Both the position numbers and the translations under genes were made by a program. Of a DNA stretch of 64,000 nucleotides, positions 1 through 64,000 are shown piece by piece. Position 1 is the stretch's first letter. Every line of letters starts with the position of its first letter. The DNA lies in NCBI RefSeq assembly GCF_030463565.1, contig NC_134656.1:1803001-1867000 (forward strand), written 5' to 3'. The DNA is from Pelecanus crispus. Lineage: Eukaryota; Chordata; Aves; Pelecaniformes; Pelecanidae. The notes under the pieces were generated by a model, which saw only the letters and a program-made list of their open reading frames with translations, searched no databases and was not told the origin of the DNA.

Positions 1-48
1 CCCCGGCTTGGCCGCCCGCCCTGGGCTCAGCCCCGCTTCTCCCCGCAG

Positions 49-100
49 CAAGGGCAGGAAGAAGAAGGTCCCTCCGGACGGGGTGAAGCTGGTGGACGAG
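49..100 (+). CDS. LIME1: LIME1 exon: basic juxtamembrane segment
   Basis: The acceptor is TCTCCCCGCAG at 38-48 and the donor GTAAGC follows base 100. The exon enters in phase 2 (one base completes a codon) and leaves in phase 0. It encodes 17 residues rich in Lys/Arg (GRKKK), as expected just inside the membrane. The start codon is not here; an upstream exon is required. Confidence 0.85.
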
Positions 101-1673
101 GTAAGCGCATGCTTGGGGGGACGGGATGCGTCCTGGGGGAGCTCTGGGCACCCCAGCCCCCGGCCACGCGCCTGACGTGCGTCCCCCCCGTCGCAGTCCC
201 TGCTCAGACAGACGCAGCTGCGGTCGCTCAGCAAGTCCGACACGAAGCTGCACGAGCTGTACCGGGTGAAGGCCAGGGACGACGGTGAGTGCCCAGCGAG
301 CTGGGGAAGGCGATGGGGGCCGGCGGCCCTTGCCGGGTGCCCGCAGTCCCCACGCTGCCCGGCGAGCGCATCGCAGCGTGCGCACGCGCGCTTGCATGCA
401 ACCCCAGGGGTTGGTGCTTGCTGCATCCCCAGCGTCCCCCCACTTCCTCTCCTCTCCCCGCAGCCCAGCGGCCGGCCAGCCTGAATTTTCCCTGCGTGGC
501 GTCCCCCCCCGCCAGCGCCGACTCCCTGCACAGCTCCAGCGTCAGCATCCTCCTGCACCGTGAGCTGCCCCAGATCCCCATCCCTGAGCCCCCCGCCGCC
601 TCGCCGGCCCCTGACCAGACCTACTCCAACCTGCTCTTCACGCCGCTGCGGAAGCCGGTGCCGGACACTGTCTATGAGTGCCTGGCGATGGGCGGGGAGG
701 ATGCCCCGGTGCCCCCCACACCCACCGGCGCCCAGGCGTCCCCGCCGTGTGCCAGGCGCGGGGCGGCCGATTACGCCTGCGTCCGCAAGGTGAAGAAAAC
801 AGCGCCTACGGAGGTGCAGGACGGGGCCACGGCGGGGCTTCCCGCAGTCCCACGGTGCTGGGACGGCGCGGGCGATGCCCCCGGGGCGAAGGTACGGCTC
901 GGGGCGGGGGGGGTGGCAGGGATGGGGCGTGGGGCCAGTGCTGAGCCCGCTGGATGGGGCGCATGGGGGGGCCGTGTAACGCCCTGCCTCCCTGTAACGC
1001 CCGTGTTCGGAGCAGGGTGTAAATTAGGCTGCTGCCATTTCCAGCGGAGCTTTTAGGGGGGGCAGGATGAAGCCGAGCCCCTGCAGGCAGGCGATGCTGG
1101 TCTCCGTGCCCTGCAAAAGGCTCCTTGAGTCACGCAAAAAAGTGGGATCGCCAGTGGGTGATCCACAGCTGGGATCCTGCCGGCAGCTATGGGGAGCCGG
1201 GGGCACGGGTGTGGGGATACCCTGCGGTGGGCAGGGATTGCCCCCAAGCCCCCACCTTCCTTTTGCAGCTGGAAGAGATGTACTCGACGGTGTGCAAAGC
1301 CACCAAGAAGAAAGCGCAGGTCCCCGCGTCGTCCCCGAGAGCCGCGAGGGAAGCGGGGGCCGGGTGGCAGCCCCTCCGCCGGGAGGAGGGTTCCCCGGCC
1401 GGGTGCTGGTCCCCGGCAGCCCAAGGCCCCCCGGACCCCTGCTACGAGTCCATCAACGACAGAGCCTGGACTGCTCAGGGCCACGGCCCCGACCCGGACT
1501 ACGAGGCCGTGGACGTTAACTGGAAGAAGGCGGTGAAACGGGACAAGCCGGGGAAGCCCTGCGCCCCCGAGAACCTGTACGAAAGTGTCGGCGACGTTTG
1601 GGCGGGGGAGTCCCGGCGAGCCTCCGCCAGGACGGTGGCCAACGGGCTGGAGGTGTACATCACCAACCTATAG
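49..1673 (+). CDS. LIME1: LIME1, Lck-interacting transmembrane adaptor 1 (3' part; start outside window)
   Basis: Four coding exons, 49-100, 197-284, 464-891 and 1269-1673, join in frame at AG/GT sites (phases 0, 1, 0) and give about 323 residues ending at a TAG. The stretch SLLRQTQLRSLSKSDTKLHE closely matches the juxtamembrane part of human LIME1 as I recall it, and RPASLNF follows as expected. LIME/PAG adaptors sit in lipid rafts and recruit Lck, Csk and Grb2 through phosphotyrosines. Visible candidate sites are TYSNL (YxN, Grb2 type), VYECL, DYACV, MYSTV (like the Csk site MYSSV of PAG1), CYESI, DYEAV and LYESV. The extracellular stub, membrane helix and CxxC palmitoylation motif must lie left of base 1. 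The C terminus ends ITNL, like a class I PDZ ligand. The neighbouring SLC2A4RG supports the call. The 377-bp intron 892-1268 shows nothing else. Confidence 0.93.
197..284 (+). CDS. LIME1: LIME1 exon: conserved SLSKSDTKLHEL segment
   Basis: The acceptor is CGTCGCAG and the donor is GTGAGT; phase 0 in, phase 1 out (88 nt). This is the most conserved segment with mammalian LIME1 and the main basis for choosing LIME1 over PAG1. Confidence 0.92.
464..891 (+). CDS. LIME1: LIME1 exon: central tyrosine-motif region
   Basis: The acceptor is CTCTCCCCGCAG and the donor is GTACGG; phase 1 in, phase 0 out (428 nt). It encodes RPASLNF, an ELPQIPIPEP stretch resembling ELPRIP of PAG1, then TYSNL, VYECL and DYACV tyrosine motifs. 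A weaker internal GTGAAG at about 789 could act as an earlier donor, but the longer exon keeps the frame to the next exon. Confidence 0.88.
1269..1673 (+). CDS. LIME1: LIME1 last coding exon with Csk-type and PDZ-type motifs
   Basis: The acceptor is CCTTCCTTTTGCAG, in phase 0; the exon holds 134 codons and a TAG stop. It carries MYSTV, CYESI, DYEAV and LYESV tyrosine motifs in the same order as PAG1, and ends EVYITNL. The terminal T-N-L fits the class I PDZ ligand pattern (S/T-x-hydrophobic) and resembles ITRL of PAG1. Confidence 0.92.
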   Translation: MEEMYSTVCKATKKKAQVPASSPRAAREAGAGWQPLRREEGSPAGCWSPAAQGPPDPCYESINDRAWTAQGHGPDPDYEAVDVNWKKAVKRDKPGKPCAPENLYESVGDVWAGESRRASARTVANGLEVYITNL

Positions 1674-4060
1674 CACCCGCGGGAGCGGGGTCCTTGCCGT
1701 GGGGTGGTCCCCCCCTGGCTATTGCCGTCGGGGTTGGGGGTTCCCCCGGGACCGGCTTTCCGGGGGGTTGAGCCCGCCGGGGACAGGCACGCACCAGCCC
1801 GGTGCCCGCCGGCGCGGCTGCATCCCCGCGAGCGCTTTCTGTATATATTTTACGTTCCTTTTCTTTAAGCGTCCTTGTCCCATCCTGACCCGCCCTGCAC
1901 CGGCAGGTTGACGTAGGGATGTCCCGGGGGCTCATCCCAACATCGGGATGAGCGGGGAGTCTGCAGGGCGATGCCTGGCCCGTGCTGGGTGCCGCCAAGA
2001 TGGGAGCTGGGTTGGGACCGGTCGTGCTCTGGGGCGGGCGGTGGCAGGGCTGTGGGCCAGCCCCGTGGCCCCGGGCTGCAGGATCCGGCCCCTCAGCAGC
2101 GGGGTTGTGCCACGGGCGAGGGTCTGCGTCCTCGCCCTCTGCCTGGGGGGGAGCAGGGCCCCGTCCGGCCCCCGGGGAGCCCCGAGCAGCTTTGCACCCC
2201 TCGCTCAACGTTCCCAGGGCCGGTTCTGGGGAGCGGCGCGGTAGCTCCGGCCGTGGCCGAGGGTCAGCCACGAGCCACGGGCTCTGGGCCGGGCTGGCAG
2301 CCTGTCCCCCATCACCCGCTCCCACCTTTCGGACGCATGCGAGGGTGCCTCCGTGTCTTGCAAACACCATTAAAAAGCTGCGAGGGGTTTTATCCCGTTC
2401 AGGAGAAAACGCTTTTACGCTGCATCTAAAGCCCTGGTTCTGGCGGCTGGTGCTCCTGCTGCAGCAACGTGGCGGTGCCGGGAGAGCGGCTTTGGGCGCA
2501 GGCGTTAACCACCCGCATGGGTGGTTTTGCACCTCCGAGCTGGGGCTGTGCAGCCACCCGGAGCCGCCGAAATGGGGCGGCCCATCCCAGAGCAGGGACT
2601 TGCTCTGGGGCTTTGCACGGGCTCGGAGCCGGGGAGCGTTTGCGCGGTGCTTGCCACCCGCTCGCCGCCACGTCGCTCCCGCGGCCGCTGCAGCCTCAAC
2701 GGATGCCAGAAATGCACGGGAGAGCTGGGCGTGCACCCGGAGCCCTCGGATCCTGGGGCTCAAACTTCCCTCCTCCCCACGGGGACGCTGGCATCCCTGC
2801 CTTAAGGGATGCCTGGCATCCCCCGGCTGTGTGCCCTGGGGGGAGATGCGAAGGCACGGGGACGCCCGTGCTGCGCTGATGGTGGCCCCGGGCCCACCGC
2901 CGCTGCTCCGGGTGTAGACCAGCCGCCGTACAGCCGTCCATCCAGGCATTTCCCAACCTCACGGCGCAGTAGCCCGGCGCTCGCCGGAGCTGGCTGGGAG
3001 CTGCGGCAGCAGAGCAGACAGGCAGGAAGCCACGTGCCTTCCTTCAGCAGCTTTGCCCCTCCATCGAAGCGGGCGAAGAGATTAAAAACGAAAACAAGGC
3101 GCTCAGCAAAACCCGCTGCAGGCTGAAGACGTTGAAGCTTGGAAGGCAGCTCAGGCGCTCGTGCCGCTTCGTCAGCCCCGCGCTCGATGCCAAACCACAG
3201 CCGCTCGAGATAGAGGAGTCGGCCCCGGCAGCTGCTCCCATCCCCCTGCGAGATAAGGGCCCCGATAGAAAACGGCGCGGGGCGGCTGGCGCCGATGCTG
3301 CCGCGCTCTTCCTGCTGCCAGCCGCGCCGCACCGGCGCGTGGGCTGCCTGCGGCCGCATCCTCCCCCTGCTCCCTTTCTCCATCATCCCATCCCGCGGCT
3401 CTGCAGGGCTGGGTCCCTCCTGCACCACCCGAATCCCCTCGGAGCTGCGTTTGGGCTGCCCGGGCCCCGCGCAGGAGCATCACCTCCTGGCAGGACCGGA
3501 GCTGCTTCACTCCCGGGGCAAGATGGGCCCTGCACTGCCCGCGGGGTCGGGCCGTGGGTACCGCTGTGCCAATTCCCCGGGGAAAGGCAGGCTTGGCACA
3601 GCCCCGGGCCAGGGCAAGCTTCTGCTCTCGCTGAGCTGGAGGTGGCCAAAGCATCTCCCAAACCTCCCCAACGCCAGCAGGAAAAGCCCCGTGTGCAGGG
3701 CTGCCCGCTTGCCCGTAATTCCCGTGCTGCCTGCGGGGCTCGGCAGAGCCGGACTCGTGTTTAAATATGAGAGCAACTGCCTGGGGCGATGGATAATGTG
3801 GCCGGAGCCCTGGCTGGAGGCTCAAAAACTGGGTGGCGAATGAAGGATCCATCCCGAAACGTCGCTTGGAGTCTCGTGGTCTGGCGGGGAAGGTTGGGGT
3901 GGGTGTCAGAGCGAGGGGAGCGGGTGGGGCTGGGAGCACCCCTCCTCATCCCAGGGCTCCCCGCTCCGCCCCGCTGGCTGGAGCCCACTCGGGGCCAGTG
4001 CTGCTCCGGGCCGGTGCTGCTCGGGGCCATTCCCACAAGGGGGAGTGAGCCGGAGCCCAG
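1674..4060. other. LIME1 3' UTR and GC-rich intergenic spacer
   Basis: No exon with matching splice sites or recognisable protein was seen on either strand. No AATAAA follows the LIME1 stop within several hundred bases; the nearest variant I see is ATTAAA at 2369-2374, so the LIME1 3' end is uncertain. The long open frames here reflect high GC. Confidence 0.6.
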
Positions 4061-4923
4061 CACACGCTGCACGGTGCTGCGCGCTGTACGGTTTTGCATG
4101 GTGCTGCACGCTGTATGGTGCTGCACGCTGTATGGTGCTGTGCGGTCTTGCATGGTGCTGCATGTTGTATGGTGCTGCATGCCGTACGGTGCTGCACGCT
4201 GTACGGTCTTGCATGGTGCTGCACGCCGTATGGTGCTGCACGCTGTACAGTCTTGCATGGTGCTGCACGTTGTATAGTGCTGCACGCCATACGGTGCTGT
4301 ACGGTCTTGCATGGTGCTGCACACTGTACAATGCTGCATGCCATACAGTGCTGCATGCTGTACAGTCTTGCATGGTGCTGTGCACTGTACAGTGCTGCAT
4401 ACTGTACGGTGCTGCATGCTGTACAGTCTTGCATGGTGCTGCGCACTGTACAGTGCTGCATGCTGTACGGTACTGCACGCTGTACAGTCTTGCATGGTGC
4501 TGTACGCCATACAGCGCTGCACGCTGTACAGTCTTGCATGGTGCTGCACACTGTACAGTGCTGCATGCTGTACAGTCTTGCATGGTGCTGCGCACTGTAC
4601 GGTGCTGCATGCCGTACTGCACGGTGCTGCATGCTGTATGGTGCTGCATGCTGTACAGTCTTGCATGGTGCTGTGCACTGTACAGTGCTGCATGCCGTAC
4701 AGTCTTGCATGGCGCTGTGCACTGTACGGTGCCGCATGCCATACTGCACGGTGCTGCATGCTGTATGGTCTTGCACGGTGCTGCGCACTGCGCTGCATGC
4801 CATGCAGCACCGCGCTCCGTAGGGTGTTGCACGGTGCCACATGGTGTATTGCACACTGCGTGGTGTTGCATGCTGCGTGGTGCTGTACGCTGGACTGCAC
4901 GCTGTACGGCGCTGCACACTGTA
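4061..4923 (+). repeat. Minisatellite with two modules, 17 bp and 10 bp
   Basis: The basic unit A is 17 bp (ATGGTGCTGCACGCTGT and variants). A 10-bp module B (ACAGTCTTGC) is inserted after every two or three copies. Successive GTCTT marks fall at 4145, 4206, 4250, 4304, 4365, 4426, 4487, 4531 and 4575, that is 61 bp (3x17+10) or 44 bp (2x17+10) apart, with one 54-bp step. Copies decay past 4923 to about 5120. All frames stay open because the unit lacks stops; I do not regard it as coding. Confidence 0.95.
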
Positions 4924-6296
4924 AGGATCCGCACCCCGCATGGCTCTGCAGCCTGGATGGCTCCGCATGCTGGATGGCCGCGCGCAGCACGTGGCTCTGC
5001 ACCCAAACCAGCTCCGCACCCACGCGGCTCCGCGCACCGCACAGTCCTGTACCCTGCGCAGCTTCGCACCCATAGGGCCCTGTACCCCATATGGCCTGTG
5101 TGCCCTGCAGCCCCGCACCCCACGAGCAGCGCGGGCAAGGCCCCGGCTCCCTCTGCGACACCACCGGGGCGAGCGGCACCGCAGCCCAGAGCCGGCCCCC
5201 AGCATTTGGGGACCACGGGGGCATCTCGCAGGGATGTGGCACCGGGATGCCGCCCCGCAGAGCCGCCCTGCCCGGGAAGGGGGTCAGGCTGGTGGCACCC
5301 GCGCCCTTGTGCAACGGGCAGGCGATGCTCGTGGGAGTTGCACAACGCCGGAGCCGCCAGCTCAGCGCTTCGGCCGGCGTTAACGATTAAACCGGAGCGG
5401 GGGGCGGCCGGCGGAGCCACCACTCGGGTCCCGCTGCGGCAGAGCCCGGGCTGGTTATCCTAACTCCGGGAGGAGGAGAGGCGTCCCGCCTGCCGCGGGG
5501 CTCGCCCGCGAACTCATCCGGGGCCACGCTAACGAGGGCCGCGGGGCCAGAGCCCACCGGGGCCAGGACAGAGCTGTGGGGACGAAGGCTGCTCTGGCCG
5601 CGCTCCTCCTCCTGTGCACCCCACCGCGGCCCCGCCAGCCAGCCGGGACACTCCGGGTCCCCGATCCCCGGCAGCCCTGGCTCAGCCGGGGCAGGTTTGG
5701 GTGCCCCAGTTCCCGGGGGGACGCTGCCCTTCTCCCGGCCGCCCCCCACCTTTCTGCAGCATGCAAGGGGACCCCGCGGGTGGCCGTGCCGGGTGGCACC
5801 CAGTCTCGTGGCCGGGCACGTGGGGGCTTTCCCGGTTTGCTGTGGGGTTTGGGGTTTTTTTTTTTTTTTTTACGCTTACGAAAGCGCCTGGCCCCGGGCA
5901 TGGCGCGGGGCGGAGGTGGCACCTCCAGCCACCCCCGAGGGCAGGGGACAAGGGGTGGCCGAGCGCCCCAGGACTCCTGCCCCTCCGCCACGCTGGGGAC
6001 GTGGCTCTGCAGAGCGGGGGATCCCCAGCACCCCCGTGGCCCTGGGCCGAGGGGAGCACCCGTGTTGGCCAGCCCAGGGCTGCCAGGGGCACGGCTGGGG
6101 GGCACAGGCGGGGGGGACAGGCGGGAGCCACCAGCCAGGACGGCCGCGCGGACTCTGTCCTGGCCTTCAGGCTGCGGGCTGGTAAATCAAACAGCAGCAG
6201 GGCCTGGGCTGCCCCACGCCGGCGCCCGCTGCTCGCCGCACCGCACGTTTTGGGGAAGGCGAGGAGCAGAGTGTGGGTGGGCGCCAGCCTGGGCAC
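4924..6296. other. GC-rich spacer between two minisatellites
   Basis: The first ~200 bases are decayed copies of the preceding array. A T17-like tract sits at about 5854-5870. No exon or recognisable gene was seen. Confidence 0.6.
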
Positions 6297-7265
6297 CCCA
6301 TGCACCCCAGTAACCCATGCACCCCAGTACCCCATGCATCCCATGCACCCAGGGCACCCCAGCACCCCTTGCACCTCATGCATCCCATGCACCCAGGGCA
6401 CCCCATGCACCCCAGCACCCCATCGAACCCATGCACCCCATGCACCCCAGTACCCCATGCACCCCATGCATCCCATGCACCCAGGGCACCCCAGTACCCC
6501 ATGCATCCCATGCACCCAGGGCACCCCATGCATCCCAGCACCCCATGCATCCCATGCACCCAGGGCACCCCATGCACCCCAGTACCCCATGCACCCCATC
6601 CAACCCATGCATCCCATGCACCCAGGGCACCCCATGAACCCCAGCACCCCATGCATCCCATGCACCCAGGGCACCCTATGCACCCCAGTACCCTGGGCAC
6701 TCTATGCACCCCCATGCACAAAGAGCACCCTATGCACCACGTACCCTGGTACCCCATGCACAAAGGGCACCCCAGCACCCCAGGCACCCTATGCACCCTC
6801 GTACCCCATGCACCCCATGGACCCCATGCACCCCGGCACCCCATGCACCCCCCGCACCCCATGCACCCTGGCACCCCATGCACCCCATGGACCCCATGCA
6901 CCCCATGCAAGCTGGCACCCCATGGACCCCATGCACCCCGGCACCCCATGCACCCCGGCACCCCATGCACCCCATGCACCCCATGCACCCCATGGACCCC
7001 GGCACCCCATGCACCCCATGCACCCTGGCACCCCATGCACCCCATGCACCCCATGCACCCCATGGACCCCATGCACCCCGGCACCCCATGCACCCCCCGC
7101 ACCCCATGCACCCTGGCACCCCATGCACCCCATGGACCCCATGCACCCCATGCAAGCTGGCACCCCATGGACCCCATGCACCCCGGCACCCCATGCACCC
7201 CATGCACCCTGGCACCCCATGCACCCCATGCACCCCGGCACCCCATGCACCCCCCGCACCCCAGC
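6297..7265 (+). repeat. 9-bp minisatellite (ATGCACCCC)
   Basis: About 970 bp of ATGCACCCC copies and close variants (ATGCATCCC, ATGGACCCC, GGGCACCCC, and the 8-bp GGCACCCC). The first half has a higher-order pattern of ATGCATCCC-ATGCACCCA-GGGCACCCC. The second half is dominated by ATGCACCCC, ATGGACCCC and GGCACCCC, including a block from about 6815 that is repeated almost exactly from about 7055. The period of 9 makes open frames rich in Met-His-Pro; nothing suggests translation. Confidence 0.96.
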
Positions 7266-7433
7266 ACCCCCCACCCAGCCCCGCCGTTCTGGGTGCCTTT
7301 CGGCAGCGGTCCCTCGGGGCGGGCAGGACTGACCCACCCTGCACCGGGCCCGGGACCCCTCTCCCGCCGGGAGCCGCTCTCGCACCCCAAAACTGCAGAC
7401 ACTCCCCCCGCAGCAGAAGGACGCTGCCGCGTT

Positions 7434-7860
7434 TGGGGGAACCCTATAACTTTTGGGGGAGCCTTATCACTTTTGGGGGGAGCCCTATCACTTTTGGGGG
7501 AGCCCTAAAGCTTCCAGCAGGTCTAAAACTTCAGGGGGAGCTTTTGGGGGGGAGACCCCTATTACTTTTGGGGCGTGTAACTTTATGAGGAGCCGTGCAA
7601 CTTCTGGAGAACCGCTGTAACTTACGGGAAGCCCTATAATTTGGGGGGGGGGGGGGGCGACTTTTAGGGGAACCCCACGAGGTCTAACGCTGGAAGTTTC
7701 AAGCCCGTAACTTCGCGGGAGCCGCCGGGAGTTTTGCGGGGTCCTCCAGGCTGGCGGGAGCCCCTCGCTTTTGGGGGGGGAGACCCCGAATTCCGCCTTA
7801 GAGTGATGAAATGTGAACTTTTGGGGGGCAGCCTGCAACTTTCGGGGAGCCGCCGGACTT
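7434..7860 (+). repeat. Degenerate G-rich ~20-bp tandem repeat upstream of the SLC2A4RG promoter
   Basis: Diverged copies of a unit like ACTTTTGGGGGAGCCCTAT recur roughly every 20-25 bp. Most carry a run of four or more G, so the plus strand could form G-quadruplexes. The array ends about 120 bp before the CpG-island promoter. Bases 7266-7433 between this and the 9-bp array show nothing. Confidence 0.8.
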
Positions 7861-7979
7861 TGGCGGGAGGGGGTTGAGGGGTGGGGGGCGGCTTTAGCGG
7901 GGCCGCCCGCCAGTCTCTGAGTCCCAAAACTAACGGGGGAGGGGGGGGGGAGAGAAGGGTTGGTGGTGGGGAGGGGCTG

Positions 7980-8290
7980 GTTTTTGGGGGGGGGCCCCCC
8001 GGGCAGCGCGCGGGGCGGCGGGAGGGCGGGGCGCACGAAGATGGCCGCTGCCGGCGGGGGCGTGTCGCGGCGGGAGGGGGGCGTGCCGCCGGGCTTTAAG
8101 TGGCAGGGCGAAGCGACCAATAGGAAGCGGCGAAAGCGGCGGTCGCGTTCCAACCCGGCCGTTTTGACCAATGGCGGGGGGCGTGGGGGGCGTGGCCTGG
8201 CCGGCGCCGACACCGGGCCGCGCGCGGCGGAGCGCGCTCCCCCGCCGGGCCCGGCCGCGGCCGCCGCCGCCGCCGCCGCCGCTTTCCCTC
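7980..8290 (+). promoter_or_regulatory. CpG-island promoter of SLC2A4RG
   Basis: This CpG-rich stretch lacks a TATA box. It holds a YY1-type AAGATGGCCGC at 8038-8048 and two CCAAT boxes at 8117-8121 and 8168-8172. A second AAAATGGCGCC lies at 8523-8533, inside intron 1. The start site is not fixed by sequence; it probably lies between the second CCAAT box and the ATG at 8291. Confidence 0.7.
8255..8281 (+). repeat. GCC trinucleotide run in the probable 5' UTR
   Basis: CCGCGGCCGCC followed by pure GCC repeats lies ten bases before the ATG of SLC2A4RG. A second triplet run (GGC/GGT) in exon 1 encodes polyglycine at 8379-8409. Confidence 0.85.
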
Positions 8291-8419
8291 ATGGAGCCTC
8301 CGCGCCCGCCCGCGGTGCTGCTGGCCGCTGCCCGCCGCCGCCGCCGCGATCCTCCGCCGCCTTCTCCTTCCCAACCCGGCGGCGGCGGCGGTGGTGGTGG
8401 TGGCGGCGCCGCCCCGAAG
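8291..8419 (+). CDS. SLC2A4RG: SLC2A4RG exon 1
   Basis: ATG in the context CCCTCATGG; 43 codons ending in phase 0 at donor GTACCG. The product is low-complexity (Arg5, Pro- and Gly10-rich) and is not conserved in detail with mammals. The start is inferred; the frame stays open upstream to 8171. Confidence 0.7.
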
Positions 8420-11400
8420 GTACCGGGGGCGGTGGCGGCGGCGACCGGGGGGGGAGCCGGAGGAGGGGGGGGGGGGGGCGGTGACAGCTGACAGCGGCCC
8501 GCCCGAAACTTTCCCCGCCGCTAAAATGGCGCCGCTCGGGGACAAACTTCGGGGGGGGGGGGGGGCGGCGGGGCGCGGGGGGGGGTTCCCCCCCCCCGCG
8601 CCCCGCCGCCCCCCCCCCCCCCCGGTGGGATCTACCGGGAGCTGGCGCTTCCCCCCGGGATCAACTCCCGGGTCCCGCTAAATCCCGGTGCCGGGGGATC
8701 CATCCCGCCGCTGCTGCTTGGGGAAAAAGCTGAGGAGATCCCGGCTGGATTCCCAGGCTCGCGTTTCGGCCAAGCGGAGGTGGGAGCGGGGGGGGAATCC
8801 TACTGGATCCCGGGGTTGGGATCCACTCGCTGAGCTCGCTTTCCGTAATCCCGGCTCGGCGAAGGTTTGGGGGGGCTCGCCGCCGCCGCCCCCCGGGATC
8901 TGCTCCGTGCTGGCGTGCCTCCCCTGGAGCGTTCGGGGAGCGGGGGGATCCCTGCTGGATCCCAGCCCTGGGGGATCTGGCTCCGGGTCTGCCTTGGAGC
9001 GGGATCCGCTCAGCTCATCCGCAGGCGTCGCTGGCTCCGGGCGGCCCCCTCGGCTCCCGCTCCGCAGAGCTGCGGGGGGATCCCTGCTGGATCCCAGCTC
9101 CGGCCTGGAGGATCATCTGCTGGAAAGGGATCTGCCGGATAGGGATCTGCCGAGTGCCAGCATACAGGCGGGCAGCGCTGCTGTCCCGGAGCAGCCCGGT
9201 CTGGTTCTGCAGAGCTGAGGGGGATCCCTGCGGGATCCCAGCCCGACTCTGGGGGATCTACTTGGGATCTGCCCGGAGAGGGATCTGCTCAGCGCTGCCA
9301 CACAGCCAGAGGACAGCGATCTCTCGGAGCAGACCCCGTCTGCTCCCCGCTCTGCAGAGCTCCGGGGGGATCCGTGCTGGACCCCAGCCCTTGGGGATCT
9401 CCCGGGAGTGTGCCTGGGGAGGGATCCACTCGGTGCTGACAGTCGGCCAATGGACGCGGCCGTCTTGAAGCAGCCCTGAGGCTCCTTCCCTCGCAAGGCT
9501 CGGGGGAGATCCCTGCTGGATCTGAGCCCTGGGTGATCTGCCCAGGCGCAGCTCGTAGAGGGATCCACCTGGTCACCAAACGTGACCAGTGAGCGCTGCT
9601 GACCTGGCTCAGCCCCGCGGGAAGGGCTGCTCCCCGCTTCTCCGGGGATCCCCACGGGGCCCCAGCCCAGCCCCAGGGAGATCACCTGGGATCCGCCAGG
9701 AGTGGGATCCACTTGGTGCCGGTGCTCAGTCAGTGGGTGCTGCTGTCTCCAGCTGCCAGGGCAGGGCTGAGCCTGCTCCCCGCTCTGCAGAGCGCTGGGG
9801 GGATCCCTGCTGGATCCCAGGTGATCGGCTCAGAGCGGGATCCGCTCGGTGCTGTCACGTGGCACGTGGGTGCTGCTACCTTGGAGCCACCCTGCAGGAG
9901 GGTGTCAGGTCTTCTGGCTCTGCAGAGATCCCTGCTGGATCCCCACTGTGGCCCTGGGGATCTACCCAGGGAGGGATCCACTGGCTGCTGATGCTCAGCC
10001 GGCGGGTGACAGCGCTGGGAGCAGTCTCATGGGAGGATGCTCTCTGCTCTCGCCTCTGCAGAGTGCCGGGGAAATCCCGGCCGGATCCCAGCTGCGACCT
10101 GGTGGGATCCACCTGGGATCTACCGCAGAGGGTCCCACCGAGCGGCCGGCAGGGTCCCGCCGCAGCTCTGCCCGCAGGCGCCGATCCAGCTCCCCCACGC
10201 CGCCTCCCCTCCCCGCCGAGGTCCGGCGGCGGGGGGATCCCTGCGGGATCCAGTGCTCAGGGGATCCCCCCGCTGACGCCCGCCGTCTCTCCCGCAGGCT
10301 CCTCTCCCCTGCGGCGGCCGGGGGCTGCCGGCGGGAGCCGAGGGCTGGCTGCCGTGCCTGGGGGAGCCGCTGCCGCGCCGGGAGCCGGCCAGCCGGGAAG
10401 CGATGCTGCGGGTGCTGGACGCCGGGCTGGAGCGATGCCTGGCGCTGCATTCGGCATACATCCCCGTGCCCCAGCACAGGTAGGACCACGACGGCGGCGG
10501 CAGCGGGATGGGCAACGGTGACGGCGACCGCCCTTGTGCCGAAACCTCCTGCCGGCACCGGCTTCGCCGCGGCAAGCCGGGATTTTTTTTTCCGCCGGCT
10601 GCACGAGGAGGACTTTGGCCGCTCGTCCGCAGCGCCGGGGTCTCCGGCTGTGACCGGCCGTCCCGTGTACAGCAGCGCCGAGGTCTCCGGCTGTGACCGG
10701 CCGTCCCGTGTACGGCAGCGCCGAGGGCTCTGCCCGGCCGTGGCCCTGCCGGCCGATGAAGCGAGGCGCCATACGCGAGCCCTCGAGCGGTTGCGGTGCT
10801 CAGCACCCGCTTTGCCTCGCCGGCGCTGGCGCTGCAACCGCACCCGCTCGAGGGCTCGGAGAGCATTGCCGCTCGCCAGCACCGTATTTATCCGTCCCCG
10901 TGGTGCGAGAGCTTTGCAAAATGGCTTCTGTTGCTCCTGACCTCTCGCTTTTTTTTTTTTTTTTTAATTTAATTTTTTTTAATAGGGTTGTGTGGGTTTT
11001 TTTGTTGGGGTTTTTTTTTTTTTTCTTCCACTTCAGGAAGTTGTTTGGCCCCAGCTGAGCAAACCCCGCGTTTCTCGGCACTCGCGGCAGGATGCAGGTG
11101 CCGGTACCCTCCGGCGCGGCGCTGCCCGCGGACATGTAGGGTTCCCCCTGGAGTGGTAAACAGCAGCGTTTTGGCTGGCTGCCTGTACCGCTGCCTGCGC
11201 CGCTGCCTGCACTGCTGCCCAGCGGGGTTTCCAGTCCGGGCTGATGCCTCTCAGGGTGCTGCAGGGGATGGGGCACCCGTGGGTGCCTTTGCCCGTGGCG
11301 ATGCCCCCAGCACGGTGTGGCCACTGTGACCCCGTGCACCCGTGTCCCCCGACCACAAGCTGCCCGTGGGGTGGGTGCAGACCCGACCACCGCGGGGAAG

Positions 11401-13121
11401 GGGGTCCCAGCACCTCGGTGGGTGATGGAGAGGAATGAAGGGTCCCGGGGTGGGGGTTCCTCGTCTGTCCTCACCGCAGCCCCCGCTTTGCTCTCGCTGG
11501 CAGGAAGCTCTCGGGCAAGGCGGGCATCGACGAGGTGATGGCGGCCACGGTGCTCACCAGCCTCTCCACCAGCCCACTGGTGCTCGGCCACCCGCCCGCC
11601 GCCCCCCGCCCCAGGTAAGAGCGTGCCCCTGTCCCCCCCACCCCATCGCTGGACACGTGTCCCATGGCAGGCCCTGACCTTCCTCCTCCTCCTCGCCAGA
11701 GCCCGGCGGTGAGGTCTGGAAAGAGGCGCCCGCCATGTCCTCCAGCTGCAGCAGCAGCAGCAACACCAGCGGGGACTGGAGCTGGGACCCCCCCAGCGAC
11801 CGCTCCACCCCCTCCACCCCCTCGCCCCCGCTCTCCAGCCACGTCCCCAGCACCTTCCTGCCCGCCCCGCTGCCGGACGAAGGCCCCGATGAGCCCGACG
11901 GCACCCACTTCGTCTTCGGAGAGCCCATCCCTCGGAAGAGGAAGGTGGGATGAAGTTGGGGATGATGATGGGGGGGAGGTTGGGGATGGGGATAGTGGGG
12001 ACGGGGATGAAGAGGAGGATGAGGTTGGGGATGATGATGGGGATGATGCTGAGGATGAGGATGATGCTGGGGATGCAGATACCGCTGGGGATGACAGTGG
12101 GGTTTGGGATGGGGATGGAGATGGAGCTGGGGATGATGATGGAGCTGGGGATGACGATGGGGATGACGCTGGGGACGGGGCTGCCAGCCTGACGCCCCTC
12201 TCCTGCAGAACTCCACCAAGGTGATGTTCAAGTGCTTGTGGAAGAGCTGCGGCAAAGTCCTCAGCAGCTCCTCAGGGATGCAGAAGCACATCCGAACCAT
12301 GCACCTTGGGTAAGCGCCTGGGGTCCCCCCCGGACACCCCCAGCCCCCCCGGTGCCCCCCGCCGGGGTCCTGCCGTGGGGGGAGAGAGCCGCCCCAGCCA
12401 GACTCCGCTCTCCCCGCAGCCGGAAAGCCGACCTCGAGCAGAGCGACGGCGAGGAGGACTTCTACTACACGGAGCTGGACGTGGACGTGGACTCGCTGAC
12501 GGACGGGCTCTCCAGCCTGACGCCCGTCTCGCCCACCTCCTCGGTGCCGCCCGCCTTCCCCGGCCCCGAGGCGCAGGGCCCGGCGCCGCCGGCGTTGCCG
12601 ATCCCGGACCTGGCGCTGGCGTCCCCCCGCAGCCCCCCGGCCCCCCCCGGCCTCTACCACGTCCACACCGACCACGCGTACCAGGTGAGGGGATGTTGGG
12701 GCGGGGGGAAAATCCGGGGACGGAGGGGCTGCCGCCGCGCTCGCCGCATCACCGTCACCCTCCACGCCTCCCCAGCCGCTCGGTGCCGGCGGCGCAGCCG
12801 AGCTCTGACGCGGGGCCGTGTCCTCTCTCGGCAGGGCTGCCCGGCCCCGCCGCGGCCACCGGTGCCCCCCGCCGCGCCCGCCCCGCCGCCGCCCAAGCCA
12901 CCCGCCGTCCCCAGGTGAGCCATCGCCATCCGCGCCCCCGTCCCCCTCGGGCCCGTGTCGTCCCCCCCGCGCCCCGTGACGTGTCCCCTCGTGTCCCCTC
13001 TGCCCGCAGGAGGCCGCGGGGGGAGGCCAAGAAGTGCCGCAAGGTGTACGGCATGGAGAACCGGGAGATGTGGTGCACGGCGTGCCGCTGGAAGAAGGCC
13101 TGCCAGCGCTTCCTCGACTGA
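8291..13121 (+). CDS. SLC2A4RG: SLC2A4RG (HDBP1/GEF), C2H2 and C-clamp transcription factor
   Basis: Eight coding exons: 8291-8419, 10298-10479, 11504-11614, 11700-11944, 12209-12309, 12420-12684, 12835-12914 and 13010-13121. The product is about 407 residues if one surplus base near the exon 3 end is an error (human about 387). The family (SLC2A4RG, ZNF395, ZNF704) is nuclear and binds the GLUT4 and huntingtin gene promoters. Seen here: [17 protein letters not shown], a Ser-rich [10 protein letters not shown] block, the basic signal PRKRK, one C2H2 finger ([11 protein letters not shown]...HIRTMH), the conserved [15 protein letters not shown] block, a Pro-rich region, and a C-terminal C-clamp (KKCRKVYG...[14 protein letters not shown]). 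All phases agree except at exon 3/4, so the coding sum is 1225 nt, one over a multiple of three. I chose ATG 8291 over the in-frame ATG 8171, which overlaps a CCAAT box. Confidence 0.93.
8450..8640 (+). repeat. Long G and C homopolymer runs at the start of SLC2A4RG intron 1
   Basis: Runs of 12 or more G (about 8467-8478 and 8551-8562) and a C16-like run (about 8610-8625) follow exon 1. They could form quadruplexes and are also places where sequence errors are likely. Confidence 0.8.
8690..10262 (+). repeat. ~140-bp GATCC-rich tandem array filling SLC2A4RG intron 1
   Basis: Repeated cores like GGGGGGATCCCTGCTGGATCC occur with GATC at 8947, 9079, 9223, 9369, 9508, 9647, 9802, 9927 and 10236, plus a mutated core near 10072; spacings are about 125-163 bp. 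More diverged copies reach back to about 8690. Each unit has several further GGGATC(C/T) boxes. Many end in a pyrimidine stretch plus TCTGCAG, which looks like a splice acceptor. The last copy ends about 35 bp before the true exon 2 acceptor tract. Confidence 0.88.
10298..10479 (+). CDS. SLC2A4RG: SLC2A4RG exon 2
   Basis: The acceptor is GTCTCTCCCGCAG and the donor is GTAGGA; phase 0 in, phase 2 out. It ends with [10 protein letters not shown], matching SAHIPVPAQ of the human protein. Confidence 0.9.
10480..11503 (+). other. SLC2A4RG: SLC2A4RG intron 2
   Basis: It holds an imperfect ~50-bp duplication (TGTGACCGGCCGTCCCGTGT at about 10649 and 10692) and T-rich runs at about 10950-11025. No further exon was seen. 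Confidence 0.75.
11504..11614 (+). CDS. SLC2A4RG: SLC2A4RG exon 3 (with apparent one-base surplus)
   Basis: The acceptor is CTCGCTGGCAG and the donor is GTAAGA. It encodes [20 protein letters not shown], strongly conserved. The last bases (CGCCCGCCGCCCCCCGCCCCAG, split here at 11592-11614) are C-rich. As written the exon leaves in phase 2, but exon 4 needs phase 1. Removing one C from the run would give a PAPEPGGE join like the human FSPEPGLE. Confidence 0.88.
11700..11944 (+). CDS. SLC2A4RG: SLC2A4RG exon 4: Ser-rich block and basic signal
   Basis: The acceptor is CTCCTCGCCAG and the donor is GTGGGA. It reads [11 protein letters not shown], a serine-rich stretch, [11 protein letters not shown], then [10 protein letters not shown], in the order of the human protein. 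The conserved frame begins two bases into the exon. Confidence 0.9.
11946..12190 (+). repeat. GATG/GGGGATGATG minisatellite filling SLC2A4RG intron 4
   Basis: Almost the whole 264-bp intron is imperfect GATGGGGATG units of 6-12 bp. It carries open frames rich in Asp-Gly-Glu or Met-Gly, which I treat as non-coding because exons 4 and 5 join perfectly without it. Confidence 0.9.
12209..12309 (+). CDS. SLC2A4RG: SLC2A4RG exon 5: C2H2 zinc finger
   Basis: The acceptor is TCTCCTGCAG and the donor is GTAAGC; phase 0 in, phase 2 out. It encodes the finger C-x4-C-x12-H-x4-H in [11 protein letters not shown]...KHIRTMH. Confidence 0.95.
12420..12684 (+). CDS. SLC2A4RG: SLC2A4RG exon 6: acidic [11 protein letters not shown] block
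   Basis: The acceptor is CTCTCCCCGCAG and the donor is GTGAGG; phase 2 in, phase 0 out. The [15 protein letters not shown] and [14 protein letters not shown] segments are family hallmarks, followed by a Pro-rich tail ending DHAYQ. Confidence 0.95.
12835..12914 (+). CDS. SLC2A4RG: SLC2A4RG exon 7: proline-rich linker
   Basis: The acceptor is CTCTCTCGGCAG and the donor is GTGAGC; phase 0 in, phase 2 out. It starts GCPAP (human GCLTP) and is otherwise low-complexity Pro/Ala. Confidence 0.88.
13010..13121 (+). CDS. SLC2A4RG: SLC2A4RG exon 8: C-clamp and stop
   Basis: The acceptor is CTCTGCCCGCAG, in phase 2. It encodes the C-clamp with its four cysteines (CRKVYG, WCTAC, ACQRF) and ends FLD-TGA exactly as in the human protein. 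The C-clamp gives GC-rich DNA contacts in this family. Confidence 0.96.
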
Positions 13122-13864
13122 CGCCGCCGGTGCCGCCGGTGCCGCCGGTGCCGCCGCCGCGGCGCTCCCTCCTTCTTGCACATTTTGCACTCGAGGTGCC
13201 TTCGCGCCCCCCTGCCGCCCCGGGGCCCCCCCAGACTCAGGGAACGGCCCCCCCCCCCAAAAAAAAAAGCTTTATGCACACAGCCCCTCCCCGCCACGGA
13301 GCTCGTGTCCCCCCCCCACCCGGTTTTTCCTTCAAAAATAAGCTAAAGCTGCCCCCCCCTTTGCCGGCACCGCGGCGGGGGGCTGGCGGGGGTGGCCGGC
13401 TGCTCCCGGCCCCCCCTCCCCGTGCCGGGTTGGGGACCCCCCCGGGGCCGGGGGCCGCCCACCACTCAAATAAGCTGCGTGCCTGTGGCCGGCGGGGGCT
13501 CCAAAAGGAGGGGGGGTGTCCGTTCCTGCCCCCCCGCCTGCTCCCAGGGGGGACCCCCAGTGCCCAGGGCAGAGGTGGGCGCCTGCCCCCTGCCCCTCGC
13601 CCCCCCCGAGGGGGTTTTTACTCTTTGTATCGTCGTTTCTCTCTATTTTTCGTATTCGGGGGAGCAGCCGCTCCCGCCGGGGCGATGCTCTGGGAAGTGC
13701 CTGCAGGAACGCGCCCATTTGCACTAAGCCAAACTGCACAAAGAGGTGGGTTTTGGTTTTGGTTTTTGTTGGTCCTTTTTTGGTTTGGTTTTTTTTTTTT
13801 TTTTTTTTTGTTCCCTCCCCCCCCCCCCCCGCCCCCCTCCTCCATCGTGTGTTTTTATTTTTTA

Positions 13865-13870
13865 AATAAA
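13865..13870 (+). terminator. Poly(A) signal AATAAA (proximal, SLC2A4RG)
   Basis: AATAAA lies in an AT-rich patch about 740 bases after the stop codon, with GT-poor sequence downstream. It is a plausible proximal site for a short 3' UTR. Confidence 0.6.
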
Positions 13871-14438
13871 ATATATGAAAATTCGTATTTTTAAATACCC
13901 CCCTCCCAGGGCATGAGAGCGCACTGGTCGCGGCGCTGCGGCAGCGTGATGCCTCCAGCCCCGGGGGGGTTTTAAGGGGCTTTATTCCCTTCAAACCTCT
14001 TCCCCACCCAAAAAAAAAACAACCCAAACCCCTTTTTTTTCCCCCCAAACCCTCTCGTCCCATCACTCGCCTGCCCGGGCAGCGGCTCAGCACCGGGTTT
14101 GGCCCGGCCACGCCACCCGCCCTCCGCTCTCCGCACCCCTCCCCGTGCAAGGACGGGTGGGATGGGGACGGGTGGGTGGCACTGCCAACCTGCCCGGCCG
14201 CGCCAGGGCGGGGCCCCCCGCCTTGCAGGAGGGTTCCCGTCACATCAGGGACCCCCCCTTTGCAGGGACACCCCCCCCCTCGCTGGGGGTCAAACCGGGC
14301 TGGTGCCGTGCCAGGCTGGGCCCCCCGCTTGTCCCCGACGTGGCGCCGACAGGGATTTGATGTGTCAGATCCAGAAGAAAAAAAAAACAAAAAAAAAACA
14401 ACAAAAAAAATAAATATTTGGATTCTTTTTTTTTTCTT

Positions 14439-14473
<35 letters not shown>

Positions 14474-14619
14474 GAATTATTACTCTTTACTTACTTTTAA
14501 GATGGGCTCTGCGCTGCGGGGTGGGCGGCCCCGGTGCTGCACCCCGCGGCCCCCGGGGACGGCATCGCTCCGTGCGTCCTCCCCGGAGCTGTGCAAAAAG
14601 GGATTATTTTTTAATTTCA

Positions 14620-14636
14620 AATAAAGCCCGAATAAA
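14620..14636 (+). terminator. Paired poly(A) signals AATAAA (distal, SLC2A4RG)
   Basis: Two AATAAA hexamers, 14620-14625 and 14631-14636, are the last on the plus strand before the AT-rich region. Another lies at 14409-14414. Confidence 0.6.
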
Positions 14637-15010
14637 TACGGACGTTGCCACTAACGCTTACACTCCGGGGTGGGGCGGGGGGGGGACGACACGAGCCGCA
14701 GGTGCCCGTTCGGGATGGGTGTGGGAAAGGGAAAGGTGAAGGCGGCGGCGCCCCGGGCAGGGGCGAGGGGGGGGATTTTTGGATTTTTGGGGAGCGGGGA
14801 CCCCGCCGTGGCCCCGTCTGGGTGCGCGGGGGTGCACGGCCCTGCAGCATCGCAGGGCTGCAGCTGGGTGGTGCCCGTGGCCCCCGGACCATGCCGTCAT
14901 CACCCCATCCGTACGCACACGAGGAGGAGAGAAAAAAAAAAAAAAAAACTATTTTAAAAAAAAACAAACCACAAAACAAAAAAGACAAAATTGTAGCAGC
15001 AATTTCCCAA

Positions 15011-15016
15011 TTTATT
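15011..15016 (-). terminator. Distal poly(A) signal of ZBTB46
   Basis: TTTATT on the plus strand is AATAAA on the minus strand. A long U-rich tract follows on the minus strand at about 14935-14965, as expected for a downstream element. Confidence 0.6.
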
Positions 15017-16395
15017 GAAACTGATTGATTTTTGCAAGTGTGTCTAAGCTAAATCCCATCACAAAGTAATTATAATCAAGAGGCACGCCTCCGGCATGCC
15101 CAGGCAGACGAGAAACCGGGAGATCAACTAGAAAATAAGGTCATATTTACCTGAACTACATTTACAGAAAATCAGTACAACACAGCCATGGTTCTCCCAC
15201 TCACTTCTGGTTACTAAAATCTCCTCAACCTCCCCAAAATATTAAACACATCTTCAATACAAACACAGGTTTATAATAATTAATATAAAGTCAGTATAAT
15301 ATAGAATATTCCCAGCAAAAAAAAAAAAAAAAAAAAAAGTCGACAATCTTCAAACGCTGTCCCTTTTGTTTGTTTTAGCTTTATTTTTGTAGACAGGTTT
15401 AAAGCACGTTGAAAAATAAATATATATGAAAGCATACACACAGCACTCTTACTATGCGGAACTGAAAAAAAAAAAAGGCAGAAATTCAAAACACAATACA
15501 GAATCTAAAAAATAAAAAGAACCATGAAGTATGGCTTTCTTAGGAGTTGCACATGTCACAGAACGAGCTAAAATAAGATTATCTTTCATAATATTGCAAA
15601 AAAATTCCAGTTTTTGCATTATTTGCATGGAGTTTTCCTTTCCTAAAGGGCGATGTGCAAAACGGGAAGCATGGAGGTGGGGGGTGCCGGGGGGACTTGG
15701 GGCTCCCTCGGGGGCACGAGCCGAGCCCCCCTCCTGGGCACCGACCCCCAAAAACGCGCGCGCCAAACCCCCGCGGCTTTCGCTTTGGGGGAGCGGAGTA
15801 TTTAAAGGCATGAGTTGAGAGAAGAAATAAAACGGGACCTAACGCGGGAGCGGGTTTCCTTTCATATGAAAAATATTCCTTTTGTAGTCCAAAGCACTGA
15901 TTTTTTGATTTAAAAAAAAAAAAAAAAGAAGGAAAAAGGAGAGTCGGTTTGCCAACCTTCATCAGACGCATCCCCCTCGCACCTCCACGCAAAATCGCTC
16001 TGCTTTCGGGTAAAACACACAAACCCGCGCAATTTATGATTTTTAAATAAAACTTTTGGAAAGAAGGAAGCGAGAGGCGGCCGCGGGCCCCCGCGCGCGT
16101 CGCTGCCGTCCTCGGGGACGTTTTCTGGGGGGCGAGGGCAGCGCGACGCTGCCTGCACCCTGGCCCGCGTGGGACGGGCGAAAGCGCGGCTTGAAATGCT
16201 CTCTGTACTCCCGGCACGCGTTCGTAATTAAAATTAAAAAAAAAAAAAAAAAAAAAAATGAGGATAATAAAGAAATTCAGGGAAGAACATTTACAAGTAC
16301 GTATGAATACTTAAAAAAAATTAGTCGCAAGTTATTGAGACCAAGTGTATCCATTTTTTACCGCTAAGGGAGTTATTTTTTTGAAACTAAATCTG

Positions 16396-16432
16396 TATAT
16401 ATATATACACACACACACATATATATATATTT
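16396..16432. repeat. TA/CA compound microsatellite in the ZBTB46 3' UTR
   Basis: A TA run, an AC run and a second TA run follow each other without interruption (GTATATATATATACACAC and onward). It is likely length-polymorphic. Confidence 0.95.
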
Positions 16433-18416
16433 AGAAAAAATTAAAAAAAGGGAACCTCAGTGAAGTATACAAAGCCCTGAAGGGAAATACAAAGACGAGA
16501 TGCTAGAGGTTACTCGAGCTAGTGTTGGATAGAACAGGCAGAATTATTGGGTTGTTTTTTTTTTTTTTTGTTTAAATCTCGAAGAGCAGAAGTTTGCATA
16601 GGCAGCAGATCCGAGATGCGCCCGGAGAGGAGCCCGAGAGGTCCGGTCGCACGGAGCAACTGATGAAGTTTTATAAAGTTTCAGCATTAAAAAAAGCCCA
16701 AATTCCTTTTTCGAACCCAAGCCTCACGAAGCACCCGCCGGAGCACGGAAGTTTAAAGACTAATTCCCGCGTTTCCAAATCTGCACACCTCCAGCAAAAC
16801 AAAGCACTTAATATGTACATCAGGTGGTAGAAGGATTTTATTTGGTATATATAGTGTATGTTAGTAATATAGAAGCATGTGCTAGATTATAATGGTAACA
16901 ACGTAAAAGTTAGCTTCTATGTGGATTTTCCGTTTTTCTCTCCTTTTTTTTTTTTTTTTGATTTATTTTTTGCATCCGCGGCTCAAAGAGCTTTAAAGTG
17001 GCACTACTAGGAAACACTGCTGAAAGCCACCTGGCTTACTGCCCACCCTTTAGAAAAAAAAAAAAAAAAAAAGGAAAGAAAAGAAAAAATAAACACTTTT
17101 TTTTTTTTTTTTTCCAAAGGAATTGCAAAGTAAAGCTAAGCACCCCGTAACTCCGATTACAAAAACGGAGTCACCGGAGGGCGAGGGCAGGGAGGAGCGA
17201 GGAAGAGGAGGACTTGGACCAACAGCTCCCGCTCCTCCTCGGAAGGTTCGACAGCGATGCACGCACCGGCATCGGAGCAGATGGACGAGACGGAATGTCA
17301 CAGAAACCAAAGGGTTTTGAACGGTTTGGGTTTTCAATTTTTTTTTTAAATAGATTTTTACATATAAAAAGCAAAGCTACGGATATTTTTTAAGTACTGT
17401 ATGTATTTGTCTACGTGTAACAGGTGAGGCTGCCAGTTCAGGACCTCAGGCACCCCCTTCCCCCCCTCCATATTTACAGGATAAATGACAATAAATACAG
17501 AGCCCGCACGCCCAGCGGCAAAAGTCAGGGTAGCAAAACAGCGACCTTGCTCTGGGACCCCCCCCCCAACCGCTACAACTGCGGGGAAAAAAGCATACAA
17601 AGGTCCAATCGTAAAATACTGGGTTTACGTCTTTTTAAATACGGTGGGAGAAGCTAAAATGCAAAATTAGATTTTGCCAATTTAATAAAAATGTTTCTGC
17701 ACGACCCTACCGCTCTGTTCTTGAAGCGTTTGAAGAGGAGGGTCGTCCACTCGCGCTGGCTAAAAGCAACAAGTCCCAATTAACTCCTTCGATCCTAAGG
17801 AGCAGCAGCAGCGACGGCGCTCGCGTGGCCTCACCGAGCCAAGCCGAGGATTTTAGGGAAGACCCAAGTTTCCGAATCACTGCCTTGCACGGAGAGCGAC
17901 AGACCAGGAGCCTGGGAGCTGCCGGAGGCTCCCAGCGCAGGCGAAGGTCAGCGTGAACCGGGATGGCGCACGCGGAGAGAAGGCGGCGAACGTTTGCAAG
18001 GAACCGAGGAACAGAGACAGGAATCGAACGCCAAAACCCAGGACGCGACTTAAATCGAGGAATGGGTAAAGAGCCGGCTACTGCGGGTGCCAGGACCAAG
18101 GCTCCCACCGCGCTCCACCGAATCCCGGCACCGAGTGGCTTAAATCCTTCAAGATTATTTGCTTTATTGGGGTTTATTGTACAACGTGCTTTTTATTTCC
18201 TTTTCTGGGTGGAACCCCGCTTTTTGTCGAGGACCACCAGAGCGGCAAGAACGCTCTCCACCCCGCAGGGATGGCCGGTCCCGCGGCGGGAGGAAAATAG
18301 CACCGTTAGTCATTTGGCTTTCTGGGAACGGGTTGTCTTTTGCGGCAGGTTTCAAGATACCATCGTCACAGACATCGTACAAAATTGCTCCACGGCAAGG
18401 GAAGAGTGAGGTCTTC

Positions 18417-18453
<37 letters not shown>

Positions 18454-19827
18454 AAAAAAAGCACCAGAAGCAAAGAGCTGAAGGGTACAACAAGCTGTTT
18501 CTCAGGAACAAGACACTTCCAGCGCGCTGCGTTGCTGTTGTCGTTTAGGTGTAGCTGGAAGAAGGCAACAGTGGCCGATAGGAACAAGGAGAATCCAGCT
18601 ACCTGGAGCAGCCCCACAGAGTCTGTTAGGAGATGCTAGGAGAGAAACCTGGTTCTTATTTTTTTTTTTTTAAAAACAAAGGGTTTATTTGAAAATTTAC
18701 ACGGAACCAGTGCAGCTAAACCCGAAGGTTTTATTCATGAATTAAGTAGGCATCATGCCTACCAATGAGGAGTGAAATTTTTTAGCTTGGCAAGGAAGAA
18801 CAGCGTGCCCAGGTGAAATCCTGGCTCCGCCAAAGTCTACAGGACGGGAGCAGCAAGATTCCCACCCAGCTGGGATCTCCTCGCCTCGGCTTCTCGCGTT
18901 TCCCAGTTCATCCTGCGCTTTGCTAAATGCCTCGTTTTCGCTACGGTTTGCATATATTTACGAAAAAGGCAGCCGAGCAAAGGGAGAAAAGTGAAGATGT
19001 TTGCAGAGAGGAACGACAGGTAGAGAATTACCTGCGTCCTTCATAGCAAAGGGTGCTTCTGGAAGCACCAACGCGCATTTCAGCGACCACGGATAACCAA
19101 GGCTGGAAGATGGGACGTGGGTAAGACGCCAGTAGGTCCAAGAAACGTCACGATCTTTCGTTTTTTGACAGCGATTCTTTTGGAAGCTAAGAATCTAAGA
19201 CAGCAATTCGTAAGGCTGTAATCTTGACTTGCCTTTTGATCGATTTGGCTCCATAAAAAATGATAAAAACTCTCTTTAAGTAACTTTGCAAAAGGCCTCT
19301 ATCATCAAAGGAAGCCCTCCAACACATACATCGATTTGCTTCCACAACGTTATTCCACTTGTAATTCCACTGCTGCTGGGATTTTAGCACACAGAGAAGG
19401 TGTTAAAAAAGACGACAACCACCAAAAAAAGACCTGCTTCGGACACAAAAATCTCCCCGGTGTTCGGATCAGGATGGGAAGGGTACTCATGCTCCACCCA
19501 GCCTCCCCATCGCGCAGCGCTCACACCTGCAGAAACTCTACCTCACTTGCATGCAACCTGGCTGGCTCAGCCGGAGGGGCGGCCGCGGTCGGGGCTGTTC
19601 GTGAAGGGAGAAGGGGGAAGGCGAAGTCAGCCGCGTCGCTGGCAGCGACATTGCTAAGACAGTATCTGAGTGGAACCGAGAAGGACTTGTTTAGAAAACA
19701 CGAGAGTTATTTTGCACACATGGACGACAACAAGGCTACTTAGTTTTTCCAACATACTCCTTCCTCCCCCACCCTCCCTCCCCCTACAAACAACAGGGCG
19801 AAACAAAAACCAGGAGAAAAAAAATCC

Positions 19828-20214
19828 CTAAGAAATCCAGGTAAAATCCTTGTCGTTCTCCCCAGAGTTGTCCTGCTCCTGCGGAGAGTCGACATCTTTG
19901 TCATCATCTAAAATCACATCATCTTGTGACATTCCTACGTCATCCTTCCACTTGATGTCGTCGTCGTCTCCCATCTCCTCGTCTCCTTCCACTTTGATGT
20001 CATCTGGGTCTTCCATGTACTGCCCTTCCCCGGGGTAGCACTCGTCTGGAGACCCTTCTCCTCCGTTGTGGTCCAGGTGACCGGCTATGCCTCGACCAGA
20101 GCAATCGGCACAAACTCCGTGGCGGCGAGAGCCGTGCTTAATCCCCACGCTGGCCGCAGACATGAACACTCGGTTGCACACTTTGCAGACGTATTTTTTA
20201 TCTTTGCTGTGGAC
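19828..20214 (-). CDS. ZBTB46: ZBTB46 exon 5 (canonical last coding exon)
   Basis: The acceptor is CCTTTTTCCAG in phase 0; 128 codons and a TAG at 19828-19830. It starts [13 protein letters not shown] (the His of finger 2, then a degenerate third finger) and [14 protein letters not shown], then an Asp/Glu-rich tail with DIKVEGDEE. It is more acidic than the human tail. Confidence 0.96.
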   Translation of the reverse strand, partial: VHSKDKKYVCKVCNRVFMSAASVGIKHGSRRHGVCADCSGRGIAGHLDHNGGEGSPDECYPGEGQYMEDPDDIKVEGDEEMGDDDDIKWKDDVGMSQDDVILDDDKDVDSPQEQDNSGENDKDFTWIS

Positions 20215-23200
20215 CTGGAAAAGGAGAACGATCAGAAACGTTAATGCCAGTGGAGACGGACCGAGCGCTGCAGGGAAGGGCACGCTCCCCCGTCCCGCAA
20301 AGGCAAAACCACCGCAGCCCACGGCTGCAACCCGAGATCGGCACGGGCTTTCATCGCTGAGCTTAAACCCACCGCGGTTAATTCACCCTTGTAATGGTGT
20401 CACACAATGGAAAATCCTTTCGAGACTGCCTTTTGATCATCAAACTAGTAGTTTTGAGAGGAACTTTTATTGCTTCGCTTTTTTCTCCCCTTTTCCTTTT
20501 GTTTTTCTGGGGTGCAACAGTTGCATCACGCCATCGCCATGAGGAAAACCTTAAAAAGGAAAAAAAACCCCACCAGCCCCACGCACCGGTTCTCTGCAGA
20601 CCAGAGCGGAACAACCCGCGATCAAACCGGTGTTAACGTCACGCTAGTTTTGCCATCTCGCTCCTGATCCCACTGCTGCCAAAAACCAAAGATTAGGAGC
20701 ACTGTTAACGCATCCTGTATCTCTAAAAAAAAAAAAAAATGCAGCCAAATACACTTCTAACCTTATTTCTGACTGCTTTGGTGGCTGAAAAATGGTTTGT
20801 CACAAATGTTTCTCTTCTATAAATCACGCTGCATTTTATGTCTGAGAATAACAGGCGCACAGAGCTATGACACTTACGGAATAAGCGGTAAGTGGGGAAA
20901 TGCTCTGCAGGATACCAGAAATCACTTCAAGATTCAAACTTCACTACACAATGAGCAGAATGACAGACACCGAGAAGCACAAAAACACCTCATCAAAGGT
21001 GACATCTGTCGCTGGCTGCTTTTGCCATGTGTGGAAGGCAAGGAGCTTGCTCAAAACATTCACCTGCTCCTCTCCCAAAGGAAACAGCCAACCAGTGCAG
21101 CGAGAACTCCTGAATTCCACCACGAGCCTCATCAGATACCTTCATTTATTTATTTTTTAATATTTATTAAAAGAATATAAAGTACATATAAAATACACAT
21201 ATATTCATTTAATTTATATATAGAATAGTTCAGTTGGAAGGGACCTAAAACAACCACCTAGTCCAACTGCCTGACTACTTCAGGGCTGGCCCACGTTACA
21301 CATTTTTTTTTTTCCTTCTTTATATATATATTCTTTATTTTTTTATGTATCAACGCCACACCGGGAGAGCCCAGGAGCTCGCTTGGGCCAGTGCCCCGTT
21401 GCTGGCACCGATCAGCAGGAGACGCTTTGGGAAGCGGTGTCGGAGCGGAGCAGGATCCGCCTTGTACTGCACTGTTCGACCAGGATCTGGGGTCGTCCCG
21501 AGCAAGCCGCTTCATGCAGACCATCAGCTACCAGAGCCTCTGGGCACGTATCGCCAGTGCCTAATCCTTTTTTTAACTCATTTATTCTTCTCGTGCTCAC
21601 AACGGTCCATAGGAAAGGTTTTGCTGGTTAAACACGCCTTGCGTGGAAAAGCCCTTCCTTTTATTTCCAACCGGCTGCCCGGCGAGGCCAGTTCCCCGCT
21701 CCAGCCCCAGCACGGGATCACCTGCTCTCAAAACCGAATTCTCCGTAGCCCCGCGCTCGCTGCTCATACCCAGCCGAACTGAAGGTATTTGGGAAGAGGG
21801 CAAATTGACCCATCTTACCCCCTCAGCCCTCACTACCGCAGGACACTCGCTCAGGCTTTGTACTGCACCGGTCCCGACGGCGTTCAAAGCCTGCGAGCTT
21901 TTCTGATCTGCTCTGGCTTCAGGTTCTCCCTGCTCTGAGCTAGTCCCTGTGATGTATTCTTCAACCGCATCAAGCAAAGTCATTGTATTTTTTTTTTTTT
22001 TTAAAAAACTACATGTAAGCTTTTTTAAAAGCAGTTGGACAGGGCTTGTCAAAGCCATCTAACAGGCTCAATAGGCATCACTCATTTTTAACTGTCAGAA
22101 GAATGATTTTCAGGCATCGAAAGCTGAATAGGATTACAGAAGGTGGTCAAGGGTGCAGAATAAGGGCTAAAAGAGCCACACACAAAAGAAATTACAAAAC
22201 AGGTACTAAACCGATACGTACTTGAAATATCCGTTAAAAAACTGATCACCTCTCTCCCTCTTTTCCAACGCTGTCAGTTTAGTCAGCAGATTCGCAGTGA
22301 ACTGTATTTCTGGATGCAGCTGAACCAAAATTGATCTTATTTCCCTTATCGCCAAATTAGTAAGTATTAAACACAGAAATGGTGTTTGGCCCTCAGTATC
22401 TGAAAATGCCATTAGAAAGACCATATTCTAACTGACTAAATACCAGTATTCCAAGGGAGAGAGGGTAAAACGTGCTGACAACATCCTAAATTTCTGGACA
22501 AAATTAAAAAAAAAAAAAAAAAAAAAGGGGCAAAGTTCTCAGAAGTAAAACGATGGAGGCAACCAGCTGGCAGGACAAGGCGTGCCCTGCTGCAAAACTA
22601 GTAACGGAGCTTGAAGTCCGCGTGCTTGCGGCAGGACTAAGCTCGCTGCTCGGATCCGCCTCCCGAACACCAGAACCCCGACGCCCCAAGGAAATAAGGA
22701 CGGGAAGCGGCGGGGAGCAGGCAGTCCCCCACGCAGACGGCCGGGCGCTCATCCGAACGGACACAGGCGCATGGAAGGAAGCGGCAGTCGACGGTGGGGA
22801 TCTGAACACCGCAGCAACTCATCACGTAAGCCCCTCGATCATCCCGGCGCAGGCAGCACCGCCGTTCGGCAAGCCGCGCCGCGCCGCCGGCACCTGCTGC
22901 AAGCGGCCAAGTGGCCGCCAGCTGAGCGGGCTGCAGCTCTTCCCAGGAAAAGGCACACGCTTTCGCAACAGCAGCAAGGATGGAGCAAGCTGCGTACGTG
23001 GTACAATGCCTGCAGTAAGAGTCAAGTTCGCTATGGATTTTCAAAAATAAAACATTAAAAAAAAACAAAACCCAAAAAAACGACCCTAAAAATGCTACTG
23101 CGAGGAAACAGAAGCTCAGTATGCAAATGAAACCACTCTTTCCCATCTAAATTTATCCTGCCAGTTTTCAGCAGTTTGCAGTCACTTGCGATGCTGCGAC

Positions 23201-26200
23201 AGACCAGGTAAGAAAGTTCAGCGTATCTAGAATCATACAGAGAGAAGTCACCTCAAATCAGAACCAAGAAACTTTTGGTTAAGTTTTTTTTTTTTAAGCT
23301 GAAAATCTTGAGGGTATGACGGGGTAGCGCTTCCTTCTGGACACAGCCTGTTCACTGCAACGGGGCGAGAAACCTCGGTTTATGCGCTGCCACCACACAG
23401 AAGTCTCACTTGAGATGCAAAGATTTCAGAAAGAAAATCTTGGTTTTACTTTAATCGTCCAAAGAAAACAAGCATTCCTATTCAATTTAAATATTCTATA
23501 AAGACTATAAAAATATGCTTTTTTAATTTGAGCGAAAAAACCTAAAATAGCCCCTTTTGTCTTTGGTCATCAGTTGAGGAACTGAGAGAGACATGGGGTT
23601 TGGCGTGTCAAACCTTCTTCCTTTTCCTCCACGTTATTTTTATAACACGTATTTTTATTTGATGTACACCAGCATTCAACTTTCCAGATTTACCTGAGCG
23701 TTGACAATCAAGCCCCAAAGCGTCATTTGCGCCAGCAATAAGATGACGAGACAAGCAAAGCGTACGAATCCAGCAGCGCATCTTGCCACAAGCACTTCAG
23801 CCAGCCTGCACGACTGCTTTTGTAAATGAAGATCACGGTGCCATCTACACGTAAGAAAATACCCCTTTTCATAGCTTCATTTCAAAAGAAACTTCAGATA
23901 AAGTTCAGAAACTGGAATTTTTCTGAGGCGTTGCTTACAACGGTACCCCAAAAAATCCCAAATCCCTGCCCTTTATTCTTCAGTGCATCCATTCCAAGAT
24001 ACCTGGGAGTAATTTACGGCTCTTCGGAAATAAAAACAAATCGGTACTGCCAGTGTTACGCTTTTTTCAGGAATTGGCACTAAAAATCTGTAATCCAGCT
24101 GGTATTTTCTAACCTAGCTTAATTCCTGACGTAAAAGAAGTCATACAGAGATTCAGACAGACATATATCATCTCCTCTACGTGTTCACAAATAGCTGATT
24201 TCATCTGCCTGGGTGTAGAACAGAACTTGAACTTCAGACTCAACAGAACCTAGAATGATTCCAGCAGCAAAAAAAAAAAGAGAGAACTAAAATTCATTTG
24301 CAGATCACCTCAGTTTCAGTCCTACAGGGCATAATGCACTTTCCTGCCTTCTCCACGGTACGTAAAGATATGCTGACTCTCACTAGTATAGCAATTTATA
24401 GAGCAAGAAAAGGAACTGCAAATTTTGTTACGCTTGAACCAAGTTGCACCACTTTTACTAAATGGCCTTTGAAGGAAGGTATGCAAGGGGACGCACGCGC
24501 TTGCAGGACTGGGATGAGGGCACTGAAGTTCTTTGTGGCTTTTTGAGAATTACAACCAGGAAAACATTAACAATCTAAGCACACCTCCTCCAGTAAGATA
24601 GTCTTTACATTCAAAATTTCATAGATAATATGATATATATAATATAAATATGGAAAAAGTTATTTAAATTACCTCAACAAATCAATTCTTAAGTCACTGA
24701 AACTGTCGACACCCTTGTGATTTTTTTTTTTTAATATCTCGCTGTATTAGGACCTCACAGCTACCATCCTCAGTATTTAGAAAAACCTCAAGTTTCCTCT
24801 ACAAGCTTAATTAGAAGGGCAACAGAGCTTGCTGGCGTGCATTGCTGAAATAATTACGTAGAAACTATTTGCTCTTCCACAATATCACCTCTATACCGAG
24901 CTTTGAGAAACCACTTTAGGATGGCACATTAATTCTCCCCTGAAAAAAAACCCCAAAATTTGGCTTAACATTCTGTTTCTGAAGAGGCTGTGAAAAGCCA
25001 GACCATGGCACCAGCCAGCCTCCTAGTCGGTTTTGAGCAGCTGTCTTTAATAAGGCGTAACATTATTTTCGATAACTAAGCATTACCAGACCAGAGCAGC
25101 TTTGCCTCGAATTCTCCTTGCTGAGCAACTTATTTTAAAACTTTCTGCATCGAGTCATTCAACCTATTAAAAAAAAAAAAAAATTTCCTTTTCCATCCTG
25201 CAGACAGGATTAGCCATTCTACCTGCCGTCCCTAAGGCCCAGGCTCTCCCTCTTGCTGGAGAGCAAGGCTGGGTTTGCGAGGCTGGCTCAGCCCGGACGG
25301 TGCCGACCGCTTCCAGGCGCAAGTCGGGAACCCTCCGGCTGAGCCAGGAGAGCCGCTGGAGGGTAGCTCTGGACGCGCAGGCAGCACAACACGGGCCCTT
25401 TGAAAGGTGGGGGGAAAAAGAAAGATACTGGAGAAGCCTTCAGAGGAGCCCCGGAGGGGAAAACAAAGCACAGCCCTAAGCCACCTGAAGCTCCGGTTAT
25501 CTTTAAGCCGAGCGAATCGGCTGTTCCCACCCAGCGCCTGCCCTCTTACCAAGGTGTGCCGCTTCATGTGCTCCCGACGGGTGAACTTCTTCCCACAGAT
25601 CTCACAGGGATAGGGTCTTTCTCCCGTGTGGGATCGCATGTGTCTCTTCAGGATGCACTGGTGCATGGCTGAAAAACTGCAGTACGGGCACTTGAATTTC
25701 TTCCTGATGACCGTGAACTCGTTGACTGTAAGAGAGCAAGCAAAACACGCAGATTACTTTCAGAATGCCTCAAAACGGCCAGTCTTCTCGTTTACTACTT
25801 CACTGTTGAATTAGTTCACTGTGAAATCACACTCTCACCTCTGAACCACCTACGATTTTTTTTAATCCTTATATTATTGCACTCACGTTATTAAAGCTAA
25901 GAACTTCAAGCACCTTCATCAGAGCAGCTTTTGAACAAGCCAATACACAAACATTTAGCAACACTCTGCAACACACATTGCCTAACACTTGCTGAATGGC
26001 AAATAAAGAGGGCTGACGATCTGCTGTAATTCTGATTTATTATAATGAATTATCCTAAGTATCAAGATCTAAAATTCTAACACTATTAGTTGTGGGACGA
26101 GTAGCTAGCCGTGAACAGAGGACCACAAACGTTAACACCCCGACAGTGCCATGCGCTTTAGTTTTATTTATGGGGCGATGCAAGAACGTCATCGCACCCT

Positions 26201-29200
26201 CCAGGAGTATTTCAATGAAGGTGCAGAGACCAAGGATCGCCCAGAAGAAACAGGGCCATTACAGCAAACACACGCTACGTTATCCAGCTCAACTAGTATT
26301 GCCATTGCGGCACGGGTACAGAAATATGAAGGGACGCATATTGTTGAATTACAGCATGACGCTTGCAAGCCTCCTTACAAGACGACTGTATATAGCCCTT
26401 GATGGACTTTTTTCCTGTCCCCCCCGAATCGTCTTTTGCTGAACTAGAGAAGGGATGAATTCTTTGAAGTCGTTTTGACATCGTTGCTTCTTTTCTTCTT
26501 GTCATCTCCTTAGAAGCGCACTGAAAGCGGACTCAGGGGACGCGTACAGTATTGACAGCCCAAGGGTCTAATTTGCCAGGAGAATGCACACGGCAGCTGC
26601 GTCGGAATTTCCTCCTCCTAACAAAGTGAAAGCGCGCTATGCAAAATACAGCAGGTGAAAACAGAGTATTTGCTATTCCCTGAAGACATCCACCCGCTAT
26701 AAGTTTGGAAGCGACTGTCCACATAGATATGATTTTAAATCTCCACCTTCTAATAATTCTACTGCTTTCCATTAGTATGTTAATTTTCACCCACTTTTCT
26801 CCTAATTATTGTTGTTTCTCAAAGCAATGTACTGTTTACATAACAACGAGGGAAAAAAAGAATGCAAGTTCTAGTTAATCACCGCAAGTACGATCGTGTG
26901 TGTAAATGGCTCTTGGTAAATGAAAACAGTCTATGTAGGAGAGCTAAGGGAATAAGGGAAATACCAGACCTACTATACGGCTTCTGACATACCGAGTACT
27001 TTGCAATATTTTTAGATGCTTATTGAAATGTTGTCTCCTACAAATGCCCCACTAGCTGAATGCACGCTGCGTGCTCTCAGTATACCACAGATAACGCCCT
27101 GGGAGTTACACCGTACGCTGAAACCCAGCTGCTTAAAAAAAAAAAAAGGCCTTTTTTAAGAAAGTCAGTAGGCCCATGTACTCGGTGGTGGTTATTTTAA
27201 TGCCCAATTTGTGGGCTTTTTCTTCCTTTTGTTTTTTAAATTTTTCCCCATCTTGTAGTTGCAATATAGACAAAACGATGTGACCAGTAACTACATTTGT
27301 CGCTCGTGTAAAAGTGCAAACTGCATGATGCTATTAAGAGACATCTTGAAACAGGGGAACACCACCCTCCATAATCAGAACAAACGTTTCAACACAAGCT
27401 CATCTTGGAAAAGCACTCTAAGAAGTTTTTTTATTGTTCTAATGCAGACTAAAAGTATGGTTCAAGATCTTAAAAGTTGCCATGATGTGAATTTTGTCTT
27501 CGCATTTGTTTTGACTATTCGGGATTATAAACGTATTTTCCACGCAGGTAACTGTGGAAAAAATACTCCCTTTGATTAGCAGTTTGAACGGGATCTAATA
27601 TTTTTATATTCTTTTCGCATGCTCCTAACTTGCTGCTTTGGGCTGCTCAGCAGCTGTGGTGGTCCATCCTACAGGTGCTTTGCTTTGGTGGGGTTTTTCC
27701 AGCACTTTTGTAAAGCTGCAAAGAGAATTTTCTAGCCCAGGGAAAAATAAAAAAAACCCAGAGCCTACTTGCCACTCACCTGGGCCACGGCTGCAACACT
27801 GACAACAGGGAAAGTGACGGCCAAGCCTATTTTATTCACCTGTCAGTAAAGATTACTCCCTGCATCAGGCAGAGTTTGGAAGGGCTGCTCTCAAGTGACT
27901 GCGCACACCTGCGCCTGCACGGCTTTGGGAAGCTCCTGGAGGAGACGCAGCCTTGCTCAAGCTCTTGTTGGTAACCCAACAACTCAGCTGGGCCGCGCAG
28001 CCCTTCTCCTGCCCCTGCCTAACTTCTGATTTACAGTAACTTTTTTTTTTTTTAATAGAAGAAATAGAATGTGAAAACTCTTTTTTATATTACAGAAAAT
28101 GTATTTTTTGCTTTATTTTCTCCTTTGGATTTGACACCCCCTTCTCTATACAATCAGAGGCAAGGAGCCCACTTTATTCTTCAAGAAAGTCTTAAGCAAG
28201 TACCAATTTTACGCTATAAAGCTATTTACGATAACTATGTTTCCGGTTTGATCTTGTAACAGCTTGATTATTAGCGATAGGCCACGCCGACTCTTAGTTC
28301 CCAGGATCACTATAAACCTATCACTATGGAGCCTAGACAAGGCAAGCAAGCGATAAGCTGACCAAGGGCAGTCGAGAGGGGACACGCAACCCTCCTTCCT
28401 CCAGCACGAACCACCACAACCACGCTACCTGTGCAGACCACAGCTAGCAGGACGAGCTGCTCAGCAAGTCGAGTTTCACCACCTCACCCGAAAAAGTTGA
28501 CTCACGGTAACCAGATGCCAAGATTACGAAGTGAAAGTGCTTTAGTGAAGAGAATACTGCAAAAATCCCTTATTTCCTACGTCGCCAGATTGTACCAGAT
28601 CCCGGCACTTCCTAAATGACCAGATGCCTCCTCTCCTTTACTGTTCACTTCAGGGCTGAGCTACTGCAGAAGCTGAAAAGGCAACTCCAGCCCTCGGGTG
28701 CACAGCCCGCGCCGCTGGCACGCTGCTTTCACACACAGCCACCTCCACTTTCATGTTTCCAACGCATAAATGCCCTTCCAACAACATATTCGGAACACGC
28801 TCCGATTTCAAGATCCCTCGTGCTTACTTTTGCCTGTATTCAGCTTCGATCGCTCGAGAATACGATCTTCAGCTTCGAGCGTGCTTATATTCAAAAACAG
28901 TCACAGAACACTTTTTGCAGCTCTAGTTTTATTGAAAACTCTTTTTTTACCAAATAACCATATATTTAGTTCTTGTATCTACAAAAGTAAACACCCCCAA
29001 AAAATAACAACGCTGTTAGAAAAATAACTGTATTGCAGAGTTAACATTTTCACAGTACTGTTAAATATATGCACCCACAAGTACATATATTTAATGAACA
29101 ATATACCAACTTTGGTATAGTCTTTTGTCTAAATGACAAGATTTTATAGCGCTTACGCATAGCAGCATTAAGGTCCTAAGGAATAATCTTTAACAACATC

Positions 29201-32200
29201 ATCGAGACCATTAACAGTAGTGCCACAGATACCAGCTACTGGACACAACTATAGGAAGAACAGCACCAAGAAACGGAGACTGTAACACAAACAGTGCCAT
29301 AGTAAAAATCCATGTACTTAACTTCACTAAAATATTTACAGAAGACGTGCATTTTTAAAACCAACACAATAACACTTGGAAAAAAGCCTTTGGTATTGTT
29401 GTCTCGAGTAACTTTACTTATTTCACTGAGGCTGTTGCATGCAGTAGGCTCCTACATCCCTGACTTGGGAGACGGAAAAGCACCAGCGACACCCTGCCTG
29501 ACAGAGCTACCTTGTATTAACTCTGTAAACCGATACGCAGTTAATAATCACTGAAACACTACACGCATTTGGTTATTACGAAGAATTCACAAACTTTAAG
29601 AGAATTCTTGTCCGCCTAATCCTCCTTATATTTAAGGTTATAAACAGCAAGGTGCAATTTAAGTGTCAGACTTACACTTCCCATCAGCTTCCCATGCCAT
29701 TTTCTAACACAAAAATCCTGCTTTTAAAAAGTTTTCTACACAAACTCTGTGAGCTTCTGCTCTGTTGCATCCTATGGTTCTAACATTTTAAAAAACCCAC
29801 TCCTGATCCTGAAGGGAAACACTGGAAATTCTCAGTGCTGAAGCCAGGAAGCACTCTGATGTGCAGGCCAAGTAAAATACTACCTAAACCTCTGTTAGAG
29901 AGAATGAGTTGACCTGACTGTAGAAAAATAGTTCCACGTTGAATTAAGTTCTCAAATACGAGGAAAATGAACAAACGTGAAATGTCATTAACTATTATCA
30001 TGTGAACGAAGCCTTTCAAAATTTGCTGAAATTACTTTTGCTGGCATCTTTTCCAATTCAGACAAATCCTACCACACTGCTCCCAAATTTCCAGATAAGA
30101 CTCATTTTGGTCACAACTTTCTCTTCTGGCTCAGCTTTCTCCTTCCTCCCTTGCCGGTTATTTAAGAGCAAAATAAGTTACGAGGCAATTAAACTGACAT
30201 CTGTAACGAGGGAAGCTGACAGACTACAAGCTATACATTCACAGACAGCCGTGATCCACAATACCAAAGACGTGTGTGGGAACAAGAGCGGAAAAACATG
30301 AACATGACTTTGCAAAAACATAAAATAAAAAAAAGATGGAAGTGTCGTGTACTACACTGATTATATAGGAACATATTCTCAACTCAAACAAAGAGCAAGA
30401 ACTAAGCCAAGCAGGGAAACTCTGGCTTCCCAACCTGCAGAAATGCAGCCCAGCCGCGGCACGGAGCCGTCGCCCCGAAGCTCCGACCCACAGCAGGAAC
30501 GGGCAGAGCAGCGCTGCACCAGAATGTACCTGCTCCCTCTCTACGAGAGCAAGGGCAGCAGCACCGGGATGCTCTCTCTCACCTAGCTTTCCGCAGGAAA
30601 CAGCTCTGCAAGAAACTCTCCGCTGGACACCTCCAGGCTGCTCAAGTCCACTTTGTGCACAACCAAATATTTCTCATTTTTGTCTCCCTGAGATGCAACG
30701 ATATTATGAGAAAGAACTTTTCTGAAGAACATTAAAGATCATTTGCAGAAGTTGCTTTCGTCTCCTCAGCTGCCTCTCTCGCACGTGAAGGCAAGCAACC
30801 CTCCGACGCTAAAGCTCAAGCTGCTGACAAGCTGTGCTGTACGCAGTGCAGCTGGAAAGCACTACACTTAATTACGCTACTTTCGTTTAACAGTTCTTAT
30901 AATCTGGTTTTGTATGTAAATATATAGCAAGAGACACAGAAATATTTAATCTTGTAAAAAAATAAATGAATTTTTAAAATGCATTTCATATAATAAAATA
31001 GGAATTACAGTAAGACTTCTACCCTCCAGTAACAACCGTTACTGATTTTGTATGTGCACCCTAGGTTACAATTAGATCTTCTGTGGAAACCCTCCTCTCC
31101 TCTACATTCAGTTTGGCTAACTTAGTTATGCAAAACAAACGAGTCAGAAAATTTACAGAATTCCTGAAAGCCACAGCCATACTCCAGTATATTTTAAAGA
31201 GAGTCCCAAAAATACCCAAACATAATATCAATAAAATACACAAGCTTTGCAACTTTCAAGCCCAAATAATATACCCTGCTGCACATACGAACAAGCAGCA
31301 TGTTTTTCTCCTTTAAATGACAGAGAAAACCAGACTTACAAACAGCTTACGGGACTGAGTAACCCAGTGCTTCCACAGCTCCTAATCTCAAGCTGAAAAA
31401 CCCTGAAATGCCCGAATTGTCTCATGGACAGAGCACTAGACCAGAACTCAGAAGACTGAATTCTGCTATTAATCCTATTGCTAACACGCTCAACAAGCTG
31501 AGGTATGTTATTTTCCCAGGGAATACAAGGAAAAACATCACCATTTCTTTTATAAAGCACTTTGAGATCTACTGATAAAAAAAGTTTAAGGTAGTATAAG
31601 CACACAGTATGATTGCACCAATAAGACAGCCAAAGTGCCCCTTATATGGACTGACAAAAGTTATCTCTGCACAAAAATTGCACCGTGGCTGCAGTTACGC
31701 AGTATCTGGAACCAGCACACTATCAACCTGATCAGCTTTGGGGAGTTACTCCATTGTATTACACCTGTGGTACGTTTATTTGCAGCACCAGAACAATGCA
31801 ACAATTTGCTTTTCCTAGTTTAAAAGCAGCGTCTCATATACGCAAACAGTAGCTACGCATCCTCAGGATCCTCATTTTGTCCTACGCTGTCCAAAAGCCC
31901 GAACCCGCCCAGCTGGACAGAGCCCAGGCAACACGCTTTCACGTGGTTAGCGAGGTTCTTCTGTGTGCCGAAGCCCTTGCCACAGAAGAGACACACAAAA
32001 GTACGCTCGTTCGAGTGCACAGACGTAAGATGCCGGTTCAAGTCTGTCTTGTCTCGAAACAGCTTGGCACAGTTAGGACACCGCATCTTCTTACAGTTGA
32101 AGTGGATGGTCTTCTCATGCCGATCCATGTTTGATTTCAGGGTGAAGCTCGCGGGGCATTTGGAGCACTGGAAGCGGGCGAGCTGGCCAGGAGGCACGCT

Positions 32201-35200
32201 GTCAGCAAGGCCAGGCCGGGAGCAGTCGAGCAAGTGGAATGGGAGAAGCATGGAGAAAGCATGCTCGTGGATGTGCTCCTTCAGCTCTTCAGCACACTGG
32301 AAAACCCTCCTGCAGAAAGCACAGGTCAGCCTCTTGGCTAGGGCTGAATCCAGGAACTGGCCATCAGTGGTTACGTCCATGTCTTCAGATCTCAAGAAAC
32401 TCATACCTAAAATAGAAATACACGTACACACGTACAAATCAGTGTCTTCTGGTGTAAAATAGTAGTTAAAAAAATACTTTTCTCTCTGCTTACCTGAATC
32501 AGAGTTATCGAACTGCCACAGTGCTACAAATCCATCATAACTGGCCTGCAAATGAAGAGCGCACTTAAGTTAAGGCAAGCGTTTACAAGAACACATCTTG
32601 GTAGTCAGTGCTCAGACTCCCATCTTCACGTGGCCTTCACCCCTTCTTTAACGGAGCCTCATCGTTTGACTCGCCAACCCTATTTGCCTTCACAAAGCTT
32701 CCACTGCCAAAGCAGCTAAGTTAACCGGGCCGTATTTTGCAGGATTTGGTGTTTAAAGACAGTAATCAACATGCCTATTTAGGTCCTGGGTAACTACTCA
32801 GTTTTCAGTCTCACTAAGCATCTGCAGCTCCCACTCAGGCCAGTGGGAAAGAAACACCGGATAGAAAATGTCTAGCGGATACAACAGAACTGGAAAATCT
32901 TCCCTTAGCCCTACATAGCTTCTTTTTCTTTCCACATAGAAAAGCCCATAGAAAACAAACACCTTCTGGGTAGTTCCCTTTATGCAATGCTCTCTGGCAC
33001 TGCTGATCCAAATTATAAATAAAAGCTGGTATTTTTTTTTTTTTTCATACAGCATTTGCAATATGCCAGCGTGCAGCAGATGGCAACCCTCTATGAGGCA
33101 GAGGCGTGATGCAGCCTGGGCAGGTCTGCTGGAGACCGGGCAAGCGGCTACCAGCCCATCTTCCCAGCTCGCTTTCCTCTAAGGCGACTGCAAAGGAAAA
33201 TCTGTGTTTCCACCCGTTTGTTTAATGGAACTACAGTCTCATTCAAAAACACTAAGACTAAGAAATGCCACAGAAAGCTATGGATTTTCTGTCAAACTCC
33301 TGACTCCTGTAAGACAGAAAGCCAGCCTGCTTCCATCCGAATTTAGACAGTTACAAGAAACTCAAATGCAAAACAGCACAAGTGGGCAATGGATAGCTGG
33401 GTTCTCAGCTACCTTTATGCCATTATTATATTCTTGTATGCAATGTTTTGCAAAGGCAGGGATTTACAATAAAAAGGGCATGTATACTTAAAAAAAAAAC
33501 AACCCAGTTTTTTGAATGCAAGTTCTGTTGAGGTAAGTCAGAAAGGATAAAATTAGGACAGCACGAGCCCTGACCTCAACAGACTTCTACTTTTAAAATA
33601 ACCTATCTTTAAAAAGAAAAAAAAAACAAAAAAAAACCCAAATCCCCTAACAGATCAAAGTATAAGGTATTATAGTCTTTCAAAGTACTCCTAACTGGGG
33701 AGAATTTGATGAAACAGATACCTTTGCATTTAAATGTCTGCGTTTTTCCCCACGACCTTACCTGGCTCGAGGAAGGCACCTCTCCTTTTATCATGGTTTC
33801 TGGTGACATTTCACCAGAAGAGCAGATCTCAGGGGGGCTCTGAGTGGCAAGGTGTGATGCAGGCAGCGGGGGGGATGGTGCTTCCACTTTGCCATCACAT
33901 TCGCCCCTTGAACGATTCGAGTTGGTGCCAGGCCCTGGGGAACACAGGAAACGAATCTCACCCACGTGAACGAGCACCAGCTGGTGGTTTTAAAAAAGGC
34001 CTCGCAAAGGCAGCGCACCGGCACTCGCAGCTTATCTTCTGTCAGTGGGAGGGAATGCAGCAGGACAGTGATGCCAGGCTTTTTGTTTGTTTTTTAAAAC
34101 CAGCCTCCCCACCCAAAAAGCCTCGTCTGTGCGTGATGTATGCAGCGGAGTTATATCGCGTGGCACGGTCACTAAAGAGTCCGTCGGGAGAAAGAAGCAC
34201 AGCGCAGCGCAAATATCCAGAGCAATCGCATTTCTGAAAGACACCTCTTGGAGAAGCACCGTTTCAAACGCATACGTTTCAACCTTTAAGTAACATACAC
34301 ACAAACTTGATTCTGCTACTAACTTTCTTGAAAATGGATGTCAAAGCTTCAGATCTCAAGATTTGCCCGTGGTGTTTTATTTAATATAGTACCGTCAGTC
34401 CTTGATCTCAAAGTGCTTTACAAAAGATCGGAAAAAAATAATCCTTTCGTTCTACAGCTAGCAAGCATGGAAGTTCAGATATTTGTACAAAACTATTCAA
34501 TTGTACCTGACAGTCGTTGCATTCCAAAAATCCACTGTGGTTAAAAGGAAACCATGATTTGTCCGGCCGAAGCAGAATCGTACCCTCTTGCCTATGCTGT
34601 AGCAACAGCCACACGTAAACAATATTCCAGAAACTGCACTGATGGTCAATGACAAATCTACGTACAAATAAAGACTGTGTAACCAAGATCGGCGTACATT
34701 ACAAGTTGTGAAACGAAGTTTAACAAACACCTTGTCTGAATATTGGAATGACATACTGAGCAAGTCATTATTTTTGAAGGCAAGCAGGCAAAATCAGAAG
34801 CAAATACGGCATAAAAATAAACACGTTCTTCTTTAAAGCACTCTACGCCGTAAAGGCTTTTTTACTTCTAACACAAAAGAGTCTGATTGAAACCTTTACG
34901 CGTATAAAAACCACACTCTTTAATGCAGCTACAAATAACAAGTCAAAGTTTATGCTGTGTCCAAATACAATACACTGTGATCTGGGTCACAACAAAGCAT
35001 CCGAGTGAAACCACACAAAGGTTTCTAAACGCGAACAATCCCAAACCTAACTTTTTATCAGCTATCAAAGGAAATTCTGCTCTTGCGCCACAAGCTGGAT
35101 GTTTGATTTACCTTCCTCCGCTTTGATCGCAGATTTTAATCTTTCACAACTTAGTTAACGCTATGCACGTGTGATAACAATACTTCAAGTTTTCATTCTG

Positions 35201-38200
35201 GCAGTGCTCGACTATTGCTGTTACAATTTAAAGGCAGGACAACAAAATGCTAAACCCCTGTAAATTCAAGATAGGAAAAGACGGGAAAAAAGTGAATTCA
35301 TCAGTATTTCCCACTGGAAACTGTTACCAGGAATGCAGCTGTCCAGGTCCACAGCAGAATTCCTGCCTAGACATCCACACGTTCCTTTTTCCCCCCCCGA
35401 ACATCCCGAACTGATTCAAAGCGCCCTGTTTACGCTGAAGCTACACGCTGTGGCCACAGACAACCTAGAGGCATCTCTGGTTGCACTTCCTCAAGCAAAC
35501 GGTATTTTAGCATACAGTGAAGATAAGCCAGTGGGGTCTGGCTTGATTAATTCTTTCTTAGCACCTTCGCAGAATTACACAGGTTCCTAAGAAACTGTGC
35601 ACTTCTTAAAGCAAAAGTTAAGGCTAATGAACAAGCAATGAAACAGAGTAAGGAGAAACAATAAACTCCATCACCCAACATGAGCCACAAAGATGTACAA
35701 CACAAGAAAGTACAAAGATGATTTTTAAAACAATAATTAATATTTATTTGGTTTCAACAATTGCAAGTAACACAAGAAGAGAAACCCACATATATGACCC
35801 GTACTTTGTACATGAGAACACAAACAGCATCGGAATTTACGTTTTGTCCCATTCTGAGTAGTGCCGTGAGAAACCTTTTTCCCTCCTAAATTTGTACTGA
35901 AATTAATTTTAATGAAAAGTATTTTAATTTCTAAATCAGAGATCAAAAGCGCTTTCCTTCAGTCAGCTTTGCATACAGAAGATGATGCACTGCTTTAGCA
36001 GTTATTTATGTGAATATAGTGTTCTCTGACAGCTGGACAATAAACTATTGTGGAAAATAGAAAGGCATAGGTTATTATATCTCATTTAAAACTGCATCCA
36101 TTCTCCCCTAAATCTTGGTTTACCACCTACAAAAATTTCGCGCCAAACTGAATACCTCTAACTCCCTCTTGGGAACGTTGACCACTGCGTATAAAATGTG
36201 TTCCTTTAACATCCAGTGCAAGTATAAATTATTTGCTCCAATGAACCACTAACTAAAAATAACGTATTAGCTGGTTTGCCCAAAAGAAAAGGGCTCTGTG
36301 TACCATGTAATCACTTGGACAGAAAGCTTCACAGGAATTGCTTCTATAAACAGTTTCGGTTGCAACAGGGTAAACAGGAAAAGCCAAACTTAGACATATA
36401 AAAAAGTATGCAACGTACTATTCTGGAAATGTGGAAGAGTCACCCTTTAAGGTAGTCAATCACCCCAAAATCTGAAAGTTTTCTGGCTTTTTTTTAAATG
36501 AGAAAACAAGGATGTACACTAACCAACTCATTTTCTAGCAAATATTGAAATTCTCATTCTCTACATTATACTTGGCAAAACCAACTAAAAACATTCAATT
36601 AAAGCCTTTGAGACTTTTGTAGATGTGGTGTAACCGTACGGAACAATGCTACCAAAGTTCAGTATCATAAATGAAATAAACCACACATTATTAAACCAAG
36701 GAGCTCAGAACAGCACTGCCGGAGTTGGAAATCAGCAAAGAAGAATCCGCTTTTACAGACAAACCGTGAAAACATGTAACGAGGAGGAAAACGGAACCTT
36801 TTACATTGTCTTATCTGAAAGACATCCCCAACAACAAACTGCGGTTCAATAACTAATGTACCCAAGACGACCTCAGCGTTACCCATGAATAACTGACACA
36901 CTATTTGCTGCAAAACCCGCGTGCTCTTCAGGTTTCTGACAAGCATACAGATGTCAGTCCTGATCGCACACCACGAACGTCACAAATTCCCAGAGCCCTT
37001 CAGCTGCAGGTTATCTGGCAACTGTGTTACCCAAATGGCAAGGTATTTACATTTCCCCTTCTGATTTGAAATTAGTTTGAACTGGTTAACTTTGGAAATG
37101 CTGTACTTACGTTTGACTACATCATATTGATACAACACCCCCCTCAGCCGGGCTTCATTTTCCATCAGCGGACCGTTAAGTAATTTCACACCTCATACGA
37201 TCATTACAATACACAACGATATAGGAGAAAAGAACACAGGGTAAAACGAAAACCTTGGGGTATCCTCTATTAACTTCTACACAGTATGAACTATGTGGAA
37301 GAAAAATTAAAACTTGTAATGTACGCAGGAACTTGGAGAGTAACATCCCCTTAAGAAACGGCTCATCAGAATTTTAAATGTGTATAATACGGATCTGTCC
37401 ACCTCCATTAAGTCTTTTCCTCCAGAAAATAAAAATAAACGTGAACGCTGCTCCTTGAGTCAGTTCCTTACTGTATTACTTCATAAGAGAATACGAAGAC
37501 AATCTAGTTACAGCAGTTAAGATTAAAAACACACTTCACATTTTTTTAAACTCAAGAGAGACTGATCACTTAAAAATCTTGAAAACAGTGTGTTTCCTTT
37601 TCAAATCAGACAGATGAAAACTACCACACACTGTGCTGGTTTTGGTTTTTAAAAAAATAAGAATCTTGTTCACTGTGTTCCTGCCTACTCCCCCACAATG
37701 CTCCCCCCCCGCTTTTTTTTTTTTTTTAATATAACCCAGGACTTAAAATGACTCAACATCCTCAAATTGTGTTTGAAGAAAAATGTGAAAAACACCTACA
37801 AAGCTAGCACCAACCTAGACTGTGCTTTTAGATCTCCAGAATCTTCTTGCCGCTTGCTTTACTGTCATTTTATACACTGAAAATTCTCATTAAACTTGAT
37901 GTCCTATTGTATTCAGTAATGACCACTTAAAAGCAAGCGAGTCTTGTATCGGAACATCTTCTTCAAGTCATTAAAATAAATCAATACCTGTGAATCTGAA
38001 TAGGATGAAAGAAAAATATGTCCCTTAACTCCCTGCCTCTGTAAAAACCCTCTGACCAGGCCCCAGCCACATCCACCCGCTGGCGTGAGAGCTGCAGACA
38101 AGCGAGCAGTCGCCTTTCTGTCTTACGCAATTCTCTTCGCTTCCACAAAGATGAGATTATTGAAGCTTAGCTGAATGAAATTCAAGTAATAGTGAAAAAC

Positions 38201-41200
38201 AGGGACCTCAAATGCAGGCTGGAAGGACCTCCCGAGCCATGGCACCCCTCAGTGAGCTGTCGTTTACCCCCTTTTCTAAACTTATCAAGCTTTATTTTTA
38301 AACCCAGTTGGTCCTCTGCCTGCAGCATGCCTGTTCCCGAACTCCGTTTCTCCGCCAGTTAGGCACTCACTAATTTCTAGGCCAAATTTATGACTGCCTT
38401 TTACTCATTTGTCTTTACGCCAAGTGGTCCTTCAGCTTTTAAGTAAAATCTAGAATCCTCCACCCCAGAGAAGGATGATGGATAGAGGGCAGCCCCGTCA
38501 TTATTCCAGTTTATCATGACAGAAGATGAAACCGCCGATTTCACCTGTCACGAGCCACAGATCCGAACACGCGGGGCATAAATCACCCTCGCAGCCGCGC
38601 ATCGATCTACGCTCCCAGCCGCCCCGGTGCCAGCTGAGGGCACTCTTCTCACTGCACGCAAGCCCGGCGATCAAGCTGCTGCACAGGATCTTTGCTACTT
38701 CATTGCCACGAAGGGATCTGCAACCCAGGAGCCCAGTTTGAACCATCTACCTCGGATTTAATTGGAGATCATTCAGCAAGCGAACTACGGTGCAAGTAAC
38801 AAGAACATTGCCTTAGCAATTCTCCCCCAAACGTTAAAGCTGCAGAATAAGGTACAAAAATTTTTTTTCCTCTAAATTTAGAAAGATTTTTTAAAAAATA
38901 ATTCTACTGTTCAGCCATGAGAAGTGAAATGAGATACTAAGACCGACACTATGTTGTGCAGTTTTTTCCTTTTATCATACAACCCAAGTGACCATTAGAA
39001 GTTATCTATTTTTTTGCCATCAAAGAAACTAAAAATAGAATGAAAAGGTCACTTAAGATATTTATTTCATTGGTCAATTTTCTCAGTATAGATTAAAATA
39101 AACCTTTTCTGCTGGAAACTAATACACAGTACTCAGAAAGCCACCGCTTGCTCTATTTCATGTCACAAATGATATCCCCATCTTCTCAGAGTATTATTAA
39201 GAATACAGCATTAATAATTTTTCTTTGTGCACTGGAGAATCAAGCTATTTTACGACTGCAATGAAAAAAATACAAGAGTATGCTGAAAAATAAGCTGTCC
39301 GCACATAATGGTACACATCAGCTGTCTCCAACAGATCACCAGTAGCAAAACCTTCGTTTCCACGAGCGAGTATAACAAAACAATCGATAGCTGCTCATTA
39401 CTTAGAGGTCTAAAAGCAAGTAGCAAGAAGTAAAGATCACGTGATCTTCAAAATCCCAACTGTTTCTACAGACATGGGAGCAACAGTCAAGCCTCCTTTC
39501 AACATTGGGCAATTTTGGATTCAAAACCTTTGCAGCTACTTCTTTTACCCTAAGGACTCAACTACTTTGTATTTTGTTTGTAAGTACCATTTTGCAAACA
39601 AGCGAAAGAGAAATTTGAGGACAAGCGCTACATACGCATACACGACATACTTCCTTCCACGGCTTCAGCAGTTAACATTGAAGTTGGATCAATACCAGAC
39701 ACAGGTTTCCAAATTTTAGGGGAAGTGGGATTAGGCAGGAATTAAAACTGGATATAAACATATCAGCAGTAATAAACGAGACGGTGACCTGCATTTTCTT
39801 CTCGCTAAAGATTTCACTTAAAGCAGCAGTAAACAAAAAAATATAAAAACCACAAACTTACGAGAGAGAGAATGCGTGCCTTTGGGTAAGTACTCAAACA
39901 GCAGAGAACTATCCTCTCCCAGCATGTCGGCTTTCAGAGACAGCAAACTGTTCTTACTCATGAGAGCCGCGCGCAGGTTGGCGACGGTGGCAGCCTGGAG
40001 CGCATCCTCCTTCTCTGGGGTCAGGGGCTGAGAGATGTAGCTGGCCTCCCCACCGAGGAGGGCTTCGTCGACGTTCGCGTAGGGGTCGGGGCGCTCCACC
40101 CTGCTGTCCGAGCTGCTGGGCTCTGTGACCGTCACGTCGGCACCTGCGTGACGAAAGAAGCCGTCAGAGACGCAAACGAATTCCCGCGATGCGGCCCACC
40201 GACCACGCACGCCCGTCTAACCGGGGGCCCAAACAACCGAGAACCAGGCGCTCACCACCACCTCATTTGGCCTTACTGCCGCTCTGCAGGCCAGAGTGCT
40301 GCTTCTTTTAAGAAAGACATTGAGGCGCTGGAGCGTGTCCAGAGAAGGGCAGCGGAGCTGGGGAAGGGTCTGGAGCACAGGGCTGGTGGGGAGCGGCTGA
40401 GGGAGCTGGGGGTGTTCAGCCTGGAGAAGAGGAGGCTGAGGGGAGACCTCATCGCTCTCTACAGCTGCCTGAAAGGAGAGTGTAGCGAGGGGGTGTCGGG
40501 CTCTTCTCCCAAGTAGTTAGCGATAGGACAAGAGGAAATGGGTTTAAGCTGCGCCAGGAGAGGTTTAGGCTGGAAATTAGGAGAAATTTCTTCACAGAAA
40601 GGGTGGTCAAGCATTGGAACAGGCTGCCCAGAGAGGTGGGGGAGTCCCCATCCCTGGAAGTGTTCAAAAAACGGGCAGAGGTGGCACTTGGGGACATGGT
40701 TCAGTCTGGTCTACCCTTGACTGGTTTAGTGGTGGACTTGGTAGTGTGGGTTAATGGTTGGACTGGATGATCTTAAAGGGCTTTTCCAACCTAAACGATT
40801 CTATGATTCTATGATTCTCACCCCCCGCCCTTTTCCAAAAGTCTGAAGAAGAACTTGGCCGTCCAGAGGCTTGACAGAAAGCGCACCCACCCCACACCCA
40901 CCCCACAGCTGGGGGTTTCTGTTCTTCCAGCCTGTGCCCACCCGCACCCTTCACTCCTGCCCGCCAACGGGCCTTCACTTCAGCGGCATGCACCAAGAAG
41001 GCAGGGCAGAGGGAGAGTGGTGCGTACAACCTCCCCCACGACCAATAACTGGATAAAACTTCATTTATTTAGTTTAAACTAAGGTTTCAGGATAGTCTGC
41101 TAGTACTGAAATGACATTGAAATGTTTAAGTTCCATTTTTTTCAGTAACTGTACTCCGGTAGTCCAAATTTTTATTCTTTCATTTCTTCCCCATGATGAA

Positions 41201-44200
41201 GGTTTTGAAAAATCCAGTAATAAACAGCCTATAATAGTGGTCTGCTAATTAGTCTAAATCCCTTGGAGTCACTTATCTGAAAAATACACTGTAATCAGTG
41301 GTTCCCAGCATGTATCACAGGGTAGGTTTTATACCGAAGTGATACAGTTAAAACAAAACCTGAAGATTAGCCACTTTACAAGGAAGCTGTATAAAAACGT
41401 AACAGACTATTAACAGAAACGTCAATTAGTGAACCCAAACAAAAATGAAAAAGCTATGATAAGGTTAATTCCTCCCTGTGAAAAGAGTTTATTTTCGTAT
41501 TTTTGGGGATGTCTAGTTAAAGATTCTCTCTGGTTTGAACTTTGACTCTCTTACAGTCTTCAATAATTTATGTATTTTTATGTAAAGTGACTCTTATATG
41601 CCTCTCTATTCTTCACACGAAACAAAAATTACCTACAAAAAGGGCTGTTGCCCCATTTATAAAGTGCATAAACCAAACTGCAACTGCCTGCTCCAGAACC
41701 CGCAGCAGCAGAACGCAGCTGACATGCTCAAACCCCCGTCGAGGACCTGGCAAACAGGGCTAAAGCTTCCCAACAAACGGGTGCCTCTGCAGCATTTGTA
41801 CTAGCGAGATGTAGAGGGGAAAAAAGTCCAAATCCAAAGAGAAGGTGTTGATAGCGAGCGATCAGATGGAAAAGAAGCTGTTTTGCAGATCCTGAACGTT
41901 TTATTGCCTCCTAGTTCAAAATACCTTTAAATCTACTTAATGCAAGAGGCAACTATTACAGTTCAAAATAGTGGTATGACATGCACAAAATTAACACTCA
42001 GCTGCTTTCACAAATTCATCTTGCACTTCTCTGGGCACGGAATTCAGGTGGTGTCCACATACACCACAGCAATAAACTTACTCCCGTAGAGAAGGCTTCG
42101 CAGGAGCAGAGCTTACGAGAAGGGAAGAGGAAGAGCGTGGCACACTACCACTCGGCTGTAGCGTTCAAAAACTTCAAACCAGGGCAAGACATCAATCTGC
42201 GCAGCCTTATTAAAAAATGCTAACGAGGACACTGGTACAGTGCCTACCTCCTGTAACCTGGAAAATAGCTAAAGGGAGAGCGGTATTTTGATCTCCGTTT
42301 CACAGGCGGTTACTGCCGGAGAAAGACGCGGTGACTTGCTCAAGGTGTCCAGCCCGTGGAGCCAGGATCAGACGGTGAATTTCCCAGTCCCAGCCCAGGG
42401 CACATCAGGTTCCTCACCACGTTCAGATTTACTTTACTAAGCTCTACTGTACTGCCTGCACCTCTTGCTGTTAACTTTTTCCACTTCCTTTAAAAAAGCA
42501 ACAAGCCTCAAAGCAAACAATAAAGAAAAAACAATCACTAGCAGAATACTCCTACACCCCGGAGATGTAAGGAATACCCACGGCTGGGGGCTACAAACAC
42601 AGCAGCAGCAGCTACGTGAACAACCAGAGATGCTCTCTCTTTAAATCAAGCCATTTTCCCTCCTCCATCTGTGTTTTGTTTGTATAATCTCCTATTATCA
42701 GTTTTATTAAATCTTAGCCAAGCAGAAGAATTCAACTGCTTTGAATTTTTACATATTTTGTCACCCCTGTTACTAAGCGAGCGGGTAACAGGTACATACA
42801 TTTTTCTAGATGATAACGAAGTTTGTTTTGAAAACAAACATTTCCCTGTAAAGGGAAATGATGAGAGTTTAAAAACCAGCAGCTGTTACAAAAGGTGGCA
42901 AAGAAAGTAAATTCTAGCCCACTAAAGTGGTAATGTAAGAGACAGCTTTATCAAATCAAAGCCATGATAATACTGCTATTCCTCTGGCTCCTCACCACCT
43001 ACACGGCAAATCACAGCAAGTAACTCGGGCCAGAAAAGGTGTTTGTCAACAAAACGGTGTTGCCAAATAACTGGGCAGGCAGTAAATCACCTTGCCTTTT
43101 CTCCCGTCCTTTTTCATAGCCAATTACAGACGCTGATTGACAGTTGCCAGAATCTGTTGCTGCCTGCTGCACATAAACACTAATTGCTAAAACACACGCA
43201 GATTAATTGTAACCACAACAAGACATTAAACGTTCCTCAAAAGCCAAGATTAGAGACAGACAGTGCAACAGAGGCTTCAGAGCTTCCAGTATTTATAGCT
43301 GATGTAACCTAATCAAATACACATTACGGCAAAATAAATATCCACTTAGTCACATAAGTACTAAAATACTCTCAGTACACCAAAACCCCAAAATGCATGA
43401 AGCTCCTCTTCACGGCGCCTCCAAAACCACTTCTCTCTCTTCTCTAGAATACAGCTTCTTTTAACAAGATCTAGCCAAAGAATTATATGAATCAAAAGTA
43501 TCCATCACTGCCCAGTAACCTAAACTGTTTACTACAGTGCTTCAACAGTACGTAAACCAAGCTGTAGTAAATGAGCTTCTATTTTGCAATTATTCAAGGC
43601 AACGGGTCACGTGGCAGCCCGAGAGCTCCATCCAACTCCTCCACATCTCATTTTTCACACCGCTGAGACAGTCCCTGCGACTGCACGGATTCCAGGCACC
43701 GCTCGCAGGAAATCCCGATCGGGGCAGCGAGCTAAACAGGGGATTAATGCTGCTCTAAAAAACCGAGCTCATTAGTCTCTTCAGAAAATAATTATTTTGC
43801 AGTTATGCTATTACACCAGCCTGCTTTCCAAAACACATACGCTTTAGAAAAGCTTTAGTAGTTTGTTGACTTGGATGAATATTTTTTTTTGTCATTGTTT
43901 TTATTTTCAAATAAAACACAGGGAATATTTTTTCAGTTTCGGCAACAGTATTTCCATGCATCCCTGAAACTCCAAAAGCAACCTTTAACTGCTAAAGTTC
44001 TTATTTACACATGAAAGCCTGCAGTAAAAGGAATATACCAAGCCCAATGACAAGCACCTTCTCACAGACATCGCGCATCCCAGCTGAGCACGGCACGACA
44101 AAACGCACTTCACTCCCAACCACACCGACCGGGCGGGCTTTTAAGAGCTCTGCGCAGAAATTTGTACTCGGGTAGAACAAAACTGAACTGTATGCTTGCT

Positions 44201-47200
44201 CTGCAAGGGAAGTGCAGCCACAGGAAACTCGTTTGCTTTGCTACGCTACGCAAAGCCCAAATCCAGATCAGAAATCCCATTTATTCAGCAGGCATGCCAC
44301 TACTACCATAAAAAAAAAAATAATTACCTGAAAGTCACATAAACTGAGCTCCTGTCACAAACCCAGGTATGAGAAAACCAAGTTGTACCAGTCAAAAAAA
44401 TCAAGAAGTGCTACAGACATCTGCCAGTCCCTTGGGAAGGGCTACGGGAGAAATAAGATCTAGGAGAAAAATTGACAGTAAAAAGCATTAAACCTAGTCA
44501 AACAACTGAAAAAATACATATGCCATCTCAGAAAGACCAAGGAAAAGCTTCTCCATTTTAAAGAATCCATCTGAGTACCTTAATTAATTACTTTAATACA
44601 CAAAAGAATTTTTTTCTTGGATTTCTTCTCCCTACTTCAGACACTTTTCCTCGTCACAGCTTAAACTCAGCCGTCACCAAGCTACCTCCTCAGTGCCTGC
44701 TTCTCTCACACCACTTATTTCTTGTTTGTACTGTGTTTTTACCTTCTCAGTAAACCCCCAGTCGTGTTTTCTGTTGTTTCCCAGACTTCCAATGCTTTAT
44801 TCTCTTTCATAAATTGTTTTTTTCAATAATTTTTTCCTCTTTCAACTTCTATTCCTGCTCTCTCATGTACATAGCTGAACATCTTCTAGAAATCTGTAGC
44901 TGGAGGACCAAGCCCATGAGAAGAGGGAAAGGCGTGAACAAAAGCCATACAAGCCTACATCTGCTGCTGGAAAATTCAAAGCAGAAACAAACTCTTCCCC
45001 AAGAACTAAAGGCAATGTTTTGCCAGGTCGCTACTCCTCAATATCGCTCTTTTCATTACAGTCTCAAGGTAAGTGGAGATCCAAGAAGTCTGTCATCTTC
45101 TCTTCAAAGTCCCTTTCTGTTTGGCAGAAATACAAAGCAGTGACGTTTCTCCCTCGGTCTTCTGAGGTTCCGGGACGATGAGGTCGCGTGGCACGCATCG
45201 CCAAGCGACTGCCTACCTAATCAAAGTGACCCCCCCGCCAGCGAGGCGGGGGAAGCCAGCCAGCAAACGCGGCAGTCCTTGAAAGGACAGCGGCAGTATT
45301 TAGCTTATCGCCTACAGCCAAGCTTTAAGCCAGTTTCTCTAAGTTTTTGCTACCACACCAGCAAATTTCAGGAGGCTTTCAGGAGCCCGTCCAACCTCTC
45401 CTCAACCCCCCTCGAATTTAGTGCTTTTTCACACAGCAGGAGCCATTCCTCCAAGCGCACCTTTCTGAACGGGAGGTTATCGCTGCTCAGCACCTGGAGT
45501 AAACCAGTCCCCACAGCCTCCAAAGACAACGGCCGTTCAAGCCACCTCCTATCACAAAAAGTGTCCTTACCCCTTCTGCACAGCTCACCCGATCGCGCAG
45601 CTCCAAGCGCCCGTCTTGGCAGAACTTAAGCCCGCAGGTGCTTCAGCAGAACGAATGCCGTCGTCCTGCCGGTTTCACCGGCACCCTTTCAACCCGACAT
45701 CAGTAACACCATCAACTAAACCCAGCCAAAGCCTCCGGCTGCCCGCATTTTGCAGTCGCTTGCCAAAGCTAGGGGTGATGGCAAGACCCCACAACCACCT
45801 GGAGCTAATTCATGAAACAGCGGATAATCTTACGTCCTCTTATTTATAAAGCACACCCGACAGTCATAAACAGTAGAACCCCCAGCTAAGTCCACCAAAC
45901 GCCTTCTTCTCCTCCTATAGGCAAACATGAAGCAGGCCTGGCAAGTCATACCGCTCATTTTCTTTTTAACACACGTAAGAACAAAGCACATAAAAAACCC
46001 ACAGCAAAGTTTATAGGTGGAGAGAAAATTCTCTCTTTCCATAAATTAGGGTGGAAAGGTGAAGGGAAGGAAAGACAAACTTTCAGGTGCACGGGTCCTG
46101 CTGTCAGAAACAGAAAGGCAAGCATCAAGGAAAGTACAGTTTGAAAACCACAGCAGCTGAAGTCAGGGCTTCAGTGGTGTCACCAACAGACGGCGAGCGC
46201 GCAGCCGTCCTGACTTGTGACAGTGTTGCTGCCGTGTCACCTGGGTCCTTTTTTAAGAATCATAGAATAAATCAGGTTGAAAGCGACTTCAGGGCTACTT
46301 TTAAAGTTAGATCCCATTGCTCAGGGGCTTGTAGAGCCAAGTTATATCTGCAGGGAGAGAGATACCACAACTTCTCTGGGCCCTTCCTCCATCATTTGAC
46401 CACTCTTTGAAAAATTTCCTCCTTTTACTCCATGAGAATTTTGCATCGTGCTACTTGTGTCCATTACCTCTCATCCTTTCTCCATACACATCTGAGAAGG
46501 GCCTGGCTCTGGACAATCCATCCACTCCCCTTCTCTTCTTCAAGGTTAAACCAAGCCGTCAGCCTCTCCTTGTACAAAACATCCTGATGGCCTCAGCTGG
46601 GCTTGCTCAAGCTTGTCAAAGTCTTTCTTGTCCTGGAGATCCCCAAGCCGGATCTTGTGCTCCAAACGTGGTCTCACTGCCCTTGACGTGCCAGGTACGC
46701 TCTTCGTAAGGCAACTGAGCACGCAGCCAGCCTTCGCTGCTGCGAGGGCACGCAGACCCCTCTTCAGCTCGTTACCCACCAGAACGCATTTTCTGCAAAG
46801 CTGCTTTCTCACTCCTTGGCTGCCAACGCATACCGGTGCATGGGGTTACTCTGTCCCGCACGCAGGACTTCACATTTGACTTTGCTGAATTCACGCTGTG
46901 TCTGGCACCGCTGCCTTCCAGCAAATCATTCCTCGCAGTCTGGCGTCATCCAACAACTCGCTGAGGGCTCGCTCCATCCCGCTGCCCAAGTCGTTAATGA
47001 ACAAAGTAAACAGCATCGGCCCTGGAAGCCACCTGTGATGGACGCAGGCATCGCGCTTCCTGGGGTAGTTGTTTAGGATCTCCTGCACACAGCTGGGTAA
47101 CTTTCAGTGTGGTGGCAAATGCCTTTTTTTTTTTTGTTCACAACATGAGAGGCAGAAAGGGCAGAGGGGGGCGAGGAAAGAGGTCCTGACATCAGCAACT

Positions 47201-50200
47201 TCTCCCACCCCAAATGCTTATTCCTGCATCCTCCCCTGCTACTCCCTCAGTTGTACCAAGACTACATGTATAGCTGCGAGATGAACTTGAGACAGGAACT
47301 AATATGTTAAAAATAAAACTAGTTTATTTAAAAAAAAGTTATTTTTAAACCCAGATCAGTTCCCCAATCCGGTTCACTACACGGTGGTGGTTCACTACAG
47401 ACATTTTCACCGGAACAACTGCAGGAGAGCGTGGGGTTGCAATTTGGTACCAAGGGAAAGTGGGAGCCACTTAAACTCAGCTTTTCTTTCAAGGACACTG
47501 CCAAATTATGACCTGAGCCAAACTCTTCTGGAAAAAACTTAGCTGAACTCAAAGACTTCATTTTCTGAGGTTCTTCTACCTATTTGTGTCAAGTATCTAT
47601 ACAGATCTGCCTGACAGTAGATTTCATTTAAAATTTCAGGGATGATGCTTCTTGTGTAAGTTTAGGAAGATTTGGCTTGATCTCGTTCTGTGCAAAAGAC
47701 ATAATTAATTTTTTGAACTCACAGGAAAAAAAAAAAGCTTTCATTTCCTAGTGTTTTTTCTTGGGAATAAAAAAAAAAAAACCAACAGAAAAAAAGGAAC
47801 ACCCAGGCTGGTAGAAAAATGACGATCTTTTACCAGCTGCTAAAAATATCCTTGAAGCTTGTATTTCAGATACCCCCGCCTCTCTAACAGAAATCCTTCA
47901 AAAGTGTTTCACAACTTACCATTTGTTAAGCACGACCCCGCATTCTCAAATACTGTAATATTTACATAGAGAAGCGATGCCATGAGCTATATTGGTTTTG
48001 ATTAGCCCTATTTTACAAACATAATAGTATACATGTGGATGTAATAAATGTGCGCAGCATTCAAAATAAGCTCCGATTTCATAACTCAGGAAACTATCAG
48101 GCAAACACAGATATTTAACCACAACAACTATGATCATTAAAAACTGCCTTTATGTTAAAGGCTGTAAGATATCTTAATTGAATCCTCATGGAACCAAAAC
48201 CGTGGTCTCCTTCAGGCTGTGCTTTCTCACCCCTCTTCTTCCAGGTTTGAGTCCTACTGCAGCTTCTCAACCGCGATCCAAAGCAGGGTGACCGGGACAC
48301 TGTCCCGCACTGTCAGGGTTTGGGTTGCTGAGAGACACCATCCTACATAAAACTGCAAATTTCCAATGCTGTTACTGTTTCTGGAGGGCGCAGGGGGAGC
48401 CCGTGCCAACTGAAAGGCAGCATTCATCATACAGGCTTGAATATAATTTTCAAGCCTACAGCCATGTTCACCATGTATGTTTTACCAACGGAAACGTTCT
48501 CCTCAATACTTCTAGAATAGTTATTTCTAAAATAAAACAGGCTTATTCTACACAAATGCGACCTGGTTTTATATTGATACTTCTGCAGTGCTATTCTAAA
48601 AGCACAAGTATATCTCCATCTTTGCTTTCCTCAAAACAGTAATCAGTGTACAAACATCAACTGGAAAATTCCTTCCACTGCTACAGGTATTCGGGGGGGG
48701 GGAGAAATTTCGATTTTTATCTCTTTCCGGCGATATTTGTTTTTCTAACATTGAATCAAATTCTGCAGATGTTTTTCTGTGGGCTGTGTCAGCAAAAGGA
48801 GCTCCTGGCCCCAAACCCAGCTGCTTGTGGCCGCTCTCACCGCCTGTTAGTGACCTCAACTCAGCTGCTTGTAGGGCTACAGAGTAAACCTCATCAACCA
48901 GCTGATCTTCCCCAAAACAAGATACAACAAAATGCCCAAATCCAAAGAAGAAGGAAATGGTTAAACTGGACGAGTTAATTATTTTTGAAACTATTGTAAA
49001 ATGGAATAAAAGTGGTCCTTGCAGAAGCAGGAATGACCGAGCAGTGCAGAAATACCTTAAGCCCCACTCTTGTTTCCCCAAAATATGCAGGATATCACTT
49101 TAAAAATATTAAGGTTGACTGTAAGCTTAACCTCTTTTTCTAAGTCTCATAACTCACGCAGTAAAGGGACTGATACTATTCTCTGCTGCTCCTCAGTACA
49201 GAGACGGTCTCTTGCTGCACATCTGCCACACGAACAGACACAAACATGAAGGGATAGAAACGTAACATTCAAGTACCACATTAAATATGAACACTAGTAC
49301 TCATGGTATGACAAGATGCTGAGTTACAACCTCTGAAAATCCTCGAGAACAAATATTTACCTTTTGAAACAACTGCCTGTAAGCAATGTTAAAAAAAAAA
49401 AAAAAATCTCTTAGACCAATACAGCAAAGTTAGTTTTTGGGTGTGATTCCTAGACACTGCATCTAAAGAATTAATTCCTACTATGTTTTAATGCAAAAGC
49501 AAGGCTTCAAATAGGAAAGTGGAAGTCCTGAACAGTGATGGTTGCAAAGTTGGATTAGAATTTTTTTACGTTAAATTCTAAAACCTTCTTGTTTTGTCAC
49601 TTGTCATTTCAGTAAAGAAACAAGAAAGGGTGAAAAAAATTTTTTGAGAAGTTGAGATCTCTGTAAAGATGAGCCTAGTGCAACCTTGGCACAAGGAACA
49701 AACAGAATAGTGAGAAGGGCACTCAAGAGAGGGGAAGTGCCGCTGATCTCCGGAGTTAAAGCAGATTAACAGAATCAGGGCTGTTACCATAGGGAGGAGG
49801 AAGAGGAGGAGGAGGGCTTTGGAGCCTGGGGAAAATGGAATGCAGGGTGGGGAAAGGAAACAGACACTGAGCTTTGAGCTAAAGCTGGTTTAGGGTGGAA
49901 CCATTTTAAAGCCAGGGTGTAGCCAGGGAATAAGCGTCTAGGTTTAAAGCAATGATTTTCATTTCCAGACTTGAAAATAACCTGACCTAACCCTTTAATA
50001 ACAGAAACTCAAAAGAGTTATTCCTGCACAGACTGCATCCTAATAATTTTGTTAGCCTGTAACTCTGGTGATACGGAAAACCCAAATTATTCACTGAGCA
50101 CCCTCTGCAACGTTTCTGCAAAGTTCAGCGTATGGACACAGAGGTCAGGGTGTTGCGTTTGGGTTTTTTTGTTTGCTTGGTTTTGCATTTTGCTGCAACT

Positions 50201-53200
50201 AGCAGCTACCTCTGTGCAGTAAACTTCATGCACATGAAGAGAGTACCAAAGACGGTCCAGAAACCTGGGCAGCTCCGTAAGCCAGAGGAATGCAGAACAC
50301 AGGCTAAGCTGATTTCGGCGCTAAGAAAGAATTCTGGGGGTGGCATTAGAGCACAAATCTGTAACCCCTCCAGGTCTGGCTGAGAAAGCAAGCCTGGCAT
50401 GGCCGACTACCACTGCTTAAGGTGTCCAAATGTCTCCCCAATAAAAACATCATGAAAACCCCCTCAATCGTAGCAAAGAAAATTTTAATACACTTCACCA
50501 TAACCACAACTTCATGAAAAGCAGATGGAAAAATGCAGTAATTAACTTAATTTTCCAAGCGGCAGGCAATTGGTAATTTACTATTACCTACCCTCAGAAA
50601 TACTCCAATACCTTTCCAATAAGCTGAACGTTTTGATCCGAAGCATCTATCCTCCTTAAAAAGTGATCTTTCAAAAACTGAGCATAAAAGAATGATCTAA
50701 ATAATGAACTAACAGTAGGAAACTATTAACATTTGAGCCCGTGTTGGTTTAGAACATCAGATATTAATCTGACGACTGAAATTTTAACCAGCCTAGTTTT
50801 CATTCATTGCTGTAACAAATACTTAAACACCTGCCTTAAGTTTTTACATTGCAACCAGACCTCAGACCATGGCAGATGGACTGGAGACTCCAGCTCTTCA
50901 AAGTAAAATCCATGTAAAGGAAGAGTAAATGGCTGTGTTCTGTCCCAGTGATTTTTTCTGGCTGCCAGGCTACGCAGATCATTTCAACACTGCATGCTTT
51001 CAATCCACCTACTAAGACTTCCCTTAGCATCTCCTTCAATACATTTGTTTTCATCCCATAAAAATCTACAATTTACCAATATATCTTCATTTTAGATAAG
51101 ATGAATAGTGAATATCAAATATGCGATGCCACGTCTCACAAAAAATATGCTTTTTGTACACTTTTTGAGGAGCAGGGAAAGAAGTTTTGTAAAGGTCGGA
51201 GCAGAGGGCTCAGCCTGCCACTAACGGGAGACGCGCAGGGCACGGCAGCACTGCTATCTACCGTGCAGCTGCATTTCAAGCTGGAGCAAGAGCTTTTTAG
51301 TATCGGGCTGCAAAAGTTAAGAAGAGGAGTGAAGAATAACTCTACAGGAGAGAGTTAGTCTCAGTAAGGTTTATCCATCTCTAACGGCCATAGCTGGGTA
51401 GAAAAGCCTAAAAATCAATTAATTCCTTGTGCCTTAACGCTCAACAGGTATTCCTGGTACAGCCACGTTCTGGTTTAACCTTGCTCCCTCATCTTCAGTC
51501 TGTCTCGGATACCACCTTTACTACACCAAATTCAGGCTCTTTGTTCTCAGAACTTGTTCTCAGTTCTTTTTCTATTATCCCTCTTCCTGTTCCTTATACT
51601 CTTCTCTCCCATACCACACTATCCCTCCTTCGCTTTCCCTACCTCTCTTCCGTGTTGGCATAATCCTTCACACCACACAGCCTGCGTCGCCAACTGCAAA
51701 GCCCCATTCATTCTGAACGCGTTCACACTGCATCTTCTTTATTTCTTCATTAACATTAACCTTCAGAGCTAGCCTGCAGATCTTCTTTTGTCTTCTCTTT
51801 TAAACACCAGCTCTTCAGGACAGGTAAATTGATTACGTAGAAAGCATCATGTAAAGCCAGAAGTATTATACAGGTTTTGCAGAACAAAAAATCTTAAAGA
51901 GTTCCTTAACCACCTGAATTCTGAATACAAACACCATGCTCAATTTTTTTCTCTTCTCATTATGCAAGACATCTGTTCCACTACTTGGACTAATATACTT
52001 GCCAAATACCACAACAGAAACAACAGAATTTTCACAGTTTTCACTGGTTTTTAAAAATAGTATTTTTTCAAAAATCAAGGAAAGATTTGAAGATTTGCAT
52101 TGAAAGGGTGAAAAAGTTACAGAAAGCCCGGTAGCTTGCTGAGAAAAAGACTTTTTTTGCAAGCATAAATAATCCTGTAGTAAGACAATCTACACATTCA
52201 CCTACCTGCACTCAGACAGGTCCAGAGACCTCACCTGCACAAAATTAGCTGAAAGTTCATTGAGACAGAGCTCCTTCTTGCCTCCCTCTGACGCCTTCTG
52301 AAATGTAAGCTCGTTATATGACCCAACTGTGAAGCATCTGCGCTCACCAACAACTCCTGTAATCGTAATTTGCTCTCTAGAAACCAAGACAGAAAAAAGG
52401 GATAGGAAAAGGCTTACGACACCAGCTGTCCCCAGTCTTCACGGAGAGCCCGTAGCACGGCTCCCTGCAGCAGGCACTGGAATCAGATTGTGTCACTGGA
52501 AAATGACGAACCACGAGGGAGGAAACTTGTGCAAAGTTAAAAGATTTTGATGGGAAAATATTAAAGGAACTTGGAACTCTGCAAAGTCAGAAGGACACGG
52601 TGAAGTCCTGTCCATCCTTGCCATGCAGGTCACTGCTCTGGGCTTACTGAAGCCCTGAAGCTCTTCTTACAGAATACAACAGTTTCACTGCATGTAACCA
52701 AAGTAAAACAGGAAGTTCCTGAACTTGAAAAATGTCTTTAAAAAAAGACTGTTCTGTTTGAAAATAATTAGCTTCATTTCACAGTCAATTGGCACACAAA
52801 AATTCACTTGCAGCTTTAGGATGCAAACACTCAGAAGACGTGTGGGAGTATTTCCTTAGAAATAAATTCCTGAATCATAACTACTATGCTTGAACTAACA
52901 CATTAATAAAACCATCAATAAATTCTTCAAAAGACACCCTCCAAGTGACAGAGTTTTCCATTATATGAAGAGGCAGAAGAGGCAACATTTTCCTAGCTTA
53001 ACAGCTCTTCTAGTGGAGAGAACTGTCCTCTTTGGCGAGAACATTTTAAATTATCGCCTGATCCTGTAGTCCGGGCACTCGGGACGTGTAATCCTGTAAA
53101 AACGTTACCCAGCAATGTTAAAGGAACAGCAACCTAAGGAAAATGAAGATGCTCAAGACACAAGACTACTTCTGAATTCTGTAAGCATCTTTGATATTAA

Positions 53201-56200
53201 GACTAACAAATAGCAATATGTTTCTTTAGAAAACCTACAAAGTTCAAGAAAAAAGGTTAAAATAAAAGGCAGACCTGCTATTTTGGCAAGTCCGTGGAGG
53301 AAATTCTTCTTGGCTCAGTTATGAAGAAAGCTATTATTTATAAAAGCCCATCTTTCTGTTTACTTTGGAGAATTGCTGTTCCAAGTTAATGCGGCTTAGT
53401 GAGGAAAACATATGTATGAATGTTTCATACAAGGAATGACAGACTGATATCCTGAACAACCCAAACAGGATGAGAAAGAAAAAACCTAATGTGTTTTATG
53501 CTAAACAGAGAACCCAAATTAATAAATTGAAACTAGCATGAAAAGATGGTCCTCATCAAGCTTTGTGCTTGACTGATACCGCCCTGTAGAAACTGAGAGC
53601 TTAATCACATTCTCAATCTAGCATCTCGACTTAGTTTGGATTCTTTTGCAAATCTTATTTGATCATTCTTTCTTGGGGGAAGAAGATATACTCTTCATGG
53701 TAGACATTAAGAATCTCGGCTATTTCCATGATGTTAGATTACCACTAATAAGATTACCCTAGACACTCCTTTTTATTTTAATCCGTAGTGTGATTGAATT
53801 TAAAGACTCTCAGCAGCACCCCACCAGCATCTGGAAACGAATCGGCTGATTCGGAAAGAATTTTCTTGTCCTTTCAATTAAAAACCATCTGTGTCTTTTT
53901 GAGGTCCCATTGCATTGTATTTAAGTACAGTCTACTGTATTTGGGACACCTGAGTACACTCTGCCTGTATTGAGAAGAACATGTTTCTCACTGAAAGAAG
54001 CACCACTACGAAGGGTAAATGAGCTGTTAGTTCTTTCAAAAGCAAAGTTTCCGTGACTGCAGCGAGCTTCTTTGCAATGTAACATAAATTAAGTAATCCT
54101 GCATAACACAGGAGTAGGGGAGTATTTTTAATCTGTGAAGTACACTGCCTCAAATAATCACTGAATTAAAAGGGTGATGCAATGGTTACTTGCAAGATCC
54201 ACCTTCCACAATGCTGCTTGCATGTTGCTGAAATGCAATGCTGCTTGCAAGCAAGACTGAGTATCTTGCACAATTTCAGGAGGAAGACACTAACACTGAA
54301 CTTTTAAGATGGACTCTCCTTAAATCAGCTTTTGCATTGCCAGAAGGTCTGTGTTAGTCCTCCAGTAGAGAGGCATTTGCAAATGGTGCCCAAATTATCC
54401 CACGATGAGGGCTTTCAGGCTTAACAAGCAGCATCTTAAAATAACTGAATAGATCAGAAAAGTGAATGAGCCTCAAAGAACAAAGCGTTCTAGGTAACTT
54501 TTTGCCCTCTTAGCTACTTATGAAAGCACATTCAACACCCTTTTCCTCAGCAAAGGAGTACCTTTTCATCTTAGCTATGAACAATACAGATAGGGACACT
54601 TCTAAATAAATGAGGTAAAGAAAGAGCCCTAGACTATGAAGTCTGTTTTAAAGAACGAAGCCTGACACTACTAAATCAAAGACGACTTCAAGCTGACGCT
54701 TAAACACATCCCAGATACTCATTACACAGTGCAGCCACCTGCCATTATCCGTTTTCACACAAGAGAATCGATTGTTCTTCATGCCTAGGAGCTAAGTTTG
54801 CAACACCTCCAGACTGCCTGTGAATTCTAGCAGGAAAGTGAAGAACCCAGGGTACCAATAACCAACCTAAGCAGAACCCTGTAGCTTGGCAACTTGGGAG
54901 ACGGAGCAGTTCGCAAGAGGGTTGCTTCCACCTGCTGGAGATGGGAAATATTAATGCAAGACCAAAAGACCCCTGCTGCCCATAGGGACCAAGACAGTGA
55001 TGGTTTGGGGAGGCGGGGAGGCTTTCACTTCATGCTGAAAGAGAAGCAATCCCACCTGAGCGACCAACTCAGATTTCACCCAAACCACAGATGTGCACAC
55101 ACATGCGCACGAGGGGCTTGCTGCTGACAAGATGGCCAAGCGTTAACTGAAACTGAACATGCACAGATCTCAAATCCTCTGAAATCACACCAAAAAGATC
55201 GACCCAATTCAACCTAAAGAGCACACAGGGCTCCTCCCGTGTGCTTCCCCATAGCATGCAGAGACGCGCCCATCCCACGAGCTCAGGCCCCGCAGCGCAG
55301 AGAAACGTCCCTTTCCAGCAGCGCAGAAAGGAGAATTTCATCTCTGCTCACCTCTCCAGATGGCCAACATGGGGAAACCACGAGCAGCTCGGGCTCCAAA
55401 CACCCCCCTTGCTCAGCACGGTTACTTACTGCACGCATTGCTCTCAGAGCAGCAGCCGGGCCGGCTGGACGCTGCCAACATACGTAGCCCCCGTGCCTGT
55501 TCGGTTCTGCCATTCCTCTCGTTTTGGGCAGTGAGAAGCGCCGCTATTCAGTTTTTCCTTCAGCTTTACCAGCACTAGTGGAATATTGAAACTACTCCCC
55601 CAACCACCACCACTCCGCTTCCCCTTTCCCATCATTAGAAACACCTCTTTTATTGGAAACTGCATTTAAGATGCGATTTGGAACAAATAATTTGATTGTG
55701 CCTGCTGATGCACCGTCTCAGCACTGCGCTGAGTCAACACCCGAAGCCATCTTCCTCTCATCTGCAAACAGATGTAAAGAAAAAGGCCACTTCTATGTAA
55801 TTCCTTAACAATTAGGAATTAAGTAATCTAGACATCATTCAGCTTCCAGTAATACAATCTCTTCTATTTCACACTGGTTTTAGTAATTTAAAGACATTCT
55901 ATAAACAGTTTGCTAAGACGATCAGAGTCGCGGTTCTGTTTCTGCAGTCGCTCCAACGTGCGTGGTTTGCTTCATACACCTGCCCAAACCCCGTACACCT
56001 CACAGACAGGACAAGCGATTGAGATTTTTTTATGGGATGCTGCGAAAGTGAAAAATATTTAAGTGTGAACAGCACACCAGGCAATCCACGCTGCATCTTC
56101 ATTCACAACGATCCTAAAACACATGCATTATAAACACATGCATTATAAAAACAGGAATCGCCATAAATCACTGTTATCTTAAGTTATCTCGCATTTTTCT

Positions 56201-58274
56201 TGTAACTGACGTTGTTTAGATTTTATCATCAGCCAATTAGAATAATTACATGCAAGCTTGTTGCAGCAGATAACCATAAAACATAATAAATCTAAAGACA
56301 TTTGTAGAGAGTTACCCGTTCAATGAAAACCACATTTAAACTTCAGTATGTAACCAAGTTAAACATCCTTTTTCAGCCCATAAAGACTCTTCAGACTTTC
56401 AATACTATTTATACTGCTTTTTTAATTTGAATTTGGCAACATAAGGGTATATAATCTCACACACCCTTCTCCTGACCGACTTGGATTCTGGTATGCGATG
56501 AAACACAGGCTAACTCACAGCACAGACTAAGTTCTTCAAGTCAGCTTGAGGGAATTAACACCACACTCCCTTAAAGTCCTTAGGAAAAAAACATCCAAGC
56601 CCCTACATCAGTAGCATTCCTGGATCAATTAATTGCCAGTGCTTAATGAATCAAATAGGACACTTATCTTGAGACAGAAAAATAACTACTGAAGAGTCAA
56701 AAGAAAAGTCGAGAGAACATTGTTCTCCCTGGCTACACACTTTAAAAGCAGCCACTCATCTCAGACTACAAGTATTCACACATCAAAACACATTTTAAGC
56801 CTTAGCAGTACCTCAAAAACACACATTATTCTTAAGAGTTACCAAACACCCATCTCACCATTACTAGCAACAAGCTATGGCGGTTCTCTTACACGTGAGG
56901 AAGCGACACCTGAGTATCAGGAAGTACCGAAGATAGTATCGTTAAGACCAAATTACACCTGCACGTGGTGTAATTACATCACCAATATACTGTGCAAGGA
57001 AAATTCTTCAACCTTGACATCAGTTTGCACACCTGCTAAAATAAATTCCAACCTTTTCTCTCATTAATTCCAACAATTATAATGGTGTTTTGGGGGTGCT
57101 TTAGGCCCCTCTATGTTCAAAAACAAAACTACCAACTCCTTTCACAGGAGAACCAGCCTGCGTTGCCGTGACACTGAGAACCAGTGCTTGGTTCTTTTGA
57201 ATCGTTGGCAACACAAGTTTCTACATTTTTCAGTTTCTGGCAAGCGAATGTATTTCAGAGATTGATAAAGATCACCCTGTAAACAGATCTAATGACCATT
57301 TTTAATTTCAACCACAGAAATGGGAAGAGTGGCTTACTTGGGTCTCGACTGCTGTACGGCCATCCTGAGGCAGGTAAGAAAGATGGCACTGGAGAACTTG
57401 CCCTGCTGTCATCCTCCACTTGCTGCGTAATATGCCGCACAGTTTCTTTATTTTTTCGGTTCTTCCTGCGCCCAGTGGGTTGCCAGCCATCCCCTACTCC
57501 TTGTTCTGAGAACGCATTCTGTATTGCACTATCCTTGGCAGAATGTAGTTCACTCCCTCCATAATGTGACGGTGAAACCTGCTCCTCTTTGATACGTAAA
57601 GACCCATAGCCCATGTCACTAGACCAAAGAGACTGGGATGAAATGTCTTCGTGGCTGTCTGTTTTTGGTTCTTGATCCTCTTTTCCGTAACTGCTCCCTC
57701 CTTCGTGGCAGCTGGCAATAGCTGAATCTCCAGAAGAGTTTGCCGGACTTGTTCGCCGAGCTAACCAGGGAGATATACTCCTGCCAGCCACGACTGCTGA
57801 AATCAAAGCATCTGTGCTACTGCTGGAAGGGGCTCCAAGTTCATAATCGACGAGGTCATCCGAGGCATCGGACTTTATGCTTATGTCGAGAGCTGCTTTT
57901 ATGAAATTGTGACAGGCTTGTACAATATCTGTCATCTGCAGATAGCTAGCGGCTGACATCACCTCAATGACGTTTCTGCTGGTCAGCGCTAGGTGTGCGG
58001 AATACATGAAGTCAATGATTGCTTTGAAGCCTTGCGCAGTTACAATGTCTAAATGGGTGACGGTGGCCTGGTCGGAGGTTTTCTGTACCTGACAGTACAG
58101 CGTTTTGAAGTAGCGACTACTCCCAAGCAGAACGTTTTTGTGAGCCTTAAATATCTTCCCCTCCACTATAATGCAAACATCGCAGAGGATGCCGTGCTGT
58201 CTCTGCTCGTTAAGCTCACGCAGAAGATGACGGTAGTGGGAAGCAATCTCCATATCTTCCTTTCGGTTATTCAT
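19828..58274 (-). CDS. ZBTB46: ZBTB46 canonical isoform, BTB zinc-finger repressor
   Basis: Coding exons on the minus strand: 57338-58274, 39862-40143, 25550-25725 and 19828-20214. They join at consensus sites in phases 1, 1 and 0 to give 593 residues (human 589). ZBTB46 is a nuclear repressor that marks classical dendritic cells and endothelium. Residues about 20-130 are the BTB domain ([20 protein letters not shown]), followed by a conserved disordered region with [19 protein letters not shown] and [17 protein letters not shown]. Two C2H2 fingers follow (C419/C422/H435/H439 and C447/C450/H463/H467), then a degenerate third ([10 protein letters not shown]) and an acidic tail ending DKDFTWIS. 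The start is ATG 58272-58274 ([10 protein letters not shown]), the family start, 33 bases into the exon. An alternative 3' end is described separately. Confidence 0.96.
20215..25549 (-). other. ZBTB46: ZBTB46 intron 4
   Basis: 5.3 kb with AT-rich sequence, homopolymer runs and one short CR1 fragment (21222-21300). No splice-supported exon or RNA gene was seen. Confidence 0.75.
21222..21300 (-). mobile_element. CR1 LINE 3' fragment
   Basis: AATAGTTCAGTTGGAAGGGA and the following CTAGTCCAACTGCCTGACTA match the complement of the avian CR1 3' UTR as I know it. The copy is short and diverged. Confidence 0.75.
25550..25725 (-). CDS. ZBTB46: ZBTB46 exon 4: two C2H2 fingers
   Basis: The acceptor is TGCTCTCTTACAG in phase 1; the donor is GTAAGA in phase 0. 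It encodes KFKCPYCSF...[13 protein letters not shown] and [16 protein letters not shown]. The TGERPY linker is classic. The last zinc ligand of finger 2 comes from exon 5. Confidence 0.97.
25726..31774 (-). other. ZBTB46: ZBTB46 intron 3, part between exon 4 and the alternative terminal exon
   Basis: AT-rich intron. It contains a MIR-like SINE at 31398-31605; otherwise no exon with matching splice sites was seen. Confidence 0.7.
31398..31605 (+). mobile_element. MIR-like SINE remnant
   Basis: It has a tRNA-like head (GACAGAGCACTAGACCAGAA) and the characteristic tail TATAAAGCACTTTGAGATCT followed by a degenerate A-rich end. This order is that of MIR/CORE-type SINEs in sauropsids. It is old and diverged. 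Confidence 0.75.
31775..31780 (-). terminator. Poly(A) signal behind alternative exon C
   Basis: TTTATT on the plus strand gives AATAAA on the minus strand, 72 nt after the TAG. The following minus-strand sequence ACAGGTGTAATACAATGGAG offers weak GU elements. It fits a short terminal exon. Confidence 0.65.
31853..32406 (-). CDS. Alternative ZBTB46 terminal exon C: four zinc fingers and stop
   Basis: The acceptor is TATTTCTATTTTAG in phase 1; 183 codons and a TAG at 31853-31855. It encodes four fingers: [20 protein letters not shown], then [10 protein letters not shown]...[16 protein letters not shown]...HLTSVH, and [10 protein letters not shown]...HVKACC. The last is C2HC. A linker HSNERTFVC joins fingers 3 and 4 in TGERP style; a 31-residue spacer separates 1 and 2. 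The tail [18 protein letters not shown] is acidic. The ordered zinc ligands over 180 codons make this a real protein-coding exon; the parent gene is inferred. Confidence 0.88.
31853..58274 (-). CDS. ZBTB46: ZBTB46 putative alternative isoform with a second zinc-finger terminus
   Basis: Predicted by joining exons 57338-58274 and 39862-40143 to three extra exons inside intron 3: 33762-33934 (A), 32494-32545 (B) and 31853-32406 (C). Phases match at every junction (1, 1, 0, 1), giving 665 residues plus TAG. The BTB domain and linker are kept, while the usual fingers are replaced. A (408-464) is Ser/Pro-rich, B (465-481) is short, and C (483-665) has four fingers: C510/C513/H526/H530, C562/C565/H578/H583, C591/C594/H607/H612 and C620/C623/H636/C640 or C641. 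An AATAAA lies 72 nt past the stop. The exons and sites are seen; their splicing to ZBTB46 is inferred. An independent gene nested in the intron is the alternative, but A has no start codon context or promoter that I can see. Confidence 0.72.
32494..32545 (-). CDS. Alternative ZBTB46 exon B: 52-nt micro-linker
   Basis: The acceptor is CTCTTCATTTGCAG and the donor is GTAAGC; phase 0 in, phase 1 out. It encodes [17 protein letters not shown] plus one base. Its smallness makes it the least certain of the three exons, but only with it do A and C share a frame. Confidence 0.66.
32546..33761 (-). other. Intron between alternative exons A and B
   Basis: 1.2 kb of AT-rich sequence with short A/T tracts (for example 33029-33045). 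No exon or repeat was recognised. The next intron, B to C (32407-32493), is only 87 nt. Confidence 0.65.
33762..33934 (-). CDS. Alternative ZBTB46 exon A: Ser/Pro-rich linker with SUMO motif
   Basis: The acceptor is TTTCCTGTGTTCCCCAG and the donor is GTAAGG; phase 1 in (like ZBTB46 exon 4), phase 0 out, 173 nt. It encodes [19 protein letters not shown], then [25 protein letters not shown] fits the SUMO consensus. No domain is recognised. Confidence 0.72.
33935..39861 (-). other. ZBTB46: ZBTB46 intron 3, part upstream of alternative exon A
   Basis: 5.9 kb of AT-rich intron. It holds a MIR-like tail at 34370-34475. A short match to GGCTGGAAGGACCTCCCGAG near 38219 may be an ancient CR1 scrap. 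No exon was seen. Confidence 0.7.
34370..34475 (-). mobile_element. MIR-like SINE 3' remnant
   Basis: On the minus strand TTGTAAAGCACTTTGAGATC is followed by AAGGACTGACGGTACTATAT, the 3' end pattern of MIR-like SINEs. The head is no longer clear. Confidence 0.65.
39862..40143 (-). CDS. ZBTB46: ZBTB46 exon 3: linker (symmetrical exon)
   Basis: The acceptor is TTTCGTCACGCAG and the donor is GTAAGT; phase 1 on both sides, 282 nt. It encodes [49 protein letters not shown] and [13 protein letters not shown], closely matching human. Skipping it would keep the frame. Confidence 0.96.
40300..40819 (+). mobile_element. CR1 LINE, 5'-truncated 3' end
   Basis: The stretch ATTGAGGCGCTGGAGCGTGT through GAGGAGGCTGAGGGGAGACC and AACAGGCTGCCCAGAGAGGT is the well-known end of CR1. 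It finishes in three ATTCTATG-type tail repeats (40797-40819). It lies about 160 bp upstream of ZBTB46 exon 3, antisense to the gene, and keeps fragments of the ORF2 3' end only. Confidence 0.95.
42265..42420 (-). mobile_element. MIR-like SINE remnant
   Basis: Plus-strand ATCTCCGTTTCACAGGCGGT, then GGTGACTTGCTCAAGGTGTC and GGAGCCAGGATCAGACGGTG, follow the complement of the MIR core (CCATTTTACAGATGAGGAAA, then TGACTTGCCCAAGGTCACAC). Diverged. Confidence 0.7.
46255..47035 (-). mobile_element. CR1 LINE fragment with reverse-transcriptase remnant
   Basis: The 3' end at 46255 begins GAATCATAGAATAAATCAGG on the plus strand. The complement of the CR1 3' region follows (GAGATACCACAACTTCTCTG, GTGCATGGGGTTACTCTGTC). 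Near 46980-47020 the minus strand reads [12 protein letters not shown], a decayed CR1 reverse-transcriptase motif. It has small deletions and no intact frame. Confidence 0.9.
57338..58274 (-). CDS. ZBTB46: ZBTB46 exon 2 (first coding exon): BTB domain
   Basis: The exon begins at 58307 after the acceptor CTTCCCCATACAG; the ATG is at 58274. The donor GTAAGC follows 57338, leaving phase 1. It encodes residues 1-312: the BTB domain, a Ser/Asp-rich linker and [11 protein letters not shown], which fits the phosphorylation-dependent SUMO motif. Confidence 0.96.
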
Positions 58275-58307
58275 TTGGAAATGTTTGTGTTTCCTCTTCC
58301 ACAAGTC

Positions 58308-61300
58308 CTGTATGGGGAAGGAAATGACAGTATTACAAAATCCAATACAAGCTCACAGGCGTGTTTTTCAAAGACCGAGACAAACCCCAAGCTGTACCAA
58401 ATTAAGTAACAGGTTCATCTTGAAAGAATGCCACAAAACACAACTACTGCCTAGAAAGCCTGCACATCCATTACACAATGCAGCTTATTTTTACCAGACT
58501 TCAAATAATTTACGTTAAAAGGAACTAGATTTGAAACTCAATCCTCCAGTGGCTCGTAACATCCCAGAGAAACAGTTCTTTAAATTACTACAGACTTGTT
58601 AGAAAACCTGTCTTAAGTTACTTGGGTAATACAGCTGTCCGTTTCCACTGTTTGGGTTCAGTGAAGTTTGGTTTTGAAAGAGGTACTGCACTTAAAACCA
58701 CGCTGATGGAGACAAACTATTGAAGAGCACTCTGTAACACAATTTCCTCAAGGGAACAAGCATTATGCATAGCACACTGAATAGCTGAAATCCTCAAACG
58801 GCAAGAGCCGATTGAAACCAGCTATTTCCCTTGCTATATTGCCGTTGAGGGGCTATAAATACTGTTTTCAAGTCAGAAGAGCAATAGGCAAATCCAAGAC
58901 CACAGATCACAAAATTTTAAGTCCCCACCCAAACTAAACTGGCAGTAGATCAGAACTATGAAATTAATGTTATTTGAAGCTTAACTACTTCTAAGCACAA
59001 GATTTTTAACTTTGCAATAAAACATATTATTTCCTTGGCTTTACATCTCCAAGTTTACCCCGCAACCACCCTAAGACATTGGGTAGAAAAATTCTAATAA
59101 TCACCATAACATTCATGTTTAGAAAGGATGCTTATGACCAAAATAACAAAGCATCTTTCGAGCTGAGAAGAATTCACAGGACTTTTGATCACCTTTCATT
59201 AAATTTGACAGTATTAACCCAAAAAAACCTAGTTAGTGCCAGCAGCATGGCAGAGACCCATATCTTGTGAGTGATGCTCCAAATTATCCTCCTCTTACGC
59301 CCCAAACCAGAAAACCAGGTCTCAAATGTGGCTACACTGACAGTAATCAGTGGCGCTAATATTTTCAGATTGAATTTTATCCCACCTACAAAGTACAATT
59401 ACGAGAAGAGTAATACATCAACACGGACGAGCGCATACATACATTTCTCGCAGCATTCAGCAACTCACTCCTACCACGCGGTTTAGTCTGTTGTCCATTC
59501 CGCACCATCAGAAAGGCCCCGCCCTTCGTCTCCCAAGGTGACTCTTCGCTGGTATCGGGCATATCAACACATTCTGTCTCTCAAGTGAGATGACTTGAAG
59601 TTCACAACGCTCAAGGCGTTAAGGATGGACGCTGGCAGCACCAGAACAGACCGATGAAGTACTCTCCGCGACGCCGTACCTCGGCAGTTACTACCTTTGC
59701 AACTCCATACTCGCCTTCGCTGCCATGGCTTTACAAATTCCTTGGCGTTAATTTCTGCCATTTTATCTAGCTTATACCGCTTATTTGGAAGTTACTATCA
59801 AGATTTATATCCTGTATAACAGCGGTTTAATGGTCCAACTAATTAAGAGCACCGAGCTGCCACACAACATCTACTCCTTTCTCTCAAAAACTTAAATCTG
59901 TTCCAATATAAGAAGTTCCAACTGTAAAATTGATACGTGGGTCCACATGCCAACATACAACTGTAAAATCGGTATCTACTGACAAGACCAATTCTGAATG
60001 TAATTATAGGCAGGCGCACACATCAGACACCTGGATTTAGGCTACTGGTGGTTGCCGATAAAACCAAAATCACTGTACTTCTGAGGTCTTAGGGTCTTGA
60101 AGCGTACACGGTTAAATATAAGCACTGTCAGTAAGGAGGCTGACGTGAGCTTGAAGCGACTTTCTAACATACATCGAGTTCAAACACAAATTCAGTCCCA
60201 TCTGTTCAAATCGGCTCACAGCAGCGGGCAGTCCTAGGACAGCCATGATTAAGAAAAGTTTCCTGACACATGCAAGCGGGTTTCCTGTGCTGTGGAATAC
60301 AGATCCGTAAGACCTCTGCCCCCTTCCCCTAGTCTGTGCTATTATTATCATCTACAGGAGCGAAATAACTACCGTTTAGCCAACACCATTGGCTAGAAAA
60401 CAACCTCTCAGCCCACAGAACATACGTGATGCAGGACCGTTCTTCTAGAGAGCCACCTGATGATTCAAAAGTTCAAGTTATGCAAGATTGCCTGCACAAG
60501 CTTCTCCAGTTCCACGAGAATGGAGCTGTCTCTTCGGCAGTGTCACAAATGCTAATTTGCAAGACCAGCTGGTCCCTGATCATTGAGAAACATTTGCTTC
60601 CCTCAAGAAAGGAAGGACCATCCTCCTGCAACACAAACAGGCTGAACTGGTGTTCATCTATTTCAAATCCATACAGCTTTTCTACAGGATTAAGCACAAA
60701 AAAAGCAGCTAATCTTTTTTTTTTATTTGAACTGAAAGAGGTCAATAATAGTGTAGCTCTACACTATCTGAACTACACTAGTATTTACCATGGAAATCTG
60801 CCCAGAGACCTCAAATCAAGTTCTTGTACAGAAGCCTTCTCCATCTCAAAGAATTGAAATAAAGAAAAATCAAACCAAGAATCAGAGTCAGGGAGTAAGT
60901 GTGGGGGTGGGGGGGGGGGTGGAACCAACAAACTGATTTTTCAGGTGTTTGGCCTGGAAAGGTTGTGATGGAACGAGCTGGCACAGCAGCTCTCTAACCC
61001 AGGCTCTGAAGGTGGCTGCCACCGCTTCCCAGCGTCTTCATGTTTGACAGAACCACCTCTTAAGGCAGAATGACAGTTCAGTTTTGTCTCTGTTCCAGAA
61101 ACCACTACTGCATCTACTTTTAGGAGTTAAGAGTCAGCTTAGTCCCCTCAGGAAATATGAATTGCCACATAGGATAAAGTGAGTTGTCCATCACCAATGC
61201 TGTCTTCAACAGCTGCCATATCCACATGATTCAGAGGAAGACACAAGAAAACCTCACAGCATACAATTATGAAGCAATCAGAAGGTTTCAGATATGGCAT

Positions 61301-61965
61301 TTCCTTTTGATGTTCCTTCAGAGGTATCAAAATCCATATTTCCAAGGCAGCATCTCCCTGGAACTGGGGCGCAGAAGTCTCCTGCCAGGGTAATTTTCTC
61401 TTCCTCAATTTAATACAGATTAGCATCTGGAGTATTTGTCAATGCGTTCACCTGCTTTTGTGAATTTATGCAACAACAGCTTTTCTTCTTCAATGTTTTT
61501 CACCTGGAAATTACCCAGATTCCTTGAGATTTTATTTCTTTACTATTTCATATGTTTATTCAGCTTAGTTGGGTCCCCCCTCACTGTTGATAACAGTCTA
61601 TTTTAGATACAACTTATCCTTTGTTGAAGCTGCCTATGCCAGAAACCCAGATTAAAATACGTCTCTTGCTTCCTTTAGTTTAGACTGGGCCAATTTGAGG
61701 TTCAGACATTGACTAACCTGATGCTTCTTATGGATGAAGCACTTGCTAGCCTCTTTATGAAAGAGCTTTTATCCGATTTTATCTCCTATCAAGGGATTTT
61801 TACTAAACACACACACAAAAAAAATCTATGCAAGATTTCTCACTGGCCTCCCTCCCACCCACCAAGCTCTTGACAGAAGACACCCTCCAGGCAAGCCACG
61901 GATGAACAGAAGCGTGTCATTACAGTAGGATCACACAGTCCTTCCATCTTACTTGCCCACTGTAT
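58308..61965 (-). other. ZBTB46: ZBTB46 intron 1, left part
   Basis: Sequence upstream of the exon 2 acceptor. Mammalian ZBTB46 has a non-coding first exon far upstream (recalled), so this is probably intron. It contains a G-rich run at about 60901-60922. No exon was recognised. Confidence 0.65.
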
Positions 61966-62932
61966 TGTGTTTGCATGGCAAGGTTTTGGTAGCGGGAGGG
62001 CTACAGGGGTGGCTTCTGTGGGAAGCTGCTAGAAGCTTCCCCTACGTCTGATAGGGTCAATGCCAGAGGAACGCCTCTGCAGACACCAAGGTCAGCGAAT
62101 AAGGAGGGGAGGAGGTGCTGCAGGCACCGGAGCAGAGATTCCCCTGCAGCCCGTGGTGAAGACCATGGTGAGGCAGCTGTACCCCTGCACCCATGGAGAC
62201 CCCCGGGGGAGCAGAGATCCACCTGCAGCCCATGGAGACCCACGGTGCAGCAGATACCCGCCCGCAGCCCGGGGAGACCCACGGGGGAGCAGGGGGATGT
62301 GCCCCAAGGAGGCTGTGACCCTGTGGGAAGCCCAGGCTGGAGCAGGCTCCTGGCAGGAGCTGTGGCCCCGTGGAGAGAGGAGCCCAGGCTGGAGCAGGTT
62401 TGCTGCCAGGAATTGGGACCCCGTGGGGGACCCACGCTGGAGCAGTTGGTGAAGAGCTGCAGCCCGTGGGAAGGACCCACGCTGGAGCAGTTCATGGAGG
62501 ACTGTCTGCCATGGGAGGGACCCACGCTGGAGCAGGGGAAGTGTGAGGAGCCCTCCCTGTGGAGGAAGGAGCGGCAGAGACAGCGTGTGATGAACTGACC
62601 GCAACCCCCATTCCCCGTCCCCCTGCGCCGCTGGTGGGGAGGAGGGAGAGAAATCGGGAGTGAAGTTGAGCCTGGGAAGAAGGCAGGGGGTGGGGGAAGG
62701 TGTTTTAAGATTTGGTTTTATTTTTCATTACCCTACTCAGTTTCAACTTGTAATAAATTAAACTGATTTTCCCCAAGTCGAGTCTGTTTTGCCCATGATG
62801 GTGAAGTGATCTCTCCCTGTCCTTATCTCGAGCTTTTTGTTGTATCTTCTCTCCCCTGCCCAGCTGAGAAGGGCAGCGATGGAGCGGCTTTGGTGGGCAC
62901 CTGGCATCCAGCCAGGGTCAACCCACCGCGCA
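61966..62932 (+). mobile_element. Solo LTR of an avian endogenous retrovirus, internally deleted
   Basis: It starts near TGTGTTTGCATGGCAAGGTT and ends near GCCAGGGTCAACCCACC. Inside are tandem blocks of about 35-50 bp with GGACCCACGCTGGAGCAG, and a U3/R-like poly(A) signal AATAAA at 62752-62757. This arrangement is familiar from a common avian retroviral LTR family. About 200 bp of the family sequence seems missing near 62055-62075. No internal viral genes flank it, and I could not identify a target-site duplication. Confidence 0.82.
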
Positions 62933-64000
62933 CACATTTCCAAGGACACTGGGGACAAGAGCAGAGGATGGGCAGGTACCTTTTGGACAAGAAAGCAAAA
63001 ATGCCTGACATTCTAAAATACAATGAATATAAGAAAACAAGTAAAAATAATGACAATGTGCATTCCTCTATGCAAAGGGAAGACAACTTGTCCTCGTTCC
63101 AAAGTACTTTCAGTATAAAGAGATAGAGAAATGGACGGGGAAGACATCCATCACAAAGAGCAGCATCCTTTCCACTGACAGGGAGGCACATTAAAAGCGC
63201 TTTCAAGTATGCAAGCAATGACGTGGCTACTCCCGTGTTCAGTCTGATCAATGAAATTTAACATCTTCCAAAACAGCAATTCTTATGGTAGACGTCTTGA
63301 TCTTCCTCTGTCTAAAGGTCTGCTACCTGATACACATCGTTCCACATTCAACATTTGTCACAGCATTGTACCTTTTAAATGAGAGGTCTTTGGGGGAGAA
63401 AATTAAATATGCCTCAAATTCAGAGGAATTAATTAGTTTTCTGTCTACCCATGTCAAACCAGAACATCCGTTTAATGTCAAGGATCACTAGGGAATTAAT
63501 CCAAGTTAAATTTAAGGCAATTTGCTAGTAGTTAAAAATTCAGGAAGCTTCAAAACCCTGTGCTCTTGTGTTCCAATTTCACATGCTGTTTTGTGGCTTG
63601 TTGTTGGGGTTTTTTCTCCATTTTCCTGGTAATTATTATTTATCTCCACTTAAAAGATGTTGAGGAAAGATTTCTCCAGAAAAGCAGTACTCTTCAAACT
63701 TCTAGTGGAAGCATGGTAAAGATGGAATAGACTGTGAAGATTTTGTAGAAACAGACCTTGAAGACCAACGATACATTTTTTGTTTTATCTCAGGTCTTTT
63801 AGTACATGGGAGGATTTTGAAATTGAGCACCTACTAAAATCCTGGGCCTGCGATGACAGCACATGGCCACAACACAGCTTTCCAAGAAGCCAATGAACCA
63901 TGAAAGCTCATCTGCAGATTTTCCACAAAATAAATTGTAGCAGATCAGGCTTTCTTCATAAGTCAATTAGCAGACAGTACAGTAATTCAAGTCTATTACT
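62933..64000 (-). other. ZBTB46: ZBTB46 intron 1, right part (to window edge)
   Basis: AT-rich sequence without recognised exon, repeat or RNA gene. Confidence 0.6.

Follow-up and report, generated by a model that had tools for sequence, protein, structure and literature searches.

A probable set of ancient alternative zinc-finger exons in the ZBTB46 gene of Pelecanus crispus and other bony vertebrates

Does the ZBTB46 gene carry a second zinc-finger end besides its canonical one, and if so, in which vertebrates and how is it used? ZBTB46 is a BTB zinc-finger transcription factor with roles in endothelial and classical dendritic cells; in the latter it serves both as a standard marker and as a regulator, and what is known of how it binds DNA derives from mouse and human. 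In a 64,000-nucleotide stretch of the Pelecanus crispus genome (C14:1803001-1867000 of the assembly, hereafter the window), ZBTB46 exons 3 and 4 enclose three minus-strand exons (A, B and C), which were proposed in an earlier note to form such an end. We consider it very probable that A, B and C belong to ZBTB46 as alternative exons, ancient and functional, that can be joined in four ways.

The three exons, with good acceptors and GTAAG donors, are borne out by our reading of the splice sites (Table 1; a slash marks the exon boundary). Exon A is flanked by the acceptor ...TTCCCCAG/GG and the donor CAG/GTAAGG, and exon B by ...TTTGCAG/GC and CAG/GTAAGC, while exon C opens after the acceptor ...TATTTTAG/GT and closes with the stop codon TAG. 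Under a rough donor matrix with approximate frequencies, the donors of A and B rank second and fourth among 2490 minus-strand GTs between 20 and 58 kb. Exons 2 and 3 of ZBTB46 both end in phase 1 and, as the earlier note had claimed, either can be followed by A-B-C: exons 2, 3, A, B and C form an open frame of 665 aa, and exons 2, A, B and C one of 571 aa, the canonical join being 593 aa long. The frame, stop and poly(A) hexamer described in that note are likewise present, as are its four fingers, although the fourth is a C2HC finger. An Rfam scan of the whole window returned no match at gathering scores.

Table 1 Features of the ZBTB46 locus in the Pelecanus crispus window (positions are those of the window)
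Feature	Position	Strand	Description	Basis
ZBTB46 exon 2, coding part	57338..58274	-	ATG to donor; BTB domain; phase-1 end	translation, splice sites
ZBTB46 exon 3	39862..40143	-	ends ...HSLS + 1 base (phase 1); donor CTC/GTAAGT	
Exon A	33762..33934	-	173 nt: 57 codons + 2 bases completing the phase-1 codon	translation comes directly after HSLS in ZBTB46 proteins annotated in other species
Exon B	32494..32545	-	52 nt: 17 codons + 1 base	
Exon C, terminal form	31853..32406	-	554 nt; four zinc fingers and stop	
Finger F1	32261..32323	-	C2H2; variable helix	pattern scan and conservation
Finger F2	32102..32167	-	C2H2; contacts -1, 2, 3, 6 (L,S,N,R) invariant in 31/31 rows	pattern scan and conservation
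Internal donor in exon C	32094..32095	-	ACT/GTAAGA; in frame with exon 4	donor scan; protein junction in ten bird rows
Finger F3	32015..32080	-	C2H2; contacts -1, 2, 3, 6 (D,T,D,R) invariant in 31/31 rows	pattern scan and conservation
Finger F4	31928..31993	-	C2HC; contacts -1, 2, 3 (T,K,N) invariant in 31/31 rows, position 6 variable; scan end is one residue beyond the ligand Cys	pattern scan and conservation
AATAAA hexamer	31775..31780	-	72 bases beyond the exon C stop	read from sequence
ZBTB46 exon 4	25550..25725	-	canonical fingers 1-2	
ZBTB46 exon 5	19828..20214	-	canonical finger 3 and C-terminus	

A finger pattern scan, which missed the exon 5 finger, gave six matches in the window (four in exon C, one in exon 4 and one at 12233-12304 on the plus strand) and none in 30 mononucleotide shuffles. 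On the A-B-C terminus, Pfam zf-C2H2_4 matched four stretches (E 9.1e-15) and zf-C2H2 three (E 1.4e-13). Among 31 of 35 hand-picked rows, the window included and Thamnophis, Phasianus, Alligator and Prinia left out, none of the four fingers varies in its zinc ligands, and 11 of the 12 usual DNA-contact positions of F2-F4 are likewise invariant. The F2 of the window is 96-100% identical to that of seven tetrapods and 79-83% to that of four fishes, and the tail is 4-20% identical to the window in the caecilian and fishes. A chance open frame is rejected by this conservation together with the finger scan. The exon C array bears a distant likeness to the canonical array, and with a best segment of 35% identity over 51 aa a recent duplicate of the canonical fingers is not favoured; F2-F4 would probably recognise another DNA site than the canonical fingers do. 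A copy elsewhere in the genome is also rejected, given that a search of the bird's own 1.31-Gb assembly returned one strong match (425.7 bits), the next scoring 51.6. The terminal form decays in some lineages, since one F2 ligand His and one F3 Cys are lost in Thamnophis, F3 and F4 are disrupted in Phasianus and F4 in Alligator, and the tail is shortened in Prinia, where the zinc ligands are kept.

Sought in other vertebrates, as the earlier note had suggested, the A-B-C terminus was found after the common BTB part in annotated ZBTB46 proteins of birds, turtles, Alligator, tuatara and lizards, and also in those of monotremes, marsupials, caecilians and ray-finned fishes. Exon 3 is joined to A-B-C in the annotated proteins of many species, and a swan model (P0004) joins exon 2 straight to A, so that the attribution of A-B-C to ZBTB46 stands. 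The notion of a bird feature does not, because the terminus spans many bony vertebrates, fishes included, and neither does a general loss in mammals, monotreme and marsupial models having it. The terminus is old, and the protein tree broadly tracks species relations, with 9 of its 30 inner branches weakly supported. A-B-C are already in databases as predicted isoforms, and most of the relatives' proteins come from automatic prediction (“isoform X”, “isoform 1-T”), with some fish rows automatically labelled PRDM16, HIC1, ZBTB17 or SETD1B instead. In the literature on ZBTB46, lola-like BTB genes, ZFP64 and alternative last exons, covered mainly as titles and abstract openings with most subscription papers outside its scope, we found no alternative ZBTB46 finger terminus described.

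The terminus protein search gave 133 matches among 750 candidates, listed as cluster rows whose members are not named individually, and our counts come from the best 120 of the 133. The ZBTB46 BTB start opens 113 of these 120 proteins (105 letter for letter and 8 slightly changed, as judged by eye) and is absent from 7, and among the matches listed none of the 68 rows matching both the BTB start and the exon 3 motif shows a misplaced exon C finger. Sorted by motif, 95 of the best 120 contain exon C fingers but no exon 4 finger, 10, all birds, combine F1-F2 with the exon 4 finger, 9 combine A-B with it (one of them, Varanus, also having F1), and 6 contain both finger sets; the last are fish models rather than named RefSeq isoforms, with read-through-like stretches before exon 4. 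No placental occurs in the best 120 of these 133 matches or in the best 120 of 149 from a second terminus protein search, yet a control intended to show placental canonical proteins next to marsupial ones (best 120 of 854) is likewise placental-free, so the database itself may lack placental ZBTB46. Frog, salamander, shark, lungfish and coelacanth are absent among the terminus matches listed.

How might such an arrangement work? At the internal donor of exon C the last exon base is 32095 and the intron runs from 32094, within the codons TGT AAG AAG (Cys-Lys-Lys). Exons 2, 3 and B and the internal cut in C share a phase-1 end, so that the 5' exons with the BTB part can be joined in four ways. 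They would yield (i) with exons 4-5, the canonical three-finger protein; (ii) with A-B-C and its own stop and poly(A) signal, the same BTB module with fingers F1-F4; (iii) with A-B-C cut at the internal donor and followed by exons 4-5, F1-F2 fused to the canonical fingers, as seen in bird models; and (iv) with A-B as cassette exons ahead of exons 4-5, a protein whose canonical fingers follow a lengthened linker. Matching protein models exist for each of the four forms in other species, and all four are probably made in Pelecanus crispus. Given the distinct binding site expected for F2-F4, these forms would each recruit the same set of BTB partners, presumably corepressors, but to different genes. 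One BTB module with a different finger end, as first proposed, is thus a possible product, but the ten bird fusion models and the A-B cassette do not fit a simple second terminus.

It is possible, if short of probable, that in this bird A-B-C are chiefly internal, spliced from the donor at 32095 to exon 4, with F3, F4, the stop and the poly(A) signal the dwindling remains of what was once a terminal exon. Among the matches listed, the ten fusion-type bird rows hold 317 member sequences (191+57+54+5+3+2+2+1+1+1), whereas the bird clusters in which exon C continues past the internal donor number seven, each with a single member, although clusters were formed at 90% identity and may mix splice forms. 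Cys-Lys occupies the donor residue pair in the window and Alligator rows and in 5 of the 6 rows from other birds, and in 0 of the 27 remaining rows, and the disrupted fingers of Phasianus and Alligator point the same way. The sixth other bird row, Hirundo, has Arg-Lys at this pair. However, F3 and F4 are intact in the window, and exon C past the internal donor is 76-84% identical to that of tit, swallow, emu and swan; the terminal form therefore seems to be still maintained here. We put forward equally tentatively a joint reading, in which the terminal exon turned internal in archosaurs, the four-finger form was released from selection in some lineages and placentals lost the whole module. Under such a scenario the Cys-Lys codons between fingers 2 and 3 (TGT-AAG in the window) would supply the splice donor, and the main avian ZBTB46 would consequently be a fusion protein in which two additional fingers precede the canonical set and which reads a composite DNA site; the ZBTB46 of mouse and human would, through the placental loss, be cut down from an ancestral factor that had two DNA-binding ends.

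That A-B-C are splicing noise or a decaying relic, functionless in this species, we regard as improbable: parts of the module have decayed in snake, pheasant and alligator models and placentals are absent among the terminus matches listed, but the frame is intact, the donors of A and B are strong, and finger residues are invariant from fishes to this bird. Least probable of all is an independent small gene inside the ZBTB46 intron, with a start of its own, which we reject because in relatives A-B-C are attached to exon 3 or 2. The seven rows lacking the BTB start would suit it, as would a Sarcophilus model (P0121, 400 aa) whose alternative first exon lies immediately before exon 3, such that internal starts may exist in ZBTB46. 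Exon 3, A and the canonical fingers are, however, all present in that model, the BTB start opens the other 113 rows, and in those of the inspected rows that extend to the BTB start, A follows exon 3 or 2 in frame.

If most bony vertebrates make ZBTB46 with a second finger set, as our preferred reading of ancient alternative exons would have it, the ancestral target range would have been wider. Chicken dendritic cells express ZBTB46, and putative plasmacytoid cells are reported to do so as well (PMC10634274); comparisons of dendritic cells across species, such as those involving these chicken cells, would then have to separate isoforms. The gene would also lend itself well to the study of how terminal exons become internal.

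Compared with placental ZBTB46, the gene, the BTB exon and canonical exons 4-5 are the same here, and the difference lies in the second finger module, which the placental protein is not known to carry; no placental occurs among the terminus matches listed. In Drosophila lola, broad and mod(mdg4), BTB exons are joined to alternative finger exons, and ZBTB46 resembles them in its common BTB part and alternative 3' finger-coding ends, but differs in having two finger modules rather than many, which can be fused in one protein. The likeness to lola and broad drawn in the earlier note accordingly holds for shared BTB 5' exons and two terminal finger sets with their own stops, but not for strictly alternative use; ZBTB46 works partly like lola, and we do not file it as a lola-like arrangement because ten bird models combine F1-F2 with the canonical fingers. 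Trans-splicing is reported for mod(mdg4) (PMC12692577). ZBTB46 would stand as a vertebrate parallel to those insect BTB genes whose finger ends can be exchanged. Among vertebrate genes, ZFP64 has isoforms that carry different finger arrays and, unlike ZBTB46, is not known to have a BTB domain. That ZFP64 has several isoforms is confirmed by PMC12178792, and the likeness to ZBTB46 as described here is that of a vertebrate zinc-finger gene whose isoforms differ in their fingers.

The alternative finger terminus of ZBTB46, which an earlier note had proposed from three minus-strand exons (A, B and C) in intron 3, is real, and its support exceeds what could have been known when the proposal was made. 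All three exons were found where proposed, with their acceptors, GTAAG donors, frame, stop and poly(A) hexamer, and a single open frame runs through A, B and C to the stop. Exons 2 (the BTB exon) and 3 leave phase 1, as does exon B, and the suggested fit to either exon 3 or exon 2 holds, giving open joins of 665 aa via exon 3 and 571 aa via exon 2 alone (canonical join: 593 aa). A direct join of exon 3 to C also stays in frame (590 aa), and the frame is lost if A is skipped or joined directly to exon 4.

Features of the alternative terminus and its neighbours (positions in the window; a slash marks the cut)
Feature	Position	Strand	Remarks
ZBTB46 exon 3	40143-39862	-	upstream neighbour of A-B-C
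Exon A	33934-33762	-	AG acceptor, GTAAG donor
Exon B	32545-32494	-	AG acceptor, GTAAG donor
Exon C	32406-31853	-	AG acceptor, ends in stop
Internal donor in exon C	after base 32095	-	ACT/GTAAGA
AATAAA	31780-31775	-	poly(A) hexamer after exon C stop
ZBTB46 exon 4	25725-25550	-	downstream neighbour of A-B-C

Exon 3 (39862-40143) itself holds an internal cut (ATGA/GTAAGA, protein AALM/SKN), and the AALMRPGTN of emu and Melanerpes models would fit a join from this cut to A. Upstream of exon 2, 61993-62600 is rich in GC and holds repeats of 39 and 45 bases, together with long open frames in both strands. Long minisatellite arrays at 4068-4777 and 6293-7270 (units of 17-127 and 9-44 bases) overlap long stop-free frames. 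Frames at ~500-1673 (+) and 12200-13100 (+) are putatively LIME1- and SLC2A4RG-like, in keeping with the neighbourhood of human ZBTB46.

The four ordered zinc fingers of the proposal were borne out by four zf-C2H2_4 stretches in the exon C protein (Pfam, E 9.1e-15), and by four of the six matches in a finger pattern scan of the whole window, which overlooked the exon 5 finger and gave none in 30 mononucleotide shuffles. F1, F2 and F3 are C2H2 fingers and F4 is C2HC. The array bears a distant likeness to the canonical one (exons 4-5; best segment 35% over 51 aa), and its one strong genome match is its own locus (425.7 bits; next 51.6).

With the A-B-C portion of the 665-aa protein as query, 133 proteins matched, the best 120 of which span birds, turtles, Alligator, Sphenodon, lizards, platypus, echidna, marsupials, two caecilians and fishes (gar, bowfin, sturgeon, paddlefish, reedfish, teleosts); a marsupial query gave 149 matches, with much the same range among the best 120. 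A-B-C proteins are already in databases as predicted isoforms, many of those listed being named ZBTB46, with other automatic names on some fish rows. The ZBTB46 BTB start opens 113 of the 120 (105 letter for letter and 8 slightly changed, judged by eye), and seven have a different or partial N-terminus. A motif test sorts the same best 120 of 133 by their fingers: 95 have those of exon C but not that of exon 4, 10 pair F1-F2 with the exon 4 finger, 9 have A-B together with the exon 4 finger (Varanus, among these, has F1 too), and 6, all fishes, carry both sets. Judged by these predicted proteins, the terminus is an old module of bony vertebrates, broader than first thought: it occurs in birds but is not confined to them. 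Some models show further differences: a 29-residue N-terminal extension ahead of MNNRKEDME in three bird proteins (P0002, P0004, P0183), and an extra cassette of ~23 residues directly ahead of exon 4 in two from Sarcophilus (P0122, P0135); the 618-aa proteins predicted for other marsupials and for monotremes have a length that would fit it.

The earlier note had also asked whether mammals lost the terminus. Monotreme and marsupial models carry it, and no placental appears among the best 120 of 133 (A-B-C query) or the best 120 of 149 (marsupial query), although one would expect such a form to score close to the marsupial proteins. A database control for placental ZBTB46 did not bring any up, its best 120 of 854 matches being marsupials, monotremes, reptiles and birds. 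The absence of the terminus from placentals is apparent and not controlled.

Conservation was assessed by aligning the window with 34 chosen proteins; the counts cover 31 rows, the window among them, and leave out those of snake, pheasant, alligator and Prinia. The zinc ligands of all four fingers are invariant in 31/31 kept rows. Equally fixed, in the usual numbering of finger helices, are positions -1, 2, 3 and 6 in F2 (L, S, N, R) and likewise in F3 (D, T, D, R), as well as positions -1, 2 and 3 in F4 (T, K, N), with position 6 of F4 and the F1 helix variable; in a second alignment of 40 sequences the ligands again fall within invariant columns. Window F2 identity is 96-100% against seven tetrapods and 79-83% against four fishes, and tail identity drops to 4-20% in caecilian and fishes. 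This pattern has the look of a domain kept for DNA contacts, from which we infer DNA binding. In a protein tree of 33 rows, fishes, mammals, turtles and birds form the groups one would expect and the window falls among birds (support 100/98), with 16 of 30 inner branches well supported and 9 weak. The row of the snake Thamnophis (P0049) lacks ligands of F2 and of F3 and ends early, which suggests decay of the module there.

A fusion form, in which exon C is cut at its internal donor and joined to exon 4, is present in bird protein models. The donor is the top-scoring GT of exon C and nearly matches the exon 3 donor (5.46 vs 5.80, from a rough matrix), and its join to exon 4 is in frame (772 aa). 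Among the matches listed, ten proteins, all from birds, contain the junction; eight share one 17-letter reading, with HEKTVHFN in pigeon, one of these, and the variants are HFD/F in Melanerpes and HCH/F in Molothrus. Fusion-type bird clusters among these matches hold 317 member sequences vs 7 for bird rows continuing past the donor, with the clusters, defined at 90% identity, possibly combining splice forms. A Cys-Lys pair lies at the donor in the window, in Alligator and in 5 of the 6 other birds; Hirundo has Arg-Lys, and in the remaining 27 rows Lys follows His, Arg, Gly, Trp or Lys. F3 and F4 are disrupted in Phasianus, and F4 in Alligator. This is most simply explained if archosaurs gained a donor by which the terminal exon became usable internally, its end decaying afterwards in some lineages. 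The Varanus model fuses after F1 through another cut, and so the fusion form may extend beyond birds.

BTB modules of this family dimerise and recruit partners, and splice choice probably determines which fingers the module carries: the canonical fingers only, F1-F4 instead, F1-F2 and the canonical fingers in one chain, or the canonical fingers behind a longer linker. The anatomy, frame and protein models on which this scheme is based are observed, while expression of the forms in Pelecanus crispus, their DNA sites and their target genes are inferred. Among the papers listed by searches of the open literature, none describes this terminus in its title or abstract opening, and a chicken study, in part of its text, treats ZBTB46 as a single gene-level marker (PMC10634274). 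The proposed likeness to insect lola and broad holds in part, as the ZBTB46 arrangement would work partly alike; unlike theirs, its finger sets are not strictly exclusive, being also combined in one chain in some protein models, and consequently we do not file ZBTB46 as a lola/broad arrangement.
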